Assembly (NCBI GenBank): GCA_947172415.1
Contig: OX359200.1
Coordinates: 7,076,001 to 7,140,000, forward strand
DNA: 64,000 nucleotides
Direction: 5' to 3'
DNA from: Chondrosia reniformis
Taxonomy: Eukaryota > Porifera > Demospongiae > Chondrillida > Chondrillidae
In this document: positions 1-64,000 of the stretch, piece by piece
Layout: each line of letters opens with the position of its first letter
How positions within the stretch are numbered: position 1 is the first letter of the stretch
Position numbers and translations under genes: made by a program
Notes under the pieces: model-generated
Seen by the model: the letters and a program-made list of their open reading frames with translations, nothing else
Databases searched by the model: none
Told to the model about the DNA's origin: nothing

Positions 1-150
1 ACCACAAGTAACCAGTACCAAAAATCATGAAGTAAAAAAAAGAAAGAAGCAATTGCTGGGAATTGAATCCAGGACAGTTGGTTTTAACCACCGGTGCTCT
101 GTCACGGAGCTACAATTGTCGCAGCAGTCCTGTCTCCCTCAACTAAGTAC
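1..150 (-). repeat. tRNA-derived SINE, copy 1
   Basis: Read on the minus strand, this stretch has a tRNA-like head: an A-box-like TAGCTCCGTGACAGAGC, then a B-box-like GGATTCAATTCCC, with weak pairing of TGCTG and CAGCA as acceptor ends. The anticodon arm is mismatched, so it is not a working tRNA. The tail (ATGATTTTTGGTACTGGTTA..ACTTGTGGT) matches the tail of a second copy at 41121-41275, which shows a dispersed family. The element runs to the window edge, so its 3' end may be cut off. Confidence 0.55.
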
Positions 151-439
151 AAACTACTACTAGTGATCCGTTAACCAAATAATAAAGCATTTAAATTTGT
201 TTTTTCTCTTTTTCCAAAGTGTTAGCTAACTAAAATAGCAAATGAGATTACAAAATTGCCTGTGGCTACTGATTGGAAGCTGTGGTAACCGAATAACTAC
301 GTATAAGGGTTACTGTATGTACCAATTTACTACTAATTAATACATACTAATTACTATGTACTAAATAGTTCACTTTCCTACAATAACAAGGGCTATTCTG
401 CATAATAACTAACAAGTAATAGTATATGAACATGAGAAC

Positions 440-10000
<9,561 letters not shown>

Positions 10001-10078
10001 TTTTAATCACATGCACAAAAACTATCTCATTCTGAAAATACTTACATAATTTTTGGTATTAAATTTCTAGTTTAGTGT

Positions 10079-13000
10079 TCATTGCGTGACTTCGTAAAGT
10101 GCCTTAGCTACATAAGCGATATTGGTTGTGCTGAGTCCCACAACTGACATACGAGCATCCTTGGTCATGTAGATGCTGTACTTCTCCTTGAGTTGTTCCA
10201 CCTGCAAATGGGTGATACACAAGTGTCATACACCATGATTACAATTAGGTTAGAGATGGAAGGCTGGATTATTTTGTAAACAAATATTAGCTTTATTAGT
10301 GGAATGAATACAGGCCCGTAGGAAGCATTTGCAATATGGTCTGGCCTACTGTATATTAAAAATAATAGTCACTCCCTTAATCTCTTCCTCCTACTTTCTC
10401 CCTCTCCCTCCCTCTTTCTCTTCCTCTTCCTCTCCCTCTCTCTCCCTCTCTCTCCCTCCCTCTCTCTATTTTGTACCTAAAAATTAGCTTATTGTCTGTA
10501 AGACTGGTATAATCATGCAGTTTAGTTTTATTCATTCAAATACAGGTTGGACAGTTCTAGACACATATGTAATTGCCCACGTGTATGTGGTTAAGTAAGT
10601 CTACTTTTCCATTTTCCTACATGCTATACCTATTCTGTAAAAGAGCCTATAGGGGAACTAAACCTGAAGAGAGCTTTGGATGAATACATAGATTAAATTA
10701 GTCTCATGTTGCAAAGTAACACAAGTGCCACAGTTCAGCAATACTGTATATAAATGGGTGGTGTACCTTTTCCTGTCCTATTCCAGTGTAAGCAAACATT
10801 CCAATCTGTTTCTCAATGTGTGACCAATCTCTAGTGGATCCTAATGGGAGAGACCACATTATTCAGTCAGATAAAATGTGTATATTCTATACATAAAGTG
10901 ATATTGCACACTGCACACTGCACACTGCACACTGTAATGCAAAATCAGATTGTAAGAACTACAGACTAGAGTGGAGTGACATCAGAATCTATATTTCATT
11001 AAAGAAATGATATTCTAACAAATTGTTCAGCCAGGCATTAATCTTGCATACTAGTAATTGAACAAAAGTATGATATTGTATATTAAAGCTTGATTTATGA
11101 CTGAATAATTTCTTCATACACTTGTTAGAGCTAACCTTCCTTTTTAAGAGCTTCCACAAGAGCTTTGCGCATTACAATTCCTCTGTCGGCCATCAGTTTC
11201 AGCTGTCCCATCCTAAACAGATAGAAAGAGGAAGAGAGCACTCCATCATAATTCACATAAATCAATATACCCTCTCTACATGTTCACATATATCAATATA
11301 CCCTCTCTACATGTTCACATATATCAATATACCCTCTCTATACTGAAGAAGACCCTCGGGGTCGAAATGTCTGACAACAAAGAAAAGACAAAAAACTGCG
11401 CTCCAAAAGTTGAAAGATGATCCTTTCAAAAGATACCCTCTCTACATGTTCACATGCATCAATCCATGTTCACATGTACCATTCTGAGTAGTATTCTGGT
11501 GTTGTGAGGATCTCTTTTGCTATACGAGCTCCTGAAATGGGTGGATTGGAGTAGAGTGGTCGCACAATTATCTTCAATTGTGACTCCACAGCCTGGGCCT
11601 CCTTCTCATTCTCAGTTAGAATGGTCAGACAACCTACCCTCTCTCCTAAGGAACAGGCAAATGAAACTAAATTGTGGGAGAAATGGCGGAACTGCTGCGT
11701 GGAGCTAATCTACAGGATGTGACTAGTGCACTGAAACACAGAAGTAGATTTAAGAAATTACCATTTTTAAATAAAAATGATCTAAAGTATACAACTTTGA
11801 AGATCTTCTAAAGTCTGTCATGATTGCACAATCCAACCTTCCAAATAAGGTCGACACTGTTGCTCACCGTACAGTCCCATGTTCTTTGAGTACGACTGAC
11901 AGAGAAGGATCTGGTGACCGTCATCAGCAAAGGTTCTGACACCAACAGCATCTCTGTCAACATCTCCTGTAGCAAAGCCTTGGTACGCCATGTCAAAGAA
12001 GGGAAACAGCTTCTTCTCCTGTTGGGGCAGAAAGTTCAGAGAAATAAACATTTGCTTTAAATTGGAAAAGGTAAAAATTTATCAAATATTTCTGAATTTC
12101 TAGCTACATACACAGGCACTATAGAGTAGTGTATGTATACATAAAGAAATACCAGATTGTGAAACAATATAAATTCAGTAATATTCCTACACATTACTAT
12201 AATATAAATTCTCAAGGAGTATGCATGTGCTGACCTTGAAGAGCTGAGACAGTTCCTTCCACTGATCTGCATTGAGATCACATCCAGTTGGGTTATGTGC
12301 ACAAGCGTGTAACAGAATGATGGAGTGGGCGGGGAGTTTCTATATTTAGAACAAGCATACATCAATACATATATACAGCATAATTATAGGGTTTTCCCCA
12401 TTAGTAACTCTATACATACAAGGCCCGAACATGCCAAAGATAAAATAGTTAAAATTTCAAAAAGTTGTAAAAATAAAAATCTCCCCAGTCTCTTGATGCC
12501 AGCCCTCACCCTAAGATCTGAGCACATAGCATCAAAGTCAGCTAGACAAGTCTCTCCATTGTAGTAGCTGTACGAGCGGACATCAAACCCTTGGTGCCTG
12601 GATACAAAGATGTGTAACATGCACTCAGTAGAGGGAGGAAAAGGGATTACTTGTGAGCACAAAGATGGATTCTCTATAAGGTTGGTTACTGTATCTAAGT
12701 AGGGATGGGAAAAAAAACATTGCCACCATATTTAAAAATATACGTACACTTATTTTTTAATTCATATATAGCTTAATTGTATTCATATATAGCCCAATTG
12801 TATTCATATATAACTTAATTGTATTCATAGTCAAATTGTATTCATAGATTGCTTGTGCTCACAAGTGTATAACAAAATGGAGTTACTCATGTCATTCACT
12901 GTATTAGCATACGTACTGGAATATGGGGGAGTGGTTGGCCCAGGAGGGAGCGGAGAGGTAGATGGCCTTCTCATGTGGATAAAACTTGTGCTACATAGTT

Positions 13001-14129
13001 ACAGACAACAAAGTTGAATAAAGAATTAAAGTATAAACAAGCCACTTACTAAGAACATTGCTCCCAGTCGCAGTGCTCCAGTGCCTGAGATGGCTTGACT
13101 GGCAGCAAACTGTCAGAAATACAAGAGATACATAAACCTTGAAACAACACAAACACATATTCCTTATCTCTGATAGTGTGAAGAGCAAATTATACTTGAG
13201 ATTTGGCATTGGAAGTCCTTTACTAGTGCAAAAACTACATTTCCCATAAAAATCACTTTCCACTTGAATGTCAAGACAGATATGCTGTCAGAGTAGTAGA
13301 TTACTATACTCTCTTATGGCATTACATCTTGAGGGTACTGGTACATTGTCTAGATAACGGGCCATCTTCAGACTACACTCCAGTAGCACGCTATCCCATC
13401 ACATGTGCACAAGTTAAGTGATAAAAAAACCACAACCATTACATACTGTACATGTACAGGGACTCACGCAATTATTCTTTACAAACTCATTATCTTTGGT
13501 CAGTGCAAATTCAACTGATGCCTTTACAAACTCTGGTACGCCAGTGATGAGTGCATATTCCTTATTTAGGTTCTTCTCAAAGAGTGACTTTTCAACCTGA
13601 GGGTTGCAAGTGTGGTCATGTGACATACACGTGATATCATGTGATGTCTAACATTAATACCTTTAGCATTAGTTGTATCAAATACAGCTGTTAAATACAG
13701 ATAATGTGTCTATTTTAAAAACATACAGAATTAGATAACCAAGTCATTTTCCATATCACAGACCGCATCTGTTCATGAAACTACTTCACGTGTATTTCAC
13801 GTGCATTCGTTTCTGCGATGTGACTGGGGTTACCTTTCTCACAACTGGTAAGACGTACGGCTTCCCCTCGTTGTCCCTGTATGCTCCTGCTACTAAGCTG
13901 ACTTTACTCGGGTTGGGGTCCTTGTTGAAGGCCTCCAGTAATCCAAAGATCGCGTCAGGCGGCCCTTGCTCAACCTGACTCCAGTAACTAGCAGCTCTAC
14001 ATGAGGAGAACACGTGTAGCACGTTTTTATCTTGATTTACCAAGACAGTCATTATAAACAATACCTTTCTATATGGAAAGCGGGTCTCAAGCATCTGGCA
14101 AGGCCTCGAGTTAAACTAAACATCGCCAT
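10079..14129 (-). CDS. GOT2: Aspartate aminotransferase, mitochondrial
   Basis: A PLP enzyme that interconverts aspartate + 2-oxoglutarate and oxaloacetate + glutamate (malate-aspartate shuttle). Twelve exons fit in phase and give 424 residues, close to the usual 430: 14065-14129, 13834-13996, 13468-13596, 13050-13109, 12917-12990, 12510-12597, 12235-12339, 11868-12018, 11480-11645, 11136-11212, 10767-10840 and 10079-10201. The first exon ([20 protein letters not shown]) is an arginine-rich presequence, which suggests mitochondrial import. Family landmarks are [93 protein letters not shown] (PLP lysine in SYSKN) and [11 protein letters not shown]. The stop lies 79 bp from the start of the NSMAF-like gene on the same strand. 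The 5' end is divergent from NAGPA. Confidence 0.95.
10376..10468. repeat. CT-rich pyrimidine tract
   Basis: A ctccctctctctccctccctctc simple sequence in the last intron of the GOT2 gene. No coding signal. Confidence 0.85.
11259..11345. repeat. 31-bp tandem repeat in GOT2 intron
   Basis: Three copies of a unit containing tcaatataccctctctacat, with a partial fourth at 11433-11465. Between them lies a unique insert (gaagaccctcggggtcgaaa) that looks like a transposon end, but I could not assign it. Confidence 0.75.
12760..12850. repeat. 22-bp AT-rich tandem repeat
   Basis: About four imperfect copies of attcatatatagcttaattgt in a GOT2 intron. Confidence 0.7.
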
Positions 14130-14514
14130 GTTCGTGCACTTTGTGATTTCCACGTGATCGCTCTATAATTACGAGATATAGTTACGCATCATTCTTTTTA
14201 ATTTTGCTGCATTTATAAGTTCTTCGCAAGTTTCCTGTTTTCAAAGTTGATTTAAAGATTGTCACAGTATATGTTATAAGCAAATAATAATTTTTAAGGA
14301 ATGGGGAATTGTTCATATCATTTTGATAAGGTATATACTTTTTGGGCAAACGGTAGCCCATAATATCATTAATTTTATTGGAACAAATCAGCTATTAATT
14401 AAACTGATGGCCACTTCTTGAAATATCTAATGCAACTCAAGGATGCCACGTGACCATCAAAATGGCTGAATGAGTTCAGTCCCCAATTGAGATGCCTACT
14501 TTAAGAATGAAAGC
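14130..14514. promoter_or_regulatory. Divergent GOT2 / NAGPA intergenic region
   Basis: 385 bp between the two start codons, so both promoters must lie here. There is no coding signal. E-box-like cacgtg-type cores (ccacgtgatc near 14151, gccacgtgac near 14445) flank the region. A clear TATA box was not seen. Confidence 0.5.
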
Positions 14515-17500
14515 ATGGTTTTAATAGTACACTTTTTATTAAGTTTATTTGTAATTCTCCAAATTTTATGGGATGGTGCCACGCTTAGTAACCAAGCAGA
14601 CGAGGAGAAAGTGAAGAATTATCGTGAGCTCTTTCCCGGAGACTACTTGACGCCTTACTCCTTCCTTCCAAACGGGCAACACAGAAGATCGATTCGTTCA
14701 CAAGATGGAGTAAGTATACGAGACACAGGTGAGAATGATTCTTGCGAGCCAATGATTCAAGGAAAGGACCTGGATGTGGAGGTTGGTAGGGCCTCGGGGG
14801 ACCCAACTTCAGGAATCGAAAAGAGACAATTTGCGGACGACGTGTCGTTCAATCGCGTCATCCTGGGTTCCATTATCTACGTAAACAATCCTTTATACAC
14901 TGTATCGCTATTTGAGCCGTTTGAATTGAACTCTTGCACAAGGAATCCATGGTCCTTACACAGAGCGACAGTGACGGACACAGCCAAACGGAGAAACCAG
15001 GGATGCAAGGTCAGTGCACTCTGAGACATAACAGGGACTACTATGGCTGTCATGGGCTCATTTGGCAGACTTGTGAGGCCAATCAATGCGTGTATGCAGC
15101 AGCTGGTACCACATGTGCCAGTTACAACACCTAGCTACTGTTCCTACCTAAGTTTGTTATTTGAATATCTCTAAAGAGAGCAGTAGACGATATGATGAAT
15201 GTTTCCTTATTCCCCAATCTTCTCTTGTTCTGTTCTGGTACAACTTGTGTACACTAATACATGCCAGTTGGTCTGAAAGATCCTACATGTAAATGTATGA
15301 GGATTAGTGAAGTACATAGTTTCTTCACTATCCAAGCTTTAGTAAGCTTATTGACATACATGATCTGGAATGTCAACATTGCTACCCTGTATAATGTAAA
15401 TATTGGTACAGACTAATTCAATGTGTTGTCATGGATACACCATTCAATGTGTTGGTTTTTTCAGTTTCCTAGCTCTATTTCCCTTTTCACACAATTAGCT
15501 GGAAGGCACAAACTGGTACTACACAATCCATTAGCATATACTAATAAGAGCCCATACCAACTAAGAGCCCATGCCAACTAAGAGCCCACACCACATAGAC
15601 TATTATATATGATACCACTAGGAACTCACACCACTTAGAGCCCATACCAGTTAAGAGCCCATAGATTCAAAGCCAAGATCATTTGGGAGGACCTGTTACG
15701 ACTGTTGAGGTTTCAGTTATGAATGTGTTCATATACGTACTTTATTGACATAATTCAATTCTGCCTCATCTTCCAAGTCTAGATGCGTACATGAACCACA
15801 GAACTACGTATATCACCTTCCTATTTAAATTGCAACAATCATATTATACAAATACATACATATTCTGGTATAGGACTTATTGACTATATCATATATGTAC
15901 CAGTACAATGTTCACAGCAAATGCTCCCTACTCTTTCACATGTGTGTATGTTGCTGTAGGTGGCTGTTAATGCGGGTTACTTTGTAGTCCCTACCGGGGT
16001 GTGTTTGGGTAACGTGGTCTCTGAAGGACACGTTGTTCAAACTGCTAAAAACATCAAAAATGCAAACTTTGGCATCAGACAAGATGGCTCCTTTATGACG
16101 GGGTACATCCCTGATGAGGAGGTACTATCAGGGGAAATCCCCTTTAAGCAGCTGGTATCAGGGATTCTGTGGTTGGTCAGGAATGGCTCAAACTATGTGA
16201 ATGTCAGTATGAGGGAGGAGTGTCGGAACAACCAGGACACGGGGAGCATGAAGATCTTTGCAGAATGTATATCAGCTCGGTCAGCGGTGGGCCACGACAG
16301 GAAAGGGAGGCTGGTGATTGCAAAGATTGAGGGACAGACCTTTAAGAGAGGGTTAGTTTATGTACATTTACAAACAGAGTTAGTATATATGTAGGTAGGT
16401 AGGTAGGTACAGGAAATATATTGAGAAGTGGTATGCTTTGTGACAGCTCACGTAACACTTGGTGCATTCTATGGTCTATATTTTTGTGGTATAATAATAG
16501 TACCCACAAATAAAGCAAGTATACTCTTCTGTAATGCTAGAGTGTGTGTTATTATCATGTTTTGTTGCTAATTTTGTAGAATTAGTTTATTTGAGTTTGC
16601 TGATTTACTAATAAGGCATGACGTTGTCAATGCCATCAATCTTGATGGAGGAGGGTCCAGTCAGTTGATAATGGATGGAACACTGGCTAGCTATCCTTCA
16701 GATCACTGGTACGGAGATGGAGAGAGCTCTTTGAGAATGTTGACCACGCTTGACCAACACTGTATATTCATTAGGTCCTCTGGTGTACAGCATTTACTGG
16801 TCCCATTCCCATTCCTTTGTACCAGTCCCATTCCTAAATATTGGCCCCATTCCCACTTCAACTTCAGATTCCCATTCCCATTCCTAAATGCTGACCACAT
16901 TCCCATTCCTAAATACTAGTCCCATTCATAAATACTGGCCCCACTCCCACTCCAGTTTCTGAATACCAGACCATTCCATCTCATTCATCCTTCTCTGTAG
17001 CATACCTCATCCAGAGTTTAGATGTGAGAGAGAAGTTTCAACCATTCTGTGTGTCCATGATGTCCAATGTATGGACAACTGCAGTAACCATGGTAACTGT
17101 GATGAGGGGGAGTGTAGCTGCCACTCCCCCTGGCATGGGATCACTTGTAACACACTAAACTGTTCACTGACAAACTGCTCAGGACACGGGACATGTAGTG
17201 ATGGTGAGCACCACGCCTCCCCAGTACCTCACCACGCCTCCCCAGTACCTCACCACATCCCCAGTACCTCACCTCACCTCCCCAGTACCTCACCACCCCC
17301 CCCCCTGTACCTCACATCCACAGTACCTCACCACACCTCCCCAGTACCTCACCTCACCTCCCCAGTACCTCACCCCACCTCCCCAGTACCTCACCACACC
17401 TCCCCAGTACCTCACCTCACCTCCCCAGTACCTCACCCCACCTCCCCAGTACCTCACCACACCTCCCCAGTACCTCACCACACCACCCTCAGTACCACAC

Positions 17501-19065
17501 CTCCCCAGTTAAGAGCTGTCACACCTCTCCCTTTAGGTAAGTGTGAGTGTGATGGTGGGTGGAAAGGGGACTTCTGTGAGGAGGCGTGTTCGGGCGTGTA
17601 CTTTGGCCCGGGTTGTAAGAGGTACTGCTCCTGCTACTGGAAGCAGCACGCTCACTGTGACCCTGTGACGGCAGAGTGTGTGTGTGATCCCGGCTGGACT
17701 GGGTACAGCTGCAACACTCCTTGTGAGGAGGGACACTTTGGACAGGACTGTAGGGAGAGGTGAGTCTCCATCAGCCAGCCCAATGGACAGGGTGGAATGT
17801 ATTCTTAGACCAACATGAATACATGTTTTTAATGGATGTATTTGATATTCTCTGTAGTTGTTCAAATTGTTCGTATCATGGTCAGTGCTCAAGATTTAAT
17901 GGATCCTGTATCTGTTTGGAAGTTAGTAAATATGCACCTCCCTCGTATCGATACAGTACTTAAGGGAAACTGGAATGTTATATTTAAGATGGCTACCACA
18001 TTGAATTTGGAACTGACTTCACTAACTATCGCACTATAATCATAGGTTTAGTACATTGTAGATTGTACATCTATGAAAGGGGAATTAATTGTACTGAGCC
18101 AGTGTAAAGGTTATGAAATCACTGGGAGATATTACACCTGACCAATCATGTGACCAAAGTCTGATCTTGGTATATTAAACACAACGTGTGTACGTACATA
18201 CCTAAATACATAATATAGTAGCATACTAACTGTATACTGTGATACACTGAGAGCCATTCATCCACCTCTGATGCCATCACTATCTCATTCACTATAGGGA
18301 TGGACGGGGGAGTACTGTCATGTGCCTCTCACTCAACCCAGCTCTACTACAGCCTCTAACAATACCGATGAGCCTACAGCTGGTCTCCATGGCAACCACA
18401 CTGGTAGTTCACACATTCAACCCTCTACTAGCAGTAGCCGGTTACCTCAAACTATCTCACAAGATGTCAGTGCCTCTGAGTTGTATTCCAAAGGAACTGT
18501 GTACACTTCTCCTCATCAGACCTCCACCAACACCAGCACTGTCTGTGATAGGGAGGAGGTAGCAAGGCAAGTTTATTAAGTGTTGTTAGTAGGGACTTGC
18601 AGTATCTAGGCAATACTGTATATTCACCTGTAATAATACAGTTTTGAAGTATAGCATGCATTTAAATTGTACATTATCGTAATTCGAGGCATACTACCCA
18701 AATTGAGGAGGAACAAGCATTGTATATTTAGTGTTCTTGTGTAAACAAGTGATTAGTTTTGTGTAGTCTTTGAGTAATTCCATGTTGATTCCATTTACAT
18801 GAATGTTCCATTAACTACTAGTAAAATTAATATACATATATCTTTCCCCTGCTATATGTACAGTTTCCCCATGAGTCAGAAGGGTCTGGCTGCACTGGTC
18901 ACACTGTCCCTTGGCTCTCTCCTCCTTCATGTGTTGCTGTGTGCTGTGACTCAGTGCTTGTGTAGTCACCTCCATAAAAGGAAGAAGAGACAGGTCAGAG
19001 ATAAGAGGAGGAAGAAGTACTACACAAGACTTCAGATTGATGAGTGCTCTGACAGCAATCAGTGA
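14515..19065 (+). CDS. NAGPA: NAGPA, mannose-6-phosphate uncovering enzyme
   Basis: This enzyme removes GlcNAc from GlcNAc-phospho-mannose on lysosomal hydrolases in the late Golgi. Eight exons give 658 residues: 14515-15009, 15960-16351, 16580-16708, 17001-17203, 17537-17759, 17858-17921, 18298-18566 and 18864-19065. Order: signal peptide (LIVHFLLSLFVILQILW), a phosphodiester-glycosidase domain (VNAGYFVVPTGVCLGNVVSE, NAQFGIR-like NANFGIRQDG, SARSAVGHDRKGRLVIA, NAINLDGGGSSQL, NGTLASYPSDH-like DGTLASYPSDH), then EGF-like modules (CSNHGNCDEGECSC, CECDGGWKGDFCEE, CVCDPGWTGYSC), a Ser/Thr-rich stalk, one membrane helix (LAALVTLSLGSLLLHVLLCA) and a basic cytoplasmic tail. The seventh intron must use a GC donor (aag/gcaagt) to keep the membrane frame. 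The last exon recurs four more times downstream. Confidence 0.93.
15548..15665. repeat. 19-bp repeat in NAGPA intron 1
   Basis: Imperfect copies of actaagagcccataccaact. The rest of this 950-bp intron shows no gene. Confidence 0.6.
16795..16975. repeat. cccattcc-type repeat in NAGPA intron 3
   Basis: Irregular copies of cccattcctaaatactggc. Low complexity, with no coding meaning. Confidence 0.65.
17208..17512. repeat. 20-bp minisatellite in NAGPA intron 4
   Basis: About 15 copies of cctccccagtacctcaccac. The copies keep a frame open between two coding exons, but the flanking gtgagc donor and ctttag acceptor splice precisely in phase, so this is an intron. The same repeat appears at the duplication junction at 24178. 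Confidence 0.88.
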
Positions 19066-19217
19066 TCTGATTGGTTGAATGTTTCTTTTATGTTGCTCTG
19101 TATATAACTGCATGCTTTGATTTTATGATAATTTATTTGCCATTTTAAATAATGTAACGTGTTCATCAGATACTCTTGTAGCATGTATATGTTGCAATAT
19201 GGGAGTGGTTGGTGCGA

Positions 19218-19300
19218 TGACGTCATAAGGCTATTTCTCTTACAAGTTTGCATGGCGTTAACGTTAGAGAAAGGTAATATCGAATTTTTGTAGTATTGTA
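19218..19300 (+). promoter_or_regulatory. CRE/ATF site and leader donor of array unit 1
   Basis: A perfect TGACGTCA at 19218-19225 sits 199 bp before the unit 1 ATG, in a block (gtggttggtgcgatgacgtcataagg) conserved before every array gene. A donor (gagaaag/gtaatatcg) at 19274 and the acceptor ttgttcag just before the ATG suggest a 5'-leader intron. Confidence 0.65.
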
Positions 19301-19423
19301 GATTTTGTTTCAACATGATATCTACGTTTGTAACTTGAAGCACCAACTGAGTATTGTATCCATTTAAACAGAGTTATGATCGTTGTTAGCCACTTTTTAT
19401 TATAATTGTTCAGGTTAAGGAAA

Positions 19424-22400
19424 ATGACGTCTCACTACTACATCTTACTCCAAGATAGACCTATTGAGAGCAAATCTATGATCTCTGGTATTGCTAATAC
19501 GTTTATTGCAAGGACAAATTATGCTCTAAAAGGCTCTCTACTAGTGTTTGCTGGAAGAGCATCTTCCAATACAGGAGCTTATTTGAATTGTTATAATTTA
19601 GCTGAAGATCCTAACAAGAGAGTGGAGTGTGAAGCACACGAAGTGGAACACCTCACAATAGATGAATACGAGTGGCTCTTACCAATTAAACAACCAAGAG
19701 ATCGATACGAGTTTTATAATCAGAAAGAAAAGTACAAGACTGTCACTACTCTTGCAGTAGGAGATCGTGTGTGGCTGTCTATTCCTGAGGAGGTTCTTCA
19801 AAGTGTTGATCAACCCTCATGTTGCAGTGCTACTGTGAGGTATATTGGGCCAGTACCTGAGAAACAGGGTAATTACTTTGGACTGGAACTAGAGGTATTT
19901 ACTTTTTGAAACTTCCTATATGGAATGACTGTATGCCAACTGCATGGTACCCTCTTTGACTGAGTTATACTATATCCATTAACATGATGAGTATATCTTA
20001 ACTATCATCAGTATGTACATCTGATATAAATTGTACAGTAAATTTGAAACAGTGTATCTTAACTACATCTTTGAACAATAATTTTTAATAATAAAAATAA
20101 ATTTAATAAAAATTTGAATGCATATTTTATATGTCTCACTTGTAGAGACGGCTTGGTACTTGTGATGGAACTGTCAGAGGTGCACACTACTTTCATTGTA
20201 AAGATCTGTTTGGGACATTCCTACCAGCTAACCACATCATATCTAAATCAGCTGGTACATCACAAGTACCTCCAGTGTCAGTGGCCAAGCATCCTCATCC
20301 TCAGAAGAAGGAAGAGAAGAAAGGAAAGTTACTTGTTCCGGGTGACAAGTCATCTTCTGGTCGAGAGTTCAGAGAGGGAGATAGAGTGGCAGTGTATGAC
20401 TGTAAAGATAAGGAGCACATTGGTACAGTAAAGTGGGCTTATTCTGAGAAGGGAATTGATGGTTACATCATTGGAATAGAACTGGTGAGTTTATTACCAT
20501 TTTATCAGTTACTATAAACTTCACATATAAATACTTGTTTGTCTACATTTAATAGGATGAATATGTAAACAAAAAACAACTGTTCCAAGACCACATCAAG
20601 GGATGGGGACACTACTTCAAGAAACCAGATCATAGGAACCACACATATATTGTAATGCATGAGATGTTTGTGAGTATAGTGGGAAAGAGTGCGAAGGATA
20701 CCCCAGTAGATGATGGCTGGTTGAGAGTTGAGGAAGATCACTTCAAAAAGGATACCTTTCAGCCAACTGAATCAGTACGTAAAGCAGCTGCTGAAGTTAC
20801 TAAGAGAGAAAATAAAAGTGTGGCATCAATTCTAAAGGAAAGTGAAGTTGCAAGGAAGAATATTGAAGAGAATATACAGAAGCAAGCACTACTTGATGCT
20901 GGAGTACCTCCTGAAGAATTGGAGGAATTTGAGGAACAGAAGAAAAAGCTACAGCGATTTCAACAGGAAAAGGAACTACAGGATGAGTGGAAAAGAGAAG
21001 AGGAAAGGAAACTCCTAGAAAGGCACAAATTATCTGATCAAAGGGGAGCTCAGACCAAGTCTTCCTCAGCTATCAGACCAGAGGGTAGACCTCCCCTGCA
21101 TCCCCAACACTCTTATGAGGGACTGGTAGGATTGGAGAGGCAAAGTTCAAAGGAAAACAGGGATCACCAGCTTCATCATCAAGAAGAGGAAAATGGTTCA
21201 CAACATCTCCCCCGCAGACAGTACCACGGAGAGGTAAGTGATAGAAGTGGTCATCAGTATCCTCCTCCCAGACCTCGAGGCGTCTACGAGTTCTCAGACT
21301 GGACTGGGTATAGTGCAACATCACTTTATATATATTATTTATATGTTTACAGATTCCCTCATATTTAGATGCAAGAATAACAGCAATTCAAAATTGTGAG
21401 TTATAAAGGAATATTTAGAGTATTCTCTTTTCATCATATTATTGCTATCCCAAGTAATATTGCATGTATTGAGATATAGTATACCTTACAATTAGGTCAG
21501 TCGGTTAGCTTAATAGCATTTAAAATTTGAATTGTTGTAATAGTAGATGTATACTTTCCATGCTTAGTTCCCCAGGAAAGCAACAAAGCTTATCCAAACA
21601 GTGATCTACTACAAAAGATTGAGAACAACACTTCTGAACTGGAGAGATTGAAACAGATGCAGGAGGCAAGTGGCAAGTTGCAGGCTCAGCTGCAGACCTT
21701 GATTGGTGAACTCCAAAGAGAAAATGTAAAACTAAAATCGGAAACTGAAGAAAACACTAGAAATCTGAATCAGTCACGAGAAGAAAATAAGAGATTAAAC
21801 AATGAACACAAGAAGATGAAAGAGGAATACCACACTCTAAAGCAAGACCATGATCAGTTTGCCTCGTCCTTGGAAGAAATGCAGAAAGAAAACCAAATAC
21901 TTCGTGAGAGTAAGATAGAGGTGGAAAGATACTTAACTGAACGAATTTCACTGTTAGAAAAACAAGTTGAGACAATGCAGCCATCTTGGAACATCAATCC
22001 TACGAAATTGATAGTTACTGATGAAGAGCTTGGCAGAGGAGCTTATGGAGAAGTGAAGGTTGGGATGTATTGTGGAAGTCGTGTAGCCGTGAAAAGGGTC
22101 CATCAAGTCATCATCTCTGATTACAACAGAGACCAGTTCAAGCGTGAGATGCAGATAGTGTCCCGTCTCCGTCACCCTCACCTGGTCCTCTTCATAGGAG
22201 CAGTCACTACTGGTACACTGACCATAGTGACAGAGCTGATGGAGACCAGTCTACGTAAGCAGCTTGAGTTGGGTAGAATATCTGAGGAGCACATTCTCCC
22301 AATCAGTAGAGATGTAGCCTGTGCTCTGAACTACCTCCACTCTCTTCCTGAGCCCATCATCCATCGAGATGTCAGCAGTGCCAATGTCCTACTCAACTCA

Positions 22401-22748
22401 AAGCCTGTAGGAGGATGGATGGCCAAATTAGGAGACTTTGGATCAGCCAACTTTCTCGCTCAGCTGCGCACTGAAGCTCCAGGTTGTGTCGCCTATGCTG
22501 CCCCGGAATGCCAGACCCCTGCTCTACAAGGTCCCAAGATGGACGTCTACAGCTTTGGGATCCTACTGTTTGAAATGTTCACTGGAAAGTTGCCAGATCC
22601 AGACAGAGTACATCTGCTCTGTGTTGCCCCTCCTTCTGGCTCCACTGCCAAACAGGCCATAACTGAGATTGCCAAGATCTGTGTCTGTCAGAAGGTGGAT
22701 GATCGTCCAAATATGGCAGCTATATATGCTCGTTTGGGACAAATTTAA
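19424..22748 (+). CDS. Array unit 1: CAP-Gly x2 - coiled coil - kinase
   Basis: Four exons: 19424-19894, 20146-20484, 20556-21233 and 21576-22748, giving 886 residues. Exons 1-3 encode two CYLD-type CAP-Gly domains: [20 protein letters not shown] around residue 155, and [11 protein letters not shown] with IGTVKWAY and GYIIGIEL around 235-275. A charged helical stretch follows (EELEEFEEQKKKLQRFQQEK). There is no USP domain. The last exon gives a coiled coil and a TKL-like kinase with [26 protein letters not shown], an APE motif and DVYSFG. The junction uses acceptor ttccccag in phase 0. CAP-Gly domains bind microtubule or C-terminal EEY-type motifs in known proteins. Substrates are unknown. 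Units 2 and 3 suggest the USP was lost here. The start at 19424 is conserved in units 3 and 5 (MTS.YYILLQD). Confidence 0.85.
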
Positions 22749-23232
22749 ATGTATTTGAACTCGACTTTCTAGTTTTTTACCTTTATAATATTCATACTGT
22801 ATATATTTGTATTGAGATATATTGGATGAATGTAAGAAACAGAAGTTGAAATGAACAAAAGCTTTATACTGTATTATAGTTATGCACAGCTGTCTTTTAA
22901 TTTTGGAGAAACTTTAATAACTATTTACGTACATTATGTATTCTGTAGAAACTATAAAAACTGCATGCATTTTTTTACTATAGACCTATATTTCTGTATC
23001 TATATAATAATATTACATTTGTAGAAGAAAGGAATGATGTACTTAGCTATGTGGAAATATAATGATTTTAACATTAACAGCATATATGCTTCTGTAATCC
23101 TTGGCCTTGACATACATATGCATGGTTTCAATAATGCTCAAATGGTAATTGCATAATACGCAATACAGAAATATGATCATGTTAATGTTCAAGAAAAAGA
23201 GAATTGTATTTAATTTGTTATATAGTCATAAG
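22749..23232. other. 3' flank of unit 1, no gene seen
   Basis: AT-rich. The first part matches the 3' flanks of units 2 and 3 (cttctagttttt, ggatgaatgtaagaaacaga). The last 150 bp match the 3' flank of the intact ALDH gene (48270-48384), consistent with a segmental duplication. Confidence 0.7.
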
Positions 23233-24170
23233 TTAGGAGTTCTTCTGAGGTAGTTTGATGGTGATGGCCTTCACCTCAGAGTACTGCTGGATCCCATACT
23301 CTCCCAACTCTCTACCATTTCCAGACTCCTTAAACCCACCAAACGGCACTTGAGACTCCAACACATCGTAGCAGTTGATCCAAACGGTTCCGGCTCTGAT
23401 CCCTTGCGCAAGCATCAGTGCCTTGTCCAGATTGGAGGTGAAGACTGACGCTGCCAGACCATATATGGTCTTGTTGGCACGCTCAATGACCTCTTCAATG
23501 TTCTTGAACTTCATGATCTGCATGACTGGTCCGAATATCTCTTCCTTGGCAATCCTCATTTCATCACTTACACCAGTAAAGACTGTCGGCTCCACAAAAA
23601 AGCCTTTGTCGCCATGGCGATTTCCTCCACATTCCAGTTTGGCACCTTCCTTCTTTCCGCTGTCAATGAGGTCCATAATCTTGTCAAACTGCTCCTGGTC
23701 CACCTGAGGTCCCTGCTCACAGTCAGTGCTCATCGGATCGGCTACCTTCCTCTTCTTTGCACGCTCTACACTTTTGCGAACAAACTCATCGTAAACTGAC
23801 TCTTCCACAAAGGTCCTGGATCCTGCACAACAGCACTGGCCCTGGTTGAAGAAGAGGGCAAAATGGCTGGTCTCCACAGCATTATCAAGGTCAGCATCAG
23901 CTAGCACAATGTTTGGACTCTTTCCTCCCAGCTCCAAGGTGACTCGCTTCAGATTACTGGCTCCTGCAGCTTGCTTGATCTTCTGTGGATCCTGTGAAAG
24001 CCACCTTGTCGATATCCGGGTGAGAGGAGATGGCTGCTCCAACAGTGGGCCTGTAGCCAGGGACCACATTGATAACACCTGGGGGAAACCCCGCCTCCAC
24101 TGACAGTTGGGCAATGTAGAGAGCAGTCAATGGAGTCTGTTCCGCCACCTTGAGGATGATGGTGTTCCCG
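23233..24170 (-). pseudogene. Truncated ALDH pseudogene
   Basis: Near-identical to the 3' two thirds of the intact ALDH gene (48385-49333), including the C-terminal QKNS and stop. It lacks the N-terminal third. About 11 bp are deleted near 23977 (the intact gene has [12 protein letters not shown] here), which shifts the frame upstream of the catalytic part. The sequence stops matching exactly at 24170, where NAGPA intron sequence begins. The catalytic loop [11 protein letters not shown] is still present but cannot be expressed from a normal start. Confidence 0.9.
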
Positions 24171-25857
24171 TAGCTAGTTCCCTCCCCAGTACCTCGCCAC
24201 ACCTCCCCAGTACCTTACCACATGCACCCCCATTACCACTCCTCCCTGATAATGAGCTGTCATACCTCTCCCTGTAGGAAGGTGTGAGTGTGATGGTGGG
24301 TGGAAAGGTGACTTCTGTGAGGAGGCGTGTTCGGGTGTGTACTTTGGCCCGGGTTGTAAGAGGTACTGCTCCTGCTACTGGAAGCAGCATGCTCACTGTG
24401 ACCCTGTGACGGCAGAGTGTGTGTGTGACCCCGGCTGGACTGGGTACAGCTGCAACACTCCTTGTGAGGAGGGACGCTTTGGACAGGACTGTAGGGAGAG
24501 GTGAGTCTCCATCAGCCAGCCCAATGGACTGGGTGGAATGTATTCTTAGACCAATGTGAATACGTTTTAATGGATGTATTTGATATTCTCTGTAGTTGTT
24601 CAAACTCTTCCTATCATATGGTCAGTGCTCAAGATTTAACGGATCCTGTATTTGTTTGGAAGTTAGTAAATATAGTAAATATGCACCTCCCTCTATTGAT
24701 ACAGTACTTAAGAGAAACTGGCATAATATGGCTATATATCACATTGAATTTGGAACTGACTTCACTAACTATTGCACTATAATCATAGGTTTAGTACATT
24801 GTAGATTGTACATCTATGAAAGGGGAGTTAATTGTACTGAAATCACTGGGAGATATTGCACCAGACCAATCATGTGACCAAAGTCTGATCTTGGTTGGGA
24901 GACCATATAGTACTATTAAATGGCAACCAATGATCATTGTTGCAAATCTATATATGTAAATGTGTATTTTACATACAATGTATGTTGTACATACGTAAGT
25001 ACATAATATAGTAGCTTACTTACTGTATACTGTGATACACTGAACCATTCATCCACCTCTGATGCCATCACTATCTCATTCACTATAGGGATGGACGGGG
25101 GAGTACTGTCACGTACCTCTCACTCAACCCAACTCTACTACAGCCTCTAACAATACTGATGAGCCTACAGCTGGTCTCCATGGCAACCACACTGGTAGTT
25201 TACCCATTCAACTCTCTACTAGCAGTAGCCGGTTGCCTCAAACTGTCTCAACAGATGTCAGTGCCTCTGAGTTATATTCCAAAGGAACCTTGTACACTTT
25301 TCTCATCAGACCTCCACCAACACCAGCACTGTCTGTGATAGGGAGGAGGTAGCAAGGCAAGTCTATTAAGTGTTGTTAGTAAGGACTTGCAGTATCTAGG
25401 CAATACTGTATATTCACCTGAAATAATAATACAGTTTTGAAGTACAGCATGCATTTAAATTGTAAATTATCGTAATTCGAGCCATACTACCCAAATTGAG
25501 GAGGGACAAGCATTGTATATTTAGTTTTCTTGTGTAAACAAATGATTAGTTTTGACTATATGTAGCCTTTGAGTAATTCCATGTTGATTCTATTTCCTGA
25601 ATGTTCCATTAATTACTAGTAATATACGTATATCTTTCCCTTGCTATATGTACAGTTTCCCCATGAGTCAGAAGGGTCTGGCTGCACTGGTCACACTGTC
25701 CCTTGGCTCTCTCCTCCTTCATGTGCTGCTGTGTGCTGTGACTCAGTGCTTGTGTAGCCACCTCCATAAAAGGAAGAAGAGACAGGTCAGAGATCAGAGG
25801 AGGAAGAAGTACTACACCAGACTTCAGATTGACGAGTGCTCTGATAGCAATCAGTGA
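24171..25857 (+). pseudogene. NAGPA 3'-half pseudogene
   Basis: A copy of NAGPA from within intron 4 onward. Exon-5 equivalent 24278-24500 (intact, CECDGGWKGDFCEE), exon-6 equivalent from 24596 with a 2-base insertion (tcatatggtcag against tcatggtcag), exon-7 equivalent from about 25090 with a 1-base deletion near 25300, and the last exon 25656-25857 intact. There is no signal peptide or catalytic domain. The two frameshifts and missing 5' half make it a pseudogene, although the final membrane exon keeps its frame. Confidence 0.88.
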
Positions 25858-26030
25858 TCTGATTGGTTGAATGTTTCTTTTATGTTGCTCTGTATATAAC
25901 TGCATGCTTTGATTTTATGATAATTTATTTGCCATTTTAAATAATGTAACGTGTTCATCAGATACTCTTGTATGTATATGTTGCAATTGATATAAATTGA
26001 TTGATATAAATATGGGAGTGGTTGGTATGA

Positions 26031-26240
26031 TGACGTCATAAGGCTAATTCTCTTACATCTCCAGTGCCTCCTTAAAGCTTCCAAGAGTTTTAATATACAG
26101 AGCTATCTCCTGCCTCCTTCCAAGAGGTTTAATATCCAGAGCTATCTCCTGCCTCCTTCCAAGAGTTTTAATATCCAGAGCTATCTCCTGCCTCCTTCCA
26201 AGAGTTTGCAGTATCCAGTTCGCAAGGCGTTAGAGAAAGG
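26031..26240 (+). promoter_or_regulatory. CRE site and 39-bp leader repeats of unit 2
   Basis: TGACGTCA at 26031-26038. It is followed by four copies of a 39-bp unit (gcctccttccaagagtttta plus atatccagagctatctcct) at 26065-26218, and the conserved leader donor gagaaag/gtaatatcg. Unit 4 has the same arrangement with fewer copies, so units 2 and 4 share a 5' end type. Confidence 0.65.
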
Positions 26241-26449
26241 TAATATCGAATTTCTGTAGTAAAACGTATATTTAACAATTATGCACTTGTCCAATATGTC
26301 CCAAGCAAAACTTAATTGACATCTTTAAAAATATTATTCCACGTATTATTACAGTTACAGTTGTCGCTTTCCTTCTTACTCCTATATACACAATAAATAG
26401 ACCTATATAGTGTTAACGCAGCTATGTATACATATACGTAGCTCGGGAG

Positions 26450-29400
26450 ATGGCGTCTCAGTATTACATCTTACTCCAAGATAAGACTGTCGAGAGCAAA
26501 TCTATGATTCCTGGTATGAATCTCTTCGGATTGAATAAGAAAAATCTGGTAATTCAAGGCAGTCTATTGGTGTTTGCTGGAAGAACAGGATCAAATACAT
26601 CTTCCAACACTCGAGGTTCGGTTTATTATCATTTAGCTGAAAATCCTAGCAGGAGAGTGGAGTGTGAAGCACACGAAGTGGGACACCTCGCAATTAATGA
26701 CTACGAGTGGCTCTTACCAATTAACCAACCAAAAGATCGATACGAGTTTTATATTCAAAAAGAGAAGTACAAGACTGTCACTACTCTTGCAGTAGGAGAT
26801 CATGTGTGGCTGTCTGTTCCTGAGGAGGGTCATCAAGGTGTTGATCAATCCACATGTTGCAGTGCTTTTGTGAGGTATATCGGTCCAGTACCTGAGAAAC
26901 AGGGAAATTACTTTGGACTGGAATTAGAGGTACACTTTTTGAAACTATACAAAACTATATGGAATGACTGTATAACAACTGCATGGTATACTGTTTAATT
27001 GAAATATCCAGTTATAAGGAATGGTAATGACGAGTGTATCTTAACCACATCTGATATAAATTGTACAGTAGATTTGAAATTCATATTTTATATGTCTCAC
27101 TTGTAGAAACGGCTTGGTACTTGTGACGGAATTGTCAGAGGAAAACGCTACTTTCATTGTAAAAAACACTTTGGTATATTCTTACCAGGTAACCACATCA
27201 TATCCAAATCAGCACAAGCACCTCCAGTATCAGTGGCCAAGCATCCTCATCCTCAGAAGAAGGAAGAGAAGAAAGGAAAGTTACTTGTTTCTTCTGACAA
27301 GTCATCTTCTGGTCAAGACTTCAGAGAAGGAGATAGAGTGGCAGTGTATGACTGTAACAACCGGAAGCACATTGGTACAGTAAAGTGGGCTTATCCTGGG
27401 AAAGAGAAGGGATTTGATGGTTACATCATTGGAGTAGAACTGGTGAGTATATAACCATTTTAACAGTTACTATCAGTAAACTTTATGTACATATAAATAC
27501 TTCTGATTGCTTAAGTGTCTCAATTTAATAGGATTACTATGTAAACAAAAAGCAACAGTTCCAAAACCACATCAAGAGATTGGGACACTGCTTCAAGAAA
27601 CAAGATCATAACCACACCTATCTAGCTGTGCCTGAAATGATTGTGTATGAAGTAAAGGAGACTCAAGAAGAGTACATTCAATTCAAAAAAGTTAATACCA
27701 CCAAAAAATGTGATGCTCCTCCTCCTCCCAGACATGAGGCATCACAGAGGTCTCAGACTGGAGCTGAAGGTATTGCACAACATCGTCACTTGGAGATTGG
27801 GTCTAGAGTTGAAGCACACACTCCAGAAGGGGTACAGTATGGTACTATAAGATGGATAGGGACTTTCCCTGATGTGAAGCAGAAGATAGCTGGAGTGGAA
27901 CTGGTAAGTTTATTTTATTTAAATATGTATCCAGCGTCTTAACTCAAAGTATGCACATCTCATTATATCTGTATAGGATGACCAGATAGAAGATGCTGGT
28001 GATGGTTCATGGAATGGAGTTGATTACTTCTACTGTCCTAAAGGACATGCCATGTTTGTAGCTCTTGATAGACTCAGACCTGATGAGAGATTCTCACAGA
28101 AAGTACATGGAGATAATCGTAAGTGTAGTTTCTTCATGTACAATTGTGTATGTATGATGAATGATATTATATGTACTTATGCATACTCTTACTTACCTAC
28201 TTCTGTAGCTGTTGATGAAGCATTGCATAACAAACAAAGAGTGGTCCCGTCTGCTCCAGCTCCTGATGCAGAAAGCAAAGTAAACAAGTTCATTGGCACT
28301 CTTAAAGGTATTCAAGGCAACCAGAACTCGTGTTACCTGGATGCTACACTGTTTGGAATGTTTGCACTGAACAACTACTTTGATCAAATGTTACTCAAGG
28401 AAGCTCAGGATGAATATGGAAGGAATGTACAAGACATCATATCAACCGAGATTATATATCCACTGAGACAGTGAGTGTACCTGCTATATACTACTTACCT
28501 GCTCCCAGATAGACATTGCCAACTACATACGAATGTATGAAAATAATTAAGATTTTGCCAGAGTCAATTGGTTCCCTTATCAATATATTTATATTTCACT
28601 TACAGAAACACTGTAGTGTCCTATGATCCTGTGATGGAGTTGAGAAGAGCTCTTGACAAGTTAGAAAAAGTGAAAGGAATAACGCATGCAGAACAAGGTT
28701 TGTGATCTACTTTGATCATGTGTATGTACATACGTATACGTATATAGAACAGGTAACCAAGATTCTTTAGGTACTTACTATCAATTGCATATAACCTGAC
28801 CACAAGAATGTAATTAGCTAGGACATGGATATGTTGGTATAGGACTATTCAAGATACTTGCAGTATAGTTATAGCTTAGAGGTTAATTTGCTATCTTCAC
28901 TTAATTTTAGATCCTGAGGGGTTTCTGAATCTTTTATTTAACCATGCTTTGAGAATCAATCCATTTTTGAGATTACAGTAAGTAAGATCCTTTACTACTA
29001 CTAAAAGTCAAGATCTTGAACATACATGCAGTATGTAAATCATAGACTTCATACTTTTGTGTCTATTATATTATTTATTTAGTATATTGTAACTTGTACT
29101 GTATAATACAGTACAAGTTACAATATACTATATATATATATATATGTAGTATGAAATTATAGGTTTTACATTTAATCATACTTTTGTGTCCTGGGCCATT
29201 GTTCTTCAAGTAATTGCAAAGGCAGTCAAGTAGTGAATACTATCACTTTCTTCTGTTAATCCTTTCAGTCGTCCCTCTGGAGAAGATACTGAGTTCTTCC
29301 TTCAACTGTTTGTTGAACCAAGTGAGAAGAAGATATGGACGGTCAAAGAGATGTTAACTCAGTCACTAAAGAGTAAAGGAATCAGTTTTGCAAATGTACA

Positions 29401-31603
29401 TTTTATTATGCATACAGGACCATATCTTTTGTACTAGATTTTATGTGGTGTGTTTCCCAATGAATCACTTTGAGGAAGAACTTAACATGATATTTTATTA
29501 GTGTTTATTTTCCTTTTATTCCTCAGCCTCCCCTCAAGTTGATTATTCAGCTACCAAGATATGGGGAAGACTTTAAAGTCTTTGAGAGAATCTATCCAGA
29601 AATTAATTTGGATATATCAGAGCTGTGTAGGGACTATGGTGAGTTAGCTGTTATCTGAATCCATCTTTCCCATCTTCCATCAGCGACTTGCATGGAAGGT
29701 TTCAATATTGTTGTTCTGAAAGTTTACATATTATTATTATTATGCATTTCCATCTTTCAATTGTTTTAAGATCCAAGATGTTATTTCAATCACACACCAG
29801 CTGACAACCCTGTCTGCAAGATGCAGTTGATGTCAGTCATTTGTATTGAGACGAGTCACTATGTCTGCTTCACTAGTTTTGAAAAGAGGTGGTTCTTCTT
29901 TGACAGCATGGCCGACAGAACTGGTTAGTATCTATGTGTTCTATAAAAATTGAAGGGTCTAGTGTTATTCAACTATAATCTGTATACTACATACATACAA
30001 TGTTCCTCTGTATTCAGATACTGAGTTCAACATTCCTGAAGTCACAGAATGTCCAGAGATTGGACATGCTCTGGATAACATTGATGAGACAAGAAAGAAG
30101 GATCCCTCAACTCTTCATCCTCTTGTGAGGAGACTAGTGAAAGATGCCTCCATCTGTATCTATGTTGATCCTGAGGGGGACATGTATGGAGAGGAAGGTG
30201 ATGATAGTACTGATCCTGCTCCTGGTCATGGCCATGATCCTGATGAGTTTGGAAGGGATTGGGGTTAGTTGTTAATCTAAACAAATATTTCTAATTCTAT
30301 ATTGGTGAATACTGAATATTACGAACACTATTGCACTATAGTAACTCTGGATGATGACGCAAAGGTTGACGAAGAACAACCAAACCTAAATAGACAACTT
30401 TTGAGTCAGAACAAGGATATTATTCAACAAATTAATAGCTTGAGTTTGGAATTGCAAAATCTAAAACTGAAACAGGAATCTAGTGCAAGAAAACAATCAG
30501 ATCTTCAGAAAGAGAATGAAAGCTTTATTAGTGGAATTCAAAACTATGTTCAGCGCTTAACAGAAACTGAAGAAAACACTAGAAAGTTGGAGGATGACAT
30601 TCACCAGTTGACCCTCTCTCTGAATCAGTCACGAGAAGAAAATAAGAGATTAAACGATGAACACAAGAAGATGAAAGAGGAATACCAAACTCTAAAGCAA
30701 GACCACGATCAGTTTGCCTTGTCCTTGGAAGAAATGCAGAAAGAAAACCAAATACTTCGTGAGAGTAAGGTAGAGGTGGAAAGATACTTAACTGAACGAA
30801 TTTCACTGTTGGAGAAACAAGTTGAGACGATGCAGCCATCTTGGAACATCAATCCAACAAAATTGAGAGTTACTGATAAAGAGCTTGGCCGAGGAGCTTA
30901 TGGAGAAGTGAAGGTTGGGATGTATTGTGGAAGTCGTGTAGCCGTGAAAAGGGTCCATCAAGTCATCATCTCTGATTACAACAGAGACCAGTTCAAGCGT
31001 GAGATGCAGATAGTGTCCCGTCTCCGTCACCCTCACCTGATCCTCTTCATAGGAGCAGTCACTACTGGTACACTGACCATAGTGACAGAGCTGATGGAGA
31101 CCAGTCTACGTAAGCAGCTTGAGTTGGGTAGAATATCTGAGGAGCACATTCTCCTAATCAGTAGAGATGTAGCCTGTGCTCTGAACTACCTTCACTCTCT
31201 TCCTGAGCCCATCATCCATCGAGATGTCAGCAGTGCCAATGTCCTACTCAACTCAAAGCCTGGAGGAGGATGGATGGCCAAATTAGGAGACTTTGGATCA
31301 GCCAACTTTCTCGCTCAACTACGCACTGAAGCTCCAGGTTGTGTCGCCTATGCTGCCCCGGAATGCCAGACCCCTGCTCTACAAGGTCCCAAGATGGACG
31401 TCTACAGCTTTGGGATCCTACTGTTTGAAATGTTCACTGGAAAGTTGCCAGATCCAGGCAGAGTACATCTGCTCCGTGTGGCCCCTCCTTCTGGCTCCAC
31501 TACCAAACAGGCTGTGACTGAGATTGCCAAGATCTGTGTCTGTCAAAAGGTTGATGATCGTCCAAATATGGCAGCTATATATGCTCGTTTGGGACAAATT
31601 TAA
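26450..31603 (+). CDS. Array unit 2: CYLD-type deubiquitinase fused to a kinase
   Basis: Twelve exons, all in phase, give 1216 residues: 26450-26929, 27107-27442, 27532-27903, 27977-28118, 28209-28470, 28606-28697, 28911-28977, 29269-29395, 29527-29638, 29771-29923, 30018-30263 and 30342-31603. Order: three CAP-Gly domains (the third, [20 protein letters not shown] with [16 protein letters not shown], resembles the NEMO-binding one of CYLD), then a CYLD-family USP with Cys near residue 485 ([16 protein letters not shown]), His near 693 (IETSHYVCF) and Asp near 708 (FFDSMADR). The CYLD C-terminus is followed, via exon 12 in phase 1, by a coiled coil (about 800-960) and a kinase (about 975-1216). 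CYLD removes K63 and M1 ubiquitin chains. The B-box zinc insert of CYLD is missing here. Full CYLD plus kinase in one protein is unusual. Confidence 0.88.
29081..29129. repeat. Perfect 24-bp-arm palindrome in intron of unit 2
   Basis: agtatattgtaacttgtact plus gtat is followed, after one base, by its exact reverse complement, then an AT run. Unit 3 lacks it at the same intron position. Confidence 0.85.
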
Positions 31604-32136
31604 ATGTGTTTGGACTCACGTTTCTAGTTTTTTATATTCATACTGTATATATTTGTATTAGGATAATATTGGATGAATGTAAGAAACAGAAGTTGAAATG
31701 AAAACAAATGATAAAAAAATCTTTAAATACTATGCACAACGCTGTCTTTAATTTCCCCTAGCTAGTATAGTATAAATCATTAAATATACTTACGTATATA
31801 CAAAACTAATAGTTTTTAGCTGAAAATTTAAAGGAGCATGGGATTTTTAACCGTAGGACTTGGAGTAATCTACACCAATCACAAAGATTATGAAAATTAA
31901 CATTAACATATTATTAAAAGCTATCACCTGTCTATAGCTACATGTGTGCTGTATTATGTATTTATAATATAGCTACTAGCGAGTAATATAACTCATATAA
32001 TTAAACCTTAAGCTTGCTATACATCTGTGGTATAGTCCATAGTTATCTGTGCAAATTATTATTGTGAAAGAAGCATGTGCAGTCTTTATATATAGCTGTG
32101 TACTAAGCAGCCATCTTTCCCCTGCTATATGTACAG
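31604..32136. other. Spacer between unit 2 and the next NAGPA exon copy
   Basis: AT-rich 3' flank shared with units 1 and 3, then sequence (ctatacatctgtggtatagtc) shared with the spacer at 38160-38290. No gene seen. Confidence 0.7.
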
Positions 32137-32338
32137 TTTCCCCATGAGTCAGAAGGGTCTGGCTGCACTGGTCACACTGTCCCTTGGCTCTCTCCTCCTT
32201 CATGTGTTGCTGTGTGCTGTGACTCAGTGCTTGTGTAGCCACCTCCATAAAAGGAAGAAGAGACAGGCCAGAGATAAGAGGAGGAAGAAGTACTACACCA
32301 GACTTCAGATTGACGAGTGCTCTGACAGCAATCAGTGA
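32137..32338 (+). pseudogene. NAGPA membrane-exon copy 3
   Basis: Only the final NAGPA exon (membrane helix plus basic tail, ending ECSDSNQ) is present, with its acceptor tatatgtacag. An in-frame ATG inside the old acceptor (ATG TAC AGT TTC at 32129) leaves a 69-codon open frame. No upstream NAGPA exons are nearby. It is either a relic of tandem duplication or a small membrane protein. Confidence 0.75.
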
Positions 32339-32469
32339 TCAGATTGGTTGAATGTTTCTTTTATGTTGCTCTGTATATAACTGCATGCTTTGATTTTATA
32401 ATTTATTTGCCATTTTAATGATGTAACGTGTTCACCAGTTCTTTATAAATATGGGGGTGATTGGTGTGA

Positions 32470-32540
32470 TGACGTCATAAGGTTATTTCTCTTACAAGTT
32501 TGCAGGGCGTTGGAAAGGTAATATATATCGAATTTTTGTA
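32470..32540 (+). promoter_or_regulatory. CRE/ATF site and leader donor of unit 3
   Basis: TGACGTCA at 32470-32477, 199 bp before the ATG, the same distance as in unit 1. The leader donor ggaaag/gtaatat and the acceptor ttgttcag before the ATG are conserved. Confidence 0.65.
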
Positions 32541-32675
32541 GTATCGTAGATTTTGTTTCAACATAATATCTACGTTTGTAACGTAAAGCACCAACTGAAT
32601 ATTGTATCCATTTATACCTTTGGAAGGTTACGATCGTTGTTAGCCCTTTTTATTAATTGTTCAGGTTTAAGGAAA

Positions 32676-35600
32676 ATGACGTCTCACTACTACATCTTAC
32701 TTCAAGATAAACAAATAGAGTATAAATCTGTGATCTCTGGTATTGCTAATACGATTATCGGAAGGATAAATTATGCTCTAAAAGGCTCTCTACTAGAGTT
32801 TAATGGAAGAGCATCTACCAGTACAGGAGCTTATTTGAATCGTTACCATTTAGCTGAAGATCCTAGCATGAGAGTGAAGTGTGAAGCACACGAAGTGGAA
32901 CACCTCACAATTAATGAATACGAGTGGCTCTTACCAATTCAACAACCGAAAGATCGATACGAGTTTTATAATCAGAAAGAGAAGTACACGATTGTTACGA
33001 CTCTAGTAGGAGATCGTGTGTGGGTGTCTGTTCCTGAGGAGGATCCATTCCTGAGTGTTGATCAATCCACATGTTGCAGTGCTACTGTGAGATATATTGG
33101 TTCAGTAACTGAGAAACAGGGAAATTACTTTGGACTGGAATTAGAGGTATTTACAAGAAGGAATAGTGATGATGAGTGTATCTTAACTACATTTAAAAAT
33201 ATAAATTGTACAGTAAATTTGAAATGCATATTTTATATGTCTCACTTGTAGAAACGGCTTGGTACCTGTGATGGCTCTATCAGAGGAAAGTGCTACTTTC
33301 ATTGTAAAGATAACTTTGGTATATTCCTACCAGCTAACCACATCATATCTAAATCAGCTGGTACATCACAAGTACTTCCAGTGTCAGTGGCCATGTATCC
33401 TCATCCTCAGAAGAAGGAAGAGAAGAAGGGAAAGTTACTTGTTTCTTCTGACAAGTCATCTTCTGGTCGGGAGTTCAGGGAGGGAGATAGAGTTACAGTA
33501 TATGACTGTAAAGACAAGGAGCACATTGGTACAGTAAAGTGGGCTTGTTCTGGGAAAGAGAAGGGAATTTATGGTTACATCATTGGAATAGAATTAGTGA
33601 GTTATTACCATTTTAACAGTTACTATAAATTTCACATATAAATACTTCTGATTGCTTGTCTCAATTTAATAGAATTACTGTGCAAACAAAAAACAACTGT
33701 TCCAAGACCACATCAAGGGATGGGGATACTACTTCAAGAAACAAGATTATAAGAACCACACCTATCTAGCTATGTCTGAGATGTTTGTGAGAAAGGATGA
33801 TGACAGGGTGACTCTTGATGAAGATCTCTTCAAAAAGGATACCTTAAGTGTGGAATCAGTTCTAAAGGAAAGTGAAGTTGCTAGGAAGAAGATTGAAGAG
33901 GATGTACAGAAGCAAGCACTACTTGATGCTGGAGGAGTTGATTACTTTAACTGTTCTAGAGGACATGCCATGTTTGTAGCTCTTGATAAACTCAGACCTG
34001 ATGAGAGATTCTCACAGAAAGTACATGGAGATAATCGTAAGTGTAGTTTCTTCATATATAATTATGTATGTATGAAGAATACCTCCTATTATACTTACCT
34101 ACTTCTGTAGCTGTTGATGAAGCTGTAGGTAACCAACCAAGAGTGGTAGAATTTGCTTCAGCTCCTGATAGGGAAAGCAAAGTTAAGAAATTTGTTGGTC
34201 AATTAAGAGGTATTCAAGGCAATCAGAACTCGTGTTACCTGGATGCTACACTGTTTGCAATGTTTGCACTGAACAACTACTTTGATCAAATGTTACTCGA
34301 GGAAGCTCAGGATGAATATGGAAGGAATGTACAAGACATCATATCAACCAAGATCATATATCCACTGAGACAGTGAGTGTACCTGATATTGTGTGCTATA
34401 TACTACCTGCTATCAGATAGACATTACCAACTACGAATGTAAGCTTTAAGTTTAATCAATTTGTCTACCAGCTCCCTTATCAATATATTATTTATATTTC
34501 ACTTGCTATAGAAACACTGTAGTGTCTTATGATCCTGTGATGGAGTTGAGAAGAGCTCTTGACAAGTTAGGAAAAGTGAAAGGATTCATTCATATGGAAC
34601 AAGGTTCGTGATCTACTTTGATCATACATGACTACAATAGTAACCAAGAATCTTTGAGTAGTGACAATCAATTGCATGACTGTGTCTTTTAAAATATCAT
34701 TCACATATGAAAACTAGGATAAGTATATGTACATTAGTTACGCAAGTTATGTAATTATGTAGCTATAGAGTTGACATGTAAGATGTTAATTTATATTGAT
34801 TTCACTCAATTTCAGATCCTGAGGAGTTTTTGAATCTTTTATTTAAACATGCTTTGAGAATCAAGCCATTTCTGAGATTACAGTAAGTAAGATCCTTTAC
34901 TACTACTATAAGTCAAGAACATACATACATACGTACGTACATACATGCATGTAGTATGTAATTTACATTTAATCATACTTTTGTGTCCTGGGCCATTGTT
35001 TTTCAAGTAATTGCAATGTAGTCGAGTAGTACTATTATTTTCTTCTGTTCATCCTTTCAGTCGTCCCTCTGGAGAAGATACTGAGTTCTTCCTTCAACTG
35101 TTTGTTGAGCCAAGTAAGAAGAAGATATGGACGGTCAAAGAAATGTTAACTAAGTCACTGAAGAGTGAAGGAATCAGTTTTACAAAGGTACATTTTATTA
35201 TACAGAACTATCATTAAATCATCTTTCTATTTTACATATTATGCTTCCTTATATCTTTGAAGAAGAACTTAACATTATATGATATTTTATTAATGTTCAT
35301 TTTCCTTTTATTCCTCAGCCTCCCCTCAAGCTGATTATTCAGCTACCAATATATGGGAAAGACTTTAAAATCTTTGAGAGGATCTATCCAGAAATTAACT
35401 TAGATATATCAGAGCTGTGTAGGGACTACGGTGAGTAAGAGAAATTACATTTATGTATATAACAATATATGCAAAAGTATAACAATCAATTTTTATACCA
35501 AACCAACCAAGGGAATGAAGTCTTATCTTGGCTGGGGGCTGATGTCCTATTAAAATGGCAACCAGTCCCAGATAGAAAATTATCACAGGCAGCTTTTTGT

Positions 35601-37818
35601 GGTTCTTTGATGAATTTTCCAGCCAAGATATAAGACTTTAGTCACTTCACTGGTTTGGTGTAATAGGTACAGTAATTTATCATATTTTCAGCCTTTTCAA
35701 AATATCCTACGTAGCTCTTTACAATTATACATGCATATAGCTCCACTTGTTCCAGATGATGTTACATGTGTCCTCTGTGGCGAAAGCAGTCCGAGTCTTT
35801 CTTGTTCTGATTGTGGAAGTAGAAATGATCCCTTGTTCAAACAAGAAGTCATGTACTTCTGTGAAGACTGCTCTGAAAGAGTACACCATCTTGAGAAGCG
35901 GTTAAACCATCGTGTCAAGCCAATAGTGTACACACCAGCTGACAACCCTGTCTGCAAGATGCAGTTGATGTCAGTCATTTGTATTGAGAAGAGTCACTAT
36001 GTCTGCTTCACTCGCTTTGAAAAGAGGTGGTTCTTCTTTGACAGCATGGCCGACAGAACTGGTTAGTAGAGGTTGAGTGTGTACCTGCATGTGTTAATAT
36101 TATATTAAATAGCAGTCCTTAGAATATGTATATGTACAGTATATGTTGTCTTTAGACACTGAGTTTAACATTCCTGAAGTCTCAGAATGTCCGGAGATTG
36201 GACATGCTCTGGATAACATTGATGAGACAAGAAAGAAGGATCCCTCAACTCTTCATCCTCTTGTGAGGAGACTAGTGAAAGATGCCTCCATCTGTATCTA
36301 TGTTGATCCTGAGGGGGACATGTTTGGAGAGGAAGATGATAGTTTCAATCATTGTACTGATCCTGCTCCTGGTCGTGGTCATGATCCTGCTCCTGGTCGT
36401 GGTCATGATCCTGCTCCTGGTCGTGGTCGTGATCCTGCTCCTGGTCGTGATTTTGATCCTGATGAGTTTGGAAGGAATTTGGGTTAGTTGTTATTCTAAA
36501 CAAATATTTCTAATTCTGTATTGGTGAATACTGAATATACACTATCGCACTATACATACATGTAGTAACTCTGGATGATGACGCAAAGGTTGATGAAGAC
36601 CAACCAAAGCTAAATAGACAACTTTTGAGTCAGAACAAGGATATTATTCAACAAATTAATAGCTTGAGTTTGGAATTGCAAAATCTGAAGCTGAAACAGG
36701 AATCTAGTGCAAGAAAGCAATCAGATCTTCAGAAAGAGAATGCAAGCTTAACTAGTGGAATTCAAAACTATGTTCAGTGCTTAACAGAAACTGAAGAAAA
36801 CACTAGAAAGTTGGAGGATGACGTTCACCAGTTGACCCTCTCCCTGAATCAGTCACGAGAAGAAAATAAGAGATTAAACGATGAACATAAGAAGATGAAA
36901 GAGGAATACCAGCAGGACCACAATCAGTTTGCCTCGTCCTTGGAAGAAATGCAGAAAGAAAACCAAATACTTCGTGAGAGTAGGGTAGAGGTGGAAAGAT
37001 ACTTAACTGAACGAATTTCACTGTTGGAGAAACAAGTTGAGACGATGCAGCCATCTTGGAACATCAATCCTACAAAATTGAGAGTTACTGATGAAGAGCT
37101 TGGCCGAGGAGCTTATGGAGAAGTAAAGGTTGGAATGTATTGTGGAGGTCATGTAGCCGTGAAAAGGGTCCATCAAGTCATCATCTCTGATTACAACAGA
37201 GACCAGTTCAAGCGTGAGATGCAGATAGTGTCCCGTCTCCGTCACCCTCACCTGGTCCTCTTCATAGGAGCAGTCACTACTGGTACACTGACCATAGTGA
37301 CAGAGCTGATGGAGACCAGTCTACGTAAGCAGCTTGAGTTGGGTAGAATATCTGATGAGCACATTATCCCAATCAGTAGAGATGTAGCCTGTGCTCTGAA
37401 CTACCTCCACTCTCTTCCTGAGCCCATCATCCATCGAGATGTCAGCAGTGCCAATGTCCTACTCAACTCAAAGCCTGGAGGAGGATGGATGGCCAAATTA
37501 GGAGACTTTGGATCAGCCAACTTTCTTGCTCAACTGAGCACAGTAGCTCCAGGTTGTGTCGCCTATGCTGCCCCGGAATGCCAGACCCCTGCTCTACAAG
37601 GTCCCAAGATGGACGTCTACAGCTTTGGGATCCTACTGTTTGAAATGTTCACTGGAAAGTTGCCAGATCCAGACAGAGTACATCTGCTCCGTGTGGCCCC
37701 TCCTTCTGGCTCCACTGCTAAACAGGCCATGACTGAGATTGCCAAGATCTGTGTCTGTCAAAAGGTGGATGATCGTCCAAATATGGCAGCTGTATATGCT
37801 CGTTTGGGACAAATTTAA
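32676..37818 (+). CDS. Array unit 3: CYLD-type deubiquitinase with B-box, fused to a kinase
   Basis: Eleven exons give 1246 residues in one frame: 32676-33146, 33252-33596, 33673-34036, 34111-34372, 34512-34603, 34816-34882, 35061-35187, 35319-35430, 35741-36061, 36156-36482 and 36566-37818. There are two full CAP-Gly domains. The third is reduced to its C-terminal half, joined directly to a helical stretch (LLDAGGVDYFNCSRGHAMFV). The USP triad is near Cys435 ([12 protein letters not shown]), His699 (IEKSHYVCF) and Asp714 (FFDSMADR). Exon 9 keeps the CYLD zinc module (CVLCGESSPSLSCSDC, FCEDCSERVHHLEKRLNH), which unit 2 lacks. After the USP comes a run of DPAPGRGH repeats, then coiled coil and kinase, both very close to unit 2. 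It is probably the unit closest to ancestral CYLD. Confidence 0.88.
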
Positions 37819-38321
37819 ATGTATTTGAACTCGACTTTCTAGTTTTTTACCTTTATAATATTCATACTGTATATATTTGTATTGAGATATATTGGATGAA
37901 TGTAAGAAACAGAAGTTGAAATGAAAACAATATATATAAAAGAGCACAACAGAAAACAATCTTTGTTGAGATGAAAAAAAGCTTTATACTGTATATAGTT
38001 ATATATGCACAGCTGTCTTTTAATTTCCCTTATAGTTAGCTAGTATAGTATATATAGTATTAAATTACAAATTTAAAAATTTATAGCTGAAAAAGTAGCA
38101 TGACATTTGTAATCTGCACCAATCACGAAGGTCATGAAAATTAATATTATGTATTTATAATATAGCTACTAGCGAGTAATATAACTCATATATATAATTA
38201 AACCTTGCTATACATCTGTGGTATAGTCCATAGTTATCCGTTCAAATTATTATTGTAAAAGAAGCATGCACAGTCTTTACTAAGCAGCCATCTTTCCTTT
38301 GCTATATGTATATATGTACAG
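37819..38321. other. Spacer after unit 3, no gene seen
   Basis: AT-rich. It shares its first 150 bp with the unit 1 and 2 3' flanks and its last part with 31950-32110. Confidence 0.7.
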
Positions 38322-38523
38322 TTTCCCCACGAGTCAGAAGGGTCTGGCTGCACTGGTCACACTGTCCCTTGGCTCTCTCCTCCTTCATGTGTTGCTGTGT
38401 GCTGTGACTCAGTGCTTGTGTAGCCACCTCCATAAAAGGAAGAAGAGACAGGTCAGAGATAAGAGGAGAAAGAAGTACTACACAAGACTTCAGATTGACG
38501 AGTGCTCTGACAGCAATCAGTGA
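38322..38523 (+). pseudogene. NAGPA membrane-exon copy 4
   Basis: An intact 67-codon copy of the last NAGPA exon with one change near the start (FPTSQK for FPMSQK). The conserved 3' flank (gattggttgaatgtttcttt) continues, as in the other copies. No other NAGPA exon is nearby. Confidence 0.75.
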
Positions 38524-38652
38524 TCTGATTGGTTGAATGTTTCTTTTATGTTGCTCTGTATATACTTTGATTTTATGTAATAATATTTGCTAATGTAACG
38601 TGTTCATCCAGATACTTGTAGCATGTACGTATATGTTGCAATTGATATAATT

Positions 38653-38690
38653 TGATTGATATATTATTATTATTATTATTATTATTATTA
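38653..38690. repeat. (ATT)n microsatellite
   Basis: About 12 copies of att. The surrounding 150 bp (38690-38870) are unique to this spacer and look like an insertion. Confidence 0.85.
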
Positions 38691-38886
38691 AAGTGACTAT
38701 CAGTATACAAGCTGACCAGCCAGGTTTGGCTTATTAGTCACAAAAAAGATTGGTGAGGGTGTTTACAATAAATTATGATGGGAATAAAAGGGATTGTCTA
38801 AGATTATACATTCTATAAATAAAATTAATGACTTTTGTATTGTCTGAGGTTAAATAAATATATAAATATGGGAGTGATTGGTATGA

Positions 38887-39060
38887 TGACGTCATAAGGC
38901 TATTTCTCTTACCTCTCCAGTGCCTCCTTCCAAGAGTTTACATATCCAGAGCTATCTCCTGCCTCCTTCCAAGAGTTTACAGTATCCAGAGCTATCTCCT
39001 GCCTCCTTCCAAGAGTTTACAGTATCCAGTTCGCAAGGCGTTAGAGAAAGGTAATATCGA
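38887..39060 (+). promoter_or_regulatory. CRE site and 39-bp leader repeats of unit 4
   Basis: TGACGTCA at 38887-38894, then three copies of the cctccttccaagagtttaca / gagctatctcctg unit, then the leader donor gagaaag/gtaatatcg. Matches unit 2. Confidence 0.65.
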
Positions 39061-39258
39061 ATTTCTGTATATTGAACAATTACATTTGCCATGCACTTGT
39101 CCAAGCAAAACTTAATTGACATCTTTAAATTTGATTTTTAATATTATTCCACGTATTATTACAGTTACAGTTGTCGCTTTCCTTCTTACTCCTATATACA
39201 CAGTAAATAGACCTGTTAACGCAATGGACGATATCTATGTATACATATAGCTCGGGAG

Positions 39259-42200
39259 ATGGCGTCTCAGTATTACATCTTACTCCAAGATAAGATTATT
39301 GAGAGCAAATCTATGATTCCTGATCTCTTTGAATTGAAAAAGAAAAATCTGGTAATTCAAGGCAGTCTATTGGTGTTTGCTGGAACCGGAAGAACAGGAT
39401 CAAATACATCTTCCAACACTCGAGGTTCGGTTTATTACCATTTAGCTGAAGATCCTAGCAGGAGAGTGAAGTGTGAAGCACACGACGTGGAACACCTCAC
39501 AATTAATGACTACGAGTGGCTCCTACCAATTAACCAACCAAAAGATCGATACGAGTTTTATAATCAGAAGGAGAAGTATAATACTGTCACTACTCTTGCA
39601 GTAGGAGATCGTGTGTGGGTGTTTGATCCTGAGAAGGGTCATCAAGTTGCTCAAAGTGGCAGTAAGTCTAAATTTTGCAGTGCTACTGTAAAGTATACTG
39701 GTCCAGTACCTGAGAAACAAGGAAATTACTTTGGACTGGAATTAGAGGTAAAATGTTTTAGAAGTTTTGTAGATGTTGGGTTTAGGTGAGTTTAGGTCGT
39801 TAACTTCAAAGAGATAATTTAGTCAATGTGTTTTCTAACTTAATTGTGATAGAATAAGGATTTCTTCTAACTGTGTTGGCTTGACAAATATTTTGGTTGA
39901 AATGTAGTATTGGTATGATGGCCAATCCCTCTTTTCACTTTCACTTCACTTTACACCGTATGTAGAACACTACTACTGAGGGTATATGTGTCTATAATAA
40001 TAATAATAAAGTGACACATGCATGTGACACTGTATGCACTATGCCAAGCCAGGCCCATGAGTCACTGATTATATATAGTTTAGGAGGTACAAATGTCTGT
40101 CTATATTTCCATAATTTGAGAGCTTCTTGCTACTTCCTTCTATTATACTATTGCAATTGTCCACTCTCCAGCCTATTGTCCGAGGAAAGCACTGTAATGA
40201 TCAAGCTGGTATAACCTACCTACCAGCTAACCACATCTTATCCAAATCAGATGAAGCAGAGACGATATCTGGTCCGTCCTCATGTGCTATTCCTCAGAAG
40301 AAAAGAGAGCTTCTTGTGCCTTCTGAAAAGTTATTTTCTGGTTGTTTCTTCAGAGAGGGAGATAGAGTTACAGTATATGATTGTAACAACCAGAAGCACA
40401 TTGGTACAGTAAAGTGGGCTTATCCTGGGAAAGAGAAGGGAATTGATGGTTACATTATTGGAGTAGAACTGGTGAGTATTATACGTATACCTACAAACAT
40501 TTACACGTACATATTATATAAGTTATGTACTATGCTTCACTATATAGGATGAGCCTGTACAAAGAAAACTATTTTATGATTGTATCACAAATATAGGACA
40601 TCTATTTGAACAGCCAGACTATAAGAAACACACTTACCTTGCAGTACCCGAGAGCGTGATAAGTACAGCACAGGGAGTACTTGTTGAAGAGCTGAAGGAA
40701 CATGAGGAACACCTAAATAGCACAGTACCCGAGAGCGTGGTAAGTACAGCACAGGGAGTACTTGTTGAAGAGCTGAAGGAACATGAGGAACACCTAAATA
40801 GCACTCCAGGATTGGAGAGGCAAGATTCAAAGGAAAACAGGGATCACCAGCTTGATCACCCAGAAGAAGAAACTGGTTCACAACGTCTCCCCCCCAGACA
40901 GTACCACGGAGAGGGAAGTGGTAGAAGTGGACCACGTGATACTCCTCCTCCTCCCAGACCTGCATCACAGAGATATCAGACTAGAGCTGAAGGTATTGCA
41001 CAATAGTTTTTGAGTGTTGTCAGTTGTTTTGCTAGTCAAATTTCAGTAGCCAAACTTATAGCTAACTACTAATTGAACAAATTACAGTAAGTGCATGCTA
41101 TATATATGAATAATCGAAGTGATAATCAAACCACAAGTATAATCAGTAAAAAACATCATGAAAAGGGAAAGAGGCAATATTACTGGAAAGCGAACCCAGA
41201 CAACTGATTATTTTGCTTATCATCATAGCCTTTGCATGGCTCAGTGTAATTAACTACCCTAGTTCATTGTGAGGGCTCATTCTCACTTACTCACTTACTC
41301 TAGACTGTAGCCTCCATCTTCACTTTCTATGAAATCGCAAGTTTTTCACTTGTGGTAGATTAAAAAGTGAAGACAGTCATCCAAACTTACCATCTTTGAA
41401 GTGTACCACACTGATGAGCCCAAACAGCTGTCTGTGGTTCTTGGATGACTGGGAGGCGATCACTGGTTGGCAATTTAATAGGAATTAATTTGCCAAGATT
41501 AGACTGCGGTCATTTGGCAGGTTTGGCGTAATAAGTTTCCGGTGATTATTTTGCTTATCAATGAATATATTTTATATGATCCCAAAATAATATGGTTCTA
41601 TATGTTATCTATATGTTTATTTAACATGTTAGTTTATTTGATATTGATTGTGATGGTATATGTATGAGTCTTTAAACCTGTCACCTTCCCTTAATTTAGT
41701 TTCTGCCTTAAAACAAGAATTGGAAAGTCTTAAGGAATCACTTAAAAGGTCTGACCTAACCATATCACAAGAAAGAGATGGAAAGCGTAAACTAGCAGCC
41801 TCACTGAGGAAATCAGAAGAAGAAAGGGAAAGTCTTCGCAAGAAAGTGGTTCAGATGAACAAAGAGAAACAGCATCTCACTGCAAACCTTAACAAGGTGT
41901 CGGAGGAGAAACAGCGTTTTATTGCAACCCTTATCAAGGTGTCGGAGGAGAAACAGCGTCTCACTGCAATCCTTACCAAGGTGTCGGAGGAGAAACAGCA
42001 TCTCACTGCAATCCTTACCAAGGTGTCGGAGGAGAAACAGCTTCTTACTACAACCCTTAGTGAGGTGACAGAGCATCTCACCACAAACCTTACAGAGATG
42101 ACAGAGGAGAAAAAGTGTCTTACTGCAAACCTTACTGAGATGACAGAGGAGAAACAGCGTCTTACTGCAAACCTTACAGAGATGACAGAGGTGAAAGAGC

Positions 42201-44023
42201 ATCTTACTGCAAACCTTACAGAGATGACAGAGGTGAAAGAGCATCTTACTGCAAACCTTACAGAGATGACAGAGGTGAAAGAGCATCTCACTGCAAACCT
42301 TACAGAGATGACAGAGGTGAAAGAGCATCTTACTGCAAACCTTACAGAGATGACAGAGGAGAAACAGCGTCTCACTGCAAACCTTACTGAGATGACAGAG
42401 GAGAAACAGCGTCTCACTGCAAACCTTACAGAGGTGACAGAGGAGAAACAGCGTCTCACTGCAAACCTTACAGAGGTGACAGAGGAGAAAGAGCATCTTA
42501 CTGCAAACCTTACAGAGATGACAGAGGAGAAACAGCGTCTCACTGCAAACCTTACAGAGGTGACAGAGGAGAAAGAGCATCTTACTGCAAACCTTACAGA
42601 GATGACAGAGGAGAAACAGCGTCTCACTGCAAACCTTACAGAGATGACAGAGGAGAAAGAGCATCTTACTGCAATCCTTACAGAGATGACAGAGGAGAAA
42701 CAGCATCTTACTGCAAACCTTACAGAGATGACAGAGGAGAAACAGCGTCTTACTGCAAACCTTGCAGAGATGACAGAGGAGAAACAGCATCTTACTGCAA
42801 ACCTTACAGAGATGACAGAGGTGAAAGAGCATCTTACTGCAAACCTTACTGAGATGACAGAGGTGAAAGAGCATCTTACTGCAAACCTTACAGAGATGAC
42901 AGAGGAGAAACAGCGTCTTACTGCAAACCTTACAGAGATGACAGAGGTGAAAGAGCATCTTACTGCAAACCTTACTGAGGTGATAGAGGAGAAACAGCAT
43001 CTCAGGGCAAACCTTACAGAGGTGAAGAAGAAGAAAAAGCAGCTCAAGAAAATAAAAGAATATCTCACTTCAAACCTTACTGAGGTGACAGAGGAGAAGC
43101 AGCGTCTTAGTGCAAACCTTGCAGAAACGACAGAGGTGAAAGAGCGTCTTACTGTAAACCTTACAGAAGCTAGAGAAGAGAAAAGCAGAATGGAACACAC
43201 TCTAAGAGATAACACTGCCTACATCTCCAAACTGGAGGGTCAACTGAACCAGTTGGAGAAGTCTTGGGAGATCCGTCCCGGTAGCCTGAGAATAACCTCA
43301 GTTTGTCTTGGGAAAGGATCCTGGGGAGAAGTCAAAGTTGGGTTTTATCAACATACAAAAGTTGCAGTGAAAGAAATTCACAAGATCATCATCTCTGATC
43401 ATATTAAAGGCTTGTTCAAGCGTGAGATGCAGATAGCCTCCCTTCTTCGTCACCCTCACCTGGTCCAGTTCATAGGAGCAGTCACTACTGGTACACTGAA
43501 GATAGTGACAGAGCTGATGGAGACCAGTCTACGTAAGCAGCTTGAGTTGGGTAGAATATCTGATGAGCACATTCTCCCAATCAGTAGAGATGTAGCCTGT
43601 GCTCTGAACTACCTTCACTCTCTTCCTGAGCCCATCATCCATCGAGATGTCAGCAGTGCCAATGTCCTACTCAACTCAAAGCCTGTAGGAGGGTGGATGG
43701 CCAAATTAGGAGACTTTGGATCAGCCAACTTTCAAATTATTATTGGTACAATAGGGCCAGGTGCTCCACTGTATTCAGCTCCTGAGAGTGCTAATCCACA
43801 ATACCAAGGACCCAAAATGGATGTGTACAGCTATGGTGTCCTCCTGTTGGAGGTGTGTAATGGGATGCCCCACCCCCAGGATCTGGAGGGTGTTAGACTA
43901 AGTGTTTCCAAATGGAAGCAGCCAAAGAGAGTATTTGGAGAAATTGCTAAAAACTGTACCATTCAGAGCATAAAGGATCGCCCAACAATGAGTGATGTCT
44001 TATCTAGATTGAAGAAACTTTAA
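39259..44023 (+). CDS. Array unit 4: CAP-Gly - long repeat coiled coil - kinase
   Basis: Four exons give 1185 residues: 39259-39747, 40172-40471, 40548-40992 and 41700-44023. The first CAP-Gly is eroded: exon 2 starts at PIVRGKHCN and lacks the KRLGTCDG part. The second is intact (FREGDRVTVYDCNNQKHIGT). Exon 3 contains an 87-bp direct duplication (ESVxSTAQGVLVEELKEHEE). It leaves through GAAG/gtattg just before a TAG at 41004, and this matches the phase of exon 4. Exon 4 encodes about 30 copies of a 14-residue repeat of type TEMTEEKQRLTANL, two heptads each, then a kinase of the second type ([41 protein letters not shown]). No USP. It probably forms a very long rod with a C-terminal kinase. 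Confidence 0.82.
41121..41275 (-). repeat. tRNA-derived SINE, copy 2
   Basis: On the minus strand: B-box-like GGGTTCGCTTTCC, an A-box-like region before it, and the same tail as copy 1 (ATGATG, TTTTTTACTGATTA, ACTTGTGGT). Lies in the last intron of unit 4. Confidence 0.55.
42055..43020. repeat. 42-bp coding minisatellite
   Basis: More than 20 tandem copies of a 42-bp unit (cttacagagatgacagagga plus gaaacagcgtctcactgcaaac) in frame in unit 4. Variants alternate EEKQRL, EEKEHL and VKEHL. It keeps long antisense frames open on the minus strand, which are not genes. Confidence 0.92.
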
Positions 44024-44269
44024 CTATATATATATATGCATTATGTATTCTGTAGAAACTATAAAACTGTACTTTTCACTATATTATTTTTTTAGACCTA
44101 TATTTCTGTATTTATATATCTATCTATCTATATATTACATTTGTAAAAGAAAGGAATGATGTACTTAGCTATGTGCAAATATATATAATTTACCTAATTC
44201 ACTTCTGCATGTATCTCTAATATACATTGATCTTAACATTAACAGATCCTTCCCTTGCTATATGTACAG

Positions 44270-44471
44270 TTTCCCTATGAGTGAGAAGGGTCTGGCTGCA
44301 CTGGTCACATTGTCCCTTGGCTCTCTCCTCCTTCATGTGTTGCTGTGTGCTGTGACTCAGTGCTTGTGTAGCCACCTCCATATAAGGAAGAAGAGACAGG
44401 TCAGAGATAAGAGGAGGAAGAAGTACTACACAAGACTTCAGATTGACGAGTGCTCTGACAGCAATCAGTGA
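44270..44471 (+). pseudogene. NAGPA membrane-exon copy 5
   Basis: An intact copy of the last NAGPA exon with two substitutions (MSEKG, IRKKR). It has the same acceptor and 3' flank as the other copies and directly follows the unit 4 3' flank. Confidence 0.75.
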
Positions 44472-44607
44472 TCTGATTGGTTGAATGTTTCTTTTATGTT
44501 GCTCTGTATATAACTGCATGCTTTTGATTATTTATTTGACATTTTAATGAAGTAATCAGTCACGTGTTCATATGCTAAAAGTGTACATATGGGTGTGGTT
44601 GGTATGA

Positions 44608-44660
44608 TGACGTCATGCGGTTATTTCCCTTATAATAACGAATTTTTGTAGTAAAAGGAG
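44608..44660 (+). promoter_or_regulatory. CRE/ATF site of unit 5
   Basis: TGACGTCA at 44608-44615, 265 bp before the ATG at 44880, in the same conserved block (gtggttggtatgatgacgtcat). Confidence 0.65.
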
Positions 44661-44879
44661 TCATATAAAACATGATATCACATTGGTATGTATAATCAGA
44701 TCTTTCGTAGAAGTAAGTTTGTATGCCGAGAGTTAGAAGCACTCTTGTAGGGTTTCACCTTCAATTTGACTTTTTAATTTTATTTAAATTGAAATGTTTT
44801 AATTATTATTAGTTTGTCACTTTCCTTCTCATTATATAGTAACTAATAGCAGCGCAGTGTACTATATCTAGCTCCGGAG

Positions 44880-47800
44880 ATGACGTCTCGCTATTACATC
44901 TTACTCCAAGATAAGCCTATTGAGAGCGAATCTATGTCATTATTCCAGAGGCTTAGTGTTATTTACGTTAATACGTTTTTTGGAAGGACAGACGCTCTAA
45001 AAGGCTCTCTACTAGTGTTTGCTGGAAGAACATCTTCCAGTACAGGAGCTCATTTGAATCATTACCATTTAGCTGAAGATCCTAACAAGGGAGTGGAGTG
45101 TGAAGCACACGAAGTGGAACACCTCACAATTAATGACTACGTGTGGCTGTTACCAATTAACCAACCAAAAGATCGATACGAGTTTTATAATCAGAAGGAG
45201 AAGTACAAGACTGTCACTACTCTTGCAGTAGAAGATCGTGTGTGGGTGTCTGTTCCTGAGGAGGGTTATCAAGGTGTTGATCAATTCACATGTTGCATTG
45301 CTACTGTGAGATATATCGGTCCAGTACCTGAGAAACAGGGAAATTACTTTGGACTGGAATTAGAGGTACACTTTTTGAAACTTCTTATCTATACATGGAA
45401 TGATTGAATGTCAACTGCATGGTATGCTTAACTTAACTACATCTGATATTACAGTTATTTGAATTACATATTTTATTTGTCTCACTTGTAGAAACGGCTT
45501 GGTACTTGTGATGGGACTGTCAGAGAAAAGCGCTACTTTCATTGTAGAGATCTGTATGGTATATACCTACCAGCTAACCACATCATATCTAAATCAGCAG
45601 GTACATCACAAGTACCTTCAGTGTCAGAGGCCATGCATCCTCATCCTCAGAAGAAGGTAGAGAAGAAAGGAAAGTTACTTGTTCCTTGTGACAAGTCATC
45701 TTCTGGTCGGGAGTTCAGAGAAGGAGATAGAGTGGCAGTGTATGACTATAAAGACAAGGAGCACATTGGTACAGTAAAGTGGGCTTATCCTGGGAAAGAG
45801 AAGGGAATTGATGGTTACATTATTGGAGTAGAACTGGTGAGTATTATACGTACCTACAAACATATATACGTACTGGTGAGTTAATTACCATTTTAACAGT
45901 TATACTATCAACTATAAATTTCACATATAAATACGTCTGATAGTTTGTCTCCATTTAATAGAATTACTATGTAAACAAAAAGCAACTGTTCCAAGACCTC
46001 ATCAATGGATGGGAACATTACTTCAAGAAACCAGATTATAGGAACCACACTTATCTAACTATGCATGAGATGTTTGTGAGTACAGTGGGAAAGAGTGCAA
46101 AGGAGACCCCAGTAGATGGTGACTGGGAGAATATTAAAGAAGATCACTTCAAAAAGGATACCTTTCAACCAACTGAATCGGTACGTGTAGCAGCTGCTGA
46201 AGTTACTAAGAGAGAAAATGAAAGTGTGGAATCAGTTCTAAAGGAAAGTGAGGTTGTTAGGAAGAAGATTGAAGAGGATGTACAGAAGCAATTACTAATT
46301 GATGCTGGTGTACCTCCTGAAGAATTGAAGGAACAGAAGAAACAACTACAGCAATTTCAGCAGGAAAAGGAACTAAAGGATGAGCGGAGAAGAGAAAAGG
46401 AAAGGAAATTCCCAGAAAGACACAAGTTAGCTGATCAAAGGGGAGCTCAGACCAAGTCTTCCTCAGCTATCAGACCAGAGAGTAGACCTCCCCGATATGT
46501 TTATGGAGAGGGAAGTGGTAAAAGTGGGTCACGTGATACTCCTCCTCCTCCCAGACATAAGAGATCTCAGAGGTCTCAGACTGGAGCTGAGGGTATTGCA
46601 CAACATCACTTGGAAATCGGGTCTAGAGTTGAAGTTGAAGTGAATGGACATAATCGTAAGTGTAGTTTCTTCATATATATATGTAGTACTTTTATATGTC
46701 TGAAGAATACCTGATTGATTTTGGAATGTTTTTGAATTCTAAGGTGTCTCTTTCCAGGTAACTTCATGCATGAATGTACTTACGTACATATATGTTTATG
46801 TATCCATGGAGCCATATTTTATATTAATTATGTATTTTGTAACTTGTACATGCAGTTTACGTCCTAAAACAAGAAAATATAACTCTTCAGGAGTCACTGA
46901 AACAATCTGATAAAGTATTAGCTAATGAAAGACAAGAGAAATCAAAACTAGCCACATTACTGAGAGAATCAGAGGAAAAAAGAAGCAGATTAATCAGTGA
47001 AAATGTCAGCTTAGCTAATGCAAAAACTAAAATCATAAAGGAGAAAGAAGATCTCACTGCAACACTTGCAGAGGTGACAAAGAAGAAAAAACAACTCAAG
47101 AAGAAAACACATCTGCTCACTTCAAACCTTACTGAGATGACAGAAGAGAAACTACAACTTGAAGCAATCCTTAGAGAAATTAGAGAAGAGAAAAACAGAA
47201 TGGAACACACTCTAAGAGATAACACTGTCTATATCTCCAAACTGGAGGGTCAACTGAACCAGTTGAAGAGGTCTTGGGAGATCCTTCCTGGTAGCCTGAG
47301 AATAACCTCAGTTTGTCTTGGGAAAGGATCCTGGGGAGAAGTCAAAGTTGGGTTTTATCAACATACAAAAGTTGCAGTAAAACAAATTTATGATATCATT
47401 ATATCTGATCATAATAAAGGCTTGTTCAAGCGTGAGATGCAGATAGCCTCTAGAATCCGTCACCCTCACCTGGTCCTCTTCATAGGAGCAGTCACTACTG
47501 GTACACTGACCATAGTGACAGAGCTGATGGAGACCAGTCTACGTAAGCAGCTTGAGTTGGGTAGAATATCTGATGAGCACATTCTCCCAATCAGTAGAGA
47601 TGTAGCCTGTGCTCTGAACTACCTTCACTCTCTTCCTGAGCCCATCATCCATCGAGATGTCAGCAGTGCCAATGTCCTACTCAACTCAAAGCCTGGAGGA
47701 GGGTGGATGGCCAAATTAGGAGACTTTGGATCAGCCAACTTTCAAATCATTATTGGTACAATAGGGCCAGGTGCTCCACTGTATTCAGCTCCTGAGAGTG

Positions 47801-48033
47801 CTAATCCACAATACCAAGGACCCAAAATGGATGTGTACAGCTATGGTGTCCTCCTGTTGGAGGTGTGTAATGGGATGCCCCACCCCCAGGATCTGGAGGG
47901 TGTTCGACTAAGTGTTTCCAAATGGAAGCAGCCAAAGAGAGTATTTGGAGAAATCGCAAAAGACTGTACCATTCAGAACATGAAGGATCGGCTAACAATG
48001 AATGACATCTTATCTAGGTTGAAGAAACTTTAA
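44880..48033 (+). CDS. Array unit 5: CAP-Gly x2 - coiled coil - kinase
   Basis: Four exons give 900 residues: 44880-45365, 45492-45836, 45962-46655 and 46856-48033. Two CAP-Gly domains ([40 protein letters not shown]), a charged helical region and a Pro-rich stretch follow. A remnant of the third CAP-Gly ([17 protein letters not shown]) joins the old end of that domain, so its middle is deleted. The USP is absent. The last exon has a coiled coil (short version of the unit 4 type, EVTKKKKQLKKK) and a second-type kinase: [34 protein letters not shown]. Its neighbour downstream is the intact ALDH on the other strand. Expression and activity are unknown. Confidence 0.85.
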
Positions 48034-48384
48034 TAACTTTGAATTATGTAGAAACTAAAACTATATTTTTCACTACTATTTTTATTTTATATATATGCCA
48101 ATTTAACATTTCTGTATCTATTACACTTGTATAAAGAAAGGAATGTACGTACTTATGTACTGTGCAAATCATTTATATATATATATACCTAATTCACTTC
48201 TGAACTAGCTGAACATATTGCACTCAGGCAATGGCAATGGCAATGTTAAACATTAACAGAAATGCACACATGCATATGGTTTCAATAATGCTCAAATTGT
48301 AATTGTATAATACGTAATACAGAAATATGATAATGAATGTTCAAGAAAAAGAGAATTGTATTTAATTCGTTATATAGTCATAAG
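48034..48384. other. Convergent spacer between unit 5 and ALDH
   Basis: AT-rich with a TA run at 48175-48187. The right half matches 23080-23232, the flank of the ALDH pseudogene. No gene seen. Confidence 0.7.
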
Positions 48385-49911
48385 TTAGGAGTTCTTCTGA
48401 GGTAGTTTGATGGTGATGGCCTTCACCTCGGAGTACTGCTGGATCCCATACTCTCCCAACTCTCTACCGTTTCCAGACTCCTTAAACCCACCAAACGGCA
48501 CTTGAGACTCCAACACATCGTAGCAGTTGATCCAAACGGTTCCGGCTCTTATCCCTTGCGCAAGCATCAGTGCCTTGTCCAGATTGGAGGTGAAGACTGA
48601 CGCTGCCAGACCATATATGGTCTTGTTGGCACGCTCAATGACCTCTTCAATGTTCTTGAACTTCATGATCTGCATGACTGGTCCGAATATCTCTTCCTTG
48701 GCAATCCTCATTTCATCACTGACACCAGTAAAGACTGTCGGCTCCACAAAAAAGCCTTTGTCACCATGGCGATTTCCTCCACATTCCAGTTTGGCACCTT
48801 CCTTCTTTCCGCTGTCAATGAGGTCCATAATCTTGTCAAACTGCTCCTGGTCCACCTGAGGCCCCTGCTCACAGTCAGTGCTCATCGGATCGGCTAGCTT
48901 CCTCTTCTTTGCACGCTCTACACTCTTGCGAACAAACTCATCGTAAACTGACTCTTCCACAAAGGTCCTGGATCCTGCACAACAGCACTGGCCCTGGTTG
49001 AAGAAGAGGGCAAAATGGCTGGTCTCCACAGCATTATCAAGGTCAGCATCAGCTAGCACAATGTTTGGACTCTTTCCTCCCAGCTCCAAGGTGACTCGCT
49101 TCAGATTACTGGCTCCTGCAGCCTGCTTGATGAGGTGGCCCACTTCGGTGGATCCTGTGAAAGCCACCTTGTCGATATCCGGGTGAGAGGAGATGGCCGC
49201 ACCAGCAGTGGGCCCGTAGCCAGGGACCACATTGATAACACCTGGGGGAAACCCCGCCTCCACTGACAGCTGAGCAACATAGAGAGCAGACAAAGGAGTC
49301 TGTTCCGCCACCTTGAGGATGATGGTGTTCCCGCAGCAGAGTGCAGGGGCAAGCTTCCACGCTTGCATCAAAAGAGGAAAGTTCCATGGAATTATCTGAC
49401 CGCATACTCCGACCGGCTCGTGACGAGTGAAACTGAGATAGGATCCGTCGACCGGGATCGTCTTTCCGTGGATCTTGTCCGCCCAGCCCGCATAGTAGCG
49501 GTAACACTTCATCGTCAGACTCATATCGACATTGTACGCGTCTTTGTACGGTTTTCCGTTGTCCAAAGTCTCCAATCGAGCAAGATATTCGCGATCGCGC
49601 TCGATCAAGTCTGCAAGCTTGTTTAGCAAGCGACCTCGGTCGGACGCATCCATCGTCCTCCAAACGCTGCCAAGCTTAAAAGCCTCCCTCGCGGCCTTTA
49701 CGGCCTTGTCCACATCCGCTTTATCTCCTTCGGCCACATCGCATATCTTCTCTCCAGTAGCTGGGTTGATGGTCGGAAACGTCTTTCCGCTAACCGAATC
49801 AAACCACTCGTTATTGATAAAGATCTGCTTGTACAGTACCTTGGGATCGCCATTGTCCTCAAACAAATTCTGCTCCATTTTCGATCGCTTGGCTGCAGGC
49901 TCGCTTGACAT
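48385..49911 (-). CDS. Aldehyde dehydrogenase, ALDH1A/ALDH2 type
   Basis: A single uninterrupted exon of 508 residues, close to the family length of about 500. It oxidises aldehydes to acids with NAD+ as a tetramer. Motifs are [39 protein letters not shown] (NAD site), FTGSTEVG, the catalytic Glu in LELGGKSPN, the catalytic Cys in [28 protein letters not shown] and the C-terminal PQKNS typical of ALDH1/2. No clear mitochondrial presequence ([14 protein letters not shown]), so it is probably cytosolic. Its neighbours are intron-rich, so the lack of introns could reflect a retrocopy or intron loss. A truncated duplicate lies at 23233-24170. Head to head with the HOIL-1-like gene. Confidence 0.95.
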
Positions 49912-50298
49912 AATGGGATAGGGGACCTGTTATAACTTTATATAGAAATATGTGGTCCACAAGGCGTGGCTTATCAAAAGCTTCTGCGCATGCGCAAGAG
50001 CACCTGCCGAGCTTATACAGGGAAAATCCCGTATCTCTTTCTCGCTCAATCGAAAATTTCCTCGAATCGAATTTGTGTGCCAATTTTATTTGATCTGCTG
50101 ATGATATACAAATTAACACAATTCTACCAAAAGTAAGTCCAAAGTTCCTTCGTCACATCATAGATTTGCATCGCTTTGTTCGGAGGTGCGTGGGAGTCAA
50201 CATTGACGTACTGTAGTACTGTCCTATATACTATTTAATAGTTCAAATAGCCTTTCCTTGTCGTAGGTGATACCTCTCGTCGACTGCTTCACTTCAAG
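49912..50298. promoter_or_regulatory. Divergent ALDH / HOIL-1-like intergenic region
   Basis: 387 bp between two start codons. It contains a GC-rich gcgcatgcgc palindrome (NRF-1-like) near 49985, but no perfect TGACGTCA (only ttgacgta near 50203). Confidence 0.5.
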
Positions 50299-53200
50299 AT
50301 GAATCGAGGAGGTCTTTTAGTTGCTACTGGTGTTAACGTTCAAGTCTTCAGACACGAGCAAGGAAGATGGAACGCTATTCACAAGCCGAATAAGTTTACA
50401 GTAAAGTTGATGTCAGTTGGGACCAAATACACTCTCGTGTTCAAGGAGAACTCAACGGAAGACAAAGTATAGTTTATATGTGACTAACCATATGTAAAGA
50501 TAGTGATTGTAATTTTATCGTACTTGTGTATGTATGTAGTTGATGTCACCACACCCTATAGTTATTGCGTAATCGTAGGGTTCATAAATTGGGTGGGAGT
50601 GGTAAAGACACAATTCTTGTGTGAAACTTTGGATCTGAACACACGAGGGTGTAATGTCATTGTGGCTGGTTCATATATCTGTAATGTTACTACCTCACAG
50701 TTCCCCAGTGCAGTAGACATGTTGTTATTGTGGCTGGTTCATATAGTACTACCTCACAGTTCCCCAGTGCAGTAGACATGTTGTTATTGTGGCTGGTTCA
50801 TATAGTACTACCTCACAGTTCCCCAGTGCAGTAGACATGTTGTTATTGTGGCTGGTTCATATAGTGCTACCTCACAGTTCCCCAGTGCAGTAGACATGTT
50901 GTTATGGTGGCTGTAATGTTTCCTCTAGGCTACTGTTTTGGAGATACCAGTTGGTATTACCATGACAGCACAGAATCATCCGTCCAAACCTGACTTTTGT
51001 GAAATTAACAGTGAAAATAACATTTACGGGCTGAGGTTTCAAAGTGGAAATGCTTGTTCGGACTTCTCCATCAAACTGCAGAATGCCATTGCGCAACAAA
51101 GTTGGTTCTGTTATATAATACATATGTATGTAGTACGTAATTATCCTAAATTGTTCTTTTTTCAATTATTGCCCAACAACCAAAACAACCTTCAAATAGC
51201 CCCTAATGGTACGTAAGTAGTGTATACATGTGATATTATAAAGTGTCCAAAATGTTCATATAATCTATTACATTACGCTGATAATCTTTGCCATTTCACT
51301 TACCCCTCCATACCTACCTGAGGTGGCCTTGCCTTACTCCTCCACACCTCCTGAGGTGGCCTTGCCTTACTCCTCCACACCTCCTGAGGTGGCCTTGCCT
51401 TACTCCTCCATACCTACCTGAGGTGGCCTTGCCTTACCCCTCCATACCTACCTGAGGTGGCCTTGCCTTACCCCTCCATACCTACCTGAGGTGGCCTTGC
51501 CTTACCCCTCCATACCTACCTGAGGTGACCTTGCCTTACCCCTCCATACCTACCTGAGGTGGCCTTGCCTTACCCCTCCATACCTACCTGAGGTGGCCTT
51601 GCCTTACCCCTCCATACCTACCTGAGGTGGCCTTGCCTTACCCCTCCATACCTACCTGAGGTGGCCTTACCTTACCCCTCCATACCTACCTGAGGTGGCC
51701 TTGCCTTACCCCTCCATACCTACCTGAGGTGGCCTTGCCTTACCCCTCCATACCTACCTGAGGTGACCTTGCCTTACCCCTCCATACCTACCTGAGGTGG
51801 CCTTGCCTTACCCCTCCATACCTACCTGAGGTGGCCTTGCCTTACCCCTCCATACCTACCTGAGGTGGCCTTGCCTTACCCCTCCATACCTACCTGAGGT
51901 GGCCTTGCCTTACCCCTCCATACCTACCTGAGGTGGCCTTGCCTTACCCCTCCATACCTACCTGAGGTGGCCTTGCCTTACCCCTCCATACCTACCTGAG
52001 GTGGCCTTGCCTTACCCCTCCATACCTACCTGAGGTGGCCTTGCCTTACCCCTCCATACCTACCTGAGGTGGCCTTGCCTTACCCCTCCATACCTACCTG
52101 AGGTGGCCTTGCCTTACCCCTCCATACCTACCTGAGGTGGCCTTACCTTACCCCTCCATACCTACCTGAGGTGGCCTTGCCTTACCCCTCCATACCTACC
52201 TGAGGTGGCCTTGCCTTACCCCTCCATACCTACCTGAGGTGGCCTTGCCTTACCCCTCCATACCTACCTGAGGTGACCTTGCCTTACCCCTCCATACCTA
52301 CCTGAGGTGGCCTTGCCTTACCCCTCCATACCTACCTGAGGTGGCCTTGCCTTACCCCTCCATACCTACCTGAGGTGGCCTTGCCTTACCCCTCCATACC
52401 TACCTGAGGTGGCCTTGCCTTACCCCTCCATACCTACCTGAGGTGGCCTTGCCTTACCCCTCCATACCTACCTGAGGTGGCCTTGCCTTACCCCTCCATA
52501 CCTACCTGAGGTGGCCTTGCCTTACCCCTCCATACCTACCTGAGGTGGCCTTGCCTTACCCCTCCATACCTACCTGAGGTGGCCTTACCTTACCCCTCCA
52601 TACCTACCTGAGGTGGCCTTGCCTTACCCCTCCATACCTACCTGAGGTGGCCTTGCCTTACCCCTCCATACCTACCTGAGGTGGCCTTGCCTTACCCCTC
52701 CATACCTACCTGAGGTGACCTTGCCTTACCCCTCCATACCTACCTGAGGTGGCCTTGCCTTACCCCTCCATACCTACCTGAGGTGGCCTTGCCTTACCCC
52801 TCCATACCTACCTGAGGTGGCCTTGCCTTACCCCTCCATACCTACCTGAGGTGGCCTTGCCTTACCCCTCCATACCTACCTGAGGTGGCCTTGCCTTACC
52901 CCTCCATACCTACCTGAGGTGGCCTTGCCTTACCCCTCCATACCTACCTGAGGTGGCCTTGCCTTACCCCTCCATACCTACCTGAGGTGACCTTGCCTTA
53001 CCCCTCCATACCTACCTGAGGTGGCCTTGCCTTACCCCTCCATACCTACCTGAGGTGGCCTTGCCTTACCCCTCCATACCTACCTGAGGTGGCCTTGCCT
53101 TACCCCTCCATACCTACCTGAGGTGGCCTTGCCTTACCCCTCCATACCTACCTGAGGTGGCCTTACCTTACCCCTCCATACCTACCTGAGGTGGCCTTGC

Positions 53201-56200
53201 CTTACCCCTCCATACCTACCTGAGGTGGCCTTGCCTTACCCCTCCATACCTACCTGAGGTGGCCTTGCCTTACCCCTCCATACCTACCTGAGGTGGCCTT
53301 GCCTTACCCCTCCATACCTACCTGAGGTGGCCTTGCCTTACCCCTCCATACCTACCTGAGGTGGCCTTGCCTTACCCCTCCATACCTACCTACTGTACTT
53401 ACTGTATACTTCTATTTCTTCTGTTTCCAGTCAAGACTACTCCATCTCCTCAAGCAAGCCAGTATATTGACGATACTGACACTCTACCTCCTCCAGTTAA
53501 CAAGTTGGTCAAACATATCAGTCTGTGGGAGGTGTCTGTTATTCCTCTTTATACTGATCTATTAGAAGGAATATCCCAGCTAATCAAACTCCAATGACAT
53601 TTGCTGGTCACGCTGCACCTCCAATGGAACAGCCATATTCACCATATCATCCTCAGGGGAAGGGCTACCCGGACCCACATGGCTATCCAGATAGATATGA
53701 AAGAGAGAGGTACAATGACTGGTCCCCAGTGGCCCCTACCAAAAGGTATCCGGAGGAGTATCGCAATGAAAGGAGGGGGAAAGGAATGAGACACGATGAT
53801 GACTATGTAGAAAGGAATGATGATTATTACGAGCGAGCCCCTCATCACCCAAGGAGACCAGGCTTTGATGAGGAAAGATCACCTCGCCATGTAAACCCAG
53901 ACAAGACTGCTCAGGTTGAAAGTGTTATGGAAAAAAATATTAGTGAAACAGATCGCTGTAAGAGATTTAAGTAACAAAGAGAGCAACTTGTTATTTCGTT
54001 CTCAATTTTTAGCATTTTGTCTGAAGGAATTAGCTTCAGCCATCAATAGTGGAAATGCCGAAAATGCTGAATTTCATATAAAAGAGCTTATTCAATGTAC
54101 AAGAAAGCTTGGTGAGGTGGAATTGACTTACAGTACGTCTGATAAGCCTCAGCAGGACCAGGAGAAGACCTGTAGGTCAGTACTTGTGACTCCTGCACAG
54201 AGTCGGACTGACTTGTAATAATCCTACATCGTTACTAGGTTACGTACGTATATATTTACATACGTAGTGCTGCATGTATGAATACTATGGGATATAGATC
54301 TATAGATACTATAGATTGTTAATTTGTGGTTGCAGGCTTGTGGTCAAAGTTGAGTGTCAGGAAAGGAGCATTCCTTCTACCAAAATTCTAGTGGACAGTA
54401 AAATACAGTGGAACATTGAAGAGCTCAAGATTCATGTACGTACCACGTTAAGCCTAGGAGTGGTGGACCTACGTAGGAGTGGTGGGCCTACATAGGAGTG
54501 GTGGACCTCCATAGGAGTGGTGGACCTACATAGGAGTGGTGGACCTCCATAGGAGTGGTGGACCTACATAGGAGTGGTGGACCTCCATAGGAGTGGTGGA
54601 CCTCCATAGGAGTGGTGGACCTCCGTAGGAGTGGTGGGCCTACATAGGAGTGGTGGACCTCCATAGGAGTGGTGGGCCTACATAGGAGTGGTGGACCTCC
54701 ATAGGAGTGGTGGGCCTACATAGGAGTGGTGGACCTCCATAGGAGTGGTGGGCCTACATAGGAGTGGTGGACCTATATAGGAGTGGGGCTTGCGGTGGAC
54801 CTACGTAGGAGTGGGGCTTGCGGTGGACCTCTGTAGGAGTGGGGCTTGTGGTGGACCTCCGTAGGAGTGGGGCTTGCGGTGGACCTCTGTAGGAGTGGGG
54901 CTTGTGGTGGACCTCTGTAGGAGTGGGGCTTGCGGTGGACCTCCGTAGGAGTGGGGCTTGCGGTGGACTTCCATAGGAGTGGGGCTTGCTGGAGGACCTC
55001 TGTAGGAGTGGGACTTGCGGTGGACCTCCGTAGGAGTGGGGCTTGCTGGAGGACCTCTGTAGGAGTGGGGCTTGCTGGAGGACCTCTGTAGGAGTGGGGC
55101 TTGCTGGAGGACCTCTGTAGGAGTGGGGCTTGCTGGAGGACCTCCGTAGGAGTGGGGCTTGCTGGAGGATATAGTAGAGTTGGTTTATGTTAGTTATTCT
55201 CAAACTGTGCATCTACTATGTGTGCAGGTTGAAAAGAGGTATCTCCTTCCAAGACAAGTGCAGAGATGGATCTTTGGCCGCCATCTTGCAAAAGATAAAG
55301 AAGTGATAAGAGAGTTGCTTCAAGCAGATCTTCGCCGAGCTGAAGTGTTCATGTACGTGGTGAAGGCTAAGAAAGGTAATTTAGATGAGAGTATCTACCA
55401 GGAGTTTATTAGGAGCATGTTGGAGAAGAAAGAGGAGCAGAAGGATCATCAAGCAGTGAGTAGACCTCACTAAATATTCTGACAAGATGGCTCATCTTTC
55501 TCAAGCCACTAATTTGGTGCACTTGGAAAACAAAGAAATTTCAGTTTTATTGTCGTATACCTTAGAGATACAAATACCATGGAATTATGCCAGAACTATT
55601 TGTCGTTGTCTTTTCAATTTTCTTCATCACTGCAATACTTATTTTATTGTCAGTTTATGCATAGTGTTGCCATCCCTCATCCCTGATCCCTGATAACAAC
55701 AGTGTTGTTGTACACTTTATATTTTATTACCTCTCTCATGCACCAGGACCTCAATACCTCTCATGACGGCAGCATGATGAGGGATCTTTATGCTCCTTCA
55801 AAGAAAATGGCTGCCACTGATGCAAAACCAGGTATGTTTGACAATAGCCTGTTTTGGTTGTTATTTACTCACTAGACAGAAGTTTTACAATCCAATGAGG
55901 TTGATAGATATTTCTGCTCAATCATAAGCACACAATTTACTCTTATGTTTGTAGTTTACTGGTTTACTACTTGTATTCCTTCAGCCCCAACTACCTTTAG
56001 AGAGGAAGCTCCGCCCACCACCAGACAGGAAGCTCCACCCTCTTCCAAACAGGAAGTATCCCGTCCAGTGATATATGGAGTTGATGTACCATTGGTTAAC
56101 CCAAAGGAGGCGGAGCGGAGGGAGGAGCCTGGATGGACGTGTCCTGCCTGCACTGTGGTCAACCTTCCCCACAGACCTGGTTGTGAGGTGTGTTCTGGTC

Positions 56201-58288
56201 CCAGGCCTGACGACTACAAGATTCCGTTGTGGTATGAGCCAACCGCAGAAGAAAAGGAACTCTTTAAGAAGCTTGATTTGGACCCCGAACTCATTCGAAG
56301 GGTAGATACATAAATATTAGTAGAAACTGACAACTTTGTTTTATGTTTTTTGTATCATAAACTCACTGAAATATTTGATGAGTACAAGTGCATTATATGG
56401 TTTAGTAAAGCAGAGTGTAAAATACACGTGTGGTTAGCATGAAGTGAGAGGTGGTTATCAAGATTAATTTGGCAATGTCTTCTATAACTTAGAACGCTGA
56501 GGAGGAACAGCAAAGAAGGGAAATGGAGCGAAGGATGAATTACGAGGCCCATAGGAACTTGGATTTTAAGGATTACATTGAGAACACAGAGAACTTCCAG
56601 TGTCTTATTTGCTATGAAGATGTAGAAATTGGTGAGGGTGTCATGCTCAGAGAATGTCTGCATAACTTTTGCAAGTAAGTTTACAACCTTTAATCACACG
56701 AGTGACTATATTCTACAATGCTTCAGGATGATAGCAAAGCTCTACTTGATGTTAATTATAGGGATTGCCTCAAAGGTCAGATTATGGCTTCAGAAGAGGC
56801 ACAAATAAGATGTCCATTTGATGATGGACATTATCAATGTCAAAATGTTATCACTGAAAGAGAAATGAGAGCTGTAAGTATTGATGTCACAGACCCCCCC
56901 CCTTCATCAGTAATTATATTCATATACACTTACATCACGAGGTACAATGTATGTATATTCTCTGTATTCAATGAGCATGTGAATATCATGTGATTTGACC
57001 AGTATGCATAGCTGGGTCTGTTATTTCTACTTTTTAGCTTTTGACCGAAGAAGAGTTTGAGAAGGTTGAAAAACGTGGTTTGCAGCAGGCAGAGGCTGCA
57101 ATGGTAGATGCTTTCCACTGCAAGACGCCAGATTGTCAGGGATGGTGTGTCTATGATGACGATGTCAACTTCTACGACTGCAATTTTTGTAAGAAACAAA
57201 ACTGTTTAACATGCAAGGCTATCCACGAAGGTATGAACTGCAAAGAGTATCAAGATGACCTGGAAAGAAAGGCAGCCAACGATGAAGCAGCAAAGGCAAC
57301 CAAAGAAATGCTAGAAGTGAGCACCTCCATCAATATTACTGTAGTCAGAGATGAGGAGAAGACATGTAGAACCTGCTGTATGGTATACAACATTAAAACA
57401 CTTAATTACTCAGAAAGGAATAGTTCAATTCCACTCAATACTTAGTTAAATGACCTTGGTCACTTGGCTGGTTTGGTGTAATCACTTCCAGTGATTGTAT
57501 CCACTGCTTAGGTTGTTAGGAATAGTATCCTTAAATATGTGTTAGGAATAGTGTCCTTAGATATGTGTTAGGAATAGTGTCCTTAGATATGTGTTAGGAA
57601 TAGTATCCTTAGATATGTGTTAGGAATAGTATCCTTAGATATGTGTTAGGAATAGTATCCTTAGATGTGTTTGTTAATGTTTGTTGTGTCTTCTCTGTTT
57701 CTCAGAAAATGATTCAGCAGGGAGAAGCCATGAACTGCACTCAATGTGGAGTAATTGTGCAGAAGAAGGAAGGATGTGATTGGATCAAGTGTAGTGTGTG
57801 CAAGACAGAGCTCTGTTGGGCAACCAAAGGACCAAGATGGGGTCCAAAGGTGAAGTCAAGTGATCTGCACTGCTTTAGGAGTTGGGTTCTTAGATGTTAT
57901 CACAGCACTTGATGGCAGAGAACTGGTGGCCAGTGACTGGTATCCTTCAGATCAAGTCCACATTACACTTGTGGTTGGGTTATGACTTGGGGTGTATTAA
58001 TCAATGGAGTTTTCACTTGTAAAATATTTTTGGTCATTTTCTATCAGCTAAGCTTCTTGTCAACTGCCACCTCATAGTAGTATAGTAATAGTATGTGGAA
58101 AATACTATTGGTATTTGTCAATATTAAATTGTTATAATATTGCAATAAATCTTACAATCTATATAAGATGTCTATTAATTAGAACTCACGTAACTTCCTT
58201 ATTGTAGGGTCGCGGGGATATCAGTGGAGGATGTAAGTGTGGAGTAAAAGGACAAAGGTGTTCTCCACACTGCAGAAACTGTCATTAG
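50299..58288 (+). CDS. RBCK1: HOIL-1/RBCK1-like RBR ligase with SHARPIN-like N-terminus
   Basis: Fourteen exons give 831 residues in one frame: 50299-50466, 50929-51100, 53431-53503, 53566-53957, 54013-54175, 54336-54435, 55228-55455, 55747-55831, 55985-56301, 56493-56674, 56762-56873, 57038-57316, 57706-57849 and 58208-58288. Order: a PH/EVH1-like domain (1-113; [32 protein letters not shown]), an Arg/Tyr/Pro-rich linker, an LTM-like helix ([17 protein letters not shown]), a UBL ([40 protein letters not shown]), an NZF finger ([20 protein letters not shown]), then RING1 ([14 protein letters not shown]), IBR and RING2 with the catalytic Cys in [12 protein letters not shown]. It ends CRNCH, as in HOIL-1. 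HOIL-1 works in LUBAC, which makes linear ubiquitin. Human HOIL-1 (510 residues) lacks the N-terminal domain that SHARPIN has. Exons 3-5 are the least certain. Confidence 0.9.
50680..50912. repeat. 59-bp tandem repeat in HOIL-1-like intron 1
   Basis: Four copies of a unit with ctacctcacagttccccagt and gtagacatgttgttattgtg, which end just before exon 2. Confidence 0.85.
51303..53392. repeat. 34-bp minisatellite, about 60 copies
   Basis: About 2.1 kb of a nearly perfect 34-bp unit (aggtggccttgccttacccc plus tccatacctacctg) filling intron 2 of the HOIL-1-like gene. Variants (gaccttg, ccttacc) recur at regular intervals, which suggests a higher-order structure. The units contain cctgaggtggcc and many AGGT/ACCT motifs. 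Confidence 0.95.
54455..55170. repeat. 19-, 28- and 29-bp compound minisatellite
   Basis: Intron 6 of the HOIL-1-like gene. First copies of aggagtggtggacctccat (19 bp), then aggagtggggcttgcggtgg acctccgt (28 bp), then a version with gcttgctggaggacctctgt (29 bp). The three unit types clearly derive from one another. Confidence 0.92.
57512..57668. repeat. 26-bp tandem repeat in HOIL-1-like intron
   Basis: About six copies of tgttaggaatagtatcctta gatatg before exon 13. Confidence 0.88.
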
Positions 58289-58824
58289 CTGAGGTTCCTA
58301 GGTTGTTGACTTTATTGCATTCTATTGGATATATAGCTGACAGCAAATATTTCGTATCTTTATGTTGACTTTTATACTGTACATTTACATAATTATGCAA
58401 ATATGTGCATGTGTATAACGATGTGACGTTGTATTATTATTATAATAAACCAATTGACCTTTATCCTCATAACGTAACTACCGGTGACCCTCTGAGAACA
58501 TGCTAGTTTCCGTTTCGGGATTCCCTGGAAATTTGTGGTTCGCTGCAGAAGTGGCTTTATCGAATTAAGCGTCGCACACTCGAGCTCGAGACGACCGAGA
58601 GCTGGCAAGGAGGCAAGGATAAGTAGCCGGACCACGTGACTCATCCATTATGTCATCACACGTGACAACACAAGTGACTAATTTACGTAATTTACATTAT
58701 GCTTATAATTATAATAATTCAATCTAAAAAATAAACGATTTTATAAAGGAAGTATAAAGGAAGTGGAGTTGGATAGACCCGAAAATGAATCTAATTATTA
58801 TTTTGGCGCGTGAACGGTTGCAGC
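58289..58824. other. 3' flank of HOIL-1-like gene
   Basis: An AATAAA at 58444-58449 is a plausible poly(A) signal, about 160 bp after the stop. The rest shows no gene. The left end of the following Merlin-like element should lie here, but I could not find its terminus. Confidence 0.55.
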
Positions 58825-59662
58825 ATGTCGATTCTCAGTCTTGGATCTGTTCTTTTTGCTGGTAATGATGGCATCATTAGCTACATGAAAGGTAAAGAAC
58901 TGTAAATAAAATATAGAGGAGTGAAATGAACAGTAAATATCTATTTATAATGGTATTCACAACACACAGGGAAAAAACTCCTTGCAACTAGTAAGGAGTG
59001 TCCCAACTGCAGCACTCCAGGCAATTCACAGCCCATAAACTGGGAAGTTCGTTGGGATGTGGTTGATGGGTATCGTTGGCGATGTCCATCAACTACATGC
59101 AGGAAGAGCATTGCTATATATCCGCGATAAAATGTTCTTTGAGAGGACAAGAATCAGCCTCCAGAAGTGGCTAATTCTGATCTATTGGTGGGTGAGGGAG
59201 TATAGCATTACAGATGCAATGGAAGAGGCGGAGGTATCTAAACACATGGCCGTTGATGTATATCAATGGCTGCGTGAGATTTGCTCAACAATGCTGAACA
59301 GGCAAAACATCCAACTTGGTGGACCAGGCTCGATTGTTCAGATCGATGAGAGCCTGTTTCGGCACAAGCCCAAGGTAAAAAAAGCCAAAATGTCAAACTT
59401 TTGATAATTGATTAACCACAATCAATTATGAATCCCAATAGAACCATCGGGGAGGGCGTGCTACAAGTCAAGAAATTTGGGTGTTTGGGTTGGTTGACTG
59501 CAGCCAAAGCCCAGCATTGGGCTACATGGAGATTGTCCCAAACTGAACAGCAATCACCCTCCTCCCAATCATACAAGACCATGTACGCCCAGGAACAACC
59601 ATACATTCCTATGAATGGAGTGCCTATCGCCGAGTCCAAGGGCTTAACAATGTTCAGACGTA
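58825..59662 (+). pseudogene. Merlin/IS1016-type transposase, broken copy 1
   Basis: An exon from 58825 (MSILSLGSVLFAGNDG) and one from 58971 encode an N-terminal zinc ribbon (CPNC...WRCPSTTC), then ISLQKWLILIYWW, VDVYQWLREICS and VQIDESLFRHKPK. A last part from 59443 reads NHRGGRAT, EIWVFGLVD and ALGYMEIVP. It is broken: a 1-base frameshift near 59120, an in-frame TGA near 59541, the expected Asp of the second catalytic block replaced (HSYEW for HSDEW), and truncation at 59662 where an inverted repeat starts. These families insert by a DDE transposase. Confidence 0.85.
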
Positions 59663-59727
59663 TCACCCGTAATATACGGACACGGCGTCCATTTGCATCA
59701 ATGACGTAAGCAATCACTTCCGCTTCA
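59662..59727 (+). repeat. 66-bp inverted repeat, left arm
   Basis: Starts atcacccgtaatatacggac, ends aatcacttccgcttca. It is identical in reverse complement to 63143-63208. It cuts transposase copy 1 and, with its partner, encloses transposase copy 2. The enclosed stretch 59728-60631 has no gene that I can see. Confidence 0.85.
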
Positions 59728-60631
59728 GTTCAAGAGGCACTTCCAAGTATCACTGGGGCGCTTACTGCCTTCTTTTGTTTGTTTTATAGCGGTTGATGGA
59801 TCACCGTACGCTTTCCAAAATCAGATGCACCCGTAAGTTGTCAAGTTGTTGGCTGTACATGTGTCCCTCCAATATTCCTCTTCCTTGTCCCGATTTTCCA
59901 TTTAAAAAATACCGAAAAATCACAGAGCCACTATACCGAAAAATTACCGAACACCTAGGGTTCAGGCGTTCCGTAATTTGGCCCGTTTAGGGAATCCCAA
60001 CTAAATGCGGATTATAGTTTAATGTTTTTTAGCGAACTTTAAGATCTGCAGTCACTAAATGTACATTAGATTCTGGTATACAAACCTAATGTATGGTGAG
60101 AGATAGGGTAAATACGAATAAACATTAATTTTTTTAAAACTCCTTGGATATGTTTTATGCATGTCTTTGAAAGCTGAGAGCAATTTTTAGCTTAATATCT
60201 CTCCATTTGATAAAGTTACAGCACTACATGTATATGTAACCCTAACCCTTGTCCACTTTTTTTGAACATTTTTGTCTAAAATATACCTTTCTATGTTTCT
60301 ACAGATTGAATTTAAAGAAGAAAATAACTTTAAAACTATGAAATGCTTGTAAATATTTATTTTTATTTATTATTAATTGTGAAATTGTTACTACTTATAG
60401 ATACGACACTATGCATGATGTAATAGAGTTTGCGCAATTACAATATAATCGCGTATGTAGGAGTTATGCAATCATCGAGGGGATATGTCATGACTATATA
60501 ATAATCGCCTGAGAATAATAATAACTTCAGTCGAGCTGATTTCCAATATTTTGTACAGATTAACATTATTCATATGATTAATTATTATTCATACCTAATT
60601 TGTAAGGCGGTTTTTCTAAGCGGTTTTAAAA

Positions 60632-62480
60632 ATGTCTTTCATGAATATTGGTAAGGTTGCTTTTGGACCACAAGATGACCTAATCTACTGGTTTCAATCA
60701 AAAGGCTTGCTGGCCAGCAGCAAGACATGTCCTTGTGGCACAGGCATGGCCATGGTTCCAAGGAATGACATCTCTGACAAATTCAGGTATACAATTTTAA
60801 TTAATATATACAATTTATTACCAAATACATAATTACAAAAGAATAATACATTAGAATAATAAAATGACTAATAATCAGAGAGTACGGTAGTACTCTCTAT
60901 GTAGGGATGGTACTGGTTGTTTCGTTTTCCCCATACATTGGTATAGGAGCGAAATTCCGAATTAGGCTGAAAATCGCCGAAACGAGACTATGTAGAGTTA
61001 AATATAGAACAGCCATGCTATAAATTGGCCTTGAAGGCAAGCGACCGTGTACCGTTGGCAAATGAACGAACTTTGAAATCTCCCATTTTCGTTTTCTTCT
61101 TCTTCATCTTCTTCGCCCGCTGTAACTAAAAAACGAAATAAGCCTTCGGACTACTTCTTAAGCGAAAATACTCTAAATTTTCCTAGCTGTATTCTTTTGT
61201 AGAAGCGAGAGCGATAACGCTATTATTGAGTATGACAGTTTTCATGGCCCCAGAGTCAAGACCTCAATAAATTCGCCAATTTAATGTCGTCATATTCAAT
61301 CGAACATTGCAAAACCAAAGTGGTTTAAAATACACGAATTCCTAGCTTATGCTCCATAAAAAGTATACAGAAACTAGAGAACAATAAAAATTTTCTACAA
61401 AAATAGTGAAGATGTAGGGATGGCACAAAAAGCAGAGAAACAAGAAAGGGATGTTACACAGTGAAGCATTAGCTATGCATGAATCCTACAAGCAAGGGTG
61501 TTGTATGATTCATGCATATATAGCTAATGCTTCACTGTGTAACATCCCTTTCTTGTTTCTCTGCTTTTTGTGCCATCCCTACATCTTTACTATTTTTGTA
61601 GAAAATTTTTATTGTTCTCTAGTAATAAATAATAATTACAAAATAAAAATTATAGATTTAATTATTACATAGATGGAGGTGTCCTGCCTGCCACAAGTGT
61701 TTAACCTTGCGGGAGGGGAGTTTCTTCGCCAAGTCGAAGTTGACTTCCAAAAGTGGCTACTCCTCATGCACTGGTGGGCATTTGAAATAGCTGTCACAAC
61801 AGCAGCAGCCCAACTTGAGGTAGCAGAGAACACAGCTTGTGGAGTCTACCAATGGCTGAGGGAGGTCTGTTCCACCAAGCTGATTTCCACTCCAATCCTG
61901 CTTGGAGGTCCAGGGAAGGAGGTACAAATTGATGAGTCCCTCTTTACCCACAAACCTAAGGTAAAAAATTACATTTTTAAGATTACATCTACAATGCTGA
62001 TTAAAAATTAACATTACATACGTAATATATGTATACTCAGAATCATAGGGGCAGGCCTCCAAGACAAGAGAGATGGGTATTTGGCCTATGCGATATCTCC
62101 TTTGAGCCAGCCCTCGGGTACATGGAATTGGTGCCTGACCAAAGGGCTGGTACGCTATTGCCAATCATTCAGGCACATGTGCAGCCTGGCACTGTAATTG
62201 TGTCAGATGAATGGAGGGCCTACAGTAATGTTGGGCAGCTACCTAATGTAGCTGCCCACAGAACAGTAAACCACAGCCTCAATTTTGTGGGTCCGACTGG
62301 GATCCACACACAAAATATTGAGAGCTATTGGAATAGAGCAAAAATCAAATTCAAAAATATGAGGGGGTATCTGAAGACCAACTACCCTCCTACTTAGACG
62401 AGTTCATGTGGAGGGAACGGTATGGGATTACAAAAATAGATGCATTTCAAAACATTCTTGCACACATTACGCAACAATAA
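60632..62480 (+). pseudogene. Merlin/IS1016-type transposase, broken copy 2
   Basis: Exons 60632-60786, 61673-61960 and 62041-62480. The first two join to form a zinc ribbon (CPCGTG...WRCPACHKC). Then QKWLLLMHWW, CGVYQWLREVCSTKL, VQIDESLFTHKPK, NHRGRPPRQERWVFGLCD, ALGYMELVPDQ, VSDEWRAYSNVGQLPNVAAH, NHSLNFV, IESYWNRAK and DEFMWRERYG, the DDE fold expected for Merlin. Two 1-base losses break the frame, one near 61745 and one in a G run near 62355. The first intron contains a foldback element. It is inactive as it stands. Confidence 0.85.
61373..61623. mobile_element. Foldback MITE, arms about 113-117 bp
   Basis: The left arm 61373-61485 and right arm 61507-61623 are almost perfect reverse complements (actagagaacaataaaaatt ... 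agctatgcatgaatc), with one 4-bp indel and a 21-bp loop. It sits in the intron of transposase copy 2, so it is a later nested insertion. An open frame over the right arm is not a gene. Confidence 0.88.
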
Positions 62481-63142
62481 CCTTTTTAAATACATACACT
62501 CCTTTATTTATAGAATTTTACATTTACACATCTATTTACATTTATTATTTCCTGTAATCATAGATACTAAATTGAGATCAACAATGAAAGTCACTTACAA
62601 ATAAATAAAGAGGTCAAACAAAAGGTGTCTTACAGATAATAGAAATTAATCAGAATTTTAGCTTAATCTGAGGAACATAAAATTACCAATGGTCCATTCC
62701 GTGCTTAACAAGACGGTCTTGTTAAAGCACGGCAAGAAGTATGTGTGCTTGCACTCAAACAAAACAAACACTTAAGCATACATAAATACGTCCAGACACA
62801 CAGAAATTCTTACTTAAGTGCCAATGAAAAACCATAAACGGAACTTTTAACAATACATCCCGACAACCTTTCCTACAATGATAAAACAAAACCTTAAGAG
62901 GATGCATAGCTGCTGTATTATACACACAAGTAGAACCTAAATACTAAAAAATGAAAGTAAGTGTCGACTGAAAATGAACTGGACCAAAAATGAAGGAGGA
63001 ATTGGTCAAAAGAGGCGATATACTCGGGGTGTGAAGACCCATCAACGCTAATAAACTAAGTGAAGCGCCCGATGCAACCATGGGAGATAAGCGCCCGATG
63101 CAACCATGGGAGATAAGCGCCCCTCGACAAAGACATAGTAGG
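62481..63142. other. 3' part of Merlin-like element, no gene seen
   Basis: AT-rich, then two direct copies of a 26-bp unit (agcgcccgatgcaaccatgg gagata) at 63064-63115 followed by a third partial copy. The gcgcc motif is also found just inside the left arm (ggggcgctta near 59758), so it may be a subterminal transposase site. Confidence 0.5.
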
Positions 63143-63208
63143 TGAAGCGGAAGTGATTGCTTACGTCATTGATGCAAATGGACGCCGTGTCCGTATATTA
63201 CGGGTGAT
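63143..63208 (-). repeat. 66-bp inverted repeat, right arm
   Basis: The exact reverse complement of 59662-59727. The bases outside the two arms (gacgt and ccgtagt) show no convincing target duplication. Confidence 0.85.
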
Positions 63209-63296
63209 CCGTAGTCTTCTTATTCTGTTTCGTAACTCCCTCAACATTTGTGCTGCTTTCAACTTTTGTCTTGCCGTTCAGTTATTAGTTTTGTAA

Positions 63297-63349
63297 TGAC
63301 GTCACTATGGTCATAATATCACGTGTCAGTGACGTCATAACTGACGTCA
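63297..63349 (+). promoter_or_regulatory. Cluster of three CRE/ATF sites
   Basis: Three perfect TGACGTCA palindromes at 63297-63304, 63330-63337 and 63342-63349, 45-97 bp before the ATG at 63394, plus a cacgtg core between them. This is the same motif as in front of all five array genes. Confidence 0.7.
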
Positions 63350-63393
63350 CTGCAGTTATAACGCCGTGGTCCGGCTACTGCACCTGATCTTCA

Positions 63394-64000
63394 ATGGAGG
63401 GCGTTGTCGACATTTCTGCTTCCCCTCCTTTTCAAGAGGGAGATAGAGTGATAGTGTTTACGAAAGAGGGCAAAGAGACTCACGGAACAACCAAATGGTC
63501 TATTCCAGGACATCTTTATGATCAGAAAGGAACTCTTATTGGAATAGATATGGTATATATGTTCTTAAAGTTGTCAGCACCTTTTAACTGCAAATATTAT
63601 ATACGCATACATACTACAGTTTTAATTCAGTACAGTATGATTTTAGTGCTTATATATTCAGCCATTTTGCTAGACTGACTTACAGTCTCCAATTAATGGA
63701 CAAAATGTGTCCTTATACCAATGTATTAAATACTGCATGTCTATATCCTCGGTTCATATATATAATTTTACAAAAATGACCAATCTTAAAACTGCAACTA
63801 ATAATTTATAACTGCAACTAATAATTTATAACTGCAACTAATAATTTAAAACTGCAACTAATAATTTATACTGCACCTAAGCCTGTGCAAATACTAAGAT
63901 GATAAGTGAAAAAGTTCCAAGGCGATAACTTCAATGGATTGATTTTCCTATTATTTAATGTATTAGGATGATCCTATTGAAAAGGATAATGTTCCTCAGC
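63394..64000 (+). CDS. CAP-Gly gene, 5' end only
   Basis: Exon 1 (63394-63552) encodes MEGVVDISASPPFQEGDRVI, then GKETHGTTKWSIPG and GTLIGIDM. It splices at atg/gtatat to exon 2 from 63967 (DDPIEKDNVPQ), which leaves the window. The pattern EGDRV...G.TKW...IGIDMDDP is that of the CYLD-like CAP-Gly domains in the array ([23 protein letters not shown]). It may be a sixth, more distant member, possibly with its own USP or kinase beyond the edge. Confidence 0.75.
63784..63868. repeat. 20-bp tandem repeat
   Basis: Four to five copies of aactgcaactaataatttat in the first intron of the CAP-Gly gene. Confidence 0.85.

Follow-up and report, generated by a model that had tools for sequence, protein, structure and literature searches.

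Two neighbouring genes in a 64,000-nt window of the Chondrosia reniformis genome (contig OX359200.1, positions 7,076,001 to 7,140,000) each hold one open frame that runs, at the DNA level, from a CYLD-like head through a USP domain into an exon for a coiled coil and a kinase. We put the probability at about two in three that these genes, units 2 and 3 of a tandem family, encode real single deubiquitinase-kinase chains that arose by recombination between the catalytic half of CYLD and head-kinase genes, with splicing perhaps selecting the output. This is the best-supported reading of the sequence because the introns at the join are short, no kinase start lies nearby, both halves are under constraint, and a coral gene model has the same domain order. 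The joining of a CYLD head to a kinase in Dysidea avara P0042 and in P0006 also supports it. No report of a CYLD-kinase chain was found in listings of the open-access literature.

CYLD and kinase domains in units 2 and 3

We assembled the gene models manually, placing exon ends at GT/AG (Table 1). All 40 introns across the six hand-made models have these dinucleotides, and no stop codons or frameshifts occur in the 1216 codons of unit 2 or the 1246 codons of unit 3.

Table 1. Positions of the tandem units in the window, with the exons and join introns of units 2 and 3
Feature	Position	Strand	Content
Unit 1	19424..22748	+	CYLD head, coiled coil, kinase, no USP; 886 aa; join phase 0
Unit 1 exons	19424-19894, 20146-20484, 20556-21233, 21576-22748	+	
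Unit 2 gene	26450..31603	+	CYLD-N, CAP-Gly1-3, USP without B-box, coiled coil, kinase; 12 exons, 1216 aa
Unit 2 exons 1-2	26450-26929, 27107-27442	+	CYLD N-terminal domain, CAP-Gly1, start of CAP-Gly2
Unit 2 exons 3-4 (27532..28118)	27532-27903, 27977-28118	+	End of CAP-Gly2, linker, CAP-Gly3
Unit 2 USP exons 5-11 (28209..30263)	28209-28470, 28606-28697, 28911-28977, 29269-29395, 29527-29638, 29771-29923, 30018-30263	+	
Unit 2 join intron	30264..30341	+	78 nt; TAG stop when unspliced
Unit 2 exon 12	30342..31603	+	Coiled coil and kinase; HRD Asp codon at 31223
Unit 3 gene	32676..37818	+	CYLD-N, CAP-Gly1-2, truncated CAP-Gly3, USP with B-box, DPAPGRG repeats, coiled coil, kinase; 11 exons, 1246 aa
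Unit 3 USP exons (34111..36482)	34111-34372, 34512-34603, 34816-34882, 35061-35187, 35319-35430, 35741-36061, 36156-36482	+	
Unit 3 join intron	36483..36565	+	83 nt; TAG stop when unspliced
Unit 3 exon 11	36566..37818	+	Coiled coil and kinase
Unit 4	39259..44023	+	CYLD head, very long repetitive coiled coil, kinase, no USP; 1185 aa; join phase 1
Unit 5	44880..48033	+	CYLD head, coiled coil, kinase, no USP; 900 aa; join phase 1

Comparison of the unit 2 head with 14 aligned CYLD heads using hhalign gave a probability of 100% over 415 columns, with CYLD-N and the CAP-Gly domains colinear. The USPs of both units are of the CYLD type, keep the catalytic boxes NSCYLD, SHYV and FFDSMAD, and contain the catalytic Cys, His and Asp (codons at 28331, 29857 and 29902 in unit 2; Cys at 34233 and His at 35995 in unit 3). 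Alignment of the unit 3 USP to the solved human CYLD (2vhf) had an E value of 7.8e-72 and matched the Cys/His/Asp boxes. Pfam detected CAP_GLY (two stretches in unit 2, one in unit 3) and Pkinase in both units, and UCH in unit 3 (scanned as a model of 1241 aa, five residues short of the final one) but not in unit 2, whose USP escapes Pfam alone.

Both units share CYLD-N, CAP-Gly domains and the USP boxes with human CYLD (2vhf) and with the canonical CYLD of the host. Unit 3 also shares the B-box, which is carried by its exon 9 (35741-36061; the start was set by comparison with the canonical gene). The initial annotation described a complete CYLD order in both units, which overstates the case: the unit 2 USP has no CxxC motif and hence no B-box, compared to three such motifs each in unit 3 and the canonical gene, while the first half of CAP-Gly3, which unit 2 keeps, is gone from unit 3.

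The further premise that the CYLD chain stops just behind the USP is true of the host canonical CYLD and of nearly all compared USP proteins, but not of a model from the coral Acropora muricata (P0003). The canonical gene (C12:7155598-7161153, 41,780 nt downstream of unit 3), which is the sole other CYLD USP gene found in the Chondrosia genome, has no kinase and stops after a short DPAPGRG repeat tail, whereas units 2 and 3 continue in phase into the coiled coil and kinase. We file these units as CYLD-derived mosaics, not as ordinary CYLD. They belong to a CYLD-head/coiled-coil/kinase family, defined here by a CYLD head and a kinase of a sponge-cnidarian clade in one chain.

The coiled coils of units 2 and 3 have heptad periodicities of 103 and 102 degrees (0 of 200 shuffles each), and AlphaFold predicts a 148-residue helix followed by a bilobal kinase for the unit 2 kinase exon. 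The unit 2 kinase matched Pkinase and PK_Tyr_Ser-Thr with 124.3 and 120.1 bits, above the cut-off; NCBIfam gave generic kinase and coiled-coil matches alone, all below cut-off. Residues K202, H292, R293, D294, D316 and G318 were invariant in 13 of 13 aligned rows. Judged by sequence, the kinases of units 2 and 3 can be classed as TKL/TK-like, with the catalytic Lys, HRD and DFG Asp intact. They resemble CTR1, TNNI3K and RAF in sequence and Src, LCK and B-Raf in fold, sharing with TKL/TK structures the bilobal fold, the catalytic Lys, HRD, and the Asp and Gly of DFG.

The tandem family and its relatives

Units 2 and 3 are mosaics, in which a CYLD catalytic block with its introns sits inside a tandem CYLD-head/coiled-coil/kinase family. 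Unit 2 aligns with canonical CYLD at 87, 74 and 84% over 27786-29053, 29178-29643 and 29792-30242, introns included. At its 3′ end (30619-31603) it is 97% identical to unit 1, and its 5′ end is 76-89% identical to units 1, 3, 4 and 5 and, in exons only, 74-79% identical to canonical CYLD. In units 2 and 3, respectively, Ks to canonical CYLD is 0.65 and 0.62 for exons 1-2 and 0.155 and 0.184 for the USP, and USP identity to canonical CYLD is 91.1% and 88.5%; the unit 1 model used for divergence was an earlier one, which affects the first residues of its coiled-coil comparison alone. Such genes probably formed when the catalytic half of a neighbouring CYLD gene, with its introns, recombined into tandem head/coiled-coil-kinase genes, with exchange presumably running in that direction.

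Several USP-less genes have a kinase exon behind CYLD-head exons: units 1, 4 and 5, and a unit at C12:7143062-7146584. The unit 1 join pairs the donor GAG/GTAAGT at 21233 with the acceptor at 21576. Unit 5 retains a footprint (46638-46712) of the CYLD exon-4 donor and the start of intron 4, and in its gene model this homologous donor is spliced to its own kinase exon.

Two proteins, P0006 and Dysidea avara P0042, combine a CYLD head, a coiled coil and a kinase from the same broad clade as those of units 2 and 3, and lack a USP. A tree of 17 heads, in which 3 of 14 inner branches have good support, joins units 1-5 to the host CYLD (93/97) and places these two proteins elsewhere, on long branches. 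Since their heads sit apart from those of units 1-5, the CYLD head may have been joined to a kinase more than once; one ancient head-kinase family is unsupported by this poorly resolved tree. Heads of Stylophora P0004 and P0005 matched CYLD-N with hhalign probabilities of 85 and 76%, which is suggestive only, and those of P0016 and P0048 gave no match to CYLD-N.

The Acropora muricata model P0003 (1551 aa; a single predicted model, annotated 'myosin heavy chain, striated muscle-like isoform X2') carries CAP-Gly, a USP with a B-box, a coiled coil and a kinase in the same order as units 2 and 3. Unlike these units, it lacks CYLD-N and CAP-Gly1-2, and its coiled coil is ~4 times longer. Its kinase falls in the same broad clade as theirs. 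As the P0003 USP groups with Acropora CYLD, this fusion was probably joined independently of the sponge fusion. The kinase tree, which omits the TAG-interrupted locus L037/L041 (below the 170-residue limit), places the fused and CYLD-head kinases in one 25-row clade (support 100/99), on long branches and apart from the plant, Mollivirus and one further kinase used. Because the USP and kinase trees are lineage-specific, they suggest that the joining of deubiquitinase to kinase occurred repeatedly, although gene conversion could hide one ancient fusion event retained by both sponge and coral. A second sponge fusion was not found, as 0 of 52 USP-query matches list a kinase domain, a weak result since the same search missed P0003. 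Stylophora pistillata P0141 (annotated CYLD), in which CYLD parts and a same-clade kinase share one model, was rejected as a second coral fusion: the order is reversed, with the kinase first, the catalytic Cys is Ser, and there is no His/Asp box. This model probably represents merged neighbours or a broken copy.

The join and alternative readings

The joins at 30263/30342 and 36482/36566 lie exactly where the initial annotation placed them, with GT/AG ends, phase 1, and models that read through uninterrupted. Its argument that the same phase in both copies speaks against chance is weak. The join stretch occurs in two genome copies, units 2 and 3, whose join introns are 95.9% identical. As the copies arose by duplication, the phase they have in common does not count as a second line of evidence. 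Among the other units, the join is phase 0 in unit 1 and phase 1 in units 4 and 5.

It is very improbable that the kinase is a separate gene downstream of CYLD, with its own promoter and start codon, and that the join arose as an error of modelling. An open frame is by itself no proof that the halves are joined, and same-clade kinases without a detectable CYLD head are present elsewhere in the Chondrosia genome. However, the join introns are so short, and the kinase exon so long without an in-frame ATG (109 codons), that a separate gene is unlikely. There are no AATAAA or ATTAAA poly(A) signals within the join introns, the first in-frame Met (residue 110 of unit 2 exon 12) is inside the coiled coil, and in-frame stops lie just upstream of the kinase exons, at 30278 in unit 2 and 36532 in unit 3. 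Moreover, kinase exons also lie behind CYLD-head exons in the USP-less units. No separate kinase promoter is needed to obtain a transcript that stops behind the USP, as intron retention suffices: unspliced RNA from either unit would hit TAG directly after the USP exon. This TAG also fits a reading in which two outputs are never joined, with CYLD ending at the retained intron and the kinase exon spliced to exon 4 alone, which would yield a CAP-Gly kinase without a USP, similar to unit 5, where the homologous donor is linked to the kinase exon. Exon 4 matches the kinase acceptor in phase (1), and the join sites, while canonical, are weak. Scored with 38 introns of related genes, in which homologous sites count several times, the unit 2 acceptor outscores 1 of 38 other acceptors and the unit 3 donor 2 of 38 donors. 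In the background, scores equal to or above these were reached by 554 of 2335 AG sites for the unit 2 acceptor and by 364 of 1756 GT sites for the unit 3 donor. The strong, phase 1 exon-4 donor of unit 2 (ATC/GTAAGT) scores 8.9 compared to 6.5 and 3.8 for the join donors, with all three raised by sister copies in the matrix. Nonetheless, we consider two unjoined outputs unlikely. GTTAGT, the hexamer at the join donor, recurs at the donor of the preceding exon in units 2 and 3 and in canonical CYLD, the DPDEFGR codons at the join donor are kept in both copies and missing from canonical CYLD, and the coral model P0003 is joined.

Slightly less credible still is that units 2 and 3 are recent, functionless chimeras of unequal crossing-over, transcribed or not. 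Decay is possible because each copy lacks one CYLD module, and both the five tandem units and the weak join sites fit it. While CAP-Gly3 is required for human CYLD activity (excerpt of PMC8511506), B-box loss caused no obvious change in human CYLD deubiquitinase activity (excerpt of PMC5584213). Against decay, the frames are intact and the catalytic boxes retained, and Ka/Ks between units 2 and 3 is 0.33 for the USP (Ks 0.185, Ka 0.061, Fisher p 6e-6), 0.27 for the coiled coil (Fisher p 0.009) and 0.40 for the kinase (Fisher p 0.029). Since the USPs of units 2 and 3 are no closer to one another than to canonical CYLD, this constraint may be older than the fusion. The two units differ by exon indels of 9 nt and of 9, 75 and 3 nt, and by join intron indels of 10 and 5 nt.

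Possible functions of a joined chain

Human CYLD is a tumour suppressor. At receptor complexes its targets are K63/M1 chains, and it trims the ubiquitin carried by the kinase RIPK1. Phosphorylation at sites other than the USP activates CYLD, and CAP-Gly2/3 bind ubiquitin (excerpts of PMC8511506). In a single deubiquitinase-kinase chain, the head and CAP-Gly domains could recruit the protein to ubiquitin chains or microtubules, where the USP would trim K63/M1 chains. The coiled coil could pair two chains and thereby switch on the kinase in trans, and the kinase might target the complex or its own CYLD half. Weak join splicing, possibly with splicing of exon 4 to the kinase exon, could yield deubiquitinase only, both activities, or kinase only. 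A stronger version is doubtful: that each gene makes all three products (deubiquitinase only when the intron is kept and TAG is read, both when the join is spliced, kinase only when exon 4 meets the kinase exon) and that the pair was independently assembled in sponges and corals because CYLD and this kinase family, in which a CYLD head is frequent, act on the same ubiquitin-coated complexes.

On this version, one chain holding both a ubiquitin eraser and a kinase would make a self-limiting signalling unit; the 'self-contained signalling switch' of the initial annotation is a conjecture. If real, the chain would be a natural 'Rosetta stone' tying a little-studied kinase family to CYLD signalling, a pairing of CYLD with the same kinase clade that was apparently built more than once, in sponge and coral. 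The catalytic loop of the unit 2 and 3 kinases reads HRDVSSAN, unlike the usual HRDLKxxN or HRDLxxxN.

The tandem array and the predicted CYLD-kinase join

The genome that we searched comprises 15 contigs (117,379,552 bases), and the window spans positions 7076001-7140000 of contig C12; chromosome 12 of Chondrosia reniformis is reported as 7.52 Mb (OX359200.1), with RNA-seq from the same specimen as ERR10177766 (PMC12181767). All five tandem gene models in the window (units 1-5) start with a CYLD head (CYLD-like N-terminal domain plus CAP-Gly domains) and end with a single large coiled-coil/kinase exon. Only in units 2 and 3 does a CYLD USP lie between head and kinase exon. The initial annotation described these two as single chains in which a complete CYLD order continues in phase into a coiled coil and kinase. 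Our gene models reproduce its join positions exactly (30263/30342 and 36482/36566), and the join is sound at the DNA level. The CYLD order is not complete: the B-box is absent from unit 2, and unit 3 retains CAP-Gly3 in its second half only. The equal phase of the two joins is a weak argument against chance, since the two copies are not independent.

Features of the array and its surroundings (bare coordinates, window positions; C12:, contig positions)
Feature	Coordinates	Strand	Content
Unit 1	19424-22748	+	CYLD-like head, coiled coil, kinase; no USP
Unit 2	26450-31603	+	CYLD-like head, USP, coiled coil, kinase; 1216 aa, stop-free
Unit 3	32676-37818	+	CYLD-like head, USP, coiled coil, kinase; 1246 aa, stop-free
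Unit 4	39259-44023	+	CYLD-like head, coiled coil, kinase; no USP
Unit 5	44880-48033	+	CYLD-like head, coiled coil, kinase; no USP
Further unit	C12:7143062-7146584		CYLD head including CAP-Gly3 end, then kinase exon
Further unit	C12:7254730-7258063	-	one TAG inside kinase match
Canonical CYLD	C12:7155598-7161153		11 exons, 1101 aa; ends in DPAPGRG repeat tail and stop; no kinase
Short exon before each unit	18862-19065, 25654-25857, 32135-32338, 38320-38523, 44268-44471		transmembrane stretch and tail ...CSDSNQ (by eye)
NAGPA (phosphodiester glycosidase) and EGF-type domains	15960-16391, 16963-17760		upstream of unit 1
Aldehyde dehydrogenase, two copies	23236-24126, 48388-49929	-	flank units 2-5
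Tandem pair, possibly secreted protein	2729-3511, 4017-4763		first copy (2729-3511) without Pfam match

Several features count for joining. The join introns are 78 nt (unit 2) and 83 nt (unit 3), neither contains the poly(A) signals AATAAA or ATTAAA, in-frame stops occur at 30278 and 36532, and the first in-frame Met of the kinase exon is residue 110. Against joining, the splice sites are weak: the donors score above 9 (unit 2) and 2 (unit 3) of 38 other donors, and the acceptors above 1 and 9 of 38 other acceptors. Also counting against it, the unspliced reading frame runs into TAG at once, so intron retention could yield a deubiquitinase-only product. Units 2 and 3 might likewise give a kinase-only product via exon 4, since this exon has a strong phase-1 donor (score 8.9) homologous to the one that reaches the kinase exon in unit 5. 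In favour of joining, Ka/Ks between units 2 and 3 was 0.33 for the USP (Fisher p 6e-6), 0.27 for the coiled coil (0.009), and 0.40 for the kinase (0.029). Indels between the two copies measure 9 nt within the kinase exon and 9, 75, and 3 nt within the final CYLD exon, compared with 10 and 5 nt for the join intron.

Domains and proposed working

Pfam searches found CAP_GLY and Pkinase in both units; UCH passed the cut-off in unit 3 alone. The unit 3 USP (query residues 421-773) aligns to the human CYLD structure 2vhf with E 7.8e-72, and both units carry NSCYLD, SHYV, and FFDSMAD boxes. Since human CYLD activity is reported to require CAP-Gly3 (PMC8511506), while loss of the B-box did not obviously affect deubiquitinase activity (PMC5584213), the better deubiquitinase is predicted to be that of unit 2 rather than that of unit 3.

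The exon after the join shows heptad periodicity in both units (103 and 102 degrees; 0 of 200 shuffles each). AlphaFold (13 sequences) predicted a single helix (16-163) plus a kinase fold resembling TK and TKL kinases for the unit 2 exon (mean pLDDT 79.9; below 50 at 1-25 and 319-331). The catalytic Lys, the HRD motif, and, within DFG, the Asp and Gly were unchanged across all 13 aligned rows. The unit 4 coiled coil (41700-43260, in a 2.3-kb exon) is very long and highly repetitive, with ~14-codon repeats by eye.

CAP-Gly2 and CAP-Gly3 of CYLD are described as ubiquitin binders, and phosphorylation at Ser568 and Ser418, both outside the USP, as activating human CYLD (PMC8511506). The kinase could phosphorylate the CYLD linker on its own chain, or a ubiquitin-coated complex, while the coiled coil would pair two chains. 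Human CYLD self-association reportedly depends on the B-box (PMC5584213); in unit 2, the coiled coil may take over this role.

Mosaic make-up and possible origin of units 2 and 3

Genome-wide, the USP query matched 20 stretches, confined to units 2 and 3 and the canonical CYLD, which starts 41,780 nt downstream of the end of unit 3 and shares its DPAPGRG repeat tail. In local alignments, unit 2 matches canonical CYLD, introns included, at 27786-29053 (87%), 29178-29643 (74%), and 29792-30242 (84%), and matches unit 1 at 26450-27645 (79 and 83%) and 30619-31603 (97%). Its 5′ part matches canonical CYLD more poorly than unit 1, in exons only (74 and 79%). These alignments show that unit 2 is a mosaic.

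Because units 1, 4, and 5 and further C12 units carry a head followed by a kinase exon, CYLD with a coiled coil and kinase in place of the USP is a local gene family; units 2 and 3 carry both. Loss of the USP from units 1, 4, and 5 fits the footprint of CYLD exon 4/intron 4 that unit 5 retains at 46638-46712. Recent gain of the USP by units 2 and 3, or gene conversion, fits their low USP Ks to canonical CYLD (0.155 and 0.184; exons 1-2, 0.65 and 0.62). Coiled-coil kinase relatives with no detectable CYLD head lie at C12:6711076, C12:6734747, C12:6738393, C14:4144156, and C5:1169897.

The short exon before each unit seems to represent the 3′ end of the NAGPA/EGF-like gene that lies upstream, duplicated along with each unit. 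The reading frame at 14491-15021 had no match in Pfam, and the aldehyde dehydrogenase frame at 23236-24126 spans profile positions 219-461 only.

Relatives in sponges and corals

In our first protein search (7992 candidates sharing most words scored; best 120 of 700 proteins at E <= 0.001), USP and kinase occurred together in one protein, Acropora muricata P0003 (1551 aa). The second search (best 120 of 1116) added Stylophora P0141, for a total of 2 of 236 proteins compared; we rejected P0141 as the same architecture, as its kinase comes first and its USP has lost the catalytic residues. No kinase domain was found among the 52 proteins of the third search (all listed), which weighs little for other sponges since P0003 was also missed. 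The architecture is a novel variant that combines CYLD with a kinase clade found here in both sponges and corals; if the coral model is right, it is not unique to Chondrosia reniformis.

P0006 and Dysidea avara P0042 contain a CYLD head, coiled coil, and kinase. As such genes have introns in Chondrosia, the 3519-nt contig encoding P0006 (1066 aa) is probably a transcript, in which case head-kinase joining would be shown in RNA. In Amphimedon and Halichondria, Kelch-repeat proteins carry a kinase from this broad clade (P0017, P0021, P0053, P0056, and others); the kinase has moved between heads.

In the kinase tree (30 rows, long branches flagged), the 11 Chondrosia rows used and P0006 formed one clade (95/98), coral rows a separate clade (100/99), and Dysidea grouped with Halichondria and others (86/88). 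In the USP tree (21 rows), units 2 and 3 clustered with canonical CYLD (97/98) and P0003 with Acropora CYLD (98/98). Grouping by lineage in both trees suggests that sponge and coral acquired the join separately or that the USP was converted within each lineage. The poorly resolved head tree gave no support for a single ancient head-kinase family. Pfam also placed a CYLD-type USP with a Death domain in P0125 (Acropora digitifera), P0129 (Montipora foliosa), and P0132 (Patiria miniata); by eye, P0132 and P0133 each have two USP copies.
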